From Mesotoga sp. BH458_6_3_2_1 (lineage in GTDB: Bacteria; Thermotogota; Thermotogae; Petrotogales; Kosmotogaceae), in the NCBI RefSeq assembly GCF_003664995.1, contig NZ_JFHL01000025.1:1-64000 (forward strand): a DNA stretch of 64,000 nt. Direction: 5' to 3'. Made by a program: the position numbers and the translations under genes. Shown here piece by piece: positions 1 to 64,000 of the stretch. The notes beneath the pieces were generated by a model that searched no databases, was not told where the DNA came from, and saw only the letters and a list, made by a program, of their open reading frames with translations. Position 1 is the stretch's first letter; each line of letters begins with the position of its first letter.

Positions 1-39
1 CAATCTTCTTTACATACTCGGATTATCCAGGAAATGACT

Positions 40-1137
40 CTACTCTTCTTCTCTGTCACTCTTGGTCAACTCCTGAATTTTCGATAGACTTATCTGGCCA
101 AGAAAGCGGCCTGCTCTATCTACGACCGGCAGAGCCATGGTCCCGCTTTCAAGCATTCTCGAGAGCGCTTCCTTCACCGTGCTGTCGGGGCTCAAAATCT
201 CCTCCTCGAGCATCTCCGTCAATGCCTCCCTGAGAGGAAGCTCCCTGTTTGAATGCGAAACATCCACCCAGCCGACGAGTTTCCTATCTTCGTCCAGTGC
301 CCAGACGAATTCCTCTTTTGTGACACCCAGCTGCTCCCAGCCGCCGTTAACGTCTATCGTTTCGCTTTTCTCTATGTACTCAAGAACGGGAATTCTCGAG
401 AGCCTCTTCAGAGCCCTGTCGGAACCCATAAAATCATGCACGAACTTTTCTACCGGCCTTGCGAGAATCTCTTCGGGCGTGTCGAACTGGAGAATCCTTC
501 CCCCTTTCATAACGGCTATTTTATCTGCCAGTCTTATCGCCTCGTCTATATCGTGGGTCACGAAAACGATTGTCTTGTGCAGCTCCTCCTGAATTCTGGC
601 GAACTCGTCCTGCAGTCTCACCCTCGTAAGAGGATCGACCGCCCCGAAAGGTTCATCCATGAGAATTATCGGCGGGTCGGCGGCAAGCGCTCTCGCAACT
701 CCCACCCTTTGGGCTTCGCCGCCCGACAGCTCTTTGGGAAGCTTGCTTGCGTATGACTTAGGCTCCAGTCCGACCAGCTGCAGCAATTCATCTACCCGAT
801 CGTCGATCTTCGATCTCTCCCACTTCAACAGTTTGGGCACGGTGGCGACGTTGTCCTTGACTGACATGTGGGGAAAGAGTCCGACATTCTGGATGACGTA
901 GCCTATTCCTCTCCTGAGCTGCCTAATATCCATCTCAGTCACATCGTTGCCGTCTATCAGAATCTTGCCGGCAGTAGGTCTGATTATACGGTTTATCATC
1001 TTGAGAGTCGTTGTCTTCCCGCATCCAGACGGCCCGATAAGAACGGTAAGTTCTCTCGAAGGTATCTCGAACGTGATATCTTTTGCAGCTACGGTCTCTT
1101 CATCGTATTCTTTTGTAACTTTCTCGAATCTAATCAT
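40..1137 (-). CDS. opuCA: Osmoprotectant (glycine betaine/choline) ABC transporter ATP-binding protein
   Basis: This is the ATPase that powers uptake of compatible solutes such as glycine betaine or choline at the inner face of the membrane. Visible motifs are Walker A (GPSGCGKT, about residues 35-42), the signature LSGGEAQR (about 137-144) and Walker B ILMDEPF (about 158-164). A C-terminal pair of CBS-like segments (about 245-360) is the usual ionic-strength sensor of OpuCA/OpuAA proteins. The ATG at 1137 is preferred because GGAGGGA lies just upstream; a TTG 18 nt further upstream has no ribosome site of its own. The start overlaps the permease stop by 8 nt, so translation is probably coupled. 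It is the last gene of a three-gene minus-strand operon. The exact substrate cannot be read from the sequence. Confidence 0.93.
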   Translation of the reverse strand: MIRFEKVTKEYDEETVAAKDITFEIPSRELTVLIGPSGCGKTTTLKMINRIIRPTAGKILIDGNDVTEMDIRQLRRGIGYVIQNVGLFPHMSVKDNVATVPKLLKWERSKIDDRVDELLQLVGLEPKSYASKLPKELSGGEAQRVGVARALAADPPIILMDEPFGAVDPLTRVRLQDEFARIQEELHKTIVFVTHDIDEAIRLADKIAVMKGGRILQFDTPEEILARPVEKFVHDFMGSDRALKRLSRIPVLEYIEKSETIDVNGGWEQLGVTKEEFVWALDEDRKLVGWVDVSHSNRELPLREALTEMLEEEILSPDSTVKEALSRMLESGTMALPVVDRAGRFLGQISLSKIQELTKSDREEE

Positions 1138-2305
1138 CGGCTCCCTCCGAAACAAGCCCTCTGGGCGTCAGAATAGCTATCAGCAACTGCATAAGAGAAT
1201 CGACTATCAGCGCAAGAGCCACGATCGGCAACGCCCCTAACAGCACCAGATCCATTGCGGCCTGACCAAGGCCTTGAAAGACGAAAACACCCAGGCCCCC
1301 CGCTCCTATGAGAGCGGCCATCGTAGTATTGCCTACCGCCTGAACGGCCGCCGTTCTCACTCCTGCCAAAACGACCGGAAGCGAGATCGGAATTTCGACC
1401 TTCCCGAGAACCTGTAATCTACTCATTCCCATGGCCCTGGCAGCCTCCACCGTATCGACCGGAATCACCTTCAGACTAGAATAAGTATTCCTGACAATCG
1501 GGAGCAACGAATAAAGAATCAGAGCTATCATGGCTGGAGCCCAACCCACGCCAGTTATTCCAATCTCCCTCAGAAAGGGCAGACTGCGAGAAAGATACGA
1601 AAGGGGAGCGATCAGCAGCCCAAAGAGAGCTATGCTGGGAATCGTCTGAATGAAGTTCACTACCCCGAAAACCGGCTTCTCTATCTTGGGAGACCTGTTA
1701 GCCACTATTCCAAGAGGCACTCCGATAATCACTCCAGCAACTACGGCTCCACCGGCTATCGTCAAATGCCTTGCCGTCTCCTCGAGAAACCTGTCGCTCC
1801 TGTTTGCATACTCTTTCATGATCGCAAGCTCCTTGAGATGACCGGAGCCAAGCACTATGAGAAACGAGGCAATAGGAATCAATACAAGAAGCGCGGAGAG
1901 AACCTTTTTGTCTTTAAGCCTTCTTCTGGCGGCGAACACGACTATGTAGCCGGCCAGAAGCAGAAGCCACAGTCCTGTATAGGGCGAGACTCTGGCGAAG
2001 GGACCCGTCGCGGAAGCGATGGAAACTGCGTGGCTTCCGGCAAGGAAAAAACCGAAAACAGGTACAAGTCCTGCAACAATACCCATAAGAAAACTGTGCT
2101 CTGTATAAGAAAGAAAGAAGATGGAGACCGAAACGGCCGCAAGAAGTACCAGTCCAATTATCGAGAAGCTTCCCAGACTTACCGGCAGGGCCTCGGAAAT
2201 CCTCGTTTCCTTAACCGAAAGAAAGCCCGGAATTACTAGCGAAAACAACATGATGGCCATTCCCAGAATGGCCATCACATCTCTTCGTCTGCCAATAAAC
2301 TTCAT
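1130..2305 (-). CDS. Osmoprotectant ABC transporter permease
   Basis: This is a membrane permease of the OpuCB/YehY type. The C-terminal half (about residues 170-385) is a binding-protein-dependent transport domain with the EAA loop (EAARAMGMSRLQVLGKVEIP, about 290-309) that contacts the ATPase. The N-terminal half has about five additional hydrophobic segments, giving 391 residues instead of the roughly 220 of short OpuCB proteins; E. coli YehY has a similar long form. Only one permease gene is present, so a homodimer is likely. It lies 5 nt downstream of the binding-protein gene and overlaps the ATPase gene by 8 nt. Confidence 0.92.
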   Translation of the reverse strand: MKFIGRRRDVMAILGMAIMLFSLVIPGFLSVKETRISEALPVSLGSFSIIGLVLLAAVSVSIFFLSYTEHSFLMGIVAGLVPVFGFFLAGSHAVSIASATGPFARVSPYTGLWLLLLAGYIVVFAARRRLKDKKVLSALLVLIPIASFLIVLGSGHLKELAIMKEYANRSDRFLEETARHLTIAGGAVVAGVIIGVPLGIVANRSPKIEKPVFGVVNFIQTIPSIALFGLLIAPLSYLSRSLPFLREIGITGVGWAPAMIALILYSLLPIVRNTYSSLKVIPVDTVEAARAMGMSRLQVLGKVEIPISLPVVLAGVRTAAVQAVGNTTMAALIGAGGLGVFVFQGLGQAAMDLVLLGALPIVALALIVDSLMQLLIAILTPRGLVSEGADD

Positions 2306-2310
2306 GGGTC

Positions 2311-3216
2311 CTAATCAATCAAGGACTTCGATCTCAGGAACTGTTCCGCCACATAGCCCGCATCCAGACCCTCGATAGCTATCGAAGCGTTGAGAGACTG
2401 CAAAATCTCTAGGTCCAGTGATTCGAAGACGGGTTTCAGGAGTCCTTCGATCTCGGGATATATCTCGTACACCTCTTTCCTCACTATGGGGGCCGGTTCA
2501 TAAACGGGCTGTACGCCTTTGGTATCTTCAAGGACAACCAGTCTGAGAGCCGAGAGTGCCCCGTCCGTACCGTATGCCATAGCGAGATTGACTCCGTCTA
2601 TGTTCTGTGCTGCGGCCCTGATCGTCTGTGCGGTGTTTCCACCGGAGAAGGCGAGAAGCTGATCGTTGGAAAGCTCAAAACCATATGCCTCCTGGAAGGC
2701 GGGCATCGCATCGGGCCTCGTCAGGAACTCCTCGGAAGCGGCCAGCTTGATGAAGCCTCCACCGTTCACGTATGTCGCAAGGTCTTCGAGGGTCTTGATT
2801 CCCTCACTGTCGGAAAGATCCTTTCTGATCGCCAGAGCCCAGGTATTGTTCGCAGGAGCGGGAGTAAGCCAGACGAGCCCGTTCCTTTCCAGATCCAGGG
2901 CCTTCACAGTCTCATATCCCGACTTCGCGTTCTTCCATACCGTGGGATCTGTGTTGTCAAAGAAGAAGCCTCCGTTTCCGGTGTACTCGGGGTAAATATC
3001 GATCTCACCGGCGATGATCGCCTTTCTTATGACACTTGTCGTACCGAATTCCGTTTTGTCATTCACCTCGAAACCGTTCTTTTCCAGGACGATGACAATC
3101 ATCTGACCGAGCAGCGCTCCTTCAGTATCTATCTTCGATGCCACCGTAATCGGCCCCTTCAGTGCCAAACCAATTGCGGTTATAAACAATAGCGCTATTA
3201 GCATTATTCTCTTCAC
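2311..3216 (-). CDS. Osmoprotectant ABC transporter substrate-binding protein
   Basis: This is an extracytoplasmic binding protein of the OpuAC/YehZ family. An N-terminal hydrophobic segment (about residues 3-18) serves as signal peptide or membrane anchor. It is followed by the characteristic start of the mature domain (ITVASKIDTEGALLGQMI) and by a GDIYPEYTGNG-like stretch (EIDIYPEYTGNG) typical of choline/betaine binders. The GTG at 3216 is chosen because GGAGGT ends 8 nt before it; the upstream in-frame TTG overlaps the ribosome site. It is the first gene of the transporter operon and is preceded by a good promoter. Confidence 0.92.
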   Translation of the reverse strand: MKRIMLIALLFITAIGLALKGPITVASKIDTEGALLGQMIVIVLEKNGFEVNDKTEFGTTSVIRKAIIAGEIDIYPEYTGNGGFFFDNTDPTVWKNAKSGYETVKALDLERNGLVWLTPAPANNTWALAIRKDLSDSEGIKTLEDLATYVNGGGFIKLAASEEFLTRPDAMPAFQEAYGFELSNDQLLAFSGGNTAQTIRAAAQNIDGVNLAMAYGTDGALSALRLVVLEDTKGVQPVYEPAPIVRKEVYEIYPEIEGLLKPVFESLDLEILQSLNASIAIEGLDAGYVAEQFLRSKSLID

Positions 3217-3249
3217 AATAAGCAACCTCCATTGTTTGTATTGCCGATA

Positions 3250-3279
3250 ATTATACTCAATTTAATTGTACACTATCAC
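3250..3279 (-). promoter_or_regulatory. Promoter of the osmoprotectant transporter operon
   Basis: On the minus strand a perfect -10 box TATAAT (3250-3255) is preceded, after 18 nt, by GTGATA (3274-3279), a four-of-six match to TTGACA. Transcription would begin near 3243, about 27 nt before the GTG start of the binding-protein gene. Confidence 0.6.
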
Positions 3280-3416
3280 CGAAAATTTTCAATGCAGTGA
3301 TGCCTCTGTAGATTCGTCTGAATTTGGTAGCTAGCTAAGGCGCATTCGAGGAATCTTCTGCCCCCTAATTGTCGAAAACCTCAAGAAAGAGTCCCGGCCA
3401 GCATTCTCCTAGCCGC

Positions 3417-4814
3417 TCAGCTATCCAGCGTCATGAAAAGATTGTTCAGCGATTCCACGAGCGTCGGATGTGCGAAAACCCCTTCTCTCAGCAAAGTATA
3501 AGGAAGACCACCCATCATCGCTATCTGAATTGCAGACATTATCTCGCCGCCTTCCACTCCCAGAATCGCGGCTCCAATTATCTGATCTGTTTCTGAATCG
3601 ACAAGAGCCTTCATCATTCCCCTGGTCTCATCCGTTTCGATTGCCCGGGCCACCCTATCAAAAGGCAGCTTTGCCACTCGAAAGCCACGTCCCTGACTCG
3701 ATGCTTCTTTTTCGGAGAGCCCGATTCTTCCAAGCTGGGGATCTATGAAAACGACATACGGGACAAACCTCTCTTCTATCGTCGAGCTTCCACCGTTCAA
3801 GAGGTTCTGCTTCAGTATCCTGAAGTCATCGTAGGAAATGTGCGTGAAGGCCGGTCCGCCTTTGACATCGCCTATCGCGTATACTCCCTTCGAAGTGGTC
3901 TCCAGTTTGCTGTTAACCCTTATGAAACCCCTCCCGTCGATCTCAATCCCGGTCTTTTCGAGATCCAAGTCAGGAGTGTTGGGCAGCCTGCCGGCTGCAA
4001 GCAAGAGGTGGCTCCCGGCTACCGTCTTCTCTTTCTCAGAAGATTGCAGTGTCAGGCTGATTTTGTTACCTCCTACGCTGTCGACTTCAAGCGGTTCAGT
4101 ATCTAAAAGGACCTCGATACCTTCGTCCCTCATGATTTCCAAAATCATACCGGCAATATCCTCGTCTTCACGAGAGAGCAGCTGCTTATCCCTCTGAATA
4201 ATGGTGACCTTGCTTCCAAAACGCCTGAACATCTGCCCGAACTCCAGCCCCACATAGCCGCCACCAACTATTATCAGGTGTTCTGGAAGCTCATCCAGTT
4301 CCATTATCGACGTTGAGTCATGGGCTACCACATTATCCAGACCCTTTATCTCAGGCCTTGCCGGTCTCGTTCCGGTGTTTATCACAATAGTATCTGCTTC
4401 AAGGAACTCTGTCCTTCCGTTCAGAAGCGTGACTTCGAGCTGTCTTTCCCTGACGAAACGTGCGCTGCCTTCTATCAATGATAGGTTTGGAGAATCGAGA
4501 ATCCTTTTCTTGCTACCTTCTCTGAAGCTCTCGACAACCTCCCTTTTTCGTTGGACAACTCTTTCCAGATCGAGCGAGAACTCCCCGGCATGAACTCCGA
4601 AATCTCCGGCGCGCCGAACCAGATGAGCTATTCTTGCACTGGCTATCATGGTCTTCGTCGGGGTACAGCCTTCATTGACGCACGTACCCCCAACTGCCTT
4701 TCTCTCTATAAGGGCTACCTTCCATCCTGCCTCTGCAAGCGAAAGCGACAGAGGCGTGCCCCCCTGACCGGAACCAATAACTATCGCATCGAATTTTCTT
4801 CTGCCATCCTTCAT
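3417..4814 (-). CDS. Pyridine nucleotide-disulfide oxidoreductase, mercuric reductase-like
   Basis: This is a FAD- and NAD(P)H-dependent class I flavoprotein disulfide reductase. From the start chosen here: FAD-binding [12 protein letters not shown] (about residues 8-19), redox-active disulfide GGTCVNEGC with Cys45 and Cys50, NAD(P)-binding [13 protein letters not shown] near residue 176, and the dimerisation-domain FAHPTLVES close to the C terminus. It is closest in style to MerA/lipoamide dehydrogenase relatives, but lacks an N-terminal heavy-metal domain and a C-terminal CC pair, so mercury reduction is doubtful. An in-frame ATG at 4847 with GAGAGG upstream is an alternative start. The ORF continues to 4982, but that part looks non-coding. 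Confidence 0.88.
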
Positions 4815-5200
4815 TTCATCACCATCCTGATGTTCAACCCTGGGCATCTCGAGCCTCTCGATCTTTTGCCGAACTCTGTATGGAAAGCAAAAAGTGCAAT
4901 TCTGCTTCTCTGCCTCAGTGAGATGAATGTACGAAAGAGCTGGAGGGGAAACTATCTTGTTCTGCTTCCTTAACTGAAGCACCGAGTGGACGACAATTCG
5001 TTGAAGAACTAAAGACCGTACCCGTTCTTATCGAGAAAGGGAACATCCCGAGCACTTTACAAGTATAGCATCGGGCAAATCTAAACAAGCTCAAGAAAGA
5101 GTCTGGAATCGAAAACTATTGAACCGCTCGGAGCCAGCATTATCTTTCCCTTTTCTCTACAACCCCGTCAGTAGTGAAGGATGACTCAACCCACAGCTAG

Positions 5201-5206
5201 TATAAT
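5201..5206 (+). promoter_or_regulatory. -10 box upstream of the RdhA-like gene
   Basis: A perfect TATAAT lies 25 nt before the ATG at 5231, with AGG at 5222-5224 as a modest ribosome site. No convincing -35 box is visible at the usual distance. Confidence 0.45.
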
Positions 5207-5230
5207 CGTAAGATCCAACATAGGTCGGTG

Positions 5231-6220
5231 ATGAATGAAATGGCTAGATATGATGAGCGTGACACCATCTTTGCCCGGATGAACTACGAAGTCGACTCAC
5301 CGGAGTACTGTGACTACTACTCAAGGCATCCCGAGTTGAAAGAGGTTGATGACGAACTGCGCGGCAAGCCGGATCTGTGCGATTCAAGTGCCCCGTCTTA
5401 CGATCCGATTGAAGCTTCGGAAGTTCGTTCGAATTTCTCCCTTATAGAAGAACTTAGGTCTCTATGCGAGTGCAAATCATCAACCGACAGACTCCATGTA
5501 GAGCCATCGAGCATTACGGATCTAATCAAACTAATAGCCCTCGATTCCGGGGCAGATCTCGTAGGTGTGGCGGAAATGAAACCGGAGTTCTATTACAGTT
5601 ACAGAGGCAGGCATAAAGAACACTACGGAGAGGAAATAAGCGAACTGCTTCCTTACGGAATCGTTTTCGCGGTCGAGATGAAGAGAGAAATGATCGACAC
5701 AGCGCCGGTGATGACCGCAATGGTCGAGAGCTCCAGAACTTACCTGAAGGCCGCCACGATTGGACTAGGCATTTCCCATTTTCTCCGCGGCCTGGGATAC
5801 TCGGCAAGGAATCATATGGATGGGAATTATCTCGCAATTCTCCCTCTAATAGCGACAGCCGCAGGACTTGGCGTTTTCGGAAGACACGGTCTTCTCATCT
5901 CTGACAGGTTCGGCCCAAGAATCAAGCTCGGACTTGTAACCACGGACGTGCCTTTGAGGTGCAGCCAACCACTCAATGTCGACCTCGAGAGATTCTGCGG
6001 CAATTGCGGGCTCTGCTCGAGAGAGTGCCCCACTTCTGCAATACCAGGCAATGGACGGGAGCTCGACAACTGTAATAGGAGATGGAAAATCAACCACGAG
6101 CTCTGTTACTCCTTTTGGAGGTCGAATGGTACCGATTGCGGTATCTGCATGAAGGTCTGCCCCTTTTCGAAGGGAATCGGCTTTTCCCAATTTACGAAAT
6201 CACACGACAAAGTGCTTTGA
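5231..6220 (+). CDS. Reductive dehalogenase-like (RdhA-like) iron-sulfur protein, cytosolic
   Basis: The protein has 330 residues. Its C-terminal half follows the reductive dehalogenase pattern: AGLGVFGRHGLLISDRFGPR, then VTTDVPL, then two 4Fe-4S motifs CGNCGLCSRECP (about 256-267) and CGICMKVCP (about 303-311), the second preceded by a CYSFWRSNGTDC stretch. The middle (about 95-215), with FLRGLGYSARN, matches the cobalamin-domain region of the same family and of epoxyqueuosine reductase (QueG). It has no Tat signal and is shorter than respiratory RdhA proteins, so it is probably cytosolic and not part of organohalide respiration. The substrate is unknown; another corrinoid iron-sulfur reductase activity is possible. 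The ATG at 5231 is better spaced from AGG than the GTG at 5228. Confidence 0.75.
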   Translation: MNEMARYDERDTIFARMNYEVDSPEYCDYYSRHPELKEVDDELRGKPDLCDSSAPSYDPIEASEVRSNFSLIEELRSLCECKSSTDRLHVEPSSITDLIKLIALDSGADLVGVAEMKPEFYYSYRGRHKEHYGEEISELLPYGIVFAVEMKREMIDTAPVMTAMVESSRTYLKAATIGLGISHFLRGLGYSARNHMDGNYLAILPLIATAAGLGVFGRHGLLISDRFGPRIKLGLVTTDVPLRCSQPLNVDLERFCGNCGLCSRECPTSAIPGNGRELDNCNRRWKINHELCYSFWRSNGTDCGICMKVCPFSKGIGFSQFTKSHDKVL

Positions 6221-6346
6221 TTCCGAAATTCTCGGCTGCCTTATCCAGCGTTTTCGGGCCAGAGAGAAGCCGCCGCCATCATCGAATTTGGCTTTTCGAG
6301 GGATCTATGTAACAATAAACATATAAGACTATTAGGAGGGATAACC

Positions 6347-7186
6347 ATGAATGAGGTAATTAACACAATCATCGAGTGGGCCATCAGAATAGGGATCAGC
6401 ATTGTTATCCTACTGGTGGCAAAATGGCTTGCGGGCCTCTTCTACAAAGCATTCTTAAAATTCGCGGAGAAGACATCAGTTGTCTCCACTCAATATCAGA
6501 AAACCATGAGAACGCTTTTCAATCTGGCCTTCTATGCGCTGGCAACCTTCATAATTGTCTCGGTTCTCTTCAAGAATCTGGCCCCGGTCCTTGCCGGACT
6601 TGGAGTATCCGGTATCATTGTAGGTCTCGCCGTCAAGGAGCCTCTTGAGAATTTCATATGCGGAATTCTTATAATGATCAACAAACTCGTCTACGAAGGG
6701 GAAGCAGTCGATATCGGTGGAACCTCAGGTGGAGTGCAGGAGATAAAACTGAATCACGTCCTGATCAAAACCTGGGACGGAAAGCTCGTCACCATACCGA
6801 GCAGAAACGTCTGGGCCGCAACGATAATTCACTTCTGGCCTGAGAACATAAGAAGAAACGATCTTACGGTAGGTGTTTCGTACTCGAGCGACCTGAACAA
6901 AGTGATGAAGATACTCGAAGAATCTGTGAACTCTTATGAAAAGCTATATGTAGACGACAATCATAAGCCCATGATCCAGTTCACCGGTTATGGCGCCTCT
7001 TCGATCGACTTCGTCGTAAGGTTCTGGGTGGAGAAACCGAACTTCATAGACTCCAGCACCGAACTGGCGAAGATCATAAAATCAAGGTTCGACGAAAACG
7101 ACATAGAGATACCATTCAACCAGCTAGATCTGCATATAAAAGACGGCCCCGCAGAAGGTATAAAGCTGGCAAAGAAGGAGAGCTGA
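6347..7186 (+). CDS. mscS: Small-conductance mechanosensitive channel, MscS family
   Basis: This is an inner-membrane channel that opens on membrane tension during hypo-osmotic shock. Three hydrophobic segments occupy about residues 8-30, 58-80 and 85-115. The third contains the glycine/alanine-rich pore helix (GVSGIIVGLAVKEPLENF). A cytoplasmic beta domain and C-terminal vestibule follow to residue 279, close to the 286 residues of E. coli MscS. The ATG has AGGAGGG well spaced upstream. Its presence a few kilobases from an osmoprotectant importer fits osmotic adaptation, but the two are not in one operon. Confidence 0.93.
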   Translation: MNEVINTIIEWAIRIGISIVILLVAKWLAGLFYKAFLKFAEKTSVVSTQYQKTMRTLFNLAFYALATFIIVSVLFKNLAPVLAGLGVSGIIVGLAVKEPLENFICGILIMINKLVYEGEAVDIGGTSGGVQEIKLNHVLIKTWDGKLVTIPSRNVWAATIIHFWPENIRRNDLTVGVSYSSDLNKVMKILEESVNSYEKLYVDDNHKPMIQFTGYGASSIDFVVRFWVEKPNFIDSSTELAKIIKSRFDENDIEIPFNQLDLHIKDGPAEGIKLAKKES

Positions 7187-7470
7187 CGAAACCTGCTGCG
7201 CGAGGATGTACTTTCTAACCTGAGGGACTACCGAGGTTGCAGGTAGGGGGTTGCGCGGTACGAAAAAACTTTAGAGCGTGATTTTTAAACAAATTCAGAT
7301 GACGGGCTGTGCATTTGTGGTGTGATTCTGTCATCATTGCACCGCTGATGCTTTTCGGCGCCCTGTGTCCAGTGTTTTTTTACCAGACCCAAAACTCCAG
7401 ACCCTAGACCCGGCTCATCTCGGAGAACGGGGGACGGATGACGGAGAACCAAGGAATCAGTTCCAAGTTC

Positions 7471-8279
7471 CAAGTTGTGAGTTGCATGTGAGAATAGATT
7501 CGATCCAAACGGATGTAGGGGCGTGCGGCTGCACGCCCGCTGTCAACAATGATCAGTCTTCCCAAGGATGAGATCGTCCTCTTCAATAGTTTAACGAACC
7601 GAATTCTGGGCAGAATCATGTCTGAATAACGCAAAGAATGTCATCCCGAACTCTTTTCGGGATCTGGGATTTTCTAAGAACCGTGGTCGGGGGTAGCGGG
7701 TCGGTGGTAGGAAAGAGCGAAGTGAAACCGGTTCTCCGTTGGACGGTTCTCCGTTCGCCGAAAAGAACAGTTGCAAGTTGTGAGTTGCATGTGAGAATAG
7801 ATTCGATCCAAACGGATGTAGGGGCGTGCGGCTGCACGCCCGCTGTAAACAACGATCAGTCTTCCCAAGGATGAGATCGTCCTCTTCAATAGTTTGACGA
7901 ACCGAATTCTGGGCAGAATCATGTCTGAATAACGCAAAGAATGTCATCCCGAACTCTTTTCGGGATCTGGGATTTTCTAAGAACCGTGGTCGGGGGTAGC
8001 GGGTCGTGGTAGGAAAGAGCGAAGTGAAACCGGTTCTCCGTTGGACGGTTCTCCGTTCGCCGAAAAGAACAGTTGCAAGTTCCAAAATGTGAGTTGCATG
8101 TGAGAATAGATTCGATCCAAACGGATGTAGGGGCGTGCGGCTGCACGCCCGCTGTCAACAACGATCAGTCTTCCCAAGGATGAGATCGTCCTCTTCAATA
8201 TTTTAACGAACCGAATTCTGGGCAGAATCATGTCTGAATAACGCAAAGAATGTCATCCCGAACTTGTTTCGGGATCTGG
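7471..8279. repeat. Tandem repeat of about 303 nt, 2.7 copies
   Basis: Three near-identical units lie head to tail: 7471-7773, 7774-8075 and a truncated 8076-8279. They differ by point changes and indels of a few bases. Each contains a strong hairpin GGGCGTGCGGCTGCACGCCC, a TGTCATCCCGAA...TTCGGGATCTGG hairpin, and phrases such as GGTTCTCCGTTGGACGG and GTTGTGAGTTGCATG that recur elsewhere in the window. Open frames here are short and repeat-derived, so I see no gene. Confidence 0.9.
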
Positions 8280-8667
8280 TTTTGCGGTCTCAGCTGGGGA
8301 CGGAGGACCTTTGACGGACAACGTTGTCTTCACAGCGACCAGCGGTTTCTTTCTCTTAAGCGCACAGCGAAGAACCAAGGACGGTTCTTTGCAGCGATCA
8401 GCGGGTCCTTGGTTTTAAGCGTAGAGCGGTTTCTAACGCGAGATCCCGTGCAGGAACATCACGGGATGACAAAGTGAGTAGATTTAGGGGCAGGTTCTAC
8501 GGGATGACCGAAGAGGCGCCCATCAGGTCATGCTTACGGGATAACAGTCCTTCATGTCATTCTGAAATGCTCCTGTTCAGGATCTGGGCTTGGGTCTCAG
8601 CGAAGGACGGGTCCATGATCCGGGACGAAGGACCAAGGACGGCTCTTCACAGCGATTAGCGGACCGC
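8280..8667. repeat. Intergenic dispersed-repeat block
   Basis: This gap has no credible gene. It holds recurring phrases: GGACGGAGGACC, AGCGGTTTCT..TTAAGCG, and TGTCATTCTGAAATGC..GTTCAGGATCTGG at about 8554-8586. The last one, in the form TGTCATCCTGAAAAGC..TTCAGGATCTG, recurs at about 14843-14872. Part of 7187-7470 is similar in style. Confidence 0.7.
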
Positions 8668-9012
8668 CTAGTGTTCACCATCGTATTTCTGCTCATTGAG
8701 ATACGCCTTCAATGCCTCGTCGATCGTCATGGGCTCCAAAATCACCGGCTCGTAATTCATCTCGGCGAGTTTCTTCAACGATCCCTTTCCCATGGCTGCG
8801 CCGATCCAGACCGAGCAGTCGCCGATGACCTGGAGGATCTCGTCAACCTCGGCATGCTTGTGACTCTCATAATAGGGATTCTGCCTCGCTTCAACCTTAA
8901 TGGCGCACTTTCTTTCGTCGAGCTCATAGATATCGTAGTACCTTGACTGCCCGAAGTGGTCGTCGTTCAATTTGAAGCCGTCATTTGTACCGATTGCGAT
9001 TAACTTCCCCAT
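8668..9012 (-). CDS. NifX/NifB C-terminal-like dinitrogenase iron-molybdenum cofactor family protein
   Basis: The protein has 114 residues with the typical fold start IAIGTNDGFKLNDDHFGQSRYYDIYELD and a later GAAMGKGSLKKL loop. In nitrogen fixers such domains bind Fe-S or FeMo-cofactor precursors. In organisms without nitrogenase, stand-alone copies accompany Fe-S proteins and have no proven role. It is the third gene of a ferredoxin, radical SAM, NifX-like operon, 3 nt after the radical SAM stop, which supports a role in iron-sulfur handling. No nif structural genes are present here. Confidence 0.85.
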   Translation of the reverse strand: MGKLIAIGTNDGFKLNDDHFGQSRYYDIYELDERKCAIKVEARQNPYYESHKHAEVDEILQVIGDCSVWIGAAMGKGSLKKLAEMNYEPVILEPMTIDEALKAYLNEQKYDGEH

Positions 9013-9015
9013 CTC

Positions 9016-9975
9016 TCATCCTCCCGATCGTCTTCCTGCAAGGATGTATCTGTAAAAATCCTTCCCGCGATAGGAGTTCTTCTCGACGTTCGGATTCCTG
9101 CTAAGTCTCTTCAGAAGATCTACGACAAACTCATCATTGAACTGCGACTCTACGAAACTCTTTATGTCATTTTCCGACATTGGGTGGCGCTTGATGATCT
9201 CGATCACTGCATCCAGTGATTTTTTCTCGGAGGTAGTGAAACTGCTGACCGGAAGGTTCTCGATGCTCTCCGCCTTCAGAAGAGCACGAGCGTATCTTAG
9301 CGTCTCTTCTTCAGGTATTTCCACATTTTCTTCTGCCGGTGGTCTGGCAGGGACATTTATGTACACTCTTGCCGGGCCAAGCAGCTCGATCCTATTCTTC
9401 AGTTCTCCAAGAAATCTGTCGCTGTCGTTGTAATCCTTGATCAGCATCACTTCAAGCCATATTTCTCCTTTGAATTCCTTCGAAAATTCGAGCAGACCAT
9501 TATAGACTCTTTCGTACCTTAGCTTTCCAAAAGGTCTGTTTATTTTTCTGAAGCTCTCCTTATCAATGGCATCAAGGGTCGGCATGACAATATCGAAGTC
9601 AAGTATCTCTTCTCTCAATGTCCTCTCATATAGAAGCGAGCCATTTGTGATTAGCACAAGCGGCTTATCTGTAAGTTCTCTGAGTCCGTTTACAATTGAA
9701 TCCAAGGGCTTGTACAGAGTCGGTTCACCTTCTCCAACAACTGTCACTACATCGAAGGAATCCTTGCCGTATTTCTCTATGAAGCTTCTAGCCTCGTTTA
9801 AGATTTCCTCCGCAGGATAGAAGGTCTGCCTGGTATTGGTCATGTTAGTCGTTCTGCCAAGCTGGCAGTAAATGCACGAGTAATTGCATGTCTTGAACGG
9901 TATCGTACAGACCCCTAGAGATCTGCCAAGTCTTCTTGAAGGAACCACTCCGTATACATGGCTCAAACGAATCAC
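9016..9975 (-). CDS. Radical SAM protein (COG0731, wybutosine-synthesis-like)
   Basis: This is a radical S-adenosylmethionine enzyme of 319 residues. The 4Fe-4S motif is CNYSCIYC (Cys30, Cys34, Cys37), preceded by the family hallmark VVPSRRLGRSLGV. GEGEPTL (about 85-91) is the SAM-binding GGE-type motif. After the barrel, a C-terminal region of about 85 residues looks like a winged-helix domain. COG0731 members resemble TYW1, but bacterial ones have no established substrate. It begins with GTG, has only a weak AGGG ribosome site, and lies 21 nt downstream of the ferredoxin gene. Confidence 0.88.
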   Translation of the reverse strand: MIRLSHVYGVVPSRRLGRSLGVCTIPFKTCNYSCIYCQLGRTTNMTNTRQTFYPAEEILNEARSFIEKYGKDSFDVVTVVGEGEPTLYKPLDSIVNGLRELTDKPLVLITNGSLLYERTLREEILDFDIVMPTLDAIDKESFRKINRPFGKLRYERVYNGLLEFSKEFKGEIWLEVMLIKDYNDSDRFLGELKNRIELLGPARVYINVPARPPAEENVEIPEEETLRYARALLKAESIENLPVSSFTTSEKKSLDAVIEIIKRHPMSENDIKSFVESQFNDEFVVDLLKRLSRNPNVEKNSYRGKDFYRYILAGRRSGG

Positions 9976-9996
9976 TTCCCTAACAGTATTGTTTGG

Positions 9997-10266
9997 CTAT
10001 CTTCCTCCTTGTCCTCCCATTCCCTTTCCCTGTCCGCCTCCGCGCCTGAGACCCATTCCTCCACATCTACCCGATCGAAGAGAGGGATTCTCGGAGTTCG
10101 GCCTTATGGCATTTACGGGGCAAGCGCTGAAACACCTGCCACATTTGGTGCAAAGCGCGTCGTTGATATATGCCTTATCCGCCTTCATTACGATAGCTCC
10201 TTCCACCGGACAGGCTTTGATACACAGTCCACATCCGGTGCACATATCTTCTCTTATCCAAGGCAA
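9997..10266 (-). CDS. 2[4Fe-4S] ferredoxin with glycine-rich tail
   Basis: This is a small electron carrier with two cluster motifs, CTGCGLCIKACP (Cys at about 9, 12, 15, 19) and CTKCGRCFSACP (Cys at about 39, 42, 45, 49). The last roughly 20 residues are rich in glycine and arginine (GLRRGGGQGKGMGGQGGR), an unusual extension. I prefer the TTG at 10266 because AAGGAG lies 9 nt before it; an in-frame ATG at 10284 lacks a ribosome site. It is the first gene of the operon and the likely electron donor to the radical SAM enzyme. Confidence 0.85.
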   Translation of the reverse strand: MPWIREDMCTGCGLCIKACPVEGAIVMKADKAYINDALCTKCGRCFSACPVNAIRPNSENPSLRSGRCGGMGLRRGGGQGKGMGGQGGR

Positions 10267-10309
10267 TATAAACATCTCCTTCATCTTTATATATGTTTAT
10301 TGCATATAT

Positions 10310-10339
10310 ATTATATCACCACGAAATCCCCTTTCACAA
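10310..10339 (-). promoter_or_regulatory. Promoter of the ferredoxin/radical SAM operon
   Basis: On the minus strand, TTGTGA (10334-10339) and a perfect TATAAT (10310-10315) are separated by 18 nt. Transcription would start near 10303. Confidence 0.6.
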
Positions 10340-10505
10340 ATCTCTAGAAGACTCCGACAAACATCCCGAGCAGAAGCTTCTTCCATAGACTTTCCAAATG
10401 AGACGATCACTTGCCATTCGGCTTCGCCAGTATTGATTGTTACTTGTGAAACAGGATTTATCGTCTAGAATAGGAATCATCACACACTCAATTGGAGGTG
10501 TAAGA

Positions 10506-12287
10506 ATGAAATCTACTATTTCCAAGAAAGCCGTCTTTTCCATTGTCCTTGTTCTTTTTCTCGGGTCTGTTGCCCTGGCTCAGCCAATTACCTTCCTCGT
10601 GAATCCCGATTACGATCCCTTCAGCTACCTTGAGGAAGGCCATCTGAAGGGCTTCCTCGTCGATCTGATCGGATCGCTTGAAAGCGAAACGGGCATAGAA
10701 GTCGAGATGAAGCCCGTCAAATTTGACGAAGCCCTCGAGATGTTGCAGGGTGAAGGAAGATACTGCATTCCCTCTCTTGTCTTCACGACACAGAGGAAAG
10801 CTCTTTATCAATGGGCGGGGCCCGTTGCCATAACGAACACTTACCTCTACACGACCGAAGAACTTTCGGGTGAATTCAAATCACTCGAGGATGCTAGAAA
10901 CGCAAATTCCGTAGGTGTGGTAAGCGAATACTATTCCCACAAACTCTTGGAGGAGCAGGGGTTTGACAACCTTATAGTTTTTGAAGACGAAGGGTCGTTG
11001 CTCGAAGCCCTTCTTGACGGAGATATCGAACTGGCGCCCTTCAACTCGGCAGTTCTCCAGGAACTTCTCAAAAGGGAACAAGCCTCTTATAGTCCCGTAT
11101 CGACAGTCGCGATCGACCTGGATATGACATACCTCGGTTTCTCGAAGGAAGTCCCGACTGAAATCGTAGACGCATTCCAGAAGGCTCTCGATAGTCTAAA
11201 GAGATCCGGCTCCTTCTCCGAGCTCTACAGCGAATGGTTTCCCGGACAGCCCGTTCCCGGCATCTACACCTTCCTGACCGAGGAGTACCCGCCGGTAACC
11301 TTCAGGAGTGAAGACGGAGAACCGACGGGCTTCGTGACCGAAATGGTAAAGGAGATCCTACGCAGAAACGACATGTCTGCCGAGATCCTGATCGTCCCAT
11401 GGTCCCTCGGTTATGAACTGGCCTCGAATCTGCCTAACATTTTCCTCTTCAGCATGGACCAGACCGAGCAGAGAAAGGAAAACTTCGAGTGGATCGGACC
11501 GGTAGGAAAGAATACCGCCTACCTCTACGGCCGCAAAGACACGGACACTCCAGCCACAGACCTCGAGTCAGCAAAGAGAGTCGACGCCATAGGCACGACG
11601 ACGAACTGGTGGACCGAACAGCTCCTAAAGGAAATGGGCTTCGAGAACCTCGTTAGCTCTCTCGATCCTCTCGACACCGTCGTGCAGCTTGTCGAAGGCG
11701 AAACGGATTTGGCAGTATTCACCGACCTCACTGTCGGCGAGCTGGTCAAGAACGCAGGCTACTCCATGGACGACCTGGAAGCCCTTATTGAGCTCCAAAC
11801 AAACTACTTCTACATCGCGGCTTCGAAGGGAACGAATCTCGGACTGATTTTGAACTTCCAGAAGACTCTCGACGAAATGAAGCGCGACGGAAGCTTCGAA
11901 GAAACAATCAGAGAATTCGTGCCAAACATGCTCGTGACATCGCTGCTCTGGAATTCCTCCCAGCTCGATGTGAAGGGTCTTCGAACCTCCATGAACACCC
12001 TCTCTGTAGGAGAGATAGCGACCATGGAACTCCAGGAGAACGGATCCACAGGCTATATCTGGGACGTAAAGATAACCAATCCAAACGTCGTTTCGCTGAT
12101 CTACGAGGGCTCGATATTCGAAAGGAAGTTCCTTGACGATTCAGAACTCGTGGGAGCTCCCTATGACGTCCAGTGGGTATTCGAAGCCCAACAACCCGGC
12201 GAAACAGTTGTCATATTCTCCCTCAGGCGCCCCTGGGAAAGCGTCCATCCAATACAGACCTTTGCGATAAACATAATAGTCGAGTAA
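10506..12287 (+). CDS. Secreted protein: two type-3 solute-binding domains fused to a chagasin-like (I42) inhibitor domain
   Basis: The start at 10506 has GGAGGT seven nt upstream. Residues 1-25 form a signal peptide ending in VALAQ. Residues about 26-255 and 258-495 are two SBP_bac_3-like domains with the FSYLEEGHLKGFLVDLI and VTFRSEDGEPTGFVTEMV signatures. Such domains bind amino acids or act as sensor inputs. Residues about 503-593 match the I42 family of cysteine protease inhibitors: GSTGYIW (about 513-519, the NPTTGYxW loop), VGAPYDVQW (from 549) and RRPWES (574-579, the RPW loop). No transporter permease or kinase adjoins, so it may be a stand-alone periplasmic or toga-space protein. 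The fusion is visible; its role is inferred. Confidence 0.82.
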   Translation: MKSTISKKAVFSIVLVLFLGSVALAQPITFLVNPDYDPFSYLEEGHLKGFLVDLIGSLESETGIEVEMKPVKFDEALEMLQGEGRYCIPSLVFTTQRKALYQWAGPVAITNTYLYTTEELSGEFKSLEDARNANSVGVVSEYYSHKLLEEQGFDNLIVFEDEGSLLEALLDGDIELAPFNSAVLQELLKREQASYSPVSTVAIDLDMTYLGFSKEVPTEIVDAFQKALDSLKRSGSFSELYSEWFPGQPVPGIYTFLTEEYPPVTFRSEDGEPTGFVTEMVKEILRRNDMSAEILIVPWSLGYELASNLPNIFLFSMDQTEQRKENFEWIGPVGKNTAYLYGRKDTDTPATDLESAKRVDAIGTTTNWWTEQLLKEMGFENLVSSLDPLDTVVQLVEGETDLAVFTDLTVGELVKNAGYSMDDLEALIELQTNYFYIAASKGTNLGLILNFQKTLDEMKRDGSFEETIREFVPNMLVTSLLWNSSQLDVKGLRTSMNTLSVGEIATMELQENGSTGYIWDVKITNPNVVSLIYEGSIFERKFLDDSELVGAPYDVQWVFEAQQPGETVVIFSLRRPWESVHPIQTFAINIIVE

Positions 12288-12300
12288 GAATGACAGTGTC

Positions 12301-12362
12301 ATATGGGAGGCCTAAGGGCGGAGTTCTAGCGATTAGAGAACATACTGCCCTGCCTCCCATAT
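12301..12362. other. 62-nt imperfect palindrome (long hairpin)
   Basis: The outer arms ATATGGGAGGC (12301-12311) and GCCTCCCATAT (12352-12362) are perfect complements. Inner segments AGGGCgG and GTTCT pair with CtGCCCT and AGAAC, with small bulges. It starts 13 nt after the stop of the SBP-I42 gene. No T-run follows on either strand, so it is not a classic terminator. It could be a structured RNA end or a miniature element. Confidence 0.6.
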
Positions 12363-13091
12363 CGGCACTTCAAATAAAACGGAAATTAGCATTTCTTATT
12401 CTTCATGGCGGAATAATCGCATTCTTCCCCGCTGAAAGGCTACCTGTATGTCACACACAGCCAGAATCAACAGCACTTCACTTCATCGTAATATGGTGGT
12501 GAGCATAAGCCTCATTACACTCGATCGCACAAGATATTATCCATTCTTCCGAACCCTTATAAATAGAGGATTTCAAGGTTTGATTCATGATTCTTTCTGT
12601 CGGATCTCATTACATACAGTCTGGTTTGGCAAACCCCATATTTCAGATCTACTTTATCCGCTTTTCTGAATCCAGTTGTATTATGCTCCTATAAAACATT
12701 ACCCGACTTAATAATTTCGTTACCGGCTCTCGTCGGATCATTCGTATACCATTTTCCTCTAAACTCATTTCTCAATAACACTTATAAACTTATTTAGAAT
12801 CATTCTTGTACAGTTTACATAGATCCGACTGTGGATAGGTCATTTGATTGAAAGCGAAATCGAGAGCAGTTTTCTTCTGTAAACTTCTGTTGAAAGGTGT
12901 CTCCCAGGATTTTAGACAAATGACCTTTCTTAGAAGATGCGGGCCAGTTCTTCATACGGAAAACAATCACGATTTCTCGAATCGAATCCAGACAAATCTC
13001 CAAAATACAGAAAGAATAACTCTTGTGAGAGCTTTCCGTTCATTTGATTCCGCCTGCCCAAAACCTGTATAATATCTTTATAATAAAAGCG
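12363..13091 (+). other. A+T-rich gap containing the CRISPR leader
   Basis: I see no gene in this stretch. The part nearest the array (roughly 12700-13091) is the probable leader, because it lies on the conserved side of the array and ends in a promoter directed into it. The short open frames here lack ribosome sites. Confidence 0.6.
13044..13073 (+). promoter_or_regulatory. CRISPR leader promoter
   Basis: TTGATT (13044-13049) is followed after 18 nt by a perfect TATAAT (13068-13073). Transcription would start near 13080, about 12 nt before the first repeat, giving a pre-crRNA read left to right. Confidence 0.65.
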
Positions 13092-14733
13092 GTTGCGTAA
13101 GAACCATAGTGGTATGGAAACTGTAGAACTGGGACATCTCATCCGTCTGCGTTTGAATGTTGCGTAAGAACCATAGTGGTATGGAAACTATAATGCCACT
13201 TTGAAACGGCCAACCTTGGCTTCAGGTTGCGTAAGAACCATAGTGGTATGGAAACGGTTACGGTCTTGAACTCGCCCTCCCATAGAAAGCTCCAGTTGCG
13301 TAAGAACCATAGTGGTATGGAAACCTAGAATACAGCTTTGACAGAATTTTCGCCTTGACCAGTTGCGTAAGAACCATAGTGGTATGGAAACTTATATCGT
13401 TCCATCTATCACCCTCGTTCAACATCGTTGCGTAAGAACCATAGTGGTATGGAAACGTTTCTCTGCATCTGCAGCCAGCCTTTTCATAAGATCGTTGCGT
13501 AAGAACCATAGTGGTATGGAAACATAGCAGATATTATCTGATCATTATGTTCATTTTGGTTGCGTAAGAACCATAGTGGTATGGAAACATATGATCTCGG
13601 AATACTCGGAACGAACCGAGTCTCCCTGTTGCGTAAGAACCATAGTGGTATGGAAACGCTAGATCTTCATCTATGTAACACCACTCCGAGAAGGTTGCGT
13701 AAGAACCATAGTGGTATGGAAACGCCATCGCAAGCACTTTTTCTCTCGATTTATCGACGTCGGTTGCGTAAGAACCATAGTGGTATGGAAACAGAGTACA
13801 ACTCAAGGAAGTAGACCATTGCCATTAACGTTGCGTAAGAACCATAGTGGTATGGAAACGAGCTTCATCATCGTGAGGTTGTGCTTGTTAATGTAAGTTG
13901 CGTAAGAACCATAGTGGTATGGAAACGCCAATAAGTTTTCTAATTGCGTTCTGCTTTTCGCAGTTGCGTAAGAACCATAGTGGTATGGAAACGAACTGAG
14001 GACCTTGGAGTCCGCTATCCCTAACATCTTGGGTTGCGTAAGAACCATAGTGGTATGGAAACTCTTTGCTTTCTTCTCTGGGGTCATCATACTTACCCCT
14101 GTTGCGTAAGAACCATAGTGGTATGGAAACTATGACCCATTCGCAATACCAAGTTCTTTTGTTGGTTGCGTAAGAACCATAGTGGTATGGAAACAATGAT
14201 CAGGACTTACGCCTATGGCTCAAGAGGGTGTTGCGTAAGAACCATAGTGGTATGGAAACATACCACTCGAGGGTAAAGACAGTGTCTTTACCACTCGGTT
14301 GCGTAAGAACCATAGTGGTATGGAAACTTGAAGTCCAACCGTATTCTATGTATGATGATTCTGTGTGTTGCGTAAGAACCATAGTGGTATGGAAACTTAA
14401 AGTAACTGATAATAATATACGTACGTGTTATGGTTGCGTAAGAACCATAGTGGTATGGAAACGAACCAAAAGCGAGATGGCAGGGAAGTCACACGCGGCA
14501 GCGTTGCGTAAGAACCATAGTGGTATGGAAACCCCTGTTCCAAAACAAACTTCCTCGCTCTTTCTTCGTCGTTGCGTAAGAACCATAGTGGTATGGAAAC
14601 ATGTATGATGATTCTGTGTCCGTCCTTAGTTTCAATAGTTGCGTAAGAACCATAGTGGTATGGAAACTTTTGATAGTAGTATTTCTGCTTCGTAACTCGC
14701 TCCGTTGCGTAAGAACCATAGTGGTATGCTAAG
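13092..14733 (+). CRISPR. CRISPR array, 25 repeats and 24 spacers
   Basis: The 30-nt repeat begins GTTGCGTAAGAACCATAG and ends TGGTATGGAAAC. Starts occur at 13092, 13159, 13226, 13295, 13362, 13427, 13494, 13559, 13628, 13694, 13763, 13830, 13897, 13963, 14033, 14101, 14165, 14230, 14298, 14367, 14433, 14503, 14571, 14638 and 14704. The first 24 copies look identical; the last is degenerate after ...GGTATG (14728), which marks the distal end. Spacers are 34-40 nt. The GGTATGGAAAC end resembles Thermotoga repeats, usually linked to type I-B or III systems, but no cas gene is in the window. The array is presumably served in trans. Reading frames seen across it are artefacts of the repeat. Confidence 0.99.
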
Positions 14734-15219
14734 AGCCGTTGTGGGTGGTTCGTGGTTGGTGGTTGGTCAGGAGCAAAGAACAAGAACTAGATCTAGTTAA
14801 TTGTGACTGAGGAAGGCTATTAGATCAGAACCAACACAGCTTGTCATCCTGAAAAGCTCCTGTTCAGGATCTGATCTTAGATCCTATCGGTGAACCGGTC
14901 CATGATCTGGGAGGATCAATGAAGGACGACTTTCATTAAACCGTTTCCTCAGTAAACTCGGTATTTGAAATACTCCTGCCAATTTCGATTTGCTCTCTAT
15001 CTTCATTAAACAGCGATCTTTTGAAAGACAACTAACCATGCGCTGAGATCATTCATTTTTCAAGAAATGAGGCAGGAAGGATCTCTCTTCCTTCCTGCCA
15101 TTAGGGTGTGTGAGTAGTGCAGTTCCAAGTTCTGTGTTGCAAGTTGTTAGTTGAAAAAATCGTTGTCGGTTGTCGGTTATCCGTTTTCCCGGAAGACCCG
15201 GCGGTCGCAGAAGAGCCCG
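14734..15219. repeat. Dispersed-repeat gap with a perfect hairpin
   Basis: There is no gene. A TGTCATCCTGAAAAGC..TTCAGGATCTG element lies at about 14843-14872, and phrases of the TTCCAAGTTCTGTGTTGCAAG type at about 15120-15160. A perfect hairpin with 11-bp arms GGCAGGAAGGA (15071-15081) and TCCTTCCTGCC (15089-15099) has no T-run on either side. Confidence 0.65.
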
Positions 15220-15981
15220 CTACCTAGCTATTGATTCTTGCTCTTCTTCCATCAGCGTCGCCCTTTCCCAATCGAAGTGAAGGACTGTCTCGCGGTTCAC
15301 GGGCTTTCCTCTGTCTCTAGAGACTATGACCCTCAGCTCTTTTTTCGGCGCATTGTCGTCATAGGAACGCTCGCGATGAAGCATGATTATCGTGTCCGCG
15401 CAGGCGTTTATCTCTTCAAAGTCATGGAAGTCCTTCTCTTGAGGAAGATTGCCTGGATTGTTCATTACCGTTCTCTTTAGCTGGCTTGCAATAACGATCG
15501 GCATTTGGAGAAACGTTGCCAACTCCTTGAACCACTTGAGTTCGCCTTCTCTCTCACGAATGAGCTGAAGGTAGTCGACAAAGCAGATATCGTATCTGAA
15601 AAAGCATTTCAGATCGTCGATCGCATATGCGACCTTGTCAATAGTCTCGCCCCACTCTCTAAGGTCTAAGAAGAAGAGGGGTATGCTTCTTAACTTCTCT
15701 CTGTATCGGGAGCGCATTGCAAAATATTCGTCTTCTCCGTCCTTCAGTAAATCCTCTGAATAACGATGCCTTTGGAGAAGCCTTTCTTCTAGATTGTCCC
15801 TGCTTCTGTCTACGGTTGCATAGGCAGTCCTCATTCCTTTTCTCGTGAATTCATATGCCATGTTCAGCATTAGCGTAGTCTTTCCCTGAGAGGGCCTCGA
15901 ACCTATTACGATAAGGTCCGTTTCTCTCATAGGTTGAAGAATATCGTTCAGTTTCTCTATCGGCCACCTGTATTCAGACAT
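15220..15981 (-). CDS. DnaB-like replicative helicase core (RecA-type ATPase)
   Basis: This 253-residue protein corresponds to the C-terminal motor of DnaB only; the N-terminal primase-interaction domain of full DnaB (about 450 residues) is missing. Walker A is GSRPSQGKT (27-35), Walker B is CFVDYLQLI (133-141, Asp136) and the sensor-like SQLKR is at 166-170. The ATG at 15981 has GGAGGTG upstream. It is the last gene of a minus-strand replication module with a DnaC-like loader and an initiator-like protein, so it probably serves replication of an integrated element. It could be a remnant, but no frame damage is visible. Confidence 0.83.
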   Translation of the reverse strand: MSEYRWPIEKLNDILQPMRETDLIVIGSRPSQGKTTLMLNMAYEFTRKGMRTAYATVDRSRDNLEERLLQRHRYSEDLLKDGEDEYFAMRSRYREKLRSIPLFFLDLREWGETIDKVAYAIDDLKCFFRYDICFVDYLQLIREREGELKWFKELATFLQMPIVIASQLKRTVMNNPGNLPQEKDFHDFEEINACADTIIMLHRERSYDDNAPKKELRVIVSRDRGKPVNRETVLHFDWERATLMEEEQESIAR

Positions 15982-16339
15982 TTAATTCACCTCCATTAGA
16001 TATAGTTGTCGGTCAACGGTTCGCCGTTCTCCGGAAAGACCGATGCTCTCTGCACTGTGAAGAACAGCTTCGTGCTTTCAATTCCGTGTTGCAAAGAAGA
16101 GAGCCGCTGATCGTTGTGAAGAACAGTTCCATGTTGTCTGTTCCAAGCTCCAAGCAATAACAGTGGCACTGCCTTTGAATACCCGCAATTTGGTGTTCGC
16201 TGCACGCCAACAAGATCCGCTTGTAAGAAGACGCTTTTCGCTGTAAGCTGAGGGACAAAGATCCCTCCCGCGTATCCCATGATGGTCAGAAACGAGATTA
16301 CCTAGCAAAGAGCCATTCAAGGACCTTTTCGTTTTGGTA
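15982..16339. repeat. Gap filled with dispersed repeats
   Basis: This gap, between the DnaB-like and TPR genes, has no gene. It contains phrases such as GTCAACGGTTCGCCGTTCTC, AGAGCCGCTGATCGTTGTGA and TGTTCCAAGCTCCAAGCAA, which recur in altered form elsewhere in 7-24 kb. Confidence 0.6.
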
Positions 16340-17125
16340 TCAATAGCTCTCCTGGTGTTCGAACGCGGAGAACGGAGAAGGGTCAACCGCGTGCCGGTTT
16401 TTTCCTACCCACTCTTGAATGACTTCCCTTGCATCACAGAGATCAGCTATTGTGATCGATTCGCCGAGTCTGGCTTCGTAAAAGCTCTGCAGACTTCCCC
16501 CGAAAAAGCCGAATAGATCGAGGATCATACCGGCGATAATGTATCTTCTGCTTTGCTCTACCTTGTCAAGGTTCTCTAGTGCTTTGCCTGCAAGAAAGTA
16601 GTTTTTCGGAGTCCGGGGATCGAGCCTCAGCAACTTCTGAACCCATGCGAGGGCGTCGAGAGGCCTCTCGGTTTCGAGGTAAAGATAAACAAGTTCTTCC
16701 ACAGCTTTCATGTTGTCTTTATCTTCCGAAAGCGCTGCCCTGAACATCAGTTCGGATTTGTAAGGCTTTTTGCGCTTCTTGTAGATCTTTCCGAGAAAGA
16801 CCATTCCTTCTATATCGTTCGGCTTTCTGGAATAATGCTCCTCGATAAAAGATTCAGCCGTCTCCGTGTAATCGAAGAGATAGGAAATATGGCCTAGATC
16901 CCACAGCTCTTCATCGTTCAGTGTCGCCCATCGCTCGAATTCCCTCGCGACAGATACACCCTTTTCAGCCTTAGAAGAACATAGGTTGTCTTCTCCGTTT
17001 TCAGTTTCTTCTCGAACACTCTCCTTCTTTGCGAGATCGGTTATTATCTCGTGATAAAGTTTAAACGCCTCATTCCATCTTCCATCCAGAAGCAAAGCCA
17101 AAGTCTTGGCTATTCTGTCTTCCAT
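16340..17125 (-). CDS. TPR-like helical repeat protein in replication module
   Basis: The protein has 261 residues. The middle (about residues 90-210) shows degenerate tetratricopeptide repeats (KPNDIEGMVFLGKIYKKRKK, MKAVEELVYLYLETERPLDA, TPKNYFLAGKALENLDKVE). The ATG at 17125 is chosen because GAGGAG lies 7 nt upstream; the longer frame to 17305 runs back over the preceding gene and looks spurious. No enzyme motif is seen, so it is probably a protein-interaction partner. Its last residues (DPSPFSAFEHQESY) are encoded by a CGGAGAACGGAGAAGGG phrase that belongs to the dispersed repeats of this region. Confidence 0.7.
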   Translation of the reverse strand: MEDRIAKTLALLLDGRWNEAFKLYHEIITDLAKKESVREETENGEDNLCSSKAEKGVSVAREFERWATLNDEELWDLGHISYLFDYTETAESFIEEHYSRKPNDIEGMVFLGKIYKKRKKPYKSELMFRAALSEDKDNMKAVEELVYLYLETERPLDALAWVQKLLRLDPRTPKNYFLAGKALENLDKVEQSRRYIIAGMILDLFGFFGGSLQSFYEARLGESITIADLCDAREVIQEWVGKNRHAVDPSPFSAFEHQESY

Positions 17126-17150
17126 TACATCACTCCTCTTTCCTTCGCTT

Positions 17151-18026
17151 TTATTGCAACTTGGAACTTGCATCTTGGAACTGCTCTTTCGTCCATGCCA
17201 AGTATCTCTCCCTCTTCTTCTCACGGTAAGAGCTGACTCCTTCCAGACGCATGATCGCAGTCCTCTCACCCAGCCTGCTGAAGATCCTTGCTCCAACGGT
17301 TCCATCGAAATCTGTCAAGTTCAGGTTGGAGGTTATTATCGTTCCCGCTCCCTGTTCATACCTGTGGTTTATCAGTTCGAATATCTTGTCTGTGGTCATC
17401 TTGTTTTCAGTCTCGTTGCTGAGATCGTCAATAACGAGAAGGTCAACCCCCGAACACTCCTGTATCTTCTCGGAGACTGTCTTGAAGTCTCCGATCTTAA
17501 GAGACGGGGCGGTTATGAAGGCTACGGTGTCTCCCATATTGACCGCCTCTATCGCTATTCCCGCAGCGAGGTGAGTCTTTCCGGTTCCGTAACCTCCCAG
17601 AAGTACGAAGTTCGACCCTATCTTCCACGCCCTGTGTCTAACGTACTTCTTCGAGAGGTCGAACGCCCTTTCCGTCACTTCGTCTTCGGGGATGAAGTTG
17701 TCCAGTCTCCTCTCCCAAAGTCCCTTGGGAAGGACTTTTATCAGTCTCTCCATGTTTTCCCTCACCCTTCTGAATTCTCTGTATATCGAGCACTCGTACA
17801 TGAGGTCGCTGTAGCGAGGATCTTCACTGGCGTAGATTATGTATCCCCCGTAAGGGCACTTCTCCGGACCGGGACAGTTCCTCATGCACTCTTCTATCGC
17901 CTCGTCCTTGCTATACCGTGTATTTGAGGAGTTCTTCAAGTGTTTTGGGTCTTTCTCTTGCGGGATTCTTGAACTTTTCGATAGGATCTCTAAACGGTTC
18001 AGAATCGTTCCAATCTTTTCTTCCAT
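17151..18026 (-). CDS. DnaC/DnaI-like helicase loader ATPase
   Basis: This AAA+ ATPase of 291 residues would load the replicative helicase on DNA. An N-terminal cysteine cluster CMRNCPGPEKC (Cys47, 51, 57, perhaps with Cys79) resembles the zinc site of DnaI. Walker A is GGYGTGKT (144-151), Walker B is LLVIDDLS (196-203), followed by an IITSNLNL sensor. The start has AAGGAG upstream and lies 116 nt inside the preceding gene. The C terminus (QFQDASSKLQ) is encoded by a TTCCAAGATGCAAGTTCCAA phrase of the dispersed repeat family, so the original end may have been replaced. IstB-type transposition ATPases are a related alternative, but no transposase adjoins. Confidence 0.83.
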   Translation of the reverse strand: MEEKIGTILNRLEILSKSSRIPQEKDPKHLKNSSNTRYSKDEAIEECMRNCPGPEKCPYGGYIIYASEDPRYSDLMYECSIYREFRRVRENMERLIKVLPKGLWERRLDNFIPEDEVTERAFDLSKKYVRHRAWKIGSNFVLLGGYGTGKTHLAAGIAIEAVNMGDTVAFITAPSLKIGDFKTVSEKIQECSGVDLLVIDDLSNETENKMTTDKIFELINHRYEQGAGTIITSNLNLTDFDGTVGARIFSRLGERTAIMRLEGVSSYREKKRERYLAWTKEQFQDASSKLQ

Positions 18027-19167
18027 TTTTCTTCACTCTCCTTCCGAAGGCTCCCCTGAGGAGGGGCTGCATCAGATATTCGAAGCCAATCTCTTCGAGG
18101 ACCTCGTGTTTCGATCTGTCTATCGCTATGATCGCGTTCTTTATCTGGGAGGGATAGCATTTCCTCAGGGCTTCTCTCAGCAATGGAATCCATTCCCTTT
18201 CGAAGGGCCCTATTATCGCCTCCCAGGTCTCCATTACGTCTCTCTCGTACCTAGAACAGGACTCTAGGTATGAGAAGTCTTCCTGATCTTCCTCACTCTG
18301 CTTTGCTTCCTGATCGTTCATCTCGAACAGCGGGACGACCGGACAACCTTCAGCAGGGACTTCTTCCGGAGGTCCGGCTTCTGCATTGCGTAAAGGTTCT
18401 TTCCCGTTCGATTTGATTTCGGAAGATGAACCGGCAACTTCACCGGGAGGAGTCTCTCTTGGATCAGTCTTTCCCTTTTCCGGGACACCGGATAATGGCC
18501 CTATATCCGGGGAAATCTCCCGGGAATTGGCAGGCTGTTTCGTCAATGAGTTGTTTACTGCTTCAATGTTTAGCAAAGGGTCATCATTCTCTTCATTCTT
18601 CACCCCTTCTCCTGTCGATTGCGAAAGTGAAACTTTCGTTTCTCCGTAAGGAGAAAGAATGTTTTTAAGTTTTGTTTTGTCTTGTTTTGTTTTGTTTATA
18701 TATAATGTGCGTGCGTGTGATTCGCGCGAAAGTTGCGCATGGTCTGCGCATAAGTTGCGCGTAGAATCTTCGCCATTACACATTCCCGATGAACGCTCTC
18801 CCAGTTCTGAAGGGCTTTCTATTAACTCATCACCGTGCGCGGAAAGTGCGCATGGATTGCTCACACATTGCGTTGAAGATGCGCGTAGAAATGTTCCTGA
18901 GAACGAGTACTCCCCGCTCCTGCCTGTATCACCTGAATAATAGCTTATAATGCCGGTTTCAATCAGTTTGCTTCTCGCCCATCTCACCTGATTTCTCGTC
19001 CAGCCGAATTCTTTCCTGAAAACACTGGCAGGCAGGGAAAAGCTCTCGGGCCAGAATAACTCATTCGCCCTGTCGAGAAGGAAAAAGAACATGGAGATCT
19101 CCTTTTCATTGAAATGAAACCGCCTGTGCTGTATCCAGAAATTGTTGATCAGTTCTATGTAATTCAC
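17911..19167 (-). CDS. Replication initiator-like protein with N-terminal winged helix
   Basis: The protein has 418 residues and starts with GTG, with GGAGGT upstream. The first about 95 residues (NNFWIQHRRFHFNEKEIS..., FRKEFGWTRNQVRWARSKLI) look like the winged-helix domain of phage replisome organisers and plasmid replication proteins. Residues about 100-290 are low-complexity and acidic or polar, probably disordered. Residues about 300-418 form a second helical region, perhaps loader-binding. It precedes and overlaps the DnaC-like gene by 116 nt. The initiator role is inferred from fold style and order of genes; no family is named with certainty. Confidence 0.65.
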   Translation of the reverse strand: MNYIELINNFWIQHRRFHFNEKEISMFFFLLDRANELFWPESFSLPASVFRKEFGWTRNQVRWARSKLIETGIISYYSGDTGRSGEYSFSGTFLRASSTQCVSNPCALSAHGDELIESPSELGERSSGMCNGEDSTRNLCADHAQLSRESHARTLYINKTKQDKTKLKNILSPYGETKVSLSQSTGEGVKNEENDDPLLNIEAVNNSLTKQPANSREISPDIGPLSGVPEKGKTDPRETPPGEVAGSSSEIKSNGKEPLRNAEAGPPEEVPAEGCPVVPLFEMNDQEAKQSEEDQEDFSYLESCSRYERDVMETWEAIIGPFEREWIPLLREALRKCYPSQIKNAIIAIDRSKHEVLEEIGFEYLMQPLLRGAFGRRVKKNGRKDWNDSEPFRDPIEKFKNPARERPKTLEELLKYTV

Positions 19168-19264
19168 AGTAAAACCTCCAAATCTGAATCGTGGTAGCGG
19201 GTGAGGGGTAGGTGGTAGGACAAGATCTTACGAACCCGCTACCCCGTACCCCCAGCCTCGAAAG

Positions 19265-20692
19265 CTATGCTTTCCTGAACCTCCTCACCGGCTTGAGCTT
19301 CTCTTTCTTCTCGTATGCATCGTCGGGAAGATAGTCGACCAGTTCGGAGAGGTTTCTGAATGTGATGAATTTGAAGGGATCGGGAAGACCTACAACGGTA
19401 TCCAGAACCGCCTCTCTATCCAGAAGCCTTATCTGAGTCGGAGCCTCATCGCTCGCGTACTCGTAGCCCTGAAGCTCGACCTTTCCTATCCCTTCTTTGT
19501 CTATGAATTCATCCGCGAGCTTCTTCATCTTCTTAGCCCCTTCCTGAAAGGCGACTGTCTTCTGAAGAGTACTCTTCAATGAATCACTATCTGTTATCAT
19601 GAGATCCTCTCCAAGCTTCTCCATTAAGGGACAGAAGGAATGATAGAGGCAGTAGGAGCAGTGATCTCCCGCTTCGGGCGAAAAATCGCTCTGAAGGATC
19701 TGGCTTATCCAGGCGTAGAGATTGATCCCGGCCTCTTCGAGATTTTCCTTTGTCACCTCTTTAGAAATCGAGGCTCCCGCAGAAAGAGATACCCATTCTA
19801 TCCTTCTTATGTCGTATCCCTGTCTCGAGAGAGCCCAGGCGTATATAAACAGCCTCTCCCAATCGGGATCACCGAATCCTGCCTTGAAGTGGCACAAAAC
19901 GAGGGGCTGGTTGACCGTCCCCGGTCCTCCGTCCTCCGAAAGACGGAGAAAAGCAGATTCAAGGCTCTTGTTAGCTTCTTCGCCGGGATTGGAGACAAAG
20001 AATTCTGCTTCACAGTTCTTCTCGAAGGACGGGTACATGCTCTGGGACGAAGGACGAGGGACGTTTTTCCGCTCATCTTCATAGAGCGCCTGCGCTACGC
20101 CCCTAAACACCACTTCGGGTTCGTCGAAGGGAATTGGGTTCGAGAATCTATCCAGCGCGAAGGGAATATTTAGAGCTACGACATCTTTGCTCTTGAGAAA
20201 TTGAACTCCGAACTCTATCTGATCTAGATCCCTCTTCAGATTCTCTCCAAAGAGGAGAGGAGTAGGAGAATTACCTAGATAGGAATTGAACATCGCCCTC
20301 AGAATGAGGCCGTTGTGTTTTCTTCCCTCTCCCTGTGCTTCGGGCAGTCCCTCGAAATAACGGAGATAGAACCTGTGAGGACATTCGATGAAGGATTTGA
20401 GTCTTGAATACGATAATGGGAACGGGTGACGGTTCTCCGTCATCCGTTCTCCGTTCCCCGATTTCTCAGGACCTGATCGATTGGATATGTATGGGCAAGA
20501 GAAATTCTGCCCAATTCCTGACATTTCTTCTGCGGGAATTGACGAAGTAATATCACTTTTACAGAAAGAGTAAGCGGGATTAGCTACCAACTTTCTGGAA
20601 GTGATAATATTTAGATGTTCCACGTTTGCTTTTTGTGTTGAGAGCGGGTCTCGTGCAGGGGATCCGTTCTCGTTTTTTACTGCCGGATTCAT
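19265..20692 (-). CDS. RecB/Cas4-like PD-(D/E)XK nuclease-family protein, altered active site
   Basis: The protein has 475 residues. The recognisable domain begins at about residue 92 with PLSYSRLKSFIECPHRFYLRY and ends with CSYCLYHSFCPL, together the four-cysteine iron-sulfur staple of AddB/Cas4-type nucleases. The usual catalytic signatures GxxDxx and xxDxK appear as GVAQAL and VLCHFKAG, so both acidic residues seem replaced (Gln and His) while the Lys is kept. The first about 80 residues are atypical, and part of them (GNGERMTENRHP) is encoded by dispersed repeat sequence. The ATG has GGAAGGTG upstream. It sits between the XRE/S23 genes and the initiator, like phage recombination nucleases. 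Confidence 0.75.
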   Translation of the reverse strand: MNPAVKNENGSPARDPLSTQKANVEHLNIITSRKLVANPAYSFCKSDITSSIPAEEMSGIGQNFSCPYISNRSGPEKSGNGERMTENRHPFPLSYSRLKSFIECPHRFYLRYFEGLPEAQGEGRKHNGLILRAMFNSYLGNSPTPLLFGENLKRDLDQIEFGVQFLKSKDVVALNIPFALDRFSNPIPFDEPEVVFRGVAQALYEDERKNVPRPSSQSMYPSFEKNCEAEFFVSNPGEEANKSLESAFLRLSEDGGPGTVNQPLVLCHFKAGFGDPDWERLFIYAWALSRQGYDIRRIEWVSLSAGASISKEVTKENLEEAGINLYAWISQILQSDFSPEAGDHCSYCLYHSFCPLMEKLGEDLMITDSDSLKSTLQKTVAFQEGAKKMKKLADEFIDKEGIGKVELQGYEYASDEAPTQIRLLDREAVLDTVVGLPDPFKFITFRNLSELVDYLPDDAYEKKEKLKPVRRFRKA

Positions 20693-20800
20693 GGCAGATC
20701 ACCTTCCTTTCTTGAATTCAGTTCCAAGTTACAAGTTGTTAGTTGCAAGCAAAAGAGCCGCTTTTCGCTGAACGCTGGAAGTGCGGTCCTCAGTCAGCCG

Positions 20801-21169
20801 TCATCGGTCCTCCGTTTTTTCAAGAGACTTGGAGAGTTTCCAGAGCATTCTATTAATGCTTTCAGCCTTCTTCTCGATTAGATCAAGCTGATCTCGATTC
20901 AGATAGCCAAACTCAAAGGAAATCTCCAACTGGGCCACTGTCTCATTCAAAGAACCACGGGCAAGATAGAGAAAATGATCAAACTCCTTCTTGTGTTTCC
21001 TCCCAGCTCCTTCGGCTATATTCGACATAACTGAAACCGCTGCCCGCCTTAACTGAGCGACAAGGCCAAACTTCTCATCTGAAGGAAAGGATGAAGTCAA
21101 CTCATACACATCCTTTGCGAAGGACTTGCTCACTTTCCAGACTTCCAGATTCTTGAAACCAAACGACAT
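20801..21169 (-). CDS. Four-helix-bundle protein, S23/IVS family (copy 1)
   Basis: The protein has 122 residues with the family hallmarks FKNLEVWKVSKSFAKDVYEL, LVAQLRRAAVSVMSNIAEG and LARGSLNETVAQLEI. Such proteins were first seen in 23S rRNA intervening sequences and are scattered in many genomes with no proven function. The ribosome site GGAGGT is well placed. The last residues (KTEDR) and the stop lie in an ACGGAGGACCGATGACGG dispersed repeat phrase. A paralogue lies at 23041-23406. Confidence 0.88.
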   Translation of the reverse strand: MSFGFKNLEVWKVSKSFAKDVYELTSSFPSDEKFGLVAQLRRAAVSVMSNIAEGAGRKHKKEFDHFLYLARGSLNETVAQLEISFEFGYLNRDQLDLIEKKAESINRMLWKLSKSLEKTEDR

Positions 21170-21247
21170 TTCAAACCTCCATAAATCTCAGTATTTTTGA
21201 AATCTGTTTTACTCCGAGGACGGTGGACCGTTGACCGATGACCTTTT

Positions 21248-21559
21248 TCATCCGTCATTTTGCGCCTCCTTTGTTGTTAGTTCTCTTATAGCGCCCTCAT
21301 ATACGCCTATGTCGTAACCGAGACTGTAGAGATACATGAGATCCTTGTAGCCTGGAAAGCGGGAAGTCCTTGTGAAGCAGGGGAAGATCCTCTCCACCGG
21401 AACGCCCAGAAAACGGGCCAGAGTATCCGCGTTCCTGAAACCGGGAATTATCCTTCCCAGCTCGACCTCGGAGATATACTTCTGGTCCTTGCCTATCACC
21501 TCTCCGAGCTCCCTCTGGCTAAGTTCTCTCATGATCCTCTCATCGCGCAGGTTGCCCAT
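21248..21559 (-). CDS. XRE-family helix-turn-helix regulator
   Basis: The protein has 103 residues. The N-terminal helix-turn-helix covers about residues 6-62 (LSQRELGEVIGKDQKYISEVELGR). A short C-terminal region with several tyrosines may dimerise. AGGAGGTGA stands just before the ATG. As first gene of the minus-strand replication module it is probably the repressor of that module. Its end is also close to a dispersed repeat (GGACGGTGGACCGTTGACCG at about 21218-21237). Confidence 0.88.
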   Translation of the reverse strand: MGNLRDERIMRELSQRELGEVIGKDQKYISEVELGRIIPGFRNADTLARFLGVPVERIFPCFTRTSRFPGYKDLMYLYSLGYDIGVYEGAIRELTTKEAQNDG

Positions 21560-22174
21560 AAATCACCTCCTCTCTCCATGGTCTGAGTTCATCCAGAACT
21601 GAGTTTTCTGAATGCAAGGACTTTGAAGCCCTGGATATACTCCAAATCATCACATCATATTCTTGTGAACAAAGCCGGGTTCGAACGCTGTGTAGCTTTA
21701 GCTAAACTTGCGCAGACTGTTCCCGTTCAGTGGAAAATTATCATGCCTTCATTAAGGAGAAAGACCTGAAGATGAGTTCTTGAAGAAAGAAAACCTTAAA
21801 CAGATAGAACAAAAGTGAAAAACAGTATTTCCAAAACCATCCATATTTTGAAAAACCTCCATCAGCTCCGCAAGTCAATCAAAACTGGTTGTATATATTC
21901 TATATCACCCTCATAAACGCTGTCAAGAACTGTTCGTGAGCTATTCGGCATTGAGAGACCCGGAGCGATATTTTCAAATGCTGTCATTTATTCGCGATTA
22001 TTGCCGACAAAAGCCAATTATTTCATTCTTTCGATGTGTTAGAATTTGTCTCTTTTCTAATCTTCTTTTTTCTTTCGTTTTCATGATTTTCGACACATGA
22101 ATGCGATAGCTTTCAATCGGAATAAAAGAGCCTTTGCTTCTCTATTTTGATTATACATAGCCGTTATTCCAGAG
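21560..22174. other. Long upstream region without a gene
   Basis: This A+T-rich stretch lies between the XRE gene and the rightward genes. I see no open frame with a ribosome site. It should contain the promoter of the minus-strand module and, given the plus-strand terminator that follows, possibly a small rightward RNA. Confidence 0.5.
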
Positions 22175-22214
22175 CCAAACTCAGGTGTTTTTCACCTGAG
22201 CTTGGTGTTTTTTG
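22175..22214 (+). terminator. Rho-independent terminator with no known upstream gene
   Basis: The stem CCAAaCTCAGGTG (22175-22187) pairs with CACCTGAGcTTGG (22193-22205) around a TTTTT loop, followed by TGTTTTTTG. The T-run exists only for plus-strand transcription, yet no plus-strand gene is seen upstream as far as the CRISPR array. Confidence 0.7.
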
Positions 22215-22392
22215 ACCCTGTGGTATATATTCATCTCACGTGGCCACGAAAAAGAAAACGGAGCGTTCGCCGACAACGGTCAGCCGTTCACCGATGAAGA
22301 TCAAAAAAAAGCAATGCCACTGCACTTTGTAGCTCTTTCGGAGGACGGAGGACGGCCATCGGGGGACGTTCACAAGAAAAGGAGGAATTTTA

Positions 22393-22629
22393 ATGGGATT
22401 AGGAGCAACTGTGATGGTAGTTGGTACCGAGAAGTCACTTTCGATCACCTGGGATACCGGTGTCATTGAGGACGATAAACCAGTCCTCTCAAGACAGACT
22501 CTCAGCGTAGATTCGGCAATGACCGCACAGGAGGCATACGATGCAGCCTATAACATCGCAAGCCTCACCAATTACATCATCGCCGACATTAGACTGATCG
22601 AAACCCAGACCCTCGGACCGATTGACTGA
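22393..22629 (+). CDS. DUF1659-like small protein
   Basis: The protein has 78 residues and GGAGG 7 nt before the ATG. The pattern (MVVGTEKSLSITWDTG... LSRQTLSVDSAMTAQEAYDAAYNIASL... IADIRLIET) fits the DUF1659 family of small proteins, known mainly from Firmicutes next to DUF2922 genes. Function is unknown. The DUF2922-like gene follows 146 nt later, separated by a dispersed repeat. Confidence 0.7.
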   Translation: MGLGATVMVVGTEKSLSITWDTGVIEDDKPVLSRQTLSVDSAMTAQEAYDAAYNIASLTNYIIADIRLIETQTLGPID

Positions 22630-22775
22630 CAACCGTGGTAGCGGATGGCAGGTAGCGGGTCCGTAAGATCAGAAAGTCCGGGGTAGCGGTTAAAGAGTGA
22701 GGTTCGGGTTGAAATGGTTTACCTACCCGCAACCCCCGACCCGCAGCCCCGTACAATTTGAAAGGAGGAACTCGA

Positions 22776-22985
22776 ATGAGAAACCTGAGCGTTAGATGGT
22801 ACGATTCAACTGCGAAGAAGTCCAAGGGCTTCTACATAAAGGAGCCCAAGGAGACTCTCACTCAGGCTGAGGTCGAGACTGTCATGGGAAACCTCATAAC
22901 TCTGAAGGTAATCCCTTCAAGCTATGCGGTAGACTACGCGGCAGTCATCGATACTCAGAAGAACGAGTTGTTTAATCTGATCTAG
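22776..22985 (+). CDS. DUF2922-like small protein
   Basis: The protein has 69 residues. The ATG at 22776 has AAAGGAGG 7 nt upstream; the earlier in-frame start at 22758 precedes that site and is rejected. The sequence (SVRWYDSTAKKSKGFYIKEPKETLTQAEVETVMGNLI... VDYAAVIDTQKNELFNLI) has the DUF2922 layout: two strands, a helix and a final IDT..NELFNLI. Pairing with the DUF1659-like gene supports both assignments. Function is unknown. Confidence 0.72.
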   Translation: MRNLSVRWYDSTAKKSKGFYIKEPKETLTQAEVETVMGNLITLKVIPSSYAVDYAAVIDTQKNELFNLI

Positions 22986-23040
22986 AACCGTCCATCGTCC
23001 AAACCCGAGGACCCGTCCGGCGTCCTTGGCTCCGGGTGGC

Positions 23041-23406
23041 TCAGCCACCCGGGTTCTTCAATCTGGAGATCAACCTGTTAAGCATCTTATGGAGTCTGTT
23101 TGCCTGATCCTTTATCTGACTGAAAGTCTCTTCATCTATATATTCAAACATCTTCGAGAGTTCGAGTTGTGTCATTGCTTCTCTCAGAGAGCCCTTTGCC
23201 AGGAAGAGAAACTGCACAAACTCCTTGTTGTACTGACGCCCTGACCCTTCGGCGATATTGGAGGGAACGGAGATAACGGCTCTCCTTAGCTGGGAAGAAA
23301 GGCCGAATTTCTCGAAGTCAGGGAAAGTGGAGACAATCTGATAAACGTCGTAGGCAAACTTCATACTCAGCTTATACACATCTAGATTCTGATAAGAATC
23401 GGCCAT
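23041..23406 (-). CDS. Four-helix-bundle protein, S23/IVS family (copy 2)
   Basis: The protein has 121 residues with the same hallmarks as copy 1 (QNLDVYKLSMKFAYDVYQI, LSSQLRRAVISVPSNIAEGSG, LFLAKGSLREAMTQLEL). The ATG at 23406 has GGAGGTG seven nt upstream; the longer frame starts on a GTG inside that ribosome site. The last codons (NPGG and stop) lie in a perfect CCGGGTGGCT-C-AGCCACCCGG palindrome (23032-23052). It is transcribed against the flanking small genes. Role unknown. Confidence 0.87.
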   Translation of the reverse strand: MADSYQNLDVYKLSMKFAYDVYQIVSTFPDFEKFGLSSQLRRAVISVPSNIAEGSGRQYNKEFVQFLFLAKGSLREAMTQLELSKMFEYIDEETFSQIKDQANRLHKMLNRLISRLKNPGG

Positions 23407-23516
23407 GAAGACCACCTCCAGAGAAATGATAGCGCAAAGATGCTGTCAGTGTCTATCCAAGGACGAGGGACGGGTTCATGATCTTGGACGAAGGACGAAA
23501 TCAACAGGAGGTAGCC

Positions 23517-23759
23517 ATGGATTTCATACGAGAATTGATTTCGCTAATAGGAGTATTTGCAAGTTACGTTGAGAGCCCCGGCAACGGACCGGAGAAGAAA
23601 AAGAAAGTGAAGCAGATGATAAAGGACGCGCTTCCAGATGAACAATGGAAGATCGACCCCGAATTCTTCGACTTCATCCTGGATATCCTGATAGACCTCG
23701 TCGTCATGTTCCTGAACAGGGGGCTTTGGAAGACGGCGATGAAGGTATTGGTGAAGTAA
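23517..23759 (+). CDS. Small protein with hydrophobic C-terminal helix
   Basis: The protein has 80 residues and AGGAGGT is well placed before the ATG. It has an N-terminal hydrophobic helix (FIRELISLIGVFASYV), a lysine-rich linker (EKKKKVKQMIKDA) and a C-terminal amphipathic or membrane-like segment (FFDFILDILIDLVVMFL). I do not recognise a family. The size and layout would fit a small membrane-active or phage-type protein, but nothing proves this. A strong terminator follows at 23850. Confidence 0.65.
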   Translation: MDFIRELISLIGVFASYVESPGNGPEKKKKVKQMIKDALPDEQWKIDPEFFDFILDILIDLVVMFLNRGLWKTAMKVLVK

Positions 23760-23849
23760 TTGCTATTTGCAGATAGCGATTGAGAAACACAATGTCTCTA
23801 AGCGACTAGAACACAAACAAACCCACTGTATATCACCTTCTTTCTTTTG

Positions 23850-23876
23850 CCCGGCTTTGATGCCGGGTCTTTTTTC
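23850..23876 (+). terminator. Rho-independent terminator
   Basis: The stem CCCGGC (23850-23855) and GCCGGG (23862-23867) with loop TTTGAT is followed by TCTTTTTTC. It ends the rightward transcript that includes the 80-residue protein gene. Confidence 0.88.
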
Positions 23877-23897
23877 ACTTATCGAAAACGGCGGATT

Positions 23898-23925
23898 TTG
23901 TTTTCAATGTAAACTCCTTTATAAT
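23898..23925 (+). promoter_or_regulatory. Promoter of the thermonuclease pair
   Basis: TTGTTT (23898-23903), 16 nt, then a perfect TATAAT (23920-23925). Transcription would start near 23932, about 50 nt before the first ATG. Confidence 0.55.
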
Positions 23926-23983
23926 TTTGTTTAGATTCGATCGTTTTTTTGGGGATGCTTGGAACGAGAGAAGGAGGATCGAA

Positions 23984-24841
23984 ATGAGAAGAACTATCTT
24001 CTTTCTCTTATTTGCTTTGCATACACTGGTGTTTGGGCTAGAGCCGATAACTCTTCAGATTGGCGATACTTCAGCCAGTTACTACAGGGAATACCTTAAC
24101 CTCTTCGATGACATAAGCGAATATGAAAGCGCCGTTATATGCACAGTCGTGGATGGAGATACTGTCAAGCTGAAGCTAAAGAGCGATCCCGATTCTTTGC
24201 TAACTGCAAGACTGATTGGAGTAGATACTCCCGAAAGCGTCCATCCCCAGAAAAGCGTAGAGCATTTCGGCATCGAGTCATCTGGTTTCACCAAAGCAGT
24301 TCTCGAGGGGAAGGATGTCTTTCTGTCCTTTGACTGGGAGCAAATTGATTCATACGGACGGATTCTCTGTTATATCTGGATTCCCCTAGAGTATGAAGGA
24401 AGAGCTTACAATATCATGTTCAACCTTCTTCTCATTACTAGCGGTTACGGTCATGCCTATACTAGCTATGCTTTCGATGAGAACTACACGGGAATCTTCA
24501 TCGAAGCTGAAAGGCTTGCCAGACTCGGAGGGTTTAATCTATGGCAGGAAGAAAAGCCAGACAGCATCTTGCTGCCTGAGTATGACCCTATTGTTTACAT
24601 AACAAGCACCGGAGACAAGTACCATGTCCATGGCTGTCATTTTCTGGAACACAGTAAGATCCCTATCCTTCTGTCTGAAGCTGTAAGACGAGGTTACATA
24701 CCCTGTCGCGTCTGCAAACCGCCTCAATTAGAGCTTCCCTCTATCAGCGTAGTTGAGGAAGACTTTTTAACGGCCATTACAGTAGAAGGAAGTGTTGTAA
24801 TACTCTACCCAGACGGTACTTGGGAATTTGAGGCATACTAA
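23984..24841 (+). CDS. Secreted thermonuclease (SNase)-family protein with C-terminal Cys/His domain
   Basis: The ATG at 23984 follows AAGGAGG by 6 nt. Residues 1-18 are a signal peptide (RRTIFFLLFALHTLVFG). The SNase domain (about 45-190) keeps the residues expected for cleavage of nucleic acids: VDGDTVKL, ARLIGVDTPES (the Arg35/Glu43 equivalents) and DSYGR (the Arg87 equivalent). A C-terminal module (about 205-247: YITSTGDKYHVHGCHFL...GYIPCRVCKPP) resembles a metal-binding Ada-like/CxxC unit often attached to secreted nucleases. It is probably an exported nuclease for DNA degradation. It is the first of a tandem pair. Confidence 0.88.
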   Translation: MRRTIFFLLFALHTLVFGLEPITLQIGDTSASYYREYLNLFDDISEYESAVICTVVDGDTVKLKLKSDPDSLLTARLIGVDTPESVHPQKSVEHFGIESSGFTKAVLEGKDVFLSFDWEQIDSYGRILCYIWIPLEYEGRAYNIMFNLLLITSGYGHAYTSYAFDENYTGIFIEAERLARLGGFNLWQEEKPDSILLPEYDPIVYITSTGDKYHVHGCHFLEHSKIPILLSEAVRRGYIPCRVCKPPQLELPSISVVEEDFLTAITVEGSVVILYPDGTWEFEAY

Positions 24842-24865
24842 CAGGAAGAAAAGAGGGAGGTAATC

Positions 24866-25633
24866 ATGAGAAGAATTCTGCTTCTCAGCATCCTGATGGC
24901 ATTTTCTCTGCTTCATGCGTTAACGCCCATAACGCTTCAGTTTGGGGAAAATGAAGCTACATATTACAGAGAGCTTCTAAATCTGTTCGATGTGACAGCT
25001 GATCAAAATGAGGCTTTGGTAACAAGCATATTAGACGGTGACATTTTCACTATTGTGCGCCATAAAACATTGAATTTCTTGGAAGTAATACATCTTATAG
25101 GAGTAGACGCTCCCGACAGCACACATCCGGACAAAACCATTGAGAAACTTGGACTGAAGTCTTCAGAATTTGTTAGAGTTCTGCTGGAAGACAAAAGAGT
25201 CCTTCTTACTTACGACATTACCCCTAGGGATTCTTATGGAAGGTACCTCGCCTATGTATGGCTCCCCGCAGTCTACGAGGGCAATTCATACTATGTGTTG
25301 TTTAATCTTCTCGCTCTAACAAATGGATACGGCCAGGTCTACACTACACATCCATTCAATGACTACTACATGGAGATCTTCATCGAAGCGGGAAGACAGG
25401 CGAAGCTGCAAAGAACAGGGCTGTGGGCCGAAGAAGGCTTCGCCAATATACCAGCCGAACCACTTTTCAACCCGATTGTATACATAACAAACACCGGGGA
25501 GAAATACCATCAGTATCACTGCCAGAATCTGCTTGAAAGCAGGATTCCGATTAGGCTGTCGGAAGCTGTTTACCTAGGATATGAGCCGTGCAGCGTTTGC
25601 AGGCCGCCTATTATATACATTGACCCGCAATAG
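24866..25633 (+). CDS. Secreted SNase-like paralogue with altered catalytic residues
   Basis: The protein has 255 residues, 24 nt after the stop of its paralogue, with GGGAGGT upstream. It has the same layout: signal peptide (1-18), SNase domain and C-terminal YITNTGEKYHQYHCQNL...GYEPCSVCRPP module. The catalytic motif reads VIHLIGVDAPDS: the position of Arg35 is His and that of Glu43 is Asp. VDGDT is LDGDI. The later DSYGR arginine is kept. Activity is therefore doubtful; binding, inhibition or a changed specificity are possible. It lacks the last acidic tail of the first copy. Confidence 0.85.
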   Translation: MRRILLLSILMAFSLLHALTPITLQFGENEATYYRELLNLFDVTADQNEALVTSILDGDIFTIVRHKTLNFLEVIHLIGVDAPDSTHPDKTIEKLGLKSSEFVRVLLEDKRVLLTYDITPRDSYGRYLAYVWLPAVYEGNSYYVLFNLLALTNGYGQVYTTHPFNDYYMEIFIEAGRQAKLQRTGLWAEEGFANIPAEPLFNPIVYITNTGEKYHQYHCQNLLESRIPIRLSEAVYLGYEPCSVCRPPIIYIDPQ

Positions 25634-25726
25634 TATCGAAGCTTGAAGCACAACAAGGAATCTCGTGAGAATGAAATGCAATTAGAATTCCAATAGAAGA
25701 AGCTGTTTGATTTGAGGTGAGTCGAC

Positions 25727-25864
25727 TTGAGAAAGCAGCAATGTGCTAATATTCAGAGAGCTGCAAAATATATTGTTCAGATTGGTTTAACAATTGCAAT
25801 TACCTTGTTGAGTATTTGCGCTTTGTTGCTTATTAAAACTCGTTGCGACCAACTACAGCAGTAG
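25727..25864 (+). CDS. Candidate 45-residue single-span membrane peptide
   Basis: The TTG start at 25727 has GAGGTG seven nt upstream, a strong site. The frame encodes a basic, polar N terminus (RKQQCANIQRAAKY), about 20 hydrophobic residues (16-36) and a short polar tail (KTRCDQLQQ). It resembles small stress peptides or type I toxin-like peptides in layout only; no family is recognised. It stands alone between the nuclease pair and the defence operon. Confidence 0.45.
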   Translation: MRKQQCANIQRAAKYIVQIGLTIAITLLSICALLLIKTRCDQLQQ

Positions 25865-26301
25865 GTCAACAACGAAAAAGATCAAGAGGTCCCAATTTAT
25901 CACCGAATTTATTCTGTGAGGCACTTATCGTCTAGTGCTTAATAGAATTTGGAGTCGATGAAGAAGAAGGACATATCACATATCTTATACCGAAACTTTG
26001 AAAGACACCTGAATTGAGTTCACGATCATCTCTTTGAAAAGTGCATCTTTTACAGTTACTTAGATTCACATTCGGCTCAGAGCAAACTGTAGAGGTGCAT
26101 GAAGCGTGGAAAGATTTCCGCTGAGCCGTGTTCTTAGAAAGCGATTCGGCTAATTTACAGCAGAAAGCAATATTTGAGACTTGAAAATATATATCAGGTT
26201 ATTTGCCTCAAACAAGACATGCTAGGTATGTGTCAATTCCTGAGTCCCATTGGACTTTCATAGATCATTACAGCTTGAGAGACTCATGTTAGGCAATCAT
26301 T
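25865..26301. other. Gap without a recognised feature
   Basis: An A+T-rich stretch with stops in all frames. I see no gene, repeat or terminator in it before the defence operon promoter. Confidence 0.5.
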
Positions 26302-26329
26302 TTGAATTAGTTTCGAAAATTTGTATAAT
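26302..26329 (+). promoter_or_regulatory. Promoter of the defence operon
   Basis: TTGAAT (26302-26307), 16 nt, then a perfect TATAAT (26324-26329). It is the best promoter before the gene at 26426 and leaves a leader of about 90 nt. It probably drives the closely packed genes up to at least NurA (38028). Confidence 0.6.
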
Positions 26330-26425
26330 GTTATTATGCTTATTATCTATTATTTAATCAGTGATCTTTCTTATGAATATCACTAGCAAGAGAAATCGAT
26401 AGCTTTGTTCCCTGGAGGCAAAGAA

Positions 26426-29287
26426 GTGCAAAATGCAAGCTCACAACAGAAAAAAGCAATCGAAGCACTCGACGGTCCTTTGTTAGTAATAGCGGGTCCC
26501 GGGTCTGGAAAGACTTTTACTCTAGTTGAAAGGACTATCCACATTGTAAAGGAAAGACTCGTTGATCCAGACCGAATACTTCTATCGACCTTCACTGAGA
26601 AAGCCTCCTCAGAGCTTCTTTCTAGGGTGTCGCAGCGTCTATATGAGGAGCAAATAAACTTCAACGTTAACGAAATGTATCTCGGGACAATTCACTCAAT
26701 TTGCAGTCGCATATTGGATGAGAACCTCGAATTCACGAGACTCAAGAGAAACTACACAATTCTCGATCAGTTTGGCCAATATTACTTCATATATCAGCGG
26801 ATCCACAGTTTTCGGAATCTTTCAGGAATAAGCTCGATACTGAGTACAAGAAATTGGTGGGCCAACTCTGTCGAAATTGCTGGCTTAATGAATAAACTAA
26901 CAGAAGAGCTTGTTGACTCGCAGAAACTTCTAGAATCGGATGATGAGAAATTGCGGACGCTGGGAACCTGTCTCAATCTGTACCGACAATACTTGTATGA
27001 AGAGAACGCACTTGATTTCTCAAATATTCAATATGAGACATATCAGCTGCTCACTACTCACGATAATGTACTGAAGAATCTTCGAGAGAAGATTTCCTAC
27101 CTTATGATTGACGAATACCAAGACACAAATACCATCCAAGAGAAGATCTTCTTACTTATTTCTGGAGAAAGGCAGAACATATGCGTGGTTGGAGATGAAG
27201 ATCAAAGCCTGTATCGATTTCGCGGTGCGACCGTAAGGAATATCCTTGAATTCCAACGGAACTTTGATCCCGGAGAGTGCAAGCTAGTTGTTCTCAATGA
27301 AAACTATCGCTCTCATCCCAAAATAATTGACTTCTACAATCGCTGGATGAGCGAGCAACAATGGGAATATGAAGGAAGGAGATTTCGCTTCGAAAAGACG
27401 ATCTCCCCTCGTGAAGGTGTCTTTGCCAATAATCAGACGGTAATAAAAGTGGCCGGTACAGATTCTGGAAGCCCCTGGCACGAGGAAATTCTTGAGTTTC
27501 TACAGCAACTCAAGAGAACTGGGGCGATAGACGACTGGAATCAAATTGTCTTTCTTTTCCAGTCTGTTAAGAACCCAAAAGTAATTGCTTTAGCCAGTTT
27601 TCTCGAAGAAAAAGGTGTGAATGTCTATTCTCCGCGATCAAATCTGATCTTTGATAGAGAAGAGTTCAAGCTCCTTATCGGCGCATTCTACTATCTCTTC
27701 GCCTGGTATGCAAAAATAAGATCAAAGGACAGCACATTCACGAATCCCATTTGGGCCTATCTTGATGACTGTTTCCATCTGTTTGTTGAAAAGCTCAGGC
27801 TAAATGAGAATGCAGAACTTCTTACTTGGTGCCAGAATAAACTGAGGTATCACGACAGCAATTTCGGCACAACGAACTATGGCTTCTCAGCGCTCTTCTA
27901 CGAGCTGCTGCAGTTTCCCCTCTTTAGCAAGTTTCTTCATGAGAATCTTGTATCTGGCATGATAGACAGCAGACCAGCGAGAAACATCGCTCTTTTCTCC
28001 CAGCTTCTTGTAAAATTCGAGTATCTTCACAACATAAAGGTATTATCTTCTAGATTCATCGACAAGACCATCATTGATTTTTTCGATAAGTACCTTAATT
28101 TCCTAAAAGAAGGTGGATTGGACGAGTATGAAGATGACTTCGACTATGCTCCGAGTGGGTGCGTTTCATTCATGACAATCCATCAGTCAAAGGGCCTTGA
28201 GTTCCCTGTAGTTATTGTGGATTCGCTTGGAGCTTCGCCAAGAAAGAATTACACCGACTTAGATGAGTTGCTCCAATCTGGTTATTATTTAAGACCCCCT
28301 TTCGAGCCAATCAAAGAAACCAAATCTTTCGACTTCAGGAGACAATTTTTCACGGCCTTCTCACGTGCACAGGATCTCTTGGTCCTAACGTGTCAAGAAG
28401 TTTTACCCGGAAACGGGCGTCGAAAAGTACCGTCTGGGCAGTTCGTGTCACTATATGAGAGTATTCCCTACTGGAGAGATGACTCTTTTGACTTCAAGCT
28501 GCTTTCTTTGCATTCTATAAAAGAGACTTCGATCAAGAGAGAGTACTCATACACTTCTCATATACTGAACTATGAGGCCTGTCCAAGACAGTATATGTTC
28601 ACAAAATACCTTGGTTTCGAGCCAGTGAGGGCTAACCCTATTCTGTTTGGAAATCTTGTTCATGAGACAATAGAAGATATCCACAAAGCAGTTCTTCGCA
28701 ATGAAACGCACCTTCTAAACAGAGATAATATAGAAAAATGGTTCAGCAGCAATTACAGGAGTCTGAGCACAAAAGAAAGAGTGTATCTGGCTCCGGAGAC
28801 ACAGAGAGTTGCTCTTGAGCAAGTCATGAAGTACTTTGAGAGGAAGCGAGGCGATTGGTCAGATATTCGAGAAGCAGAAGTCGATGTATCGCTTGTAAAG
28901 GAAGCCTATATCCTTAAGGGGAAGGTGGATCTTATTGCCGGTACTGGTGATACTGTGCAGATAATCGATTTCAAGGCCGAGAAAAAGCCGGACCTTCAAG
29001 GCGAAAGAGAGAGAATTGATCAGTATAGAAGGCAACTGGAGATCTATGCTCATGTTGTCGAACAAAAGATCGGGCTCAAAGTAAGCGGTATGCAGCTCTA
29101 CTTCACTGGCGAAATCGATGGCAGTCCGATAATATCTTTCAGAAACGATCAGTCTTCGATAAACCGCACAATCGATCAAGTTAATAACGTTGTCGATAAC
29201 ATAGAATCATTGAAGTTCTCAATCGAAACAAGACCGATCAAGCAGTGCTCAAACTGTGATATGCGACACTATTGTGACCGAAGATGA
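26426..29287 (+). CDS. UvrD/PcrA-like superfamily 1 helicase with C-terminal PD-(D/E)XK iron-sulfur nuclease
   Basis: The GTG at 26426 has GGAGG seven nt upstream, better than the TTG at 26405, which precedes it. The protein has 953 residues. Helicase motifs: SSQQKKAI (Q motif), GPGSGKT (24-30), DEYQDTN (about 229-235), GDEDQSLYRFRGA (about 255-267) and TIHQSKGLEFP (about 582). The C terminus has KVDLI...IIDFKAEKK (about 833-853) and QLEIYAH, with a final CSNCDMRHYC, the nuclease signatures of RecB/AddA plus a cysteine staple. It is the first gene of the defence operon and could process invading DNA after restriction, as an AddAB/RecBCD-like single-chain enzyme. Confidence 0.88.
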   Translation: MQNASSQQKKAIEALDGPLLVIAGPGSGKTFTLVERTIHIVKERLVDPDRILLSTFTEKASSELLSRVSQRLYEEQINFNVNEMYLGTIHSICSRILDENLEFTRLKRNYTILDQFGQYYFIYQRIHSFRNLSGISSILSTRNWWANSVEIAGLMNKLTEELVDSQKLLESDDEKLRTLGTCLNLYRQYLYEENALDFSNIQYETYQLLTTHDNVLKNLREKISYLMIDEYQDTNTIQEKIFLLISGERQNICVVGDEDQSLYRFRGATVRNILEFQRNFDPGECKLVVLNENYRSHPKIIDFYNRWMSEQQWEYEGRRFRFEKTISPREGVFANNQTVIKVAGTDSGSPWHEEILEFLQQLKRTGAIDDWNQIVFLFQSVKNPKVIALASFLEEKGVNVYSPRSNLIFDREEFKLLIGAFYYLFAWYAKIRSKDSTFTNPIWAYLDDCFHLFVEKLRLNENAELLTWCQNKLRYHDSNFGTTNYGFSALFYELLQFPLFSKFLHENLVSGMIDSRPARNIALFSQLLVKFEYLHNIKVLSSRFIDKTIIDFFDKYLNFLKEGGLDEYEDDFDYAPSGCVSFMTIHQSKGLEFPVVIVDSLGASPRKNYTDLDELLQSGYYLRPPFEPIKETKSFDFRRQFFTAFSRAQDLLVLTCQEVLPGNGRRKVPSGQFVSLYESIPYWRDDSFDFKLLSLHSIKETSIKREYSYTSHILNYEACPRQYMFTKYLGFEPVRANPILFGNLVHETIEDIHKAVLRNETHLLNRDNIEKWFSSNYRSLSTKERVYLAPETQRVALEQVMKYFERKRGDWSDIREAEVDVSLVKEAYILKGKVDLIAGTGDTVQIIDFKAEKKPDLQGERERIDQYRRQLEIYAHVVEQKIGLKVSGMQLYFTGEIDGSPIISFRNDQSSINRTIDQVNNVVDNIESLKFSIETRPIKQCSNCDMRHYCDRR

Positions 29288-29302
29288 TAGGAGGAATTCA
29301 CC

Positions 29303-31051
29303 GTGGAGAATAATCAGCAAAAACTCGATATTGATATTCAAACGCATGCGACTGATAATGAAAAGTACGAATTTGAACCATTGCAAGGCAGACCGATGTT
29401 GCAATGGCGCGGAAAGAGACCTTTCAAATCAACTCACTACTATCCGGCCCAGCTGAAAGAGAGTTTTGGGGAACCTGCAAATGACTGGATGAACAAGCTG
29501 TACTGGGGTGACAATCTTCAGGTTCTCAGTCACCTTCTCAGGGATTATCGCGGAAAGATACAGCTTATATATATTGATCCTCCATTTGACTCAAAAGCTG
29601 ATTACAAAAAGAAAGTAGAACTCAGAGGGAAAGAAATCAACAACGACTACAATTCCTTTGAAGAAAAGCAATACACAGACATCTGGACAAATGATGACTA
29701 TCTTCAGTTTATGTATGAAAGGTTAATCGTTATGCGAGAACTGCTTTCCGAAAATGGTTGCATATACCTTCACTGCGATTACAGGAAAGTTCATCATCTA
29801 AGATGTTTGATGGATGAGATATTCGGAGTGAATAGGTTCCTGAACGAAGTCATTTGGTGCTATAAGTCCGGCGGTGCAGGTGATCGTGGATATGCAAGAA
29901 AGCATGACACAATTCTGCTTTACTCGAAGACGAAGGATTTTGCTTTCAACCAAATAAAGGAAAAGTCGTATATGTTTCCTTGGTCAGGGCAAAACCCCGC
30001 GCAAACATACTACGAAGATGATAAAGGAAGATATACTCTGGTTAATGTTAAGGATTATTGGACCGATATAGGAATGATAGCTACTAGCTCTCACGAGCGA
30101 CAAGGTTATCCTACCCAAAAGCCTGAAGCATTACTTGAACGCATTATAAAAGCCTCATCAAATAAGGGCGACATCGTTCTTGACTGTTTTATGGGATGCG
30201 GTACTACTCAAGCAGTCGCTATGAAACTTGGGAGAAAGTTTATCGGAGCAGATATTAACCTTGGTGCTGTGGAAACTACAGTTAAGAGGCTCCTAGGAGT
30301 GAGAGAAGAAGTTGAAACTGGTCAAATGAGCCTTGAAGAGTCTGAGAAGCTCTATACAGGCTTCGAGGTATATAACGTAAACAACTACGATGTTTTTCGC
30401 AATCCCGTTCAGGCTAAAGAACTTCTAATGGAAGCACTCGAAATACAGACACTCCACAATAACCCTATCTTTGATGGAGAGAAAGATGGTAGAAAAGTCA
30501 TAATTATGCCTGTTAATCGAATTGCTGCGCAAGAAGATGTTATAAACCTGGCACGTAATCTTGACTACAAGAGTTATGAGAAGAAGAAGAAAGACCACCC
30601 ACATTCACCGGTCGATCTTATAACTCTTGTCTGCATGGGGCATGAACCAGATATCGCTGCCAAGTTCGTCAAAGAAACTGGATACAACATAGATGTCGAG
30701 GTATTAGACGTTCTAAGAGATAGGAAAGATTTGTGCTTTAAACGAGATTCAGAGGCTGACATCCAAATCGAAAATGGGAAACTTGTAATCAGAAGCTTCT
30801 ATCCGATGAATCTTCTTCAGAAAATCAGCATGTTCAAGGAAGATATCAAAGATTGGCGAGAACTTGTTGATGCTGTTTATATTGACTGGGATTATGATGG
30901 AGAAACGATGAAACCCGCTGAGATAGATATACCTAGAGATAGAGAGCTGGTTAAGGGCCAGTATGATATTCCTGAGGGAGCAAGGAATATCAAAATAAGG
31001 ATAGTTGACCTACTTTCTGAGGCTTATGAAGGTGAGATATACAATGGCTAA
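29303..31051 (+). CDS. mod: Type III restriction-modification methyltransferase (Mod), N6-adenine
   Basis: The protein has 582 residues; the GTG start has AGGAGG upstream. Motif IV is IDPPF (about 91-95) and comes before motif I, FMGCGTTQAVAMKLG (about 296-310), the order of beta-class N6-adenine methyltransferases used by type III systems. Between them lies the target-recognition region; the C-terminal 200 residues are the Res-interacting part. It overlaps res by 8 nt. Mod recognises the asymmetric site and methylates one strand. The recognition sequence cannot be predicted from here. Confidence 0.93.
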   Translation: MENNQQKLDIDIQTHATDNEKYEFEPLQGRPMLQWRGKRPFKSTHYYPAQLKESFGEPANDWMNKLYWGDNLQVLSHLLRDYRGKIQLIYIDPPFDSKADYKKKVELRGKEINNDYNSFEEKQYTDIWTNDDYLQFMYERLIVMRELLSENGCIYLHCDYRKVHHLRCLMDEIFGVNRFLNEVIWCYKSGGAGDRGYARKHDTILLYSKTKDFAFNQIKEKSYMFPWSGQNPAQTYYEDDKGRYTLVNVKDYWTDIGMIATSSHERQGYPTQKPEALLERIIKASSNKGDIVLDCFMGCGTTQAVAMKLGRKFIGADINLGAVETTVKRLLGVREEVETGQMSLEESEKLYTGFEVYNVNNYDVFRNPVQAKELLMEALEIQTLHNNPIFDGEKDGRKVIIMPVNRIAAQEDVINLARNLDYKSYEKKKKDHPHSPVDLITLVCMGHEPDIAAKFVKETGYNIDVEVLDVLRDRKDLCFKRDSEADIQIENGKLVIRSFYPMNLLQKISMFKEDIKDWRELVDAVYIDWDYDGETMKPAEIDIPRDRELVKGQYDIPEGARNIKIRIVDLLSEAYEGEIYNG

Positions 31052-33683
31052 GAAAAAGGTCACAATGGACTTCACGTTCTTCAAACATCTGTGGATGTTT
31101 TATCAGAAGAATAGAAAGACTATCATTTCCAAGTATAAAGGACCGACAAGGAAATTCCTTCAGTTCAATGGTCCTGAGAATCCGAATCGTTTTCTAAGAA
31201 CACCTCAGTTTGAAGCTTTTGAGATGTATGTTTTCCTGAAAGAAGGCCTCAAGAACCTCAAGATGAGTGAGATTTTCAACGAATGGTACGATAGGACTGA
31301 CATGTTCAATCTACGCGAGCGAGGTACGATTAACGTTCAGACTGGCCAGATGAACATGCTTGATGAGATGACGAGAGAAAATTACGAACAAATCTTCGAA
31401 ACGATAAATGAGTTTGGTTCAGCCAGTGACTATGCAAATTACATCTTTGCGCTCACTATGGGTACAGGAAAGACGATTCTAATGGCAACGTGTATCTTCT
31501 ATGAGTTCGTACTCGCTCACAAGTTGCCAAAAGATCCATTATATTGCCATAACGCACTTGTATTTGCACCAGATAAAACTGTGCTTTCTTCTCTTCTGGA
31601 AATACAAACTTTTGACAAGACGAAAGTGGTGCCAGCAGAGTATGTCAATTTCCTGAACTCAAATATCAAGTATTTCTTCCTGGAAGACACAGAGACAGAT
31701 CTCAATACTGTTGATGGATCGGACTTCAATATTGTGATCACAAACAACCAGAAAATCATACTGAAGAAGGAACACAAGGAGAAAACTGCTGGAGAAAGGC
31801 TCTTTAAGTACATATCGAGTTCAGCAGGAGTATTAGCCGAAGCTGCCGACGTTCTACCAAACGAAGAGCCTGAAGACGATAAAGATCTGATAGCAAATAA
31901 CAGGTTCTACAAGTTGAACAGGCTTCCTCAGCTTGGCATATATGTTGACGAGGCTCACCACGTCTTTGGAAGTCAGCTTGCAAGGGATTTAGGATTGAAT
32001 AGAACTAAAACAAGCCTGAAACTGACAATCGACGAAATAGCGAAGAATCTGAATCGCTCTGGGTCGCGTGTTGTTGCCTGTTATAATTACACAGGAACAC
32101 CGTATGTCAAGAAGACCATTCTACCTGAAGTCGTTTATGGCTACGGGTTGAAAGACGCAATTGACAATGAGTATCTGAAAAGGGTTAGACTCAAAACATA
32201 TAGCGATATTCGAAGTGAGGAGTTTGTTAGAGATGTTATAGAAGATTTCTGGAGAAAATATGGCGAGAACCGTCATGAGAATATGTTGCCAAAGATTGCC
32301 TTCTTTGCGCCGACAATCAAAGATTTGGAAGAAAATCTGAAGCCTTCCTTAGAAAACGTGTTGAATGGTCTTGGCATTTCCTCAGATAAGATTCTTGTAA
32401 ATCACCAGGGATCTGACAGTGATTCTATTAGAGAATTCAGTCGTTTGGATACTCCTGAATCAGAAAAGCAGTTCATCTTGCTTGTGAATAAGGGGAAGGA
32501 AGGTTGGAACTGCCGCTCCCTATTTGCAGTAGCACTCTTTAGAAGACCTTATTCGACGATTTTCGTTCTACAAGCAACTATGCGTTGTCTCAGATCTATA
32601 GATAAAGTCCAGCAGACGGCATCTATTTATCTTTCCAGTGAGAATGAAGAGATACTTAAGGCAGAACTAGACAAGAACTTCAGGATGAGCATAAATGAGC
32701 TCAAGAACGCGAAAGGGAAAGAGAAACAGCTTTTCAAGATTTCGGTTACAAAACCTCCGATTGAAATCAAGATAACTAGAGTGAAAATGACCTTTGACAT
32801 TGAGGAGATAAAGGAGCCTGAGAAAATCACTTTTGATTTCGATAAGGTATCCACAGACAGGTACAGAATTCTAGCAAGAACAATCGAAGATGTGAAGATA
32901 GGCAAAGCCTTGGACAAGCAGACTGAGTCTACTGAAGATATAACATCTCTCAGAGAAAAGAGAAAGTTTTCGAGAACTACTTTGGTTGCGGAGATTGCGA
33001 GATATCTTAACATTTCCTGCTTAAGAGTAGAGAGAATTCTGGAAAGAGCTGAAGAAGAAATGGAAAAGATTCTTGAGTGTGTGAATGAGTATAACGAAAT
33101 TCTGTACGATCACGTAATTCCCAAGATCTTCAGATCTATCCATCAGATAACTGAGAGAAAAGAAGAGGAACAGAAAACAGTTCTTCTAGTAAAAGAGCCA
33201 GAATCTGGTTATTATGAAATCTCGGGAGATCCGAAAAAGACAGTTGCTCTTTCTGACTATAAGACTCTTTCTTGCAAAAGCTTTCATCTTGACACCTATT
33301 GCTTTGATTCAAAACCTGAAATGGAACTGTTCATCGATCTTCTAAAGAGCAGCGACATCGAAAAGGTTTACTTCACCGGCATGCTAACACATGGACAGAC
33401 GGAGTTCTATATAAGCTACATCGATCCTGACTCAAAGATGGTCAGACACTATTATCCTGACTTTCTTGTCAAAAAGGGTGATGATGGCTGGTCTATTCTT
33501 GAAGTCAAGGCAGACAACATGATCGATGACGCTATAGTGCAAGCAAAAAAAGAGGCTGCTGAACAGTTCGCCGTCGAAAATGAAATGACCTATTCGATAG
33601 TATCAGAAAGCGAAGTAAGAGATCATTCCTTTGGTACTGAGAAAACGAAGTTAAAGCTATTAGCAGAGGAAGAGGAGCAATAG
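31044..33683 (+). CDS. res: Type III restriction enzyme (Res)
   Basis: The protein has 879 residues, starting at the ATG overlapping the Mod stop (ATGGCTAA), with GAAGGTGAG upstream. The superfamily 2 helicase part has TMGTGKT (about 138-144), VDEAHH (about 300-305) and QATMRCLRS (motif VI). The C-terminal nuclease motif is YPDFLVKKGDDGWSILEVKA (about 804-823), the PD...ExK of type III Res proteins. It pairs with Mod to cut DNA after ATP-dependent communication between two head-to-head sites. All key residues appear intact. Confidence 0.93.
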   Translation: MAKKKVTMDFTFFKHLWMFYQKNRKTIISKYKGPTRKFLQFNGPENPNRFLRTPQFEAFEMYVFLKEGLKNLKMSEIFNEWYDRTDMFNLRERGTINVQTGQMNMLDEMTRENYEQIFETINEFGSASDYANYIFALTMGTGKTILMATCIFYEFVLAHKLPKDPLYCHNALVFAPDKTVLSSLLEIQTFDKTKVVPAEYVNFLNSNIKYFFLEDTETDLNTVDGSDFNIVITNNQKIILKKEHKEKTAGERLFKYISSSAGVLAEAADVLPNEEPEDDKDLIANNRFYKLNRLPQLGIYVDEAHHVFGSQLARDLGLNRTKTSLKLTIDEIAKNLNRSGSRVVACYNYTGTPYVKKTILPEVVYGYGLKDAIDNEYLKRVRLKTYSDIRSEEFVRDVIEDFWRKYGENRHENMLPKIAFFAPTIKDLEENLKPSLENVLNGLGISSDKILVNHQGSDSDSIREFSRLDTPESEKQFILLVNKGKEGWNCRSLFAVALFRRPYSTIFVLQATMRCLRSIDKVQQTASIYLSSENEEILKAELDKNFRMSINELKNAKGKEKQLFKISVTKPPIEIKITRVKMTFDIEEIKEPEKITFDFDKVSTDRYRILARTIEDVKIGKALDKQTESTEDITSLREKRKFSRTTLVAEIARYLNISCLRVERILERAEEEMEKILECVNEYNEILYDHVIPKIFRSIHQITERKEEEQKTVLLVKEPESGYYEISGDPKKTVALSDYKTLSCKSFHLDTYCFDSKPEMELFIDLLKSSDIEKVYFTGMLTHGQTEFYISYIDPDSKMVRHYYPDFLVKKGDDGWSILEVKADNMIDDAIVQAKKEAAEQFAVENEMTYSIVSESEVRDHSFGTEKTKLKLLAEEEEQ

Positions 33684-34513
33684 TGGAAAACCCTGCCAAT
33701 CCAGTCTTCTTGAGATATCCAGGAGGAAAGAAGAGAAAAGTAAAAAGCTTTTTCGATCTCCTGCCGACAAAAGATGAGATTAAAGGTCGGTATTTCGAAC
33801 CCTTTCTTGGGGGGGCAACTGTCTTCTTCCACATAAGACCGAAAAAAGCAACTCTATCAGATCTGAGTGGCGATCTTATGGATCTCTACCGAGGTGTGAA
33901 AAAAGATCCAAAAGGAGTATGGCAGAAGTACAGGACTCTTCCAGAAGGGAGAGATGCATATTATGCGATAAGAAATGAAGATCTCTCAAAAGCAAATCTA
34001 ATAACAAGGGCAGCAAGAACTCTCTTCTTGAACAGAACGTGTTTTAAGGGTATGTGGCGTTACAACAGCGCAGGAAGATTCAATGTGGGTTACGGTGGCG
34101 AAGATAGGAGATGGGTTATCACAGAACACGACCTAGTTATGGTTTCGAAGCTTCTTAAGGGAAAGCACCTTCTTACATCGGACTTTGAACAGATTATAGC
34201 TTATGCAAATGAAGGGGATTATATATTCCTGGATCCTCCGTATCAGCCGGGTGAAAGTGAAATGCGCAACGATCACTTTGGGTACATGTGCTTCTCATTT
34301 ACCGATCAGATTCGTTTAGCTCGGTGCCTGACGAAAGCCTCAAGTAGAGGAGTGAAGTGGGCACTTACCAACTCAGGAGCATCAGAAATAACTGAACTAT
34401 ATCAGGACCTTCATTTATTGGTACTCGACTTATCAGTTTTGGAAACAGATAAAGGGGAAAGGTTAGAAACGAGGAAAGAGGTGATAATGACCAATCTAAC
34501 TAAGGGGGGGTAA
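33683..34513 (+). CDS. dam: Dam-like N6-adenine DNA methyltransferase (D12 class)
   Basis: The protein has 276 residues with FLRYPGGK (9-16), FEPFLGGATVFF (about 40-51) and FLDPPYQPG (about 182-190), the alpha-class Dam/M.DpnIIA layout. The GTG start overlaps the Res stop (TAGTG). Res ends one base before, so translation is coupled. A second methyltransferase inside a type III operon could protect a different site, or mark host DNA for the downstream HerA/NurA pair. No cognate type II endonuclease is adjacent. Confidence 0.9.
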   Translation: MENPANPVFLRYPGGKKRKVKSFFDLLPTKDEIKGRYFEPFLGGATVFFHIRPKKATLSDLSGDLMDLYRGVKKDPKGVWQKYRTLPEGRDAYYAIRNEDLSKANLITRAARTLFLNRTCFKGMWRYNSAGRFNVGYGGEDRRWVITEHDLVMVSKLLKGKHLLTSDFEQIIAYANEGDYIFLDPPYQPGESEMRNDHFGYMCFSFTDQIRLARCLTKASSRGVKWALTNSGASEITELYQDLHLLVLDLSVLETDKGERLETRKEVIMTNLTKGG

Positions 34514-34514
34514 C

Positions 34515-36722
34515 ATGGCAAACACAGTCTCAGATATTGTAGAAGAATCAGAAGAGAGCCAAAATCCACTTTCTGCATTAAGAGATTTTCTTGATAAGGA
34601 GAAGAAATACGAGTTGTCAGAGGCCTTCGATAAGATGCGTTTGGTTGGATATGCTCTGAATATTGCTTACGACAAAATTAGAATAACAACTTGTGATCCT
34701 TTCAAGATAAACGTTGGAGGAATTCCCAGAAATTCGCTTCTAGTTATGATTCCCTCAAACTATGAGGAGTTACCGCCTCATTTCACACTTCTTAGAGTCT
34801 TAGAAGCGGCAGATACACCGCTTTCGATGGAGGTTCAGCAAACGTATTTTGAACTTCAGAAGAAATCAATGCCCGAACTCGATATTTGGACAAGAAATGA
34901 GCTTCAGTGGGGTGCACTAGATACAGCTGTCCTAGGAATGTTCTATGCAAATCCAGATAATTACAAAGCAGTTGAATTCTCGAGCGATATCAACAACTTT
35001 GTCAGCGCAGACAGATATAGGATATACGCTCCAGATGAACAGTTGCTGGACATTATTGTAAACTCATCAGTGCCAGTGAAGAACCGCTCTGAAATAGGAA
35101 TACTAAGGCTGACAGAATGCAGGCTTACCGTTGGAGAACGGGTATCTGAAAAAGTTGACGTACGAATCTCGGCAAACGACTTTATGGGGACTAGAACTGC
35201 TATGTTTGGCAAGACTCGTCTTGGGAAAAGCAACATTGTGAAGTTGATAGCTCAAAGTATTTTGGAAGCCACGGATGAAAACAAGACCGAGTTCATTATC
35301 GATGACACTTGTATTCACATGCTAAAAGCAAATCCATCTAAAGTACCTCAAGAACTCCTTGAGAAGCTCAATTCAGTTAAGAATAATGAGTATAAAGGTA
35401 TTTCTTGCTTTGAAGCAGCTCTAAAATCGTGTCTTTCACTAGAAGACTTCAATAGGCATTCTAAAACAATACTTGATCACGCAAGAACTAGAGTTGGTCA
35501 GCTGATCTTCGATGCCGACGGAGAATACGCGAACGACAATCCGCAAGATGGCAATGTATCTTTGAGGTCTATATATGCAAATAGATGTAACGTTTACGCG
35601 CTGTCCAAAAAAGAAGGAACACCTTCTAAATCTTTGAGGCTAAACTTCTATGAGCAGCCTGAACAGTCGATAGAGATTCTCAGGGGTCTTCTTGAAGAAG
35701 ATGGCAGGACGGCAATCTATGTCAAATCATTCACAGGTCTCGAAATGCCGTCATTAGAGACTGTTGAACTCATACAAGAGACAAGCGAGAAAATGAGAGC
35801 AATACGAAAGCTTCAGATTTTCTGGGCGATTCTCAATAAAGCTGGCTTTGATATTGACGAAAACGAATTGAAAAAGATTGCTCCCCATGCTTCCCATGTG
35901 AATGGCTTTAATCCAGGTATAAACAAAGAAGTAAGGAAGATAATCCACGCTAAACCTGAGACGGATCTCCCGAAGTCCCCCTCAACGCTTCAAGAAATGC
36001 TAAGGGAATACGAATTGGCAGCGGACGCGATAAACGCACAGAAAGAACTCCAAAGTTCTAGCAATAACCCTCTTTTTGATGCAAATGACATTGCTCTTCT
36101 TAGATTCCTGAAACCGCTTTCAGGATCCGGTCCGGAAATGCTCAAAGCTTATAGAATCTACCATGATAAGAATGCTTCAAAGACATTTGATGAAGTAGTA
36201 GATCTTCTGGACAGAGGAGAAACAGTCATACTTGATCTCGGAAACGCCAACGAGAAGGTATTAAAATACTATTCGAAGAGAATGTCTCAATCTGTATTCC
36301 AAAATCAAGTCAAAAAATTCACTGAGAACTCTCTTGGAAAATCATACATCCAGTTGTATTTCGAAGAAGCCCACACACTCTTCCCAGTGAGTTCTTCTGA
36401 TACCACCGATGTTTATCACCGATTTGCTAAAGAAGGGGCTAAGTATCACATTGGAATGGTCTATTCAACACAATCACCTTCTTCAGTGAGTAAGGAACTA
36501 CTAGCACAAACCGAAAACTTCTTTGTAGCTCATATCTCGTCACGTGATGAAGTTAACGCTTTGTCAAAAGTCAATTCAGCCTATGAAGATCTAAAGGAAG
36601 ATATTCTTCGAGCGAAAAGCCCAGGTTACGTTAGAATGCTTACTCGTTCAAATCGATTTGTAATTTCTGTTCAGGCGAAGATGTTCGGCCTTAATGAAGA
36701 AGGTGATTCCAATGCCATATGA
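34515..36722 (+). CDS. herA: HerA-like (DUF87) hexameric DNA translocase ATPase
   Basis: The protein has 735 residues. Walker A is FGKTRLGKSNIVK (about 231-243), followed by the FDADGEYANDN motif (about 331-341) typical of HerA/DUF87, and FEEAHTLFP (about 615-623) as Walker B with the glutamate. Compared with archaeal HerA (about 500 residues) it has an N-terminal extension of about 200 residues and a large insertion (about 345-520). It starts one base after the methyltransferase stop and overlaps NurA by 11 nt. HerA partners with NurA to resect or degrade DNA. Confidence 0.88.
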   Translation: MANTVSDIVEESEESQNPLSALRDFLDKEKKYELSEAFDKMRLVGYALNIAYDKIRITTCDPFKINVGGIPRNSLLVMIPSNYEELPPHFTLLRVLEAADTPLSMEVQQTYFELQKKSMPELDIWTRNELQWGALDTAVLGMFYANPDNYKAVEFSSDINNFVSADRYRIYAPDEQLLDIIVNSSVPVKNRSEIGILRLTECRLTVGERVSEKVDVRISANDFMGTRTAMFGKTRLGKSNIVKLIAQSILEATDENKTEFIIDDTCIHMLKANPSKVPQELLEKLNSVKNNEYKGISCFEAALKSCLSLEDFNRHSKTILDHARTRVGQLIFDADGEYANDNPQDGNVSLRSIYANRCNVYALSKKEGTPSKSLRLNFYEQPEQSIEILRGLLEEDGRTAIYVKSFTGLEMPSLETVELIQETSEKMRAIRKLQIFWAILNKAGFDIDENELKKIAPHASHVNGFNPGINKEVRKIIHAKPETDLPKSPSTLQEMLREYELAADAINAQKELQSSSNNPLFDANDIALLRFLKPLSGSGPEMLKAYRIYHDKNASKTFDEVVDLLDRGETVILDLGNANEKVLKYYSKRMSQSVFQNQVKKFTENSLGKSYIQLYFEEAHTLFPVSSSDTTDVYHRFAKEGAKYHIGMVYSTQSPSSVSKELLAQTENFFVAHISSRDEVNALSKVNSAYEDLKEDILRAKSPGYVRMLTRSNRFVISVQAKMFGLNEEGDSNAI

Positions 36723-38028
36723 GAAAGGTCAGAGACTCCCAGCAGAACATGCAAGCAAGATCGGTCATATTGATTTGACCAAAAGCGAGTTTGTTCGCAA
36801 GATTGTGGAAGATCTAGGCCTTAACGAAGAATCAGAAGATTACTCTCAAAGAGACATGCCCATTATATCTGTTTCTAATCTTGGTAGTACATCCCTAATA
36901 CCAATGATCTATGGGATTGATGGTTCTATGCAGATTATAGAGGAGAAAGGCAAATGGCCATTCAAGAGATACGCTTTCATAAAAACCGCAATGCTTCGTA
37001 TCGATTTTAGAAGTCTCGAGAAGATTGATAAAAACTACCCAAACCCATTTGAACTTGAGAGCTTAATGAAGAAATCTGCGATTTATCACTATACAGCTTT
37101 CCCTTTGCGAAACATTTCTTATGAAGGGCTGAATATCTATGATGCCATTAGATCAATTGTATTTAAATCACTAAAGCAAACCCTAGAAGAAGAAGTTTTG
37201 GAGACCCTGAAGTGGCTCTTGTATGAGAAATGGGCAGCAACAAAGAAGCAACTCGAGTTCTTTGAATGCCCGCACTGTCATAGTCCAAGGGCGACGCTTG
37301 AATATGATGCAGAAGTTGGTCCATGTCCTATATGTGGGAGAGAGATATTCATTACTGACTGTCTGGGATTTCATCAAGACATGAATCAAGATATTGCACG
37401 CGATTCAATTATCGGAACGTACATGATTATCCACGAAACTTTGCTCATGCTCACAGGAGTAAGGCTTCTTTGGGATAGAAACAAATCTGTTCTGAAAGAC
37501 TCCCTTTTCATTAAGGATGGTCCCCTTTCTATTAGAGCCCAGTATTCAAAGCTGGTTCAACCAATTCGACGCTTTTTGTCTCATGCAAGATCATGCGGAA
37601 TAGAAGTCAATATTCTTGGCCAAGAAAAGACTGGTGCCTTTAGAGACCATTTCGATATGATTTCTCCCTGTATAGACGCCGGCTACGCATTCATTCCTTC
37701 AAGTTCATACATCATTAGAGAAATTCAAGGTAGAAGTGAAACAGGAGCTCCTTATGGAAAGGATACAAACTATGGAGCGAAGGTCTTTTATAAGTTCAAC
37801 AACTATCATAAAATGGTTCTCAATATTCCCATTGGGGACTATTTGAGTGATCCAAAAGAGAACGATTTGATAGGGTTCGAAAGAATTATGGCCACACTTC
37901 CGAGCATCATTAGTAATCGCTTTGAGGGGGCGATATATCCAATTGAACTAGCCAACGGAATAGCCTCCCTCTCAAGCTATCCATCTGCAAAAGTACTAGA
38001 GCTCTTTGCTTCTGAACTGAGGAAGTGA
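36712..38028 (+). CDS. nurA: NurA-like nuclease with zinc-ribbon insertion
   Basis: The protein has 438 residues; the ATG at 36712 lies inside the HerA end, with AAGGTG upstream. NurA signatures are IYGIDGSMQ (about 66-74) and FIKDGPLSIRAQYSKL (about 267-282), supplying the metal-binding acids, then VNILGQEKTGAFRDH and the C-terminal FEGAIYPIELANGIA. Between them (about 186-212) lies CPHCHSPRATLEY...CPICG, a zinc ribbon not found in the short archaeal proteins. Position directly after HerA makes a HerA-NurA complex very likely. Confidence 0.85.
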   Translation: MPYEKGQRLPAEHASKIGHIDLTKSEFVRKIVEDLGLNEESEDYSQRDMPIISVSNLGSTSLIPMIYGIDGSMQIIEEKGKWPFKRYAFIKTAMLRIDFRSLEKIDKNYPNPFELESLMKKSAIYHYTAFPLRNISYEGLNIYDAIRSIVFKSLKQTLEEEVLETLKWLLYEKWAATKKQLEFFECPHCHSPRATLEYDAEVGPCPICGREIFITDCLGFHQDMNQDIARDSIIGTYMIIHETLLMLTGVRLLWDRNKSVLKDSLFIKDGPLSIRAQYSKLVQPIRRFLSHARSCGIEVNILGQEKTGAFRDHFDMISPCIDAGYAFIPSSSYIIREIQGRSETGAPYGKDTNYGAKVFYKFNNYHKMVLNIPIGDYLSDPKENDLIGFERIMATLPSIISNRFEGAIYPIELANGIASLSSYPSAKVLELFASELRK

Positions 38029-38101
38029 ACCTAACAGCTCTGAGCAATTTCATCACACAGCTTGTCACGCATCAATCTGAGCACATTGGAGGAACGACCA
38101 C

Positions 38102-39709
38102 ATGAAGATCACCCATTTCTGTTTTGAAAACTTCAAGGGATATTCCACAAGAACGAAACTCCCATTAGCTCCGATAACTGCTATTTACGGGCAAAATAGT
38201 TCCGGAAAGAGTTCTATCATCCAAGCAATGCTGTTTCTATCACAGGCTTTTCTTAAAGAGTTTACGCAGGATTCCTTTACTGAACCATTCGAAGATTATC
38301 TCGATTTCGAGAATATTGTTTATGAGCATGATACATCACGAACTATGAAACTCGGCATTCGTGCAGAATTCGAGTATAAGAACTACGAAGGCTTAATCGG
38401 TACCTTGAGTTCAGATCCTTTCGAAATCTATATAAATTTCGACAAGTTCACTATTTCCTCGCAAAACAGCCATCGACGTCTCTCGTTTGAGGTATTCTAC
38501 GATGAAGAGGAAACACCTCTAATAAAGGGGACATTTTTCGGCGATCATTCCGGATCTTATGGGTTCAGTCCCTCGGTAAATTTCGTTGACAAAAACTCTA
38601 AATACCTTGAAATAATTGCATCTTTCATGTGGACAAAGTGGAAAGAGTTGCTTGATAAAAACGATCTTGATTCGCCTAATAGTATTATTCGCGGATTAAT
38701 GAGGGAAACTAAGAAAGACTTAGGTTTATTGGAAACACCTGGGTTTGACCCCTTAAATGTTGCAGAGGAACACTTCCTGAAGACAGTTCGATATTTCTGG
38801 CCTGTTACAACAAAGGAGATATTCGGGTTTTATGACGAGTATGAAGGAGTTGTTGATGAGCATTTATCGGATAACGAACAATCAGAACAACAGGTAACTG
38901 AACATGCTTCAGGGGACCAATCTGCTTCAGAGGACTCTGGTTTTTTATGGACTATAAACAAGTTCTGTTTTGGCGAGTCATTTAGCCCTTACTCCAAATT
39001 AACACCAGACACGATAGTTCACAATCTTTTTGATAAGTTGCGATATTTCTCGAGAGAACAAATGCGTGTCATCGGACCGTTTAGAAGAGTTCTGGATAGA
39101 ACCCCAAGCAGGCAGCGTTCTTCTGAGGATTATGTCGGATTGGATGGATCAGATGCATTCGCAATTTTAGAATCAAACCCTGTCCTGGCAAAAAGCGTTC
39201 AAAGTGCTTTGGAAGATCTCGACATTCCATACGACATCGCTATCATACCTGGTGATCAAAACAAACGCTTCTTCTTCGTATCTCTTGAGCAAAGCCGAAC
39301 AAAACTCAGTACCACGTTCAAAGATGTGGGTGTGGGCATAAGCCAGGTGGTTCCCATTATTGTTCAATTATCTATTGGGAAAAACACTGCGGTCGTGCTG
39401 CAGCAACCGGAGCTCCATCTTCATCCAAGACTGCAAGGCAATCTTGCCGAGTATATTGGTAAAAGAGTCCTGGATCAGAGCAAAGCGGTTGAAAGAGTCA
39501 TTGTAGAAACACATAGTGAAAGCATGGCTTTAAGGTGGCGCAAACTCGTTCGCAAGGGGAGGATTTCGAAGGATATGATCACATTCCTATATGTTGAACG
39601 AGTAGGAAATAGATCTACCATTACCGAAATTAAACTCGATGAAGAGGGTGACTTCACGAAATTATGGCCAGAAGGCTTCTTCGAAGAGAGACTAGAGGAG
39701 TTACTGTAA
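38102..39709 (+). CDS. OLD/RecF-like ABC-type ATPase (AAA_15/DUF3696-like)
   Basis: The protein has 535 residues. It starts ITHFCFENFKGY, with Walker A YGQNSSGKSS (about 29-38). The C-terminal part has VVLQQPELHLHPRLQ (about 431-445) as signature/Walker B and VIVETHSES (about 465-473), the layout of AAA_15/AAA_21 with a DUF3696-like tail. No Toprim domain follows, so the nuclease, if any, would be the next protein. GGAGGA precedes the ATG. The gap after NurA is 73 nt without an evident promoter. The TAATG overlap with the next gene marks a two-gene unit like other ATPase-effector defence pairs. Confidence 0.82.
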   Translation: MKITHFCFENFKGYSTRTKLPLAPITAIYGQNSSGKSSIIQAMLFLSQAFLKEFTQDSFTEPFEDYLDFENIVYEHDTSRTMKLGIRAEFEYKNYEGLIGTLSSDPFEIYINFDKFTISSQNSHRRLSFEVFYDEEETPLIKGTFFGDHSGSYGFSPSVNFVDKNSKYLEIIASFMWTKWKELLDKNDLDSPNSIIRGLMRETKKDLGLLETPGFDPLNVAEEHFLKTVRYFWPVTTKEIFGFYDEYEGVVDEHLSDNEQSEQQVTEHASGDQSASEDSGFLWTINKFCFGESFSPYSKLTPDTIVHNLFDKLRYFSREQMRVIGPFRRVLDRTPSRQRSSEDYVGLDGSDAFAILESNPVLAKSVQSALEDLDIPYDIAIIPGDQNKRFFFVSLEQSRTKLSTTFKDVGVGISQVVPIIVQLSIGKNTAVVLQQPELHLHPRLQGNLAEYIGKRVLDQSKAVERVIVETHSESMALRWRKLVRKGRISKDMITFLYVERVGNRSTITEIKLDEEGDFTKLWPEGFFEERLEELL

Positions 39710-40752
39710 TGATTAACCTTAGCATAGATGAGTTCTTTTGGCCATTTGTGAGGCTTTCAACTGATGTAGCGAACATAGAGAAAAATCCCGAGAAACTCTA
39801 CATGTTGCTTGTGGATATGATAAGAAACAGTTGTCCAATGGAGAGAAGTAAATTGGCTATTCTTGCGGACGAAATCAGGAGACTTCACAAGGAATCAAAG
39901 GCTAGAAAAGATGTTAAGAAAGTGGCCTTTTACGAAAAGATTCTGGGATTTCTTGACGGACTGAGAAACACGGGGCTAGTCTATGACTCGCTGCACTTGA
40001 CATCACTCGACATGAATGAAATAAGCAACGACAGACACAACTCCTTGAAGTACTATCATGTTCAATGGGACATAACGAATCATGCAGATGTAGTCGGCAA
40101 CAAACGGCTTTGGACCCAAATCGAGCGTGCAGTTACAAATACAGACAAAATTGCCGTGGTGGACAGATACATCAATCTTGCGATTCTTGACAAAGCTTGG
40201 GATTCTAAGAAAAAGAATGCGAATTGCTTTGATACGCTTGAATGGCTGTCCAAGAATCTCAAAGTCGACAAAGCCTCAAATCCAAATGATCCCATGATAT
40301 TCATAATTGCTACTTTTCCTGGCACCTCAGAAGATAGAAATAAACTCCAAGAACTTCTGAGAGACTTGGACAAGAAAGTAGTATCTTTCAGAAATGATTT
40401 TGATTTCCCTGTCTCTATACTTATCCCAACAAGTACTTTCGAAAGCAAAGAGTACTTGCATCTTCACGAACGATTCCTGATAACTACGCAAGTGATAATG
40501 AAATCGGATGGAGGCTTCGGTCTTACAAATACATCCGAAACAACATTGCTAGTTTGGAACTCCCAAAGGGTAATCAACTTGTTAAGACATCTTGAGGAGC
40601 TCAATGATGGGCTTCACGGGAAGCGCACCTTGAAAGTAGCTGTGTTTTCTCCTGATGAGAAGAAATGGCATCTTGAAAGCAAATTGCCTGACTCATTCAA
40701 GGAACTAGTTTGTACAGCCAAAAACAGATGTTACTCGCGACAGAGTAGGTAA
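39709..40752 (+). CDS. Unknown protein, probable effector partner of the OLD-like ATPase
   Basis: The protein has 347 residues, starting on the ATG that overlaps the ATPase stop, with GAGGAG eight nt upstream. I do not recognise the family. The first about 110 residues are helical. Two motifs stand out, VVDRYINLAILD (about 150-161) and YLHLHERFLITTQ (about 249-261), followed by GGFGLTNTSE. A paired Asp-Arg and His-x-Arg-Phe of this kind is reminiscent of phospholipase-D-like folds with an HDRF-type motif, but this is a guess. Its tight coupling to an ATPase suggests a toxic or nucleolytic effector. Confidence 0.65.
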   Translation: MINLSIDEFFWPFVRLSTDVANIEKNPEKLYMLLVDMIRNSCPMERSKLAILADEIRRLHKESKARKDVKKVAFYEKILGFLDGLRNTGLVYDSLHLTSLDMNEISNDRHNSLKYYHVQWDITNHADVVGNKRLWTQIERAVTNTDKIAVVDRYINLAILDKAWDSKKKNANCFDTLEWLSKNLKVDKASNPNDPMIFIIATFPGTSEDRNKLQELLRDLDKKVVSFRNDFDFPVSILIPTSTFESKEYLHLHERFLITTQVIMKSDGGFGLTNTSETTLLVWNSQRVINLLRHLEELNDGLHGKRTLKVAVFSPDEKKWHLESKLPDSFKELVCTAKNRCYSRQSR

Positions 40753-41106
40753 TCGTTTATTGTTGCATATTCAATTCGTTGCAAACAATCAGCTATTGAT
40801 TGAGCGGTTGCTGTTTGCCAAGAAAACTAGCCTATCATTCATGCGAAATGGCAAATACAGAAATAGGAATCTCGTTCATTATATACGCTGTTATAGTGTT
40901 ATCTTGAACCTCAATTTCTACTTAGTAAGAGATGATTAACCATTTTGCATGACAGGAAAAACACCTAAACAAGAGCAACTCTACTTGAAACTAGTTCTCT
41001 CAAGAAAGGATCAACTCTAATATGAAGCACCCCTACATTGAGATTGCTGAGCAAACAATCTGGTGCCATTCTCTTATAACCAACTGAAATAAAGTTTAGC
41101 TCTTGC
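40753..41106. other. Gap at the end of the defence operon
   Basis: A+T-rich, no gene and no clear terminator. It separates the rightward operon from convergently transcribed genes. Confidence 0.5.
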
Positions 41107-41757
41107 CTAAATAATAACTCTCGACCTGAGTTCAATGAATCTGAAGTGTTTAATATTCGGCAAATAGTCGTCGCCAAGAACCCTTTCACTGATCTTGTAC
41201 AAAAGAGCGGGCGGTATCTTTGCATTGTCCTTATCTGAAGTTGTTTTCCTGCGAATAGCTTCAACTAAAACTGGATTGAAGTATTGCAGTATTTCCCTGA
41301 AACAGATGTATCTTTCGATTAGATCAAGATTAAACGCTTTGTCATACTCTTCTTCTTCTGCAGCAAAAGCTTCAAGACTGGGAAGCCTGTCATCGTAGTG
41401 CCAATGATCGTCGCTTCCCATGTAGAAGTCCCAATCATAGTCCAGCATTTTTTCTCTCTCAGTCCTTCTTCTCCTCATAGTCTCTATGTAATCATACCCA
41501 TCGCGGATTTTTTCCAGAAGCGACTCTGCCTTTCTTCCAAGCATCTTTGGCAATTTACAAATCTTTGATAGCAAAGGACTCTCTTTATCAGCTAACCCTC
41601 CGAGAAAGAAATAGCCTCTCAGATCTTTAATAATCGTGAGTGTGACATTCTCATACAACAATGATAATTTGTGGATCAACACAACGTCCACAAAAGGGCC
41701 TTTGAAACAAACGGGATACTCTTTTTCGTCCATCGGGATAAATTCATGAATATCCAA
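41107..41757 (-). CDS. Hypothetical protein
   Basis: The protein has about 216 residues. The TTG at 41757 is preferred: AGGAGG lies 11 nt before it, while the upstream GTG overlaps that site. The sequence is mixed alpha/beta with a charged middle (RRRRTEREKMLDYDWDFYMGSDDHWHYDD) and no signal peptide or known motif. It may interact with nucleic acid through the arginine cluster, but that is a guess. It stands alone on the minus strand between the defence operon and the LRR remnant. Confidence 0.6.
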   Translation of the reverse strand: MDIHEFIPMDEKEYPVCFKGPFVDVVLIHKLSLLYENVTLTIIKDLRGYFFLGGLADKESPLLSKICKLPKMLGRKAESLLEKIRDGYDYIETMRRRRTEREKMLDYDWDFYMGSDDHWHYDDRLPSLEAFAAEEEEYDKAFNLDLIERYICFREILQYFNPVLVEAIRRKTTSDKDNAKIPPALLYKISERVLGDDYLPNIKHFRFIELRSRVII

Positions 41758-41847
41758 CCTTGGGGCCACCTCCTTTCTTCATGATGTGCGTACCTGAATT
41801 AACCCATATACATTAATTCTATATTATTATGCAGAACCATGTTTGTC

Positions 41848-41947
41848 CCTAGCAATGAGAGCCTCTATGTTCTGCATCTAATCAGAACTGGGCGTGATAT
41901 AATCATGTTCCGTGGTATGTCAATACAATCTCCCAAGCCCAAATCAG
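41848..41947 (-). pseudogene. Decayed 3' end of an LRR lipoprotein gene
   Basis: About 100 nt align with the 3' end of the LRR gene at 45635-47593 (its 45650-45752 part). On the minus strand, DLGLGDCIDIPRNM corresponds to DFGLGDYVDMRWNM, after which a one-base deletion shifts the frame. Similarity ends abruptly near 41948. It appears to be the remnant of a paralogue. Confidence 0.7.
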
Positions 41948-42408
41948 GTGCTCTGCAAAAGTCAAACCAGATTGACTGAACAACAAGCCCCAATAATAGA
42001 AGAACTGATACTCGGAAGTAAAACTTATCTCGAGGACAACTCGTTTTCGACAAGCCATCAGTCAGTAAATGTTTACGTGAAGCCTGAAAAACGGTACGAG
42101 GTAAGAAGCGAAGATAATGCCATCGACGTACAGATTCACGAATAGCACTGCAACTTAACTAGAATCACAATAGGACTGGATCCTATTTGTTTCTTAGAGA
42201 TCTACTGCGTGCTGTGTACATTAATGATACTCCATGTTGAGAATTTCTGTTTCTTGTCTTGTCTGATAGTCTTTGTCTGAATTCTCTGTTGCCAATGAAA
42301 GTCTCTCTTTTAATCAACTGAACTTTGGCAACAAGTAGTTCTTTGATTTCTGATCAGACTTCGGTTCTTGCACTGTTTTTCCATTAATGCTTCTACAAAG
42401 ATGGTCCG
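41948..42408. other. Gap without a supported gene
   Basis: A plus-strand frame (to 42145) has a plausible-looking second half (TEQQAPIIEELILGSKTY) but no ribosome site, and its first part lies in the LRR remnant. A pair GTTGCCAA (42289-42296) and TTGGCAAC (42325-42332) could form a stem. Nothing else is evident. Confidence 0.4.
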
Positions 42409-43260
42409 TTATCCCTTCTCCAATCTCCACTTCTTATAGTCTTCAAACTCTTCAGAAAATCTACCGAAAGGATCGTTTTCTCTATCAATAGAACAAAAAT
42501 AACACTGAAGCCTGTATTCTCTTCCGATAGTCCAAGTCTCAAACAAATCAACACCACTGCAAAAAAATCTCTCGAGAAAGTCGAGTGGTTCATCGAACTT
42601 ACTGCCAAAATGAATTCTCGCTAGGTTGTTGATATACAAGCAGCTAGTCATAGAATGGGGGCTAATATCATATTCATCAAACATCTGGTCAAAATACCTT
42701 CTGAATCTGTTAAGGGTATTATCCGGCCAGTATCCTCTATACTTAAAATTTTCCTTCATACCGACATCCAAAGTTCTACAATCTTCCTTGTAAATCTGCG
42801 GATCGGAATATTCTTTGATCTGAATGAGTTTGAGAAGGATTTCAAAGTATATGTCAAATCCTATTCCCGCTAGCACATGATCCCCTTCCCGGGAAAGACA
42901 TTTGCATAACCTCTCCAAAGCAGCAGCAGACCATTCTAGATCCAACAAGATGTTTTCAAAAGTAAGCTCGCTGAGCACACTTGCCAAAACGCACGTTCTG
43001 AAGGAGTTTGGAAGAAAACTGAACCTCCTGAAATCCGGGGACTTAGTTGTAATCTGTTCGCGAAATTCATCCGGATTTATAAGAAAACCAGTGTAGGATT
43101 TGTCAAGATTCTCGATGAATTTTCCGTATTCTTTAGCAATTTTCGCTTTAGCGTCCTCGTAGTCTTTACTTCCTTCTTTTGCATCAAAGGGGTTCTTGTG
43201 ATGCTTGTCTCCAAACCACATTTTCATGTCAGCTACACCAACCCAATATGTTTTATACAT
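42409..43260 (-). CDS. Hypothetical protein, mostly helical
   Basis: The protein has 283 residues and no family is recognised. The N terminus is MYKTYWVGVADMKMWFGDKHHKNPFD, followed by charged helices; the middle has CVLASVLSELTFENILLDLEWSAAALERLCKCL. There is no ribosome site before the ATG at 43260, but TATGAT lies just upstream, so a leaderless message is possible; an internal ATG at 43227 follows GGTG. It is divergent from the coiled-coil protein gene at 43312, with only 51 nt between starts, hinting at shared regulation. Confidence 0.6.
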   Translation of the reverse strand: MYKTYWVGVADMKMWFGDKHHKNPFDAKEGSKDYEDAKAKIAKEYGKFIENLDKSYTGFLINPDEFREQITTKSPDFRRFSFLPNSFRTCVLASVLSELTFENILLDLEWSAAALERLCKCLSREGDHVLAGIGFDIYFEILLKLIQIKEYSDPQIYKEDCRTLDVGMKENFKYRGYWPDNTLNRFRRYFDQMFDEYDISPHSMTSCLYINNLARIHFGSKFDEPLDFLERFFCSGVDLFETWTIGREYRLQCYFCSIDRENDPFGRFSEEFEDYKKWRLEKG

Positions 43261-43311
43261 AATGTTATCATATTAAGGATGTATTAAAAAACATGTGCTG
43301 CGGGAGTATCG

Positions 43312-44778
43312 ATGATGAAAAGAGATTTTTTTAACAGACTTGCTGATCTATTGGAAGATCTCCTCAACCGTTCTACGGATTTAGATAATGAGATTTCAGA
43401 TGAGATGCTGGATAGGGTGTTTTCAAATGTGATCTACGAGTTATACAACACAGTTAACCTGACTCATGTCCAACGCCTTAGAAATGAAATCATCAACAAT
43501 CCTTATATGGACAGGACTCTTGATGATGAGTTGCTTTCTGACATTACTCGTGTAAGAGCTCTTATCGCTTCAGTAATCAGAAGACTGCTAGTTGACATCA
43601 TTGGTGATGGATTGCCTTACGACATTCAAATCGAAAGTGTGCTCGATGCGCTCATCGCCGAATTTTATTTATCCTACACATCGAGCCGACCATCATATCA
43701 ACTAACAACTCCTTCTCGGTGGGCAGAACTCAACTCAAGGGATTCGTCCACTAACAATACAACTTACACTGGCTATAAGCTTCTTGAATACTGTTTCGGT
43801 GACTCCAGTTCTTTGGAGATTCTGAACATTCTCTGGGACCAGTTAATGCAAGATAAAGCTCTTGAAAACTCTGATTCATCCGTGTATAAGAACGCAAAAG
43901 AAGTGTACGGTGATTTTGATGCGGACGTTGCAAGCTTTGTTGAAGCCCTGCTTGGAGAAGAGAGTGTAAGTTTGCTGAACAAATACGCAAAAATGATTTT
44001 TGGCGAAGAGAGTATTGACAATGTAGCAATTGGGAAGAGTGCACTGGCTATGCTTGGTGCAACGAGAACTGATGAAAGCAAATACAGTATAAGCTCTCGT
44101 TCACTGAAAACTATACTGGTAATTCTACCCGCGTTCATGAGCACACTAAAGACAAACCTAGAACTCACAAGCCTTAAGCCAGTAGTAAGCGTATTACAGG
44201 CCGAGAAAGAGAACATTCAGAAATCGGCAAATCAGGAAGCAAACAAAATCCGGTTGCAGCTTGACGAGCTTAGCGGGCAGCTTCTAAAGGAAAAGCAAAA
44301 GATCAACAGACTTAGAAACAGAAACACCGATTTGGAAACTTTCAAAGATGCGCGTAGCACACTTATGAACACCCTGGATGCTCTCGAACGCGAAAGAGAA
44401 GAACTGACTAGAAGTCTTCAATTCAAAGAAGATATACTCAAGCTCACTAGTGATGAATTGTTGAAGTTGAAAGAAACTATGAGCAAAAACCTCAGAGAAT
44501 TCGTCTTTTCCCGCCCTGTATATGTAAACTATTTCGGCGCAGAAAAAGAGCTACATACTGCATTGCTAAGATACAATGTGATAGTCGAGATCTATAGCCC
44601 TTTTGAACCCCCTTCCACGAACTTGAAGAGATCCGATGTAACCATTCTCAATACACAGAGGGCGAGTCATGCAGTCTACTATTGGTTGAAAAGCCGCATA
44701 AATGATCTCGTATTGGTGAATAACAGTAACCCCTATCTAATAAAATCGGAGATCTGCAGAGTAATGGGTATTTCTTGA
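43312..44778 (+). CDS. Coiled-coil protein with DUF2325-like C terminus
   Basis: The protein has 488 residues. Residues 1-290 are helical without a known domain. About 295-395 is a long coiled coil (QLLKEKQKINRLRNRNTDLE...). The C-terminal 90 residues have the DUF2325 outline: an N-terminal strand with a glycine (VYVNYFGAEKELHTAL), then KRSDVTILNTQRASHAVYYW and LVLVNNSNPYLIKSEI. DUF2325 domains often sit in regulator-like or defence-associated proteins and have no proven activity. GGGAG precedes the ATG. It converges with the TPR gene, 8 nt apart. Confidence 0.65.
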   Translation: MMKRDFFNRLADLLEDLLNRSTDLDNEISDEMLDRVFSNVIYELYNTVNLTHVQRLRNEIINNPYMDRTLDDELLSDITRVRALIASVIRRLLVDIIGDGLPYDIQIESVLDALIAEFYLSYTSSRPSYQLTTPSRWAELNSRDSSTNNTTYTGYKLLEYCFGDSSSLEILNILWDQLMQDKALENSDSSVYKNAKEVYGDFDADVASFVEALLGEESVSLLNKYAKMIFGEESIDNVAIGKSALAMLGATRTDESKYSISSRSLKTILVILPAFMSTLKTNLELTSLKPVVSVLQAEKENIQKSANQEANKIRLQLDELSGQLLKEKQKINRLRNRNTDLETFKDARSTLMNTLDALEREREELTRSLQFKEDILKLTSDELLKLKETMSKNLREFVFSRPVYVNYFGAEKELHTALLRYNVIVEIYSPFEPPSTNLKRSDVTILNTQRASHAVYYWLKSRINDLVLVNNSNPYLIKSEICRVMGIS

Positions 44779-44786
44779 CCCAATAA

Positions 44787-45404
44787 TTACCACGTCCCTA
44801 TAAAAGGATATCCCCATAATGGATCGTTTTCAGCTATGGAGAAATCATCGCCAAGAGTCTTTTCAAAGAGCTGATCAATACACTTCTGAGACAAATCTCT
44901 ATTGCCCTGTCTTGTATAAACATATGCAAGATCTATGTAAGCCCATTGCAAATTGGGATATAGTGAAATCGCCTTTTCTAGGTCTCTTGCTGCCTTTTCA
45001 TATTCGAGCAGCATTATATACACGTTTCCGCGAGCAAAATACGCTAGAGCAAATGTGTCGTTTATCTGTATGGCTCTTGTGAAGTCTTGAACCGCATAAT
45101 CGAGATTGTCCATCATGTAGTCGACTCCCCTAACATAGTAGTGCAATTCATTTAGAGGATCTAACTTCAATGAGCTTCCGCGTATTGCATCAACTCTAGT
45201 TACTTCTTGGGCCGAAGAAATTGAACGCCTAAGTTTCTCTTTTGACTCCTTGGAATCAGGCAACGTGAAGTCAGCTGATTTTTTAGCTAGTACTTCTGAG
45301 AGTATTCTTTCCATCTTTTCTGGTTCCAGGCCCATTTCATCTTCTTCTCTGCTCTTAGTACCCTTACCGAGAATTCTTTCTAGTAGCACGCGCTTTCCAT
45401 TCAA
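44787..45404 (-). CDS. TPR-repeat protein
   Basis: The protein has 205 residues and a TTG start with AGGAGG eight nt upstream. After a charged N terminus, about residues 85-185 form three TPR units (LNELHYYVRGVDYMMDNLDYA, FALAYFARGNVYIMLLEYEKA, LQWAYIDLAYVYTRQGNRDL). No signal peptide is present. It would mediate protein contacts; partners are unknown. Confidence 0.75.
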   Translation of the reverse strand: MNGKRVLLERILGKGTKSREEDEMGLEPEKMERILSEVLAKKSADFTLPDSKESKEKLRRSISSAQEVTRVDAIRGSSLKLDPLNELHYYVRGVDYMMDNLDYAVQDFTRAIQINDTFALAYFARGNVYIMLLEYEKAARDLEKAISLYPNLQWAYIDLAYVYTRQGNRDLSQKCIDQLFEKTLGDDFSIAENDPLWGYPFIGTW

Positions 45405-45634
45405 GATGTTTTCCTCCTATCAACACAAACATTGTCTTGTTAACGAGCCTGATTTCTTTCTTGCTGATGAGCACTAACGAGATCTAAATTTCCACGGATA
45501 GTTGCGTCAAGAAAGTGCTAGGGCTTTCTTCCGGCACATTCCACTAGTTTTCTGGTCTCTTACCAAGAAAAAGAGTTCCTCACCTTCATTTATTATAGGC
45601 ATAATCCGGTGGCAGAATTATCCTTCTTTGCTAT

Positions 45635-47593
45635 TCAATAGTTCACTTCTACACCCCGAGCGATGAGAGTCTCAATGTCCTGCATATCATCAGAACCAGG
45701 CGTGAGATCAAGCATGTTCCATCGCATGTCAACATAGTCTCCCAGACCGAAATCAGGATTGTTGACCAGCGCTGAGATATCAGAGACTTCGTTGAATATG
45801 AAGTCCAAAGATTTCAAGTTGTTAAGCCCCTGGAGCGAAGAGATATCACTAACTTTGTTGAAACTGAAGTTAATGCCCTCCAAATGCGGTACATTATTAA
45901 GTGCCGTAATGTCGCTCACATTGTTGTGTTCAAAATCTAGCCATTTCAAGTTAGTCAACCCTTCCAGACAAGAAATGTCACTCACTTGATTGTTCTTCAA
46001 ATGGAGAGTCTCCAGAGAAACTTGATTTGAGAGATAAGAAATGTCGCTTACTTCATTGGAATCAAAACTCAGGAAGTTCAGCTTTGTCAGCCCTAAAAGC
46101 GATGAGATGTTGCTAACGTTATTCAAAGAGAGAGTCAAAAACGTTAGATTGCTTAGGCCTGAGAGACAAGAAATATCGCTCACTTCATTTGAACCAAAAG
46201 AAAGAGAATCTAGTAGTGTTAGCTCCGAAAGAGGCGATATATCAATCACTTGATTAGATGTGAACTGCAGTAAGGTGAGCTTCTTCAGAAACGAAAGGGC
46301 AGAAATGTCGGTGACTTCATTAACACTGAAATTCAACCAATTCAGGTTGATAAGATTCTTTAGAGCTGAAACATCTTTGATTCTGTTGCAGCACACATTC
46401 AGGTTCCATAAGTTTGTTAGTTTACGCAGAGGAGATAAATCGACAATGTCATTATTGTCAATCACCAATGTCTCAAGGTGAATCAGATTCTCGATCGCAG
46501 AAATGTCGGATATCTCGTTGCGTGGACATTCCAGACGTCGCAGATAAGTCATTTGCTCCACAACAGATATATCTTGAACCTCATTGCTAGAAAATCTCAA
46601 ATCATCGAGATTAACCAGACCCTCCAAAGCAGAAATATCCTCCACTTCATTCTTGTCGAAATATAAATCCCTCAGATTTGTCAGGTTAGCCAGAGGAGAG
46701 ATATCTTTGATCTTGTTTGTGAACAAACTAAGCCACGTAAGATTAGAAAGACCCGAAAGAGGATAGATATCAACAATTTCATTCTTCCCAAGATTTAGAG
46801 CCGTCACTGCGGTCAAGTTCTCAATGCCATCAAGGCTTCTAACTCCCAAATCATAGACCCCGAGTCCATCAATTTCCTTAACATCGCTCCAGTATAGTTG
46901 CCCACTAAGTTTATCAATTTCCTCTCTAACCGCTTGCTCAAGAACCGAATCTTCAAAATGTACCTCAAAGTCGTCTTGACTCCCATCATACTCGAAAGTC
47001 CATGTAATAGGTTCAGAATAGTCTCCTTCATTGTCTTGAACCCTTATTTGAAAGGTATGGCTTCCCTGGGAATAACCACTCCAGACATACTGGGATTCCG
47101 ACTCATTGACAGTCCATGATCCTCCATCTTTGCGCCGTTCACACTTTACAATGTGCCCATCGACATCACTTGCAGACCATGAGAAAGCGTTGGTCCAGTT
47201 CGATATTTGGCCCTCAAATCCGCCTTCTTTGATTACCTTTGGAATTATGTTCGGTGGATCATAAACAAAGCTCCACATCAGCACATTAGATATTGCGCCC
47301 TTATCATCTATTGCTCTCGCTTCAAATGTGTGCGAAGACTCAGAATAATCTTCCCAAACATAAGAAGTATTGCTACCATGATTTTGCCAGGTTCCACCGT
47401 CTTTCCTGTACTCGTATCTGGCAATAACGCCATCAGCATCGGTACCTATCCATTCAAGAGAATTCGTCGATACTTGAATGATACCTTGAAGGCCCCCAAC
47501 TTTGAGCAATATGGGCGCTAGATTGGATGGGATACAGGATGAAAACACTAAGATCAAAACGAAAGTGATTACCCACACTGATACTCTTTTCAT
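45635..47593 (-). CDS. Internalin-like leucine-rich-repeat lipoprotein
   Basis: The protein has 652 residues. A signal peptide ends in the lipobox LVFSSC, so it is probably a lipoprotein facing outside the cell membrane. Two Ig/Fn3-like repeats of about 85 residues follow (both with YRKDGG or RRKDGG, YVW and SHTF marks). From about residue 245 come 16 units of 22 residues of the SDS22/internalin type (LxxLxxLxxLxLxxNxVxDISx), ending with a short cap. The start at 47593 has a G-rich site upstream. It probably binds ligands or surfaces. A decayed copy of its 3' end lies at 41848-41947. Confidence 0.87.
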   Translation of the reverse strand: MKRVSVWVITFVLILVFSSCIPSNLAPILLKVGGLQGIIQVSTNSLEWIGTDADGVIARYEYRKDGGTWQNHGSNTSYVWEDYSESSHTFEARAIDDKGAISNVLMWSFVYDPPNIIPKVIKEGGFEGQISNWTNAFSWSASDVDGHIVKCERRKDGGSWTVNESESQYVWSGYSQGSHTFQIRVQDNEGDYSEPITWTFEYDGSQDDFEVHFEDSVLEQAVREEIDKLSGQLYWSDVKEIDGLGVYDLGVRSLDGIENLTAVTALNLGKNEIVDIYPLSGLSNLTWLSLFTNKIKDISPLANLTNLRDLYFDKNEVEDISALEGLVNLDDLRFSSNEVQDISVVEQMTYLRRLECPRNEISDISAIENLIHLETLVIDNNDIVDLSPLRKLTNLWNLNVCCNRIKDVSALKNLINLNWLNFSVNEVTDISALSFLKKLTLLQFTSNQVIDISPLSELTLLDSLSFGSNEVSDISCLSGLSNLTFLTLSLNNVSNISSLLGLTKLNFLSFDSNEVSDISYLSNQVSLETLHLKNNQVSDISCLEGLTNLKWLDFEHNNVSDITALNNVPHLEGINFSFNKVSDISSLQGLNNLKSLDFIFNEVSDISALVNNPDFGLGDYVDMRWNMLDLTPGSDDMQDIETLIARGVEVNY

Positions 47594-47907
47594 CAATATG
47601 CCCCCCATTACGGAACTTGAGCAGGAAACGAGAAAGTCAACATGTTTAGTGAAGATTGCGTATATCTTACAATCAAATTATAGCACTCTGAGTTGTTCAG
47701 TCATAGTAGTTTGTCAAAACTGCGACAAGTAAGTTTTGGCTTGAACTTAATGGAACATTGAAAACCAGTTCGCCGAAAACAGACAGGGTCAGACTCCAAT
47801 TTTCACACTCTCTCCCATGCTGTAAGCAGGCGAAGCATGTTTCATTCTGAATTGCTTTCTTTGTTTTAATTTGGCATCTACATCAATTATTGTCAACTCG
47901 ACCTGAC
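47594..47907. other. Gap without a recognised feature
   Basis: This region holds the upstream sequence of the LRR gene and the downstream sequence of the X-protein gene, both on the minus strand. I see no gene or convincing terminator. Confidence 0.45.
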
Positions 47908-48666
47908 TCATTCCGATCTCTTTTCAACCCGTACCGACCTCTTCCAGATCCTGAAGTACTTTGCACCGATGTTGAATTTCTTGACAAACTCTGAGTATTC
48001 CGGCCAGATGGGCGCTCTGTAGAATTCGCTGCGGCCTATGCCTCCGTTTATGACATATTCGGGCAGAGGGTTGGTCCCGTAGAAGACCGACCGGGCCATT
48101 ATCTGCCATCTTCTGGTGAAGTCGGTCCAGTTACAGCCGAAGGCTTCCCCTGGCTGGATTATGGCCAGGATCTTAGGAGCCATCCTGTTCTCTAGATAAA
48201 GCGCCTGATAAGCCGCGGCGCCGTCCGCGCATATGAAAAGTAGCGAGAACCTGGACGGATTATGGTCTTCACCGTACTCTTCGGTTCTCTCGAATATGAA
48301 CCATTCGGCGAAGGGCTTCTCGAAGACATCCGAATAATGGTCGGGGCGGTGGTATTCGGCACGGTTTGGGGTGACCCTGATCCTCCAGCCGTTCGGCGCT
48401 AGCTGGCTCTCACTTATTGGAAGCTGGCGGATAACTCTGTATCCCCTGAATCCCTTGTTGGCGATCTCTTCGAGCAAGTTCTTCCTGCTTATGGAGTAGT
48501 CGACATATACGAAACTATAGACATTTCCCATAAAGTACTCGACCGGATGGCCGTCGTGGCCGCAGGCCGGGTAATACAGAGAGTCTTTCAACACGTCATG
48601 AATGTCGAATTCCGCGGGATTCTTTATCCATTCGGGCATTTCGGCCTTCGTCACTTCTTCAAACAT
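47908..48666 (-). CDS. Uncharacterised 'X' protein, short form
   Basis: The protein has 252 residues; the ATG at 48666 follows GGGAG and overlaps the stop of the methyltransferase-like gene by 8 nt. It is clearly homologous to the first about 270 residues of the gene at 50524-52188: MPEWIKNPAEFDIHDVLKDS, GNVYSFVYVDYSISRKNLL, GFRGYRVIRQ, FAEWFIFERTEEY and YQALYLENRMAPKILAI are shared almost word for word. I do not recognise the family. It has no signal peptide or enzyme motif. Tight coupling to an HsdM-like protein suggests a common complex. Confidence 0.75.
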   Translation of the reverse strand: MFEEVTKAEMPEWIKNPAEFDIHDVLKDSLYYPACGHDGHPVEYFMGNVYSFVYVDYSISRKNLLEEIANKGFRGYRVIRQLPISESQLAPNGWRIRVTPNRAEYHRPDHYSDVFEKPFAEWFIFERTEEYGEDHNPSRFSLLFICADGAAAYQALYLENRMAPKILAIIQPGEAFGCNWTDFTRRWQIMARSVFYGTNPLPEYVINGGIGRSEFYRAPIWPEYSEFVKKFNIGAKYFRIWKRSVRVEKRSE

Positions 48667-50524
48667 CGGAATCACTCCCTTCGTCTGTCGAAATTCTTCT
48701 GTCCTGCGATCCGCTCTGTTGAGGTCTGTCGGCCTTGATTGCCTCGACCGGAAGCCTCATGGCCTGAATTGCGTGCAAGGGCAGAAACTCCATGAAAAGG
48801 TGCTTTGTGGCTTCTCCAATGAGAAACTGGCCGTAGTCGCTCCTTAGAATGTTGAAGACCTTTACAGGATCGTATTCGCCGGAGACTCTAAAGACTATGT
48901 GATTGCCTGAGGGCAGTATCGACGCGTCTGAAGGGATGTCGGTTACCAGCCCTATGGTCGTTATGTCGTCTCTTCTGTTGAAGATGATGTCGTTCTTTCG
49001 TAGAAGGGATTTCTCAGCCGCTTTTGTGAGTTCTCCGGCATGCTCCTTTAGAGAGACCAGCTGAACGATGCCCTTCTCATCGACCTCCAAGCGAGGGTAC
49101 TTGTAGATCTTGCCTTTATACTCTTTTTCATCTGGCTCATGACCTTCGGGAAGGTCGGCATTCTTCGACTTCCGCAAGTATCTGTGTGATTCGAGGAACT
49201 CACCGATGGAATCCAGCTCGACGGTCGGGGAAGTCAGGAAGATTTCGTAATCATCGGGCAGCTGATCTTTCTTCACGGGGATTATCGAGTAGTCGCCAGG
49301 CACCAGGGAATAGCCGCTATTCTTTATCGTATCTATCGGGACCAGCGCGCATACTCCGCTTTCGCCTCTCCAGTCCCTGAAGTTTCTCATTACTGAACTA
49401 AGCAGAAGATTCTCCTCTCTCACTTCGAAGCAGAAAGGCTCTCTGCCGTCGCTCTTGGATACCGACATGAAGACCTGACCTTTCCTGCCGACGGGCTTCG
49501 CCTTGTTAAGGACCAGCAAACAGCAGTCGTCGTTTCCGCCGTGAACGGCTCCAAGGGGGAGTTGTATTACTGCTTCAAGCCAGTCGTTGTCTATTATTTC
49601 CTTATTTCCTTCTCTCAGCTCTCCTCTCGTAATCAGCGTCACGAGCTTGCCGTCATCCTTCATCGAGCGAATTCCATGGTTAATGAAGTCCCATTGGCTT
49701 ATGAGACCGGACGAGATATTTAGAATGTTTCGGAGGAAGAAATCAGTCTTCAACTCCTGCAATACCATGCGCTCGCCTGTTGGTGGCTCGATAATCACCC
49801 TGTCGTACTGTTCTTCCACATAGAGAGTCTCTTTCGTCGGTTTCACGAGGGAATCGCCCCTTACGAGCTTCGAGACGTCTATCCCGACAAGGGAAAGGAT
49901 AATCTTTGTGAGTCGCCATTTCCTAGGGTCGATTTCAAGTCCGGCGAAGGAAGTGTAGTCGAAGCCTTCTCTCCTGAAGATTGTGTAGAAGGCACGTCCG
50001 TAGCCGAAAGCGGGGTCGTAAACGGTCATTCCCGGTTCGATTTCGAGCAGATCGACCATCATATCAAGTATTTCCATCGGCACTATCATGTCAGAATAGA
50101 GAAGATTGGAGTCGATCGCAAATGAGAACATTCCCGTGTAGAAGGGGCCTATCAAAAGATCTATGTCCCTGATGGAGAGTCCGTCGATCATGCCGTCGGC
50201 GTAAGCGCAGGTTCTGTAGAAGAGGGGCGAGTCTTCTTTGAACGCCTCGCCCAATTCTCCTTTGAAGTCCATGAAAGCAAATTCCGGGTGCTCGACGATG
50301 AGCTCGGATATCGCGCTCTCAATGAGATCGGCCCGTTCCTTCCCGCTCTTTCCGAAGAACACGAACCTCCAGAAGACGCCACTGAATTGTACGTTCTGTG
50401 AGAGTTTCTTCAACAACAGGGAGCTCCAGAAGTACTCGATCGCCTTTTCCGAGAGCATCTTGTTTTGTTGACCGAGTTTGGAAAGAAGATACATGAAGTT
50501 CTGCACGCTGCCCGGAAAGTCCAT
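48659..50524 (-). CDS. HsdM-like methyltransferase fused to HsdS-like specificity region, EPPT at motif IV (copy 1)
   Basis: The protein has 621 residues. An N-terminal helical part (1-140) is followed by an N6-adenine methyltransferase fold: motif I YDPAFGYGRAFY (about 167-178), LEIDPRKWRL (about 197-206), then YDRVIIEPPTGER (about 239-251) where active enzymes have NPPY or NPPF. About 410-600 resembles a type I specificity half-subunit (LDSIGEFLESHRYLRKSK, LLRKNDIIFNRRDD, GNHIVFRVSG). Without the catalytic Asn it may bind DNA and SAM but not methylate. The start has GGGGGAG upstream; it overlaps the X-FGE stop by one base. Confidence 0.8.
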   Translation of the reverse strand: MDFPGSVQNFMYLLSKLGQQNKMLSEKAIEYFWSSLLLKKLSQNVQFSGVFWRFVFFGKSGKERADLIESAISELIVEHPEFAFMDFKGELGEAFKEDSPLFYRTCAYADGMIDGLSIRDIDLLIGPFYTGMFSFAIDSNLLYSDMIVPMEILDMMVDLLEIEPGMTVYDPAFGYGRAFYTIFRREGFDYTSFAGLEIDPRKWRLTKIILSLVGIDVSKLVRGDSLVKPTKETLYVEEQYDRVIIEPPTGERMVLQELKTDFFLRNILNISSGLISQWDFINHGIRSMKDDGKLVTLITRGELREGNKEIIDNDWLEAVIQLPLGAVHGGNDDCCLLVLNKAKPVGRKGQVFMSVSKSDGREPFCFEVREENLLLSSVMRNFRDWRGESGVCALVPIDTIKNSGYSLVPGDYSIIPVKKDQLPDDYEIFLTSPTVELDSIGEFLESHRYLRKSKNADLPEGHEPDEKEYKGKIYKYPRLEVDEKGIVQLVSLKEHAGELTKAAEKSLLRKNDIIFNRRDDITTIGLVTDIPSDASILPSGNHIVFRVSGEYDPVKVFNILRSDYGQFLIGEATKHLFMEFLPLHAIQAMRLPVEAIKADRPQQSGSQDRRISTDEGSDSDV

Positions 50525-52188
50525 CACTGCTCTCCCCCGTCGACCAGCACTGTCTTCGCTACGCGGAAGCCTATAGATGAGTTTGTGTAACGCTCCCCTG
50601 TGAAATCACGAGCCGAAATCGTTACTTCTTCACGGTCTTCACGTACGCTTCCGCCACGAAGGATTTTGAACACACCGGTTTCCCCATACGGGTTTATCTC
50701 CAGTCCCTCCGAGTATCTGTCGCTGTTGTCGCTGCACAGTTCCCAGACGTTGCCGGACATATCGTAAAGTCCGAGTTCGTTCGGGCTCTTCAACCCGACC
50801 TCTCGAGTTCTGTCGGATGAGTTTTCAATATACCAGGCGACCTCATCGACGTCGTTACTTCCGGCGAAGATATAATCTCTGCTCTTGTTACCTCCCCTGG
50901 CCGCGTATTCCCATTCTGCCTCGGTAGGCAACCTGTAGCCGGCAACTCTTCTTAAGTCGGTCGTGTGTGAGCCGTCGCAATCAAGCAGCTTTCCCAATTC
51001 ATCGTACGCCGGGGGCAGGCCTTCCTTTTCGCTCAACCAGTTGCAGTAGGAGATGGCGTCTAACCATTTCACATTCGTAACCGGTTTTGTGCCGTTCGGG
51101 GATTCTTCATCCACGGGTTCTTCTGCGCCCGTTTCCCTGCAGAACCTCGAGTACTCCTGACACGTGACGGTGTATCTGCCGATATAGAAATCATAGGTAA
51201 GCATCACATAGAGGGTATTACCTTCGGCAATATCTCGTATTCTCCCTACCTCGCTCATCTCGAACTCGCCGTTCTCGACAAAGACGAGATCGTTTTCAGA
51301 TGTTTCCTGCTGATGGTTCCCTCTCTGCTCGGAAACAGGTGGATTGAGCCTTGCGGGGTCTCCCGAGTACCTCCAGATAGTCACGCAGAAATTATACCCG
51401 TTGAAGTACTTCTTCACCCTGTTCGTGTATTCTGGCCAGGGTTCAGTAAAACCTGACATACCGACTATGTATTCAGGCAGGGGATTGTCGCGGTAGAATA
51501 TCGTCCTGGCGAGGATCTTCTCTCTGAGGGCGAATTCTGTCCAGTTCAAGCCGAAGCCGTATTGCGGGATTACGATGATTTTTGGAGCCATCCGATTTGC
51601 GAGATACAGGGCCTGGTAGGCCGCTACCGCCTCGGTGTTGAGAAAGAAGAAGGAGAAGCGTTTCGGATTGTGCGTCTCGTCGTACTCTTCGGTCCTCTCT
51701 AAGATGAACCATTCGGCGAAGGGCTCTTTCTGGATTCTACGCTCCGAGTTAGGGTTGCCATCTCGCTCATCCGGCAGGACCTTCTTCCACGAAGGATTCA
51801 GAATGTCTAGATATCCTGCGAAGTAACCTCTTTCGCGGTCTCCACGGAAGTGGTCGAACCGCCTCTCTCCTCGCGGATCGTCCTCGCGGTAATACCACGT
51901 AAGCGCGTCCCATCCACCCCGATGGAGTCTGTAGGGGTCTATCGATTCTTGTCGGATCACACTGTAACCTGTGAACCCGTACTCGGCCATATCCTGCAGC
52001 AGATCTTCTCGGCTTATGAAGTAGTCGATGTACACGAAGCTGTAAACGTTTCCCATGTAGTATTTGACAAAATGGCCGTGAAGGCCGCTGGCAAGGTAGC
52101 AGAGAGAGTCCTGCAGAATGTTCCTTATGTCGAACTCCCCTGGGTTTCTGATCCATTCCGGCATTTCCATTGACGGTAGTTCCGTCAT
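50524..52188 (-). CDS. 'X' domain fused to FGE-sulfatase/SUMF1-like domain
   Basis: The protein has about 554 residues. Residues 1-270 are the X domain shared with the short form. Residues about 295-550 are an FGE-sulfatase (C-type-lectin-like) domain: LVFVENGEFEMSEVG, WLDAISYCNWLSEKEGLPPAY, RLPTEAEWEYAARGG, LGLYDMSGNVWELCSD, LRGGSV and SIGFRVAK. The two cysteines that genuine formylglycine enzymes carry after RGGS are absent, so it is probably a binding domain. AAGGAGGA lies upstream; a TTG one codon before is also possible. It is followed directly by the methyltransferase-like gene. Confidence 0.8.
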   Translation of the reverse strand: MTELPSMEMPEWIRNPGEFDIRNILQDSLCYLASGLHGHFVKYYMGNVYSFVYIDYFISREDLLQDMAEYGFTGYSVIRQESIDPYRLHRGGWDALTWYYREDDPRGERRFDHFRGDRERGYFAGYLDILNPSWKKVLPDERDGNPNSERRIQKEPFAEWFILERTEEYDETHNPKRFSFFFLNTEAVAAYQALYLANRMAPKIIVIPQYGFGLNWTEFALREKILARTIFYRDNPLPEYIVGMSGFTEPWPEYTNRVKKYFNGYNFCVTIWRYSGDPARLNPPVSEQRGNHQQETSENDLVFVENGEFEMSEVGRIRDIAEGNTLYVMLTYDFYIGRYTVTCQEYSRFCRETGAEEPVDEESPNGTKPVTNVKWLDAISYCNWLSEKEGLPPAYDELGKLLDCDGSHTTDLRRVAGYRLPTEAEWEYAARGGNKSRDYIFAGSNDVDEVAWYIENSSDRTREVGLKSPNELGLYDMSGNVWELCSDNSDRYSEGLEINPYGETGVFKILRGGSVREDREEVTISARDFTGERYTNSSIGFRVAKTVLVDGGEQ

Positions 52189-52851
52189 CAAACTGACCAC
52201 TCCTCCTTATGATATTCCGCGATCGAAATCGCTACCCGTTAAACGGGTCTATTGGCTTATCTGACCTCACTACAACCGCACAATGGGATTGTCACTGGAT
52301 CGGAAACGGGAGAAAGTCTTATGAGTTGATATTCTGTGGAGCTGAGTGATAGTGCTGTTCGGACTGTCCGATGCTTAAAAAGCTACAAGAAAGATTGCAC
52401 CGGCTGGATACAACGGAGAACAGAAATGTCCGTGTGGGATTTGGATTCTGAAAGTCGACTTAAGGATACTATGGTGTCCGTGGTTTCTGGATTCGACATA
52501 AGCAATTGATTCGATAGGATTTGATCTACCTTGGAGACCTCAATTAAACGGTTTTTGAGTAGCGGAGTTAATTCACATCCTGTTGATTCGAATTGTCTAG
52601 AATAACTAAGTTAATTATACAGTAAAGTTCATGCCAGTAAGTTACGGCGTTATATCTATAATAATCATCTATTCATTACGAAACACTTACATAATTGAGG
52701 GATGAATCCGTTGACTCGTCTATCTCGCCCGAAAGAGACGGCCCTCGTAGATCTCGAACAGTCTCGCAATGCTAGAGCTGTCAAGTCCGGGGCCGATCGA
52801 TTCTTCCCCAAGTTTGGCGGGCGTGTTTACGGAAGAGTCTCTGTCAATTCG
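52189..52851. other. Gap between two methyltransferase-like units
   Basis: No intact gene is supported. The part 52720-52851 is an open continuation of the upstream methyltransferase-like frame after its TAA. The remainder (52189-52700) is A+T-rich and may contain a promoter for the X-FGE gene; I could not define one. Confidence 0.5.
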
Positions 52852-54651
52852 TTACTTACTCCCAAAAATAGCCGGTATCCTCATCTCTTCCAATGCGTCA
52901 AACGACATGCCACCAAAGAACATGTCTGCCTTCGCCTTATGGATCAAATGTTTTCCGTAGTCACTACGAAGGACTCTCAAGACTTCAAGAGCATCATACT
53001 CTTCCCTTACTCTCAGTACTACGTGATCTCTCGAAAGAATCACCGTCTCATCGTCAAGGATATCTCCGAAAATACCTACGCTCTCTTCTCCCGACCAGAC
53101 AGAGATAACGATGTCAGACTTTCTAAGGATCCCGGATTCTGTGACCTCCAACGGTGTCCTGAGTTGACTCGCCGAGCGATATAAATCTATGACGCCTTCC
53201 GAATCGGTCGACACTCTCTCCAGGATATAGATTCTGCCCGATTTCATCTTGCCATGAAGCGGTGTCTCCGAGTTCAGGCCGTGCTCAGGGCCGTAACCGA
53301 CTCTATCTGGATTCCTGCCAATAATGAACTCCCCAATCTCTTTAAGCTCTATCATTGGGGCGTTGATGAGTTCTTCAAAACTCACTTTCTTTCTTCTGGG
53401 CATACCCGCAGATATAGCATAGTCTCGCGGTCTCAGGGTGTACCCGTTTGCAGTTATAGTCTGAATCGAGACAATGCCGCTTCGATTCGGTTCCGAGAGC
53501 CATCCCCTGTACTGCTCTGTGAATCTCGATGGCCAATCGATCGGGTTCCGTATGTCGAACCAGTCGATCTGCCTTTCCGATTCGGGAACCACAAGCAGCA
53601 CTTTTTCCTTCCTTTGAGTGGGTTTGGATTTGTTTATTACGAGAATGCTTGTCTCTCTTCGAAGGAAGTTTCCCCTACCGATGGGAAGCTCTATTACGGC
53701 TTCCAGCCAGTCGTTGTCGACTATCTCACAGATCGGGTTTTCAAGTGCTCTTGTCTCTATAAGGCTTACCATTTTCCCCGTTGGCTTAAGACATTCGATT
53801 CCGTGTTTAATGTAGCTCCACTGGCTTCCGGGAACCTTAGATACCTCCAGAATGCCTCTTGTCAGATACCCCGTCTTGATTCTGTAAGAGAGAAGCTTCT
53901 CGCTGGATGGCGGCTCGAGTATCACCCTGTCGTACTGAGAATTCGACAGGAGCGAATAGTCTTCCGGCCTGGTTAGCGGGTCTCCCTGCTTCATATTCAC
54001 GGCGTTCAATCCGAGTAGAATCAAAGCTATCTTTCCGATACTGTGTCTGTATGGGTCTGCCTCCAGGCCGGCGTATTCGAGGTTTTCGAGGGTATTGTTC
54101 TTGAAGATACCGTAAAGGGTCCTGCCGAAGCCCGTTGATGGATCGTATATGCTCATTCCATGCCGGACATCTAGCAGTTCTACCATTGAATCGATCACCT
54201 GCGGGGGAGCATCCGAACCTCCTTCAAGCAAATCGGATTCCATGGATACCGAGAGCAGAGCCTCGTACAGAGAGCCGCTCTTGTCGAAGATATCCTTCAT
54301 CGCCAATTGATCGACGAACGAGTCGACGTAAGCGCATGTCTTTTGAAGTAGCTCGGGACCTTCGCTGAAGATCCACAAATACTTGCCTTCATAATCGATG
54401 AATCTGAACCGGGGATACCTGCTGATTATCTCCTTCAACGCCTTCTCTATCAGCACCGCCCTTTCAATTCCACTCTTGCCGAAAAGAGCGAACTCTTCGA
54501 AGACATCGAAGTAGTTCTCTCGAAACGAGTTCTTTCTGAGCAACATGTTCGTCCAGAAGTACTCTATGGCCCTCTCCGAAAGGCTTCGGTCTTCTTCTCG
54601 CAATTTGAATAGGAGATAGATAAAGTTCTCTGCAAAACTTACTAGATCCAT
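52852..54651 (-). CDS. HsdM-like methyltransferase fused to HsdS-like specificity region, EPPS at motif IV (copy 2)
   Basis: The protein has 599 residues and is a full-length paralogue of the 48659-50524 product (shared ...LSERAIEYFW, FGKSGIERA..LIE, DNDWLEAVIELP, LRKSDIVISVWSGEE). Motif I is YDPSTGFGRTLY (about 167-178) and motif IV is YDRVILEPPSSEK (about 236-248), again Glu for Asn. The C-terminal target-recognition-like part (about 430-590) is diverged from copy 1, as expected if each reads a different DNA sequence. AAGGGGG lies seven nt before the ATG. The TAA is followed by 43 further open codons in frame. Confidence 0.8.
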   Translation of the reverse strand: MDLVSFAENFIYLLFKLREEDRSLSERAIEYFWTNMLLRKNSFRENYFDVFEEFALFGKSGIERAVLIEKALKEIISRYPRFRFIDYEGKYLWIFSEGPELLQKTCAYVDSFVDQLAMKDIFDKSGSLYEALLSVSMESDLLEGGSDAPPQVIDSMVELLDVRHGMSIYDPSTGFGRTLYGIFKNNTLENLEYAGLEADPYRHSIGKIALILLGLNAVNMKQGDPLTRPEDYSLLSNSQYDRVILEPPSSEKLLSYRIKTGYLTRGILEVSKVPGSQWSYIKHGIECLKPTGKMVSLIETRALENPICEIVDNDWLEAVIELPIGRGNFLRRETSILVINKSKPTQRKEKVLLVVPESERQIDWFDIRNPIDWPSRFTEQYRGWLSEPNRSGIVSIQTITANGYTLRPRDYAISAGMPRRKKVSFEELINAPMIELKEIGEFIIGRNPDRVGYGPEHGLNSETPLHGKMKSGRIYILERVSTDSEGVIDLYRSASQLRTPLEVTESGILRKSDIVISVWSGEESVGIFGDILDDETVILSRDHVVLRVREEYDALEVLRVLRSDYGKHLIHKAKADMFFGGMSFDALEEMRIPAIFGSK

Positions 54652-55075
54652 TCCAAGCCCCCTTTTTCATTTTTAGTTCAATCAGGTTGTCTTGCTCTGA
54701 CTGTTTTAACCTGCGTTCCATGGAATCTCCCTTAACATGTTTCCCCGTTCTTCACCTCCTGAAATCTCACTGTTCATATCTTCGCAGACTTAGCCATAGG
54801 CGACAGCCACCGGAGCAGCCGATTGCTCGCGCTTGACCGATAGATCGATGAAAAAAGCATTTTCACTATATGTGAATAGAGAGTTTCGCCGAGAATCAAT
54901 CTCGGAACCTCACGGAGGATAACCTTCTCTGATGACTCTGGAAATGCAATACGATTCAACTACCGCAAGCCTTCCTTCGCACAAGAATATATTCGGGTGA
55001 GTGACGACAATGAATAAAGTTGCTGGACGTAACGGCAAGACTATTAAATTAATTATATCAGGAGTGAGATACGCA
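54652..55075. other. Divergent upstream region
   Basis: It separates the leftward X/methyltransferase-like genes from the rightward addBA genes. A minus-strand frame starting at 54721 has a good AAGGGAG site and runs into the methyltransferase-like gene in another frame; it could be a short leader peptide. No other gene is supported. Confidence 0.45.
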
Positions 55076-55103
55076 TTGTTTACGTTATCAAAAACTGTAC
55101 AAT
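55076..55103 (+). promoter_or_regulatory. Promoter of the addBA-FGE operon
   Basis: TTGTTT (55076-55081), 16 nt, then TACAAT (55098-55103). The -10 box overlaps the first in-frame ATG (55102), which argues that translation begins further downstream, at 55141. Confidence 0.5.
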
Positions 55104-55140
55104 GGTAGTAAAGTTAAGATCTTTATTTAGGGGGCAGTTC

Positions 55141-58100
55141 TTGAAAGGTGTTCTTGTCTGTGGAAAAGAAGGCAGAAGAAGAAGCGATTGCTTGCTGCAG
55201 AAGATCCAGGAAAGCTACAGCGGAGATCCCTTCTCCTTTCTCTTCGTAGGACCATCTTCTTTCTTTCTGCGAACGGTGAAAGATTCCTTGGTGAAGAGGG
55301 GGCTTTCGATCGCCGCCGGACAGTTCAGTACTGAGAGATCTCTTGCCATGAAAATGGTTAGGGAGATGTTCCCGGATCTCAGAGCCGTTCCCGAAAGAGG
55401 CGAAAGAATAGAGATCGCGAAGGCCTTCGAAAAGGTCAAGAAGTACTATCCTTCAGAAAAGGCCACGAGCTACTTTCATGAAGCCATCGTAGTCTTGAAG
55501 GAGAATCTCGGAAATTTCGAGACCGCCTTCGGGAGAGAAGACGTCGTTCCCGAGGTTCTGAAGAAAGTCTACGCAGAGCTTCAAGAACACTTTAAAGAAG
55601 GCAAGCTTTTCGATTCATACGATGCCATGAGGCTGGCGGCAGTGCAAACCGATCTCGAAAGAGGCGCTTTCGGAAAGACTCTGTTCATAGACGGTTTCTA
55701 CGATTTCAGTCCGGCAACCAGGGCTTTTCTGAAGAATATTATGCGTTGTTTCGACGAGGTTTATCTCTCATGTCCTGGAGATAGTGATAGAAAAAATCTG
55801 TTCAGGGAGAGTCAAACCATTTCAGCTCTCTTCGAGGGCATCGGCTTCGACAAGATAAATGTTGATCGGAGCGAAATCGGCCCACTTACAAAAGTGAATG
55901 GGATTCTCTTTTCGGATCGGGAAGAGTTCAATGACACCGGGTGTGAAAACGCTGAGATTGTCGAGTGCAACGATCTGTACGGAGAGGTCGACTTCGTCGC
56001 CAGGGAAGTAAAGAGAGCGATAGCGAAGGGAGAACTGAAGCCGGAGGAGATAGAGATTGTAATACCGAATCAGGATTACTGGAGGGTATTGAAGAAATCG
56101 CTGAACGACTTCGGGATCCCTGTAGTGAGCAAGAATTCGGTTTCCTTGCTCGAATCGAAGAGCATCCAGACCCTTCTACTGCCGCTTGAAGTGGTATCCG
56201 ATTCTTTCGAGCCTTGGGGAATCCTCGAAATGATAGATGCCGGCTACGGTGGCGGTACGATAGATTCCGTTCTTTTCGAGAAAGTAATGGCATCGGCCGG
56301 TCTGCAGTTCGAAATGTCTGGAGCCACGACAGAGGATGCAAAGAAGGCATGGCTGGAGAAGCTAGAGACTTACAAACGTTTTCTCGGTGCAAAATCTGAA
56401 AGCCTAGCCTCCAAAGACGATCTTGACGAGGACTTCTCTGCTCTGTCCCAAATCCAGGAGATAAAAGAAGAGATACGGTTCATAGAGTATGCTGCCAAAC
56501 CCGCTGTCAAGAGGGTCTTTTCACTTCTGAATAGCATTGATAGAAATGTGTCGATGCCTCTTTCGAAATATGAAGCCTTCTTCCGAGTCTGTGAAGAGAA
56601 ACTTGGACTAAAAGAGCTTACGGGAAACAAGGAAAAGACATTGGTATCTGAAAACATTGCCTGCGTCGAACAGTTCATTCAAAGAGCCGTTCCTTCACAC
56701 GCCGGGATTCTTGAAGCTATGGAAATCACCGAGTACGATCCAGAAAAATACCACAAGTCTCTCATGAAGTATCTGGAAGGCGAGGATCTGCGGGGCGAGG
56801 CCAATATGGGGGGTGGAGTCGAAGTCCTCTCACTGATCGACTCTCGTTACACTTCGAAGAAGGTCAAGTACTTCATGGGATTCAACGAGGGAAATTACCC
56901 CGTTTTGTCTCTCAATCCACTCTATGCGGGCGCGCAGTACTCCGAGCCCAGAGCCAAGGACATTCTGGGCATTCAGGAGAACAGGCAGAAACTGGGCCTT
57001 TTTCTGGCGATGAGCGGTGCACAGGAGAGGCTCTGCATAACTTTCTCGAACTCCACGGTCGATGGGAACGTGCTGATGAAGTCTCCTTACGAAGGATCGG
57101 TTCTTGGGGCATTCGGCAAATCTGAGCCCAAACCCCACGGCCGCGTAGAAGGCAAGCGCACCGATCTCGTGTCCGTGCCGTCGGAGGCTATGAGCCCGGC
57201 GGATTACAGGCTTTCGATAGCCAGTCTGTTCAAGGAGAACCCCGAGGAATGGGAGAAACATAAAAACTCGGAAACAGTCTCCACTCTGGAGAAGAACCTG
57301 AGCTCGATCACAAACGACTTTTCCTTCAAGGTCCCCGGCGTGAAAGCAGCCGAGGAGCTGACGGAGAAATGTATTAGCTTCTCTACGGTCGGGACCTACT
57401 GCAAGTGCAAATTCAAGTATTTCTTGAACTATGTGCTTGGGTTGCAGCCTGTTCCGGAGGAGATACTAGAGCTTTCTCCCATGGATGCGGGAAGCGTTTT
57501 TCATGCCGTTCTCAGCGATCACCTCGGAAGTGGCGTCGCGCTAGATGAGAGCCTCGAGAAGAATCTCCGGAGGTTTTCTGGCGGCATAAACAAGGCGCTC
57601 TTCAAAAGGCGCTACGATCAGATGTTGAAGATACTTACAGAATATATGGATTACGATCAATCGGAGGAGACCAGTGCCGGAAGGACTGTATTCCGTACGG
57701 AGCTCTCCTTTGGGTTCGATACATCCGATTACGGCCCGCTGAAGCTGACCCCCGAGATTTGTGTACACGGAATCGTAGACAGGATCGACACTTGTGAAGA
57801 TGGTACGCTATTTGTCATCGACTACAAGAGCGGCAAAAGTCTGGGATCAGCGATGGCCGAACAGCTTATACTCTATTCGATGGCAGTCGAAAACGCCTTC
57901 TCGGAAGAGAACAAAGTGGTGAGCGGGGGAGAATTCAGGCTCATAAAGGGTAAGAATAAAGCCAACAATTTTTCGATCGATTACTCTTCGGGTGAAAGAA
58001 AGTGGAAGTTCGACGGCAAACTGAAATTCAAGATTTGCGAGACTGCCGAAAAGGGAAAGATTTCGGACGATGAGTTTGTCAGAGCCGTTGAAGAGATAAT

Positions 58101-58233
58101 CAAAAGCGTCCAGTCGGGCGATTTCTCCATCGAAACCTGGAAAGGAAAAGCATCTAATTGCTACAGGTGCGAAAACGAAGGAATCTTCAACATTCTGAAG
58201 TGGAGACAAAAAGGCGGGCCAAGCGATGAATAA
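55141..58233 (+). CDS. addB: AddB-like helicase/nuclease subunit
   Basis: The protein has 1030 residues. The TTG at 55141 is preferred because AGGGGG lies six nt upstream, while the ATG at 55102 falls inside the promoter. The N-terminal part follows AddB but its Walker A loop is degenerate (CGKEGRRRSD). The C-terminal nuclease has SFSTVGTYCKCKFKYFLNY, AGSVFHAVL, GIVDRID (about 876) and FVIDYKSGK (about 891-899), with CYRC near the end. The iron-sulfur staple shows fewer C-terminal cysteines than in Bacillus AddB. It overlaps the AddA-like gene by 8 nt. The pair should resect double-strand ends for recombination or degrade foreign DNA. Confidence 0.85.
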   Translation: MKGVLVCGKEGRRRSDCLLQKIQESYSGDPFSFLFVGPSSFFLRTVKDSLVKRGLSIAAGQFSTERSLAMKMVREMFPDLRAVPERGERIEIAKAFEKVKKYYPSEKATSYFHEAIVVLKENLGNFETAFGREDVVPEVLKKVYAELQEHFKEGKLFDSYDAMRLAAVQTDLERGAFGKTLFIDGFYDFSPATRAFLKNIMRCFDEVYLSCPGDSDRKNLFRESQTISALFEGIGFDKINVDRSEIGPLTKVNGILFSDREEFNDTGCENAEIVECNDLYGEVDFVAREVKRAIAKGELKPEEIEIVIPNQDYWRVLKKSLNDFGIPVVSKNSVSLLESKSIQTLLLPLEVVSDSFEPWGILEMIDAGYGGGTIDSVLFEKVMASAGLQFEMSGATTEDAKKAWLEKLETYKRFLGAKSESLASKDDLDEDFSALSQIQEIKEEIRFIEYAAKPAVKRVFSLLNSIDRNVSMPLSKYEAFFRVCEEKLGLKELTGNKEKTLVSENIACVEQFIQRAVPSHAGILEAMEITEYDPEKYHKSLMKYLEGEDLRGEANMGGGVEVLSLIDSRYTSKKVKYFMGFNEGNYPVLSLNPLYAGAQYSEPRAKDILGIQENRQKLGLFLAMSGAQERLCITFSNSTVDGNVLMKSPYEGSVLGAFGKSEPKPHGRVEGKRTDLVSVPSEAMSPADYRLSIASLFKENPEEWEKHKNSETVSTLEKNLSSITNDFSFKVPGVKAAEELTEKCISFSTVGTYCKCKFKYFLNYVLGLQPVPEEILELSPMDAGSVFHAVLSDHLGSGVALDESLEKNLRRFSGGINKALFKRRYDQMLKILTEYMDYDQSEETSAGRTVFRTELSFGFDTSDYGPLKLTPEICVHGIVDRIDTCEDGTLFVIDYKSGKSLGSAMAEQLILYSMAVENAFSEENKVVSGGEFRLIKGKNKANNFSIDYSSGERKWKFDGKLKFKICETAEKGKISDDEFVRAVEEIIKSVQSGDFSIETWKGKASNCYRCENEGIFNILKWRQKGGPSDE

Positions 58234-61123
58234 AAACACATTCATCTCCGCTTCTGCAGGCACCGGCAAGACATACAGGCTGGTGGAGGAATACATGGGA
58301 ATTCTTCGCTCCGACGAAAAGCTGGGCATCGAAAACATCCTGGCGATTACCTTCACTGAAAAGGCCGCTGCGGAGATGAAGGAGAGAGTGGCGAAGGCGA
58401 TACTGGAACAAATAGATAAAGCTGCCAGCGAAGGCGAGCGGAAAAGATGGAAAGAAATCAATTCAAGGGTCATGCACGCCTGGATCTCGACTATCCACTC
58501 CTTCTGCGCGAGAATACTCAGGGAGTCTATTCTGAATACGAGTTCCGATCTGGATCCTGGATTTTCTATTATTACGGGAACGAAGAAGATACTCGAACTT
58601 CAGGCCCTTGGAAGGTTCTTCTCGCGCAATCTCGATTCTCTGGATGAAATGATAGACATCTACGGCCTGGACAAGACTTACAAGATTCTTGAGGACTGCC
58701 TCTCCAAACAGAGACACAACATGTATCTCTACAGCCCCATTGAAAACAAAGATAAGGAAGAGAACGCCGAGAAGATCTCCAGAGCGACAGCTGTCTGCCA
58801 CGAAGCATTCAAGAAGCTAAACAAGGAATACGAGGAACTGACATTGAAGAAGGCTCAGCTCGACTTCGAGCAGTTGCTGGAAGAGACAAGGAAGATGCTG
58901 AACGACAATCCCAAGATAGCAGATGAATATTCCAAGAGGTTCAAGTACATTCTAGTAGACGAGTTCCAGGATACGGACGAGCTTCAGGCGGAGATTATCA
59001 GTAAGTTGACGGCTTCGGGAAATGTGAAGGTGCTTTTTGTAGGGGACGACAAGCAGTCGATTTACCGGTTCAGGGGAGCGAATGTCGAGATCTTCAATCT
59101 GACAAGAAGGAAATTCGAAGAAAGCGACGACGCCACGGACACTCTCGGAAAATCATACAGGTCGCACCCGGAGATTGTGAAGTTCCACAACATATTCTTC
59201 AAGAAAGTGATGAGCAACCCAACGCTTGAGGCATTTGCGTCGAGGTACGGCAAGAATGTGGAGGCCCTTGAGCCTCACGGTGACAGGAGAGAAAAGCGGT
59301 TAAGAATACTTGAAAGCAAAGATAAAGACCACGCAGGACCCATCGCTGCTCATATACGTTCGCTTCTGGATGAGGAGCTCGATTTCAGAGAGGGAAAATC
59401 TGTTGTAACGCGCAAGATACGGCCAGGAGATATAGCCATACTCCTCAGGAAGTTCAAGAACGTTGAAAAGTATCAGGAGGCGCTTGAAGCAAATCGGATT
59501 CCTTACTATACGGTGGGCTCTAGAAAGTTCTTCCAGCGGCCCGAGATAGCCGGACTTATAGCATTCGTAAGTTTTCTCGGCAATCCCGCAGACGACAGGG
59601 CCTTCCTGTCGTTCTTCCTTTCTCCAGCATGGGGAGGCACGCTTCAGGATGCGGCGAGACTCAAGGAGAAATACAGTCACTTCTATGATTGCATTATGAG
59701 GAGCGAAGACAAATCCTTCGTCGATCTTCGCACGATCATAACAAGGTATTCGCGCCTTGCGAGACTACTTAAGCCGGGAGAGATTCTCGACTCCTTCGTC
59801 GGAGAGACGGACTACCTTCCGAAGATGACGCTCCTTGCAATGCCCGAGCAGTGTCTGGCCAACGTAATTAAATTCCTTCAAATATCCAAGGAGCTCGACT
59901 CTCTCGGGATAAGTTTGAGGGAGTTTTCGAAGAACATTGAATTGTATTCCGAAGAGGCAGACGAGGGTGAAGCGGCCCTGGAGAACGAGAAGAGCGACAG
60001 CGTGAAGATAATGACAGTCCACCAGGCAAAGGGGCTGGAATTTCCCGTTGTGATCGTTGCCGAGATGACGGAGAATCCGAGGAAAGAGACCCCTTCAATG
60101 CTTTTCGACACAGCTTCGAAAGGCTTCACTCTTTACAGCAAGGAACTGACGACGGACGACCTAGACATGGTGTATAGAGCAGATCTGAGAAAACAGGTCG
60201 AAGAAGAGAAGAGAACCCTCTATGTTGCGCTTACAAGACCCAGGGAAATACTTGTAATGAATGTCGACAAAGAGGCCATGGAGAAGGATCTGAAAAAGAA
60301 GAGAGACGATACGGCTATCGGCTGGCTTCCTCAGATAGTGATTGGCCTTTACAACGATGAAACCGGGCAGCTGGAAGATGAGCTCGAGGACCTGGCTACT
60401 TTTGTGAAGGCCCCGGCTATCATTGAAGGCGCGGAAATTCGACGTGAAGAAACCCCGTGGGAAGAGCCCGATAACGGTTACATGAAGCGCTTCGATCATC
60501 TCAAATTCAGGAGAATAGTCTCACCCACTACGCTCGACTTCGATGACAAACAGACAGAGATTCTGGAACTTGACAGTATCGAAAGAACTTCACGTTCCTC
60601 AACGGCCGAAGGGCTGTACGTTCACAGGATCTTCGAGCAGCTCGGAAACCCCGCTGGAAGACCAAAGGGAAAGAGACTGAATGAGATCCTGAGCGATCCT
60701 GAACTTCTAAGAGAGTCGGCGGCCCCTGAAAGGGCAAAGGAGATCCTGGAGCAACTGAAGGAGCTTGGCCATCACGAGATAATTCGCGAAATCGAGGACT
60801 CAGAGGTTTGCAGAAGCGAAGTGCGCTTTGAGAGAGCCTTCGACAAGTTCATACTGGCGGGCGTAATCGACAAACTCTACAAGACATCTGAAGGCTGGAA
60901 GATCGTTGACTTCAAGCTGGCCGAAAAGAGAGCTGACATGCTTGAGAGATACAAGTTCCAGATGGAGTTCTACCTGTATCTTCTGAAGAATTCTCTCGAC
61001 CCTGTTTCGGCGACTATTCTGTATCTCAAAGACGGGGATACGGAGACCGTGACTCTCCAAAACACTCGCGACTTCGAAATCAGACTCGAAAACCATGTGA
61101 CCCATCAAACAGAAGAAAACTGA
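58226..61123 (+). CDS. addA: AddA-like helicase-nuclease
   Basis: The protein has 965 residues, shorter than Bacillus AddA (about 1230). UvrD-type motifs: ISASAGTGKT (7-16), AITFTEKAAAEMK, VDEFQDTDELQ (about 243-253), GDDKQSIYRFRGAN (about 273-286) and TVHQAKGLEFPVVIV (about 597-611). The C-terminal RecB-type nuclease has GVIDKL (about 878) and KIVDFKLAEK (about 892-901), then YKFQMEFYLYLL. All catalytic residues look intact. The start ATGAATAA overlaps the AddB stop. It is the partner of the AddB-like protein and lies upstream of the FGE-like gene. Confidence 0.88.
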   Translation: MNKNTFISASAGTGKTYRLVEEYMGILRSDEKLGIENILAITFTEKAAAEMKERVAKAILEQIDKAASEGERKRWKEINSRVMHAWISTIHSFCARILRESILNTSSDLDPGFSIITGTKKILELQALGRFFSRNLDSLDEMIDIYGLDKTYKILEDCLSKQRHNMYLYSPIENKDKEENAEKISRATAVCHEAFKKLNKEYEELTLKKAQLDFEQLLEETRKMLNDNPKIADEYSKRFKYILVDEFQDTDELQAEIISKLTASGNVKVLFVGDDKQSIYRFRGANVEIFNLTRRKFEESDDATDTLGKSYRSHPEIVKFHNIFFKKVMSNPTLEAFASRYGKNVEALEPHGDRREKRLRILESKDKDHAGPIAAHIRSLLDEELDFREGKSVVTRKIRPGDIAILLRKFKNVEKYQEALEANRIPYYTVGSRKFFQRPEIAGLIAFVSFLGNPADDRAFLSFFLSPAWGGTLQDAARLKEKYSHFYDCIMRSEDKSFVDLRTIITRYSRLARLLKPGEILDSFVGETDYLPKMTLLAMPEQCLANVIKFLQISKELDSLGISLREFSKNIELYSEEADEGEAALENEKSDSVKIMTVHQAKGLEFPVVIVAEMTENPRKETPSMLFDTASKGFTLYSKELTTDDLDMVYRADLRKQVEEEKRTLYVALTRPREILVMNVDKEAMEKDLKKKRDDTAIGWLPQIVIGLYNDETGQLEDELEDLATFVKAPAIIEGAEIRREETPWEEPDNGYMKRFDHLKFRRIVSPTTLDFDDKQTEILELDSIERTSRSSTAEGLYVHRIFEQLGNPAGRPKGKRLNEILSDPELLRESAAPERAKEILEQLKELGHHEIIREIEDSEVCRSEVRFERAFDKFILAGVIDKLYKTSEGWKIVDFKLAEKRADMLERYKFQMEFYLYLLKNSLDPVSATILYLKDGDTETVTLQNTRDFEIRLENHVTHQTEEN

Positions 61124-61220
61124 AAACAGTCTCTGATTGGCTTTGCTGTATGGAACGGACTTGATGACGGAGGGCTTTATTGCCTGCGCAGTGAGTCTCC
61201 GTCTAGAAGGAGTGAGCTCT

Positions 61221-63215
61221 TTGAACGAAAGAGTTAGAGAACAACTCACAGAGCTGGTGAAGACGCACGGTGTAGATATACTCGATCAACCGGATAAGAT
61301 CGAGACCTTGCTCAAAACGTCCTTTGGGGAATCTGAAACCGAGATAATGGCTATCGTAACGGCTCTGAGAGAGGGTTTGCTCAGAGAGTTACTGAGAAGC
61401 GAAGACTCCTCTGCACGGACTGCTGCAATTGAAGGCTTTTCCCGACGACTTAGAAAAAACCGCTCCATGGATGAAGAGGCCGCGAGCTGGGCTATAGAAA
61501 GCATAGCGTTAGCGCTTGGGAAGTTAACGCCGGCCGAAACTGAATCTTCCGGGATGAAGACAACAAATGGAGATGAACTGGTCTACATCGAGGGCGGTAG
61601 TTTTGCCATGGGTGACACCTGGGGAGACGGAGCCGACGCTGAAAGACCGGCGCACAGAGTGAATATCACGTACGATCTCTACGTGGGTAAGTATCCAGTG
61701 ACCTTCGAGGAATACGACAGGTTTTGCATGGAGACAGGAGCCACGGAACCGGAAGATGAGGGACTGGGAAGGGGAAGAAGACCGGTAATCAACGTGAACT
61801 GGTTCCAGGCGACCTGGTACTGCAACTGGTTAAGCGAGAAGGAGGGCTTACCTCCGGCCTACTATGAAGACGGGAGTCTTCTGGACGAAAACGGGAAGAA
61901 GACGAATGACATAGCGAGAGTACGGGGATACAGGTTGTTGAGCGAGGCCGAATGGGAGTATGCGGCAAGGGGCGGAAGAGAGAGCCGAGGTCACAAATAT
62001 TCCGGTTCCGATGACCCGAGCCTTGTTGCCTGGTTCGATGAAAAACCCAGTGAAGCTCCGACCGATTTGAGTAAAGCAAAGAGGCTCGTAGCCCACGAAG
62101 TTGGGATGAAGATGCCAAATGAACTTGGCCTGTACGACATGAGCGGCAGTGTTTGGGAGTGGTGTTCAGATCGATTCGATGATTATGCCGGTTCGGAACA
62201 GACAAATCCACATTCAATAAGCGAAGGCGGCCGGGTCATTCGGGGCGGCTGCTGGTTCAAGCCCGCCAATTTAGCAAGGATTGCTCACCGAGAAGAACTT
62301 TCACCGATGGAAATCCACAATGGCGTGGGCTTTCGAATCTGCAGAGCGGCAGATCGAAAAACAAAAGCAGTTTCATTTTCAGAGAGAAATGAAAGACAGG
62401 CCGATGAGTCCTCATTTATGCCAGCCGGAGAGGTTCCCGACTTGGTGCTCGTTGAGAGAGGAAGCTTCAAAATGGGAGACACATGGGGCGACGGATTGAT
62501 AGACGAAAGACCGGTTCGCGAAGTAAGAATTACGTATGACTTTTACATTGGCAAGCACGAAGTCAGGTTCTCAGAATTCGACGTCTTCTGTGAAGCCACG
62601 GGAAGAATCCCTCCTTCCGACGAGGACTGGGGGAGGGGAGATTTGCCCGTCATAAACGTAACTTGGTGGGACGCCGTGGAGTTCTGCAACTGGCTTAGCG
62701 AGAGAGAAGGTCTCCCAAAGGCCTATGACGATGACGGACGCCTCCTGGATGCCACGGGAAAGGCTACGGACAAATTGGAAAGAGTACCCGGATTTAGGCT
62801 GCCTACGGAAGCCGAATGGGAATATGCGGCCAGGGGAGGTAACAAGAGCGAAGGTCATAAGTATGCAGGAAGCGACGACGTGGACGAAGTCGCCTGGTAC
62901 TGCGAAAATTCGGGAATCAAGACGCACGAAGTGGGAAAGAAGGCGCCGAATGAACTGGGAATCCACGATATGTCCGGCAACGTCTGGGAGTGGTGCTCCG
63001 ACTGGTACGAGGAAGACTACTACAGGTACAGCCCAAATGTGAACCCGTACAATACCGAAGGCGACTACGAACGGGTCATGCGGGGCGGCAGCGCGGGACT
63101 TAATGAGACTTTCGCCCGGGTAACACATCGCGATTATCTGGAGCCCTCTTCAGCGGGCAACGCTGTCGGCTTTCGCATATGCAGAACAGCCAAAAACCAA
63201 TCCGAACTTCCTTGA
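61221..63215 (+). CDS. Helical domain plus two FGE-sulfatase-like domains
   Basis: The protein has 664 residues. The TTG at 61221 has AAGGAG eight nt upstream; the frame extends to 61137 without a ribosome site. Residues about 1-100 form a helical domain (LLRELLRSED..., RLRKNRSMDEEAASWAIESIALALG) of a kind often seen before FGE, WD40 or kinase domains in signalling or conflict proteins. Residues about 118-395 and 425-660 are tandem FGE-like domains (VYIEGGSFAMGDTWGDG and LVLVERGSFKMGDTWGDG; RLLSEAEWEYAARGG and RLPTEAEWEYAARGG; SGSVWEWCSD and SGNVWEWCSD). The paired cysteines of catalytic FGE are absent. It closes the addBA operon, 97 nt downstream. Confidence 0.83.
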   Translation: MNERVREQLTELVKTHGVDILDQPDKIETLLKTSFGESETEIMAIVTALREGLLRELLRSEDSSARTAAIEGFSRRLRKNRSMDEEAASWAIESIALALGKLTPAETESSGMKTTNGDELVYIEGGSFAMGDTWGDGADAERPAHRVNITYDLYVGKYPVTFEEYDRFCMETGATEPEDEGLGRGRRPVINVNWFQATWYCNWLSEKEGLPPAYYEDGSLLDENGKKTNDIARVRGYRLLSEAEWEYAARGGRESRGHKYSGSDDPSLVAWFDEKPSEAPTDLSKAKRLVAHEVGMKMPNELGLYDMSGSVWEWCSDRFDDYAGSEQTNPHSISEGGRVIRGGCWFKPANLARIAHREELSPMEIHNGVGFRICRAADRKTKAVSFSERNERQADESSFMPAGEVPDLVLVERGSFKMGDTWGDGLIDERPVREVRITYDFYIGKHEVRFSEFDVFCEATGRIPPSDEDWGRGDLPVINVTWWDAVEFCNWLSEREGLPKAYDDDGRLLDATGKATDKLERVPGFRLPTEAEWEYAARGGNKSEGHKYAGSDDVDEVAWYCENSGIKTHEVGKKAPNELGIHDMSGNVWEWCSDWYEEDYYRYSPNVNPYNTEGDYERVMRGGSAGLNETFARVTHRDYLEPSSAGNAVGFRICRTAKNQSELP

Positions 63216-63534
63216 CACAACCAAATAATTTTTTCTCAATACACTTTTAGAATCATTTACTGCTGGACCCGGTTCCTTAGAAAATGGAGACGGGAAGATG
63301 ACGACCTACACTGAGCAGTTCTTCTACTGTAGAACGCGCTCATAGAAAGGAGGAATCATATCTGGAGTACAGATCTTCATTTCGGAAAACAGCAGGCCCG
63401 TTCTTGTCATGAGCTTTCATCTCGCTGCATAAAACAGAGATTCTTCCTCTGCAATCACCGTTTCTCAAAGGTCCTGCTGAAAGCAAGTGAGAGTGTGTCA
63501 ATTACGGGAACTAAATAACTGGAGGGATCGAATA
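63216..63534. other. Gap without a gene
   Basis: An AAAGGAGG site at about 63346-63353 is followed by no usable start or long frame; it may be a relic. A promoter for the next gene is expected here but not clear. Confidence 0.4.
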
Positions 63535-64000
63535 ATGACTGATGTTGAAATGCTTGTGTATGATGGCATAAGGAAAACGATAAACAGATTCAGAGAGAAG
63601 CCTTTCTTTTACTTCACAGAGTCGGACATTCATGCTTCTCTTCAAAGAGATATCATGGAGGGAGGCAGCAAAGAACTCGTTCACAGGGAAGATGGGATAG
63701 CTGTTTCCCTTGTTCATCTAGAATATCCTACAAATTTCAGATATGAAAAACGCAAACTTCTTGAGGGATATGGAAATGATGATATCTCGATTACATCGAT
63801 CGATAATAAAGCTAAATACGGTGATAGAGGCAATTTCGATCTCGTTGTACTAAACAAGGATTTTGTTCGTTCTGTATTCGAAAAACTTCATGATAGCGAA
63901 AATTCAGAATTTACCGACCTTGAAATGATTCTGAAGCGTGTGATAAACAAAGATGCTTCGCTTTCGATAGAAAGGAAGCATAAAGATGATTCAACGTACA
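63535..64000 (+). CDS. Unknown protein, partial at the window edge
   Basis: The ATG has GGAGGG eight nt upstream, and the frame stays open for 155 codons to the edge. The visible part begins TDVEMLVYDGIRKTINRFRE and includes LVHREDGIAVSLVHLEYPTN and GDRGNFDLVVLNKDFVRSVF. The last stretch resembles a PD-(D/E)XK-like core strand with Asp, but this cannot be decided on a fragment. Family not recognised. Confidence 0.7.
   Translation, partial: MTDVEMLVYDGIRKTINRFREKPFFYFTESDIHASLQRDIMEGGSKELVHREDGIAVSLVHLEYPTNFRYEKRKLLEGYGNDDISITSIDNKAKYGDRGNFDLVVLNKDFVRSVFEKLHDSENSEFTDLEMILKRVINKDASLSIERKHKDDSTY

Follow-up and report, generated by a model that had tools for sequence, protein, structure and literature searches.

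Gene organization of the locus

The window, i.e., the whole stretch of 64,000 nucleotides analysed from the 3.23-Mb genome of Mesotoga sp. BH458_6_3_2_1 (G000), carries four genes on the minus strand, which read 5′ to 3′ as MS1, X-FGE (XF), MS2, and X, and three genes on the plus strand, AddBx, AddAx, and FGE2, which are directly divergent from MS1 (55102–63215).

47908–48675, minus strand: X, 255 aa, member of a family without characterization, with orthologues in G026, G028, and L047
48659–50527, minus strand: MS2, an eroded HsdM-like methyltransferase domain (149–414) fused to an HsdS-like half-subunit, with EPPT replacing NPP[FY]
49781–49789, minus strand: codons of MS2 motif IV, E247-P248-P249
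50524–52200, minus strand: X-FGE (XF), an X domain (about 1–290) fused to an FGE-sulfatase domain (302–549)
52201–52851, minus strand: intergenic stretch between MS1 and XF, with a TGTATAAT-like box and a conserved leader of roughly 340 nt ahead of X-FGE
52852–54651, minus strand: MS1, the second eroded HsdM-HsdS-like fusion, with EPPS
53908–53916, minus strand: codons of MS1 motif IV, E246-P247-P248
54652–55101, no strand: spacer separating the diverging MS1 and accessory AddB genes, 79% identical in G028
55102–58233, plus strand: AddBx (accessory AddB), PD-(D/E)XK nuclease domain, ADDB_N-like (PF12705, E=1.7e-24)
58226–61123, plus strand: AddAx (accessory AddA), UvrD helicase (PF00580, E=2.4e-60) and PD-(D/E)XK nuclease (PF12705, E=7.3e-12)
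61137–63215, plus strand: FGE2, a double FGE-sulfatase protein with two PF03781 stretches (E=2e-100), encoded last of the three genes in the AddBx-AddAx-FGE2 operon

Among the relatives named here, L041 is the locus of G028, L045 is the cluster contig of G026 (as in the MAG 'Thermotogales bacterium Thermo_02'), and L042 is a locus of G029.

In the original prediction, the genes were coupled by overlaps of 1–8 nt. This description is partly right: XF/MS2 (4 nt) and MS2/X (17 nt, or 8 nt when X starts at its ATG) do overlap, but MS1 lacks overlap coupling because 651 nt separate its end from the start of XF. The predicted members of the gene set, M-S fusions together with X and X-FGE proteins, are real, although the set was incomplete, the AddB-AddA-FGE operon having been left out. 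X and the N-terminal domain of XF are indeed paralogues (53% identity), and XF carries an FGE domain (PF03781, E=2.6e-43). The intergenic stretch ahead of XF is 90% identical in G028; L045 and L047, in which MS1 does not lie upstream, share about 68% identity with its 3′ half. The RNA folding of the leader is not unusual and no Rfam family was matched. As for the surroundings, a defence context is apparent from an island at 26–41 kb, a TIR-FGE fusion about 25 kb off, and, in another genome, a relative of the M-S fusions, also lacking the catalytic motif, that overlaps a TIR gene.

Loss of the catalytic motifs in MS1 and MS2

MS1 and MS2 are full-length N6_Mtase proteins (PF02384, E=3.6e-19 and E=5e-26, respectively) that share 37% identity over their length. 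The family profile matches PacII M1/M2 and EcoR124II HsdM in the PDB at positions 124–427 and the half-HsdS chain 8vsr at positions 496–607, and in Foldseek the best-ranked folds for a predicted model of MS2 (pLDDT 70) include HsdM subunits such as those of PacII and EcoR124I. Both the HsdM-type and the HsdS-type folds of type I restriction-modification (RM) are thus represented in these proteins, and a catalytic HsdM with NPP[FY] is not. In the profile alignment with PacII HsdM, 'ViiePPsge' stands opposite 'FANPPYS' and, therefore, the Glu residues E247 of MS2 (EPPT) and E246 of MS1 (EPPS) occupy motif IV; they also align to motif IV of the host's own HsdM (ANPPF). Both alignments bear out the predicted exchange of the catalytic Asn for Glu in the two fusions. 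Alignment of the Glu away from motif IV was not found in the profile alignment, nor was a normal NPPY found elsewhere by motif scan: [NDS]PP[YFW] is absent from the whole of MS1 and MS2, whose sole further PP is the APPQ of MS1.

Moreover, both proteins lack the aromatic residue of motif IV and the GEF[YF]TP (GEFYTP) loop ahead of motif I. Hence, they are full length as predicted, but not otherwise intact, these losses being heavier than the change in motif I; the latter is present but mild, since its Asp and second Gly are kept. Motif II (GLE) and motif III (GD) are also retained. In PacII, the AGEF/AAEF and NPP[FY] motifs make up the catalytic pocket (PMC9613975), and in human METTL14 EPPL stands in place of DPPW and the protein is inactive by experiment (PMC5023411), which is the experimental precedent for an inactivating change of the EPP type. 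The intact NPP[FY] is kept by the host's own HsdM and by 12 HsdMs encoded beside related fusions. Loss of methylation by MS1 and MS2 is, judging from these motifs, well supported. SAM binding may survive whereas catalysis should not, because the motif I Asp and second Gly, GLE, and GD remain while the catalytic motifs are gone.

Conservation and selection among relatives

The cluster genes are full length and free of internal stops in G000, G026, G028, and L047, and purifying selection on them is well supported. The dN/dS values are 0.17–0.28 for MS2, 0.29 for MS1, 0.18–0.30 for X, 0.30–0.37 for XF, 0.22–0.29 for AddBx, and 0.13–0.19 for AddAx; for the window genes overall, they span 0.13–0.37, comparisons at dS above 1 included. 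The C-terminal part of MS1 evolves faster than its N-terminal part (dN/dS of 0.47 vs. 0.20), which was counted in favour of a specificity-like evolution, and within XF the values are higher for the FGE half (0.44–0.51) than for the X half (0.26–0.29).

The arrangement XF-MS2-X is present in the five cluster loci seen, the contig of L046 among them, and the X-FGE architecture is the same in L041, L045, L046, and L047. An orthologue of MS1 occurs in G028, and a sister type, MS1′, in L045 and L047. L047 is strongly diverged (62% identity in MS2, 85% in X, and 70% in XF) and keeps the Glu, with EPPA in MS2 and EPPS in MS1′. G028 further encodes a solo relative, MS3, which is 27–28% identical to MS2 and carries CEPPM. 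MS1, MS1′, MS2, and MS3 form one clade (support 98/99) and all of them have EPP; therefore, the Glu is a conserved trait of the clade. The presence of Glu in every clade member seen and the purifying dN/dS agree with the earlier view that the changes have been kept by selection and are not products of decay.

The accessory AddAB operon

AddAx contains the Walker A motif GTGKT and VDEFQDT, and AddBx keeps its nuclease motif, so that the operon encodes both AddAB partners, complete with the expected helicase and PD-(D/E)XK motifs. AddBx shares 30% identity with the housekeeping AddB encoded on contig C29 of the same genome. A housekeeping-type AddB occurs in 9 of 10 members of the genus, and AddBx forms, apart from it, a clade of its own (support 100/100) with only the proteins of G028 and L047. 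No AddBx was seen outside genomes or contigs that carry the cluster (G000, G028, and L047), and in all three it is adjacent to the cluster, a count that covers only loci with contigs reaching far enough. Two arrangements exist: in the window and in G028, AddBx is divergent from MS1, whereas in L047, XF-MS2-X-MS1′ faces FGE2-AddAx-AddBx. The linkage of AddAB and the cluster thus outlasts rearrangement. Counterparts of FGE2 lie directly after AddAx in L047 and at the contig end in L045. In G026 the cluster is present and AddBx was not found, so AddAB could be dispensable, although the contig (L045) ends within FGE2.

The system is probably larger than first thought, comprising seven genes with the AddB-AddA-FGE operon included, and the link of AddAB to the cluster is moderately supported. 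Counting against it are the divergent transcription and a closeness that could reflect an island hotspot; moreover, no AddAB lies near the solo MS3 of G028 or the Bacillota relatives described below. The accessory AddAB operon is the strongest candidate for an effector.

The X family and the FGE domains

X has no match in Pfam, NCBIfam, PADLOC, or the PDB, and no recognizable catalytic motif or fold; its AlphaFold2 model, built on 6 sequences, has a pLDDT of 42. A profile search of 395 Bacteroidota genomes gave matches in 7. In one of these (G661, locus L210), the gene order is AddB, AddA, X, a pentapeptide-repeat protein, and a DruE-like helicase, then DpdE-like and DrmMI-like proteins, with X starting 40 nt past AddA and overlapping the next gene by 4 nt. 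L210 thus shows X together with AddAB outside Thermotogota, in a phylum far removed, and lends independent support to the link; AddAB adjoins one of the six Bacteroidota X loci with gene-length matches and none of the other five. Plasmids, phages, and viral contigs yielded no match to X, and 398 Bacillota genomes none of note; a weak match in Thermotogota (G101, E=0.007) was treated as chance. An X remnant of 97 aa is found in G029 (L042).

The genome has 17 FGE matches, one of which is the TIR-FGE fusion near the cluster. Since XF, TIR-FGE, and FGE2 all carry FGE, this domain would be a sensor- or adaptor-like module, and FGE-type domains have been proposed as sensors in conflict systems (PMC10907252). 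An explanation of the FGE domains by a diversity-generating retroelement (DGR) gained no support: the intact RVT_1 match, on another contig, looks group II intron-like, which speaks against it, and no DGR was found, with a non-exhaustive search for template repeats.

Catalytically eroded M-S fusions in other bacteria

Plasmid and genome searches revealed fusions of similar size and the same domain order in which motif IV is eroded otherwise: HPPL in Paenibacillus, VPPF in Lactococcus, FPPI in L. amylovorus, NFPF in Salimicrobium, and IPPF in Sulfuricurvum. From a search of 398 Bacillota genomes, 12 further fusion loci were analysed, none of which has NPP[FYW] (0/12); the fusion of L161 is less certain as a dead enzyme because its motif is DPPM. 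Eight of the 12 lie directly upstream of a canonical hsdM-hsdS-hsdR operon, in which hsdS and hsdR were assigned from their position and by visual inspection; the HsdMs encoded there retain NPP[FY]. In Gemmiger (L062), the M-S fusion and a TIR_2 gene share 4 nt, and in L154 a SEFIR/TIR gene is located just upstream of it. By sequence, the MS proteins appear to fall within a wider group of M-S fusions with eroded catalytic motifs, whose other members may not be monophyletic with the Mesotoga clade, the branches being long; loss of the catalytic Asn seems typical of this wider group, and Glu specific to the Mesotoga clade. No relatives emerged from a scan of viral sequences with the MS alignment, and the idea that the target-recognition domains of the MS proteins copy those of the adjacent HsdS found no support, as no preferential similarity was seen.

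Relation to known systems

The earlier view that no described system has this gene set was maintained: searches of PADLOC, NCBIfam, and the open-access literature gave no named system, and the neighbourhoods of M-S and X homologues revealed contexts of type I RM, TIR, and AddAB, without matching the same set to a named system. Absence from the open-access literature is weak evidence of novelty. Regarding type I RM, no HsdR-like gene was recognized among the ORFs adjoining the cluster in the window, G028, and L047, where an AddA/AddB pair is found instead. With respect to MADS, the MAD2 model NF047738 scored 17.6 bits against a curated cut-off of 720, the PADLOC mad2 match was limited to the methyltransferase region, and no other mad model matched. 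As for BREX, DISARM, and Dnd, PADLOC returned no PglX/PglZ/BrxC, DrmA/DrmB, or Dnd for MS1, MS2, X, XF, AddBx, and AddAx (for AddAx, among the best 25 of 55 matches). The literature searched, mainly open-access, yielded nothing relevant to dead HsdM-HsdS fusions or AddAB as a defence effector.

Type I RM systems, including the M1M2S form of PacII, share with the locus the HsdM fold, a half-HsdS, two different M-type subunits (in PacII), and a helicase-nuclease nearby. However, here M and S are fused, the catalytic Asn, the aromatic residue, and the GEF loop are lost, X and FGE proteins are added, HsdR is not adjacent, and the nearby motor is of the AddAB type. The plasmid and Bacillota fusions (Lactococcus pLLUC310B, L. 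amylovorus p2, Salimicrobium pSJ25, Sulfuricurvum pSULKU03, and those of Bacillota) agree in domain order, size, and eroded motif IV and GEFYTP, but occur singly, next to a type I system that is complete, carry VPPF, FPPI, NFPF, or IPPF, and are not seen alongside X, FGE, or AddAB. The nearest idea in the literature is DndH of DndFGH, in which an inactive methylase with target-recognition domains, proposed to be dominant negative (PMC10853773), forms part of a nuclease-bearing defence protein; DndH is, however, a single multidomain protein with HerA/FtsK, whereas the locus has two type I-derived proteins and separate AddAB, X, and FGE. METTL14 likewise changed DPPW to EPPL, lost the aromatic residue, and is an inactive and stable dimer partner, but of an RNA enzyme with the active partner METTL3, while here both members of the pair carry EPP. 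The FGE/C-type-lectin conflict sensors (PMC10907252) also place FGE-type domains as proposed sensors beside effector domains, although theirs are DGR-diversified. Finally, AddB and AddA resemble AddAB/RecBCD in domain composition and catalytic motifs, but constitute a second, divergent copy besides the housekeeping one of the same genome; this copy shares its operon with FGE2 and shows linkage to the MS/X cluster.

Proposed mechanism and alternative explanations

MS1, X-FGE, MS2, and X, together with the divergent AddBx-AddAx-FGE2 operon, would make up a seven-gene module with a probable function in defence. MS1 and MS2 seem to derive from type I methyltransferase-specificity proteins stripped of methylation, and we infer that they most likely pair as a heterodimer through their HsdM-like N-terminal domains, so that two different target-recognition domains could recognize a bipartite DNA site and leave it unmodified. 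Binding to the site, or the state of the site, would recruit or license the accessory AddAB helicase-nuclease, which would then unwind and degrade the DNA, taking the role of HsdR in type I restriction. X would couple the readers to AddAB, and the FGE domains could be sensors or adaptors. Host DNA might be spared by absence of the site, by a switch that depends on SAM or the methylation state, or by the requirement of a phage signal through FGE. This mechanism in full, with its anti-phage role, is put forward with slightly less than even confidence. That the M-S proteins are sequence-specific readers without methylation, as originally suggested, still reads best, and DndH offers a parallel from the literature (PMC10853773), but the strongest effector candidate is now AddAB, which had not been connected to them earlier. 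More tentatively, this would be a restriction-like defence free of methylation, in which the dead M-S pair reads DNA and passes targets to a second AddAB via X, a protein family not recognized before, with FGE sensing; it may represent a single branch within a wide class of dead M-S readers that would couple to different effectors, namely AddAB, TIR, and type I RM.

Other explanations start from the same genes. MS1 and MS2 could be sequence-specific binders that block methylation or cleavage sites or regulate the transcription of defence genes nearby, recruiting no effector, with AddAB as a mere neighbour. The position of dead M-S fusions directly upstream of hsdM-S-R in 8/12 Bacillota loci would fit a regulator or site protector, and the inactive methylase of DndH has been proposed as dominant negative (PMC10853773). 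Still, the target-recognition domains of the MS proteins do not preferentially resemble the HsdS next to them, the present locus has no adjoining type I operon, and X is tied to AddAB in another phylum, so this occlusion or regulation has some, though limited, probability. It is also unlikely that the effector or sensor role, triggered by the MS readers, falls to X and X-FGE, with AddAB independent or auxiliary. In X-FGE, X does hold the place that TIR has in the genome's TIR-FGE, there is an overlap between a dead M-S relative and a TIR gene, and XF-MS2-X is the tightest operon and occurs in all five cluster loci seen; nevertheless, X is devoid of a recognizable catalytic motif or fold, and a Bacteroidota X sits in an AddB-AddA operon.

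The host encodes an intact HsdM with ANPPF (L175, 6331–7899), followed by a large ORF that by eye fits hsdR, and MS1 and MS2 might serve these in trans as non-catalytic specificity subunits, adding to the specificities of the type I enzyme; this is improbable, as M domains are already part of the MS proteins, the canonical operon lies elsewhere, on contig C29, the target-recognition domains are only marginally like the host HsdS, and the locus has no active methylase partner. Even less credible is that MS1 and MS2 still methylate DNA via an unusual motif IV: part of the SAM side persists (Asp and the second Gly in motif I, GLE, and GD), but the Asn, the base-stacking aromatic residue, and the GEF loop are all lost, which PacII places in or around the catalytic pocket (PMC9613975), and the EPPL of METTL14 is inactive (PMC5023411). 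Finally, the lost catalytic motifs and the 97-aa X remnant of G029 (L042) would suit decaying remnants of an RM system. However, the genes are full length and without internal stops in G000, G026, G028, and L047, with dN/dS of 0.13–0.37 also where dS is above 1. With the Glu retained even by divergent Mesotoga relatives and dN/dS near 0.17–0.3, decay is practically excluded.

Significance

If the preferred mechanism, in which dead M-S readers hand targets to AddAB, is true, type I methylase-specificity proteins have been reused as pure DNA readers, the distinction between self and foreign DNA does not rest on methylation by the system itself, and AddAB, familiar as a recombination and repair enzyme, has been recruited as a dedicated defence effector. 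It also points to a larger class of proteins, currently annotated as 'N-6 DNA methylase', that are probably not methylating, which would affect methylome annotation and the counts of defence systems.

Genes around the cluster in Mesotoga and its relatives

The contig that carries the M-S/X cluster is also home to a defence island, which lies within the window, and to TIR and nuclease genes past its end, and genus relatives carry the cluster (loci L045 in G026 and L041 in G028) or an X remnant (L042 in G029).

Window 26405-40752, plus strand: defence island
Window 45635-47608: LRR lipoprotein-like gene adjoining the cluster
G000:C25:66895-71727 (L176 2895-7727), immediately past the window end: DUF4011/AAA helicase/MTES_1575 nuclease protein, 1610 aa
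G000:C25:79100-79534 (L176 15100-15534): TIR protein
G000:C25:79961-81307 (L176 15961-17307): TIR-FGE fusion
L045 380-1969: LRR lipoprotein-like gene adjoining the cluster
L041 827-5805: DPPYNTGK methylase and 1009-aa protein, adjoining the cluster
L042 9545-9838: X remnant, 97 aa

The island, unassigned among the named systems, encodes a UvrD/PD-(D/E)XK helicase-nuclease, an N6/N4 methylase, a ResIII/TnsA-like protein, a D12 methylase, a HerA-like ATPase and an AAA_15/DUF3696 protein, together with two proteins that gave no Pfam match. The two LRR lipoprotein-like genes share 45.8% over 120 aa. In G028, the methylase and its partner, judged by eye to be a type III-like RM pair, occupy a place where the window has other genes, and the region of the X remnant in G029 also contains a methylase gene and, by eye, DUF262-like genes. 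Moreover, the leader of the X-FGE gene (~340 nt, within window 52201-52851) is kept across four divergent loci; a search of it for an RNA fold signal found none, and it could be a regulatory leader or a gene remnant.

X genes and probably inactive M-S fusions beside other systems

M-S fusions with eroded catalytic motifs stand immediately 5' of an intact hsdM in L152, L153, L154, L155, L157, L159, L160, L161 (motif IV DPPM, loss of activity less certain), L116, L117, L118 and L119. The downstream hsdM genes seem to belong to full type I operons, and a small uncharacterised gene (~90-210 aa) often lies before the fusion or between it and the type I genes. Other associations of the fusions and of X are as follows.

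L062 9599-12195: Gemmiger dead M-S fusion and TIR_2 gene, overlapping by 4 nt
L039 8654-10570 (G028): MS3, solo EPP fusion
L207 8196-8939 (Bacteroidota): X gene
L207 10836-14335 (Bacteroidota): AAA_5 (McrB-like) gene, with a McrC-like gene (latter by eye)
L210 1677-14553 and L214 (Bacteroidota): AddB-AddA-X-pentapeptide-DruE-like-DpdE-like-DrmMI-like gene order

MS3 is accompanied by a 178-aa uncharacterised gene and flanked by what, judged by eye, resemble type I-B cas genes on one side and an AbiE-like pair on the other. In L207, the X gene lies ~2 kb from the McrB-like gene, and the single locus given as L210 and L214 looks like a composite defence locus.

Follow-up and report, generated by a model that had tools for sequence, protein, structure and literature searches.

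Seven linked genes in a Mesotoga genome, including methylase-like DNA readers and an accessory AddAB, probably form one undescribed defence system

The window analysed here is the whole stretch of 64,000 nucleotides at positions 1-64,000 of contig NZ_JFHL01000025.1 from Mesotoga sp. BH458_6_3_2_1, whose genome is 3.23 Mb in size. Positions 47908-63215 of the window hold seven genes (about 15 kb), which form two divergent sets on either side of an intergenic region at 54652-55101. The leftward set starts from 54651 and comprises MS2, X-FGE, MS1 and X, with overlaps of a few bases between the last three. The rightward set starts from 55102 and comprises AddB and AddA, which overlap, and FGE2, which begins 13 bp past AddA. 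The features are listed here together with their identity to G005, another genome of the same genus.

47908..48675, minus strand: X, 255 aa; dN/dS 0.18-0.27
48659..50527, minus strand: MS1, an N6-methylase-like domain (about aa 125-415) and one HsdS-type target-recognition domain (TRD; aa 423-602)
50524..52200, minus strand: X-FGE, an X domain (about 51331-52200) and an FGE-sulfatase-like domain (50554-51297)
52201..52851: gap between MS2 and X-FGE, 651 bp; 90-92% identity to G005 across most of its length
52852..54651, minus strand: MS2, a second methylase-like protein with 37% identity to MS1 and an EPP motif
54652..55101: divergent intergenic region, 450 bp; about 80-90% identity to G005
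55102..58233, plus strand: AddB, accessory copy; an intact PD-(D/E)XK nuclease motif and a degenerate N-terminal Walker A
57600..58200, plus strand: nuclease-domain patch of AddB, 54-62% identity to G005 between flanks of 95-97%
58226..61123, plus strand: AddA, accessory copy; helicase (UvrD) and C-terminal nuclease motifs both intact
61137..63215, plus strand: FGE2, an N-terminal region of about 130 aa without a family match, then FGE-like domains at 61572-62342 and 62433-63182
47928..63475: the entire block that aligns with G005; the DNA beyond either end is unlike

Searches of Pfam and NCBIfam matched N6_Mtase in both MS1 and MS2, FGE-sulfatase once in X-FGE and twice in FGE2, AddB with PDDEXK_1 in the first gene of the rightward set, and AddA with UvrD and PDDEXK_1 in the second. 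The FGE-sulfatase matches (PF03781) lie on the minus strand in X-FGE and on the plus strand in FGE2, confirming the coordinates of an earlier note on this DNA, which had placed FGE-like domains on both sides of one divergent intergenic region. A search of Rfam with positions 40000-64000, which include the gap between MS2 and X-FGE, gave no match. Inspection by eye of the block edges revealed no inverted or direct repeats, and hence no mobility mechanism is claimed.

Do the two divergent halves belong together? The shared block is sharply bounded on either side: its whole length matches G005:C38:17044-32628 (90.3% identity), and its neighbours differ between the two genomes. To the left of the block, window 8667-12729 also matches G005 (92.4%), so it is probable that both copies occupy the same locus and possible that gene order has been kept by descent. 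G005 is accordingly weak evidence of linkage, but it fixes the extent of the block. The strongest evidence for one unit is a rearranged and diverged copy on contig L070, in which all seven genes are adjacent and the halves are convergent (->X-FGE->MS1->X->MS2 <-FGE<-AddA<-AddB). Protein identities between this copy and the window are 85% for X, 70% for X-FGE, 62% for MS1, about 60% for FGE, 56% for AddA and 45% for both MS2 and AddB. Given this convergent arrangement in L070, the module does not always have a divergent promoter shared by its halves. L070 (MPOY01000489.1) is binned as Methanoculleus sp. EBM-46, yet it carries the Thermotogales-type genes of the module of this genus; a binning error in the public record is probable.

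The L070 gene order recurs in G007 (Thermotogales bacterium Thermo_02, of the same genus) on LVBU01000064.1, also termed L068, a contig that ends inside FGE2. No accessory AddA or AddB was found in the G007 bin, whose X contig stops within the FGE gene. Two further contigs in the bin of L070 fit a broken assembly, without proving it: L069, with 5.5 kb that match the X cluster of G007 at 99.85% identity, and a contig of 5.26 kb that carries a second accessory addBA. Positions 1-4977 of L069, to the left of the X cluster, encode a P-loop protein of more than 1650 aa that resembles STAND/NACHT-type ATPases. In G007, an LRR protein is found there; the left flank of the X cluster differs between these near-identical copies.

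Among 103 Thermotogota genomes, X is present in three, and accessory AddB in two, both of them X-bearing. A fourth genome, G004, retains a remnant of the C-terminal end of X (L061 12544-12837, on G004:C61), a sign of module loss there. All seven reading frames are open, and the measurable pairs of window genes with those of relatives give dN/dS of 0.14-0.33, indicating purifying selection; the comparisons of MS2 with G007 and L070 were saturated. The earlier note had proposed that AddAB and DNA-reading proteins make up one module of about 15 kb, a proposal that the linkage in L070 and the co-occurrence of X and AddB support. Frequent occurrence of either half alone was not seen in the 103 genomes, and in L070 all seven genes lie side by side. 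The seven genes stay together across diverged, rearranged copies, which supports a single module.

What kind of proteins are MS1 and MS2? Their matches to PF02384 (N6_Mtase) have E-values of 5e-26 (MS1) and 3.6e-19. MS1 carries YDPAFGYG at motif I and EPP at motif IV, and against PDB profiles its methylase half matches PacII M1/M2 (E 5e-29 to 4e-32) and EcoR124I M (3e-16). The structure model of MS1, built from six sequences, is confident only C-terminally (aa 432-600, pLDDT mostly 70-90); the methylase half of the model is poor, and the M identity is therefore taken from sequence. Residues 423-602 of the model match HsdS TRDs with Z-scores of 14.5 (PacII S), 12.0 (1yf2) and 11.4 (EcoR124I S). 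The same part also matches the TRDs of M.TaqI and CamA, and its top-ranked matches are two Esub1 entries (Z 15.4 and 14.8), to which no meaning is attached. In MS1, then, a DNA-methylase domain is joined to an HsdS-type TRD. For MS2, a TRD is predicted by homology to MS1 only; this homology is full-length, with the C-terminal half diverging fastest. The C-terminal (TRD) halves of both proteins are also their most divergent part in comparison with L070, a pattern expected of specificity domains.

Every MS copy has EPP where the M enzymes of PacII and EcoR124I carry NPP. The HsdM relatives from Thermotogota in which the pattern was found all have NPPF, except for the MS copies of the module and a solitary EPP homologue in G005, although in several Thermotogota matches the pattern caught no motif. 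Motif I of the SAM type (DPxxGxG) is kept in most MS copies; the MS2 copy of G007 (L096) did not match the motif I pattern. A motif IV of EPP is expected to be inactive and, because relatives have NPPF at this position, the MS proteins probably read DNA but do not methylate it. Binding of cofactor and DNA is probably retained, as far as their motifs indicate. The label 'M-S-like' in the earlier note thus holds for the presence of an M domain and a TRD, but the M part has EPP and not NPPF.

The solitary EPP-type methylase-TRD homologue (L062 10653-12569, on G005:C22) adjoins a CRISPR-Cas locus (Cas1, Cas3, Cas5, Cas7, Cas6) and an AbiEii gene. Its existence indicates that the readers are not strictly dependent on AddAB. 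Plasmids of Paenibacillus and Salimicrobium encode 'N-6 DNA methylase' proteins (L118 7587-9437; L119 5641-7539) with the same M-TRD layout and with HPP and NFPF at motif IV, possibly representing a wider family of non-methylating readers. No member of the MS family was found in viral contigs.

AddB and AddA of the module are recognised by TIGR02773 and TIGR02785, in addition to their UvrD and PDDEXK_1 domains. The C-terminal PD-(D/E)XK domain of AddB (PF12705, 1.7e-24) has an intact motif in alignment, and AddA combines a UvrD motor with a C-terminal PD-(D/E)XK domain, the motifs of which are likewise intact. At the AddB Walker A, the accessory copy reads GKEGRRRS compared with GPSASGKT in native AddB. 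The last of the four cysteines of the AddB iron-sulfur cluster is absent from the window copy and from three aligned native AddBs, and present in the G005 and L070 copies. Native addBA is also found in the genome, on C29 and without FGE, in a neighbourhood shared with G001 and partly with G008. Native AddAs of the family share 38-45% identity with accessory AddA, which has a clade of its own (support 100/100); the placement of this clade as sister to most of these native AddAs has support of just 83/88. Across the 103 Thermotogota genomes, accessory AddB copies share at least 84% identity, against at most 32% for all other AddBs. FGE directly follows AddA only in module copies, among the AddA loci scanned. 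The addBA pair of the module is accessory and not housekeeping. The AddB nuclease-domain patch has sharp edges and, in the alignment with G005, is an allelic swap of one domain between close relatives.

The FGE domains were read by the cysteine pair after RGGSW, which we take to be the FGE active-site motif. As the earlier note had claimed, the pair is missing, in all three module domains, when their C-terminal segments are inspected: X-FGE and the second domain of FGE2 (FGE2b) lack any cysteine after RGGSW, and the first (FGE2a) has one, elsewhere in position. Most FGE-like domains listed for this genome are likewise without the catalytic pair. The same note had also held that shared FGE domains link the two halves. 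The genome has 17 FGE matches, several of them clustered, and in a tree of 22 FGE domains those of the module fall into three lineages (X-FGE, FGE2a and FGE2b), each conserved among module copies. Constraining them to one group is rejected (p-AU 0.014); hence no single ancestor within the module gave rise to the FGE domains of both halves. Being too common in the genome and not a single clade, they were rejected as evidence of linkage; they are constant parts of the module, yet by themselves no link between the halves. Thus, the single module and the catalytically dead FGE domains survive from the earlier interpretation, and the linking role of FGE does not.

A cluster of FGE-domain reading frames, several of them fragments, lies 10-18 kb downstream of the module (L055 10250-18307, G000:C25 73250-81307). 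FGE/C-type-lectin sensor domains have been described in diversity-generating retroelements (DGRs) and in ternary conflict systems (PMC7159879, PMC10907252). The module resembles these in having FGE-type C-type-lectin domains on defence-type proteins, but differs from DGRs in that the genome has no match to a DGR reverse transcriptase: PF00078 matches only a group II intron-like reverse transcriptase of 391 aa and a fragment. The possibility that FGE proteins are DGR targets was rejected, the sole full-length reverse transcriptase in the genome appearing to be of the group II intron type.

X has no match in Pfam, NCBIfam or PADLOC, no significant match among PDB sequences, and no match in plasmids, phages or viral contigs. 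It is known only alongside the module, in one genus and on contigs L069 and L070. The AlphaFold model of X (pLDDT 39) was discarded.

The surroundings of the module contain further genes of defence type. Upstream lies a collinear operon of eight genes (26405-40752), encoding in order a UvrD-PDDEXK protein (RecB-like), an N6_N4 methylase of type III type, a ResIII protein with a TnsA-like nuclease end, a D12 (Dam-type) adenine methylase, a HerA-like ATPase, an unknown protein, an AAA_15 ATPase and a second unknown protein. This operon is a candidate for a large defence system in its own right. A DUF4011/MTES_1575 helicase gene is found downstream of the module, and in G005 a type III restriction-modification (R-M) set lies to the left of the block. 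The defence-island setting makes a defence role of the module likely, without proving it.

How does the module compare with known systems? Like type I R-M systems (HsdM/HsdS/HsdR; PacII M1M2S, EcoR124I), it has HsdM-type N6_Mtase domains, in MS1 and MS2, an HsdS-type TRD, of which one is found in MS1 (Z 11-15 to HsdS chains), and a motor and nuclease nearby; PacII M1M2S also shares the use of two different M proteins. In contrast to type I systems, M and TRD are fused in the module, one TRD is shown (MS1), motif IV NPP(F/Y) is replaced by EPP in every MS copy, and family searches found no HsdR-type protein among the seven genes, which instead include AddAB, X and FGE genes. Because membership fails on motif IV and on HsdR, the module is described as type I-like in its working and not as type I. 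In PADLOC, mad2 ranks first or second among the matches of MS1 and of MS2, which are partial. This is a likeness to the methylation-associated defence system (MADS), but of the gene set MAD1-MAD8 only these partial mad2 matches appear among the module proteins; the module is without the MAD1 and MAD3-8 partners and has an AddAB effector. With Gabija (GajA/GajB) it shares a UvrD-type helicase within a defence island. However, the seven proteins have no match to the OLD-family nuclease GajA among the PADLOC matches listed, and module AddA is nearer to AddA/RecB than to GajB. From housekeeping AddAB, with which it shares a UvrD helicase, two PD-(D/E)XK nuclease domains and the addB-addA order, the module pair differs as a second copy beside the native one that forms its own clade and is accessory in the genus, as well as in its degenerate AddB Walker A, the FGE gene after addA and the link to DNA readers. 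The combination of AddAB, readers and X/FGE is absent from PADLOC-DB as scanned and from the open-licence literature searched. The module is probably one undescribed defence system.

By what mechanism might it act? The leading reading, held tentatively, is that the 15.5-kb block is a single accessory DNA-defence module of type I-restriction-like character, in which the readers control AddAB in place of HsdR. Beyond the gene content, we infer a defence role, that MS1 and MS2 pair and do not methylate, that AddAB substitutes for HsdR, and that X and FGE serve as sensor or scaffold. MS1 and MS2 would pair as a two-part DNA-reading complex comparable to the M2S core found in type I restriction enzymes, binding cofactor and DNA with no methylation. 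The accessory AddAB would replace HsdR and would unwind and degrade foreign DNA, either by loading at DNA ends or once activated by the readers bound there. X and the dead FGE domains, which have the C-type-lectin fold, may serve as sensor or scaffold, X-FGE and X with the readers and FGE2 with AddAB. A narrower version, possible if doubtful, is restriction without modification, in which non-methylating M-TRD readers guide AddAB onto foreign DNA and a different cue protects the DNA of the host. Such a cue might be that free ends are lacking, that the motif read is missing, or that X/FGE sense a ligand.

If MS1 and MS2 were active adenine methylases despite EPP, marking the host so that AddAB attacks unmarked DNA, the module would be a true R-M system. 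The well-scored N6_Mtase domain, the retention of DPxxGxG in most copies, the HsdS-like TRD and purifying selection on the genes agree with this. It is nevertheless unlikely: every MS copy of the module, as well as one solitary homologue, has glutamate in place of the catalytic asparagine of NPPF, the plasmid relatives have HPP and NFPF, which suggests that the family is drifting from methylation, and the MS2 copy of G007 falls outside the motif I pattern. Slightly less likely still is a back-up role in end resection, in which the accessory AddAB evades phage inhibitors of native AddAB, or guards the latter, with FGE2, X and MS proteins only tuning it. Native addBA is indeed present too, the nuclease domain of accessory AddB is swapped between close relatives, as expected for a target of phage inhibitors, and Gabija is proposed to act against phages that antagonise RecBCD (PMC12407980); however, two sequence-reading proteins in every intact copy are left unexplained.

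Less likely again is that X/MS and addBA-FGE are two independent defence systems that have become neighbours by chance in a defence island. Defence genes do cluster, solitary MS-type proteins exist, one X-bearing bin (G007) has no detectable accessory AddBA, and the order in G005 may have been kept by descent and is thus not independent. Against this, L070 keeps the seven genes adjacent despite the change from divergent to convergent halves, with MS2, AddB and AddA at 45-56% identity, and none of the 103 genomes has accessory AddB without X. That addBA is a housekeeping duplicate unrelated to defence is scarcely credible: although AddA and AddB retain the nuclease motifs of repair enzymes, the pair is missing from most of the genus, has no conserved gene context, lies in an island of unlike cargo and forms its own diverged clade.

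AddAB is known as a housekeeping nuclease that also acts, in a minor role, on phage DNA. If the reading in which DNA readers control AddAB in place of HsdR is true, a defence system with restriction-type DNA readers would have taken over AddAB as its dedicated effector. This would raise a testable question: what protects the host genome from a restriction-like system that does not methylate it?
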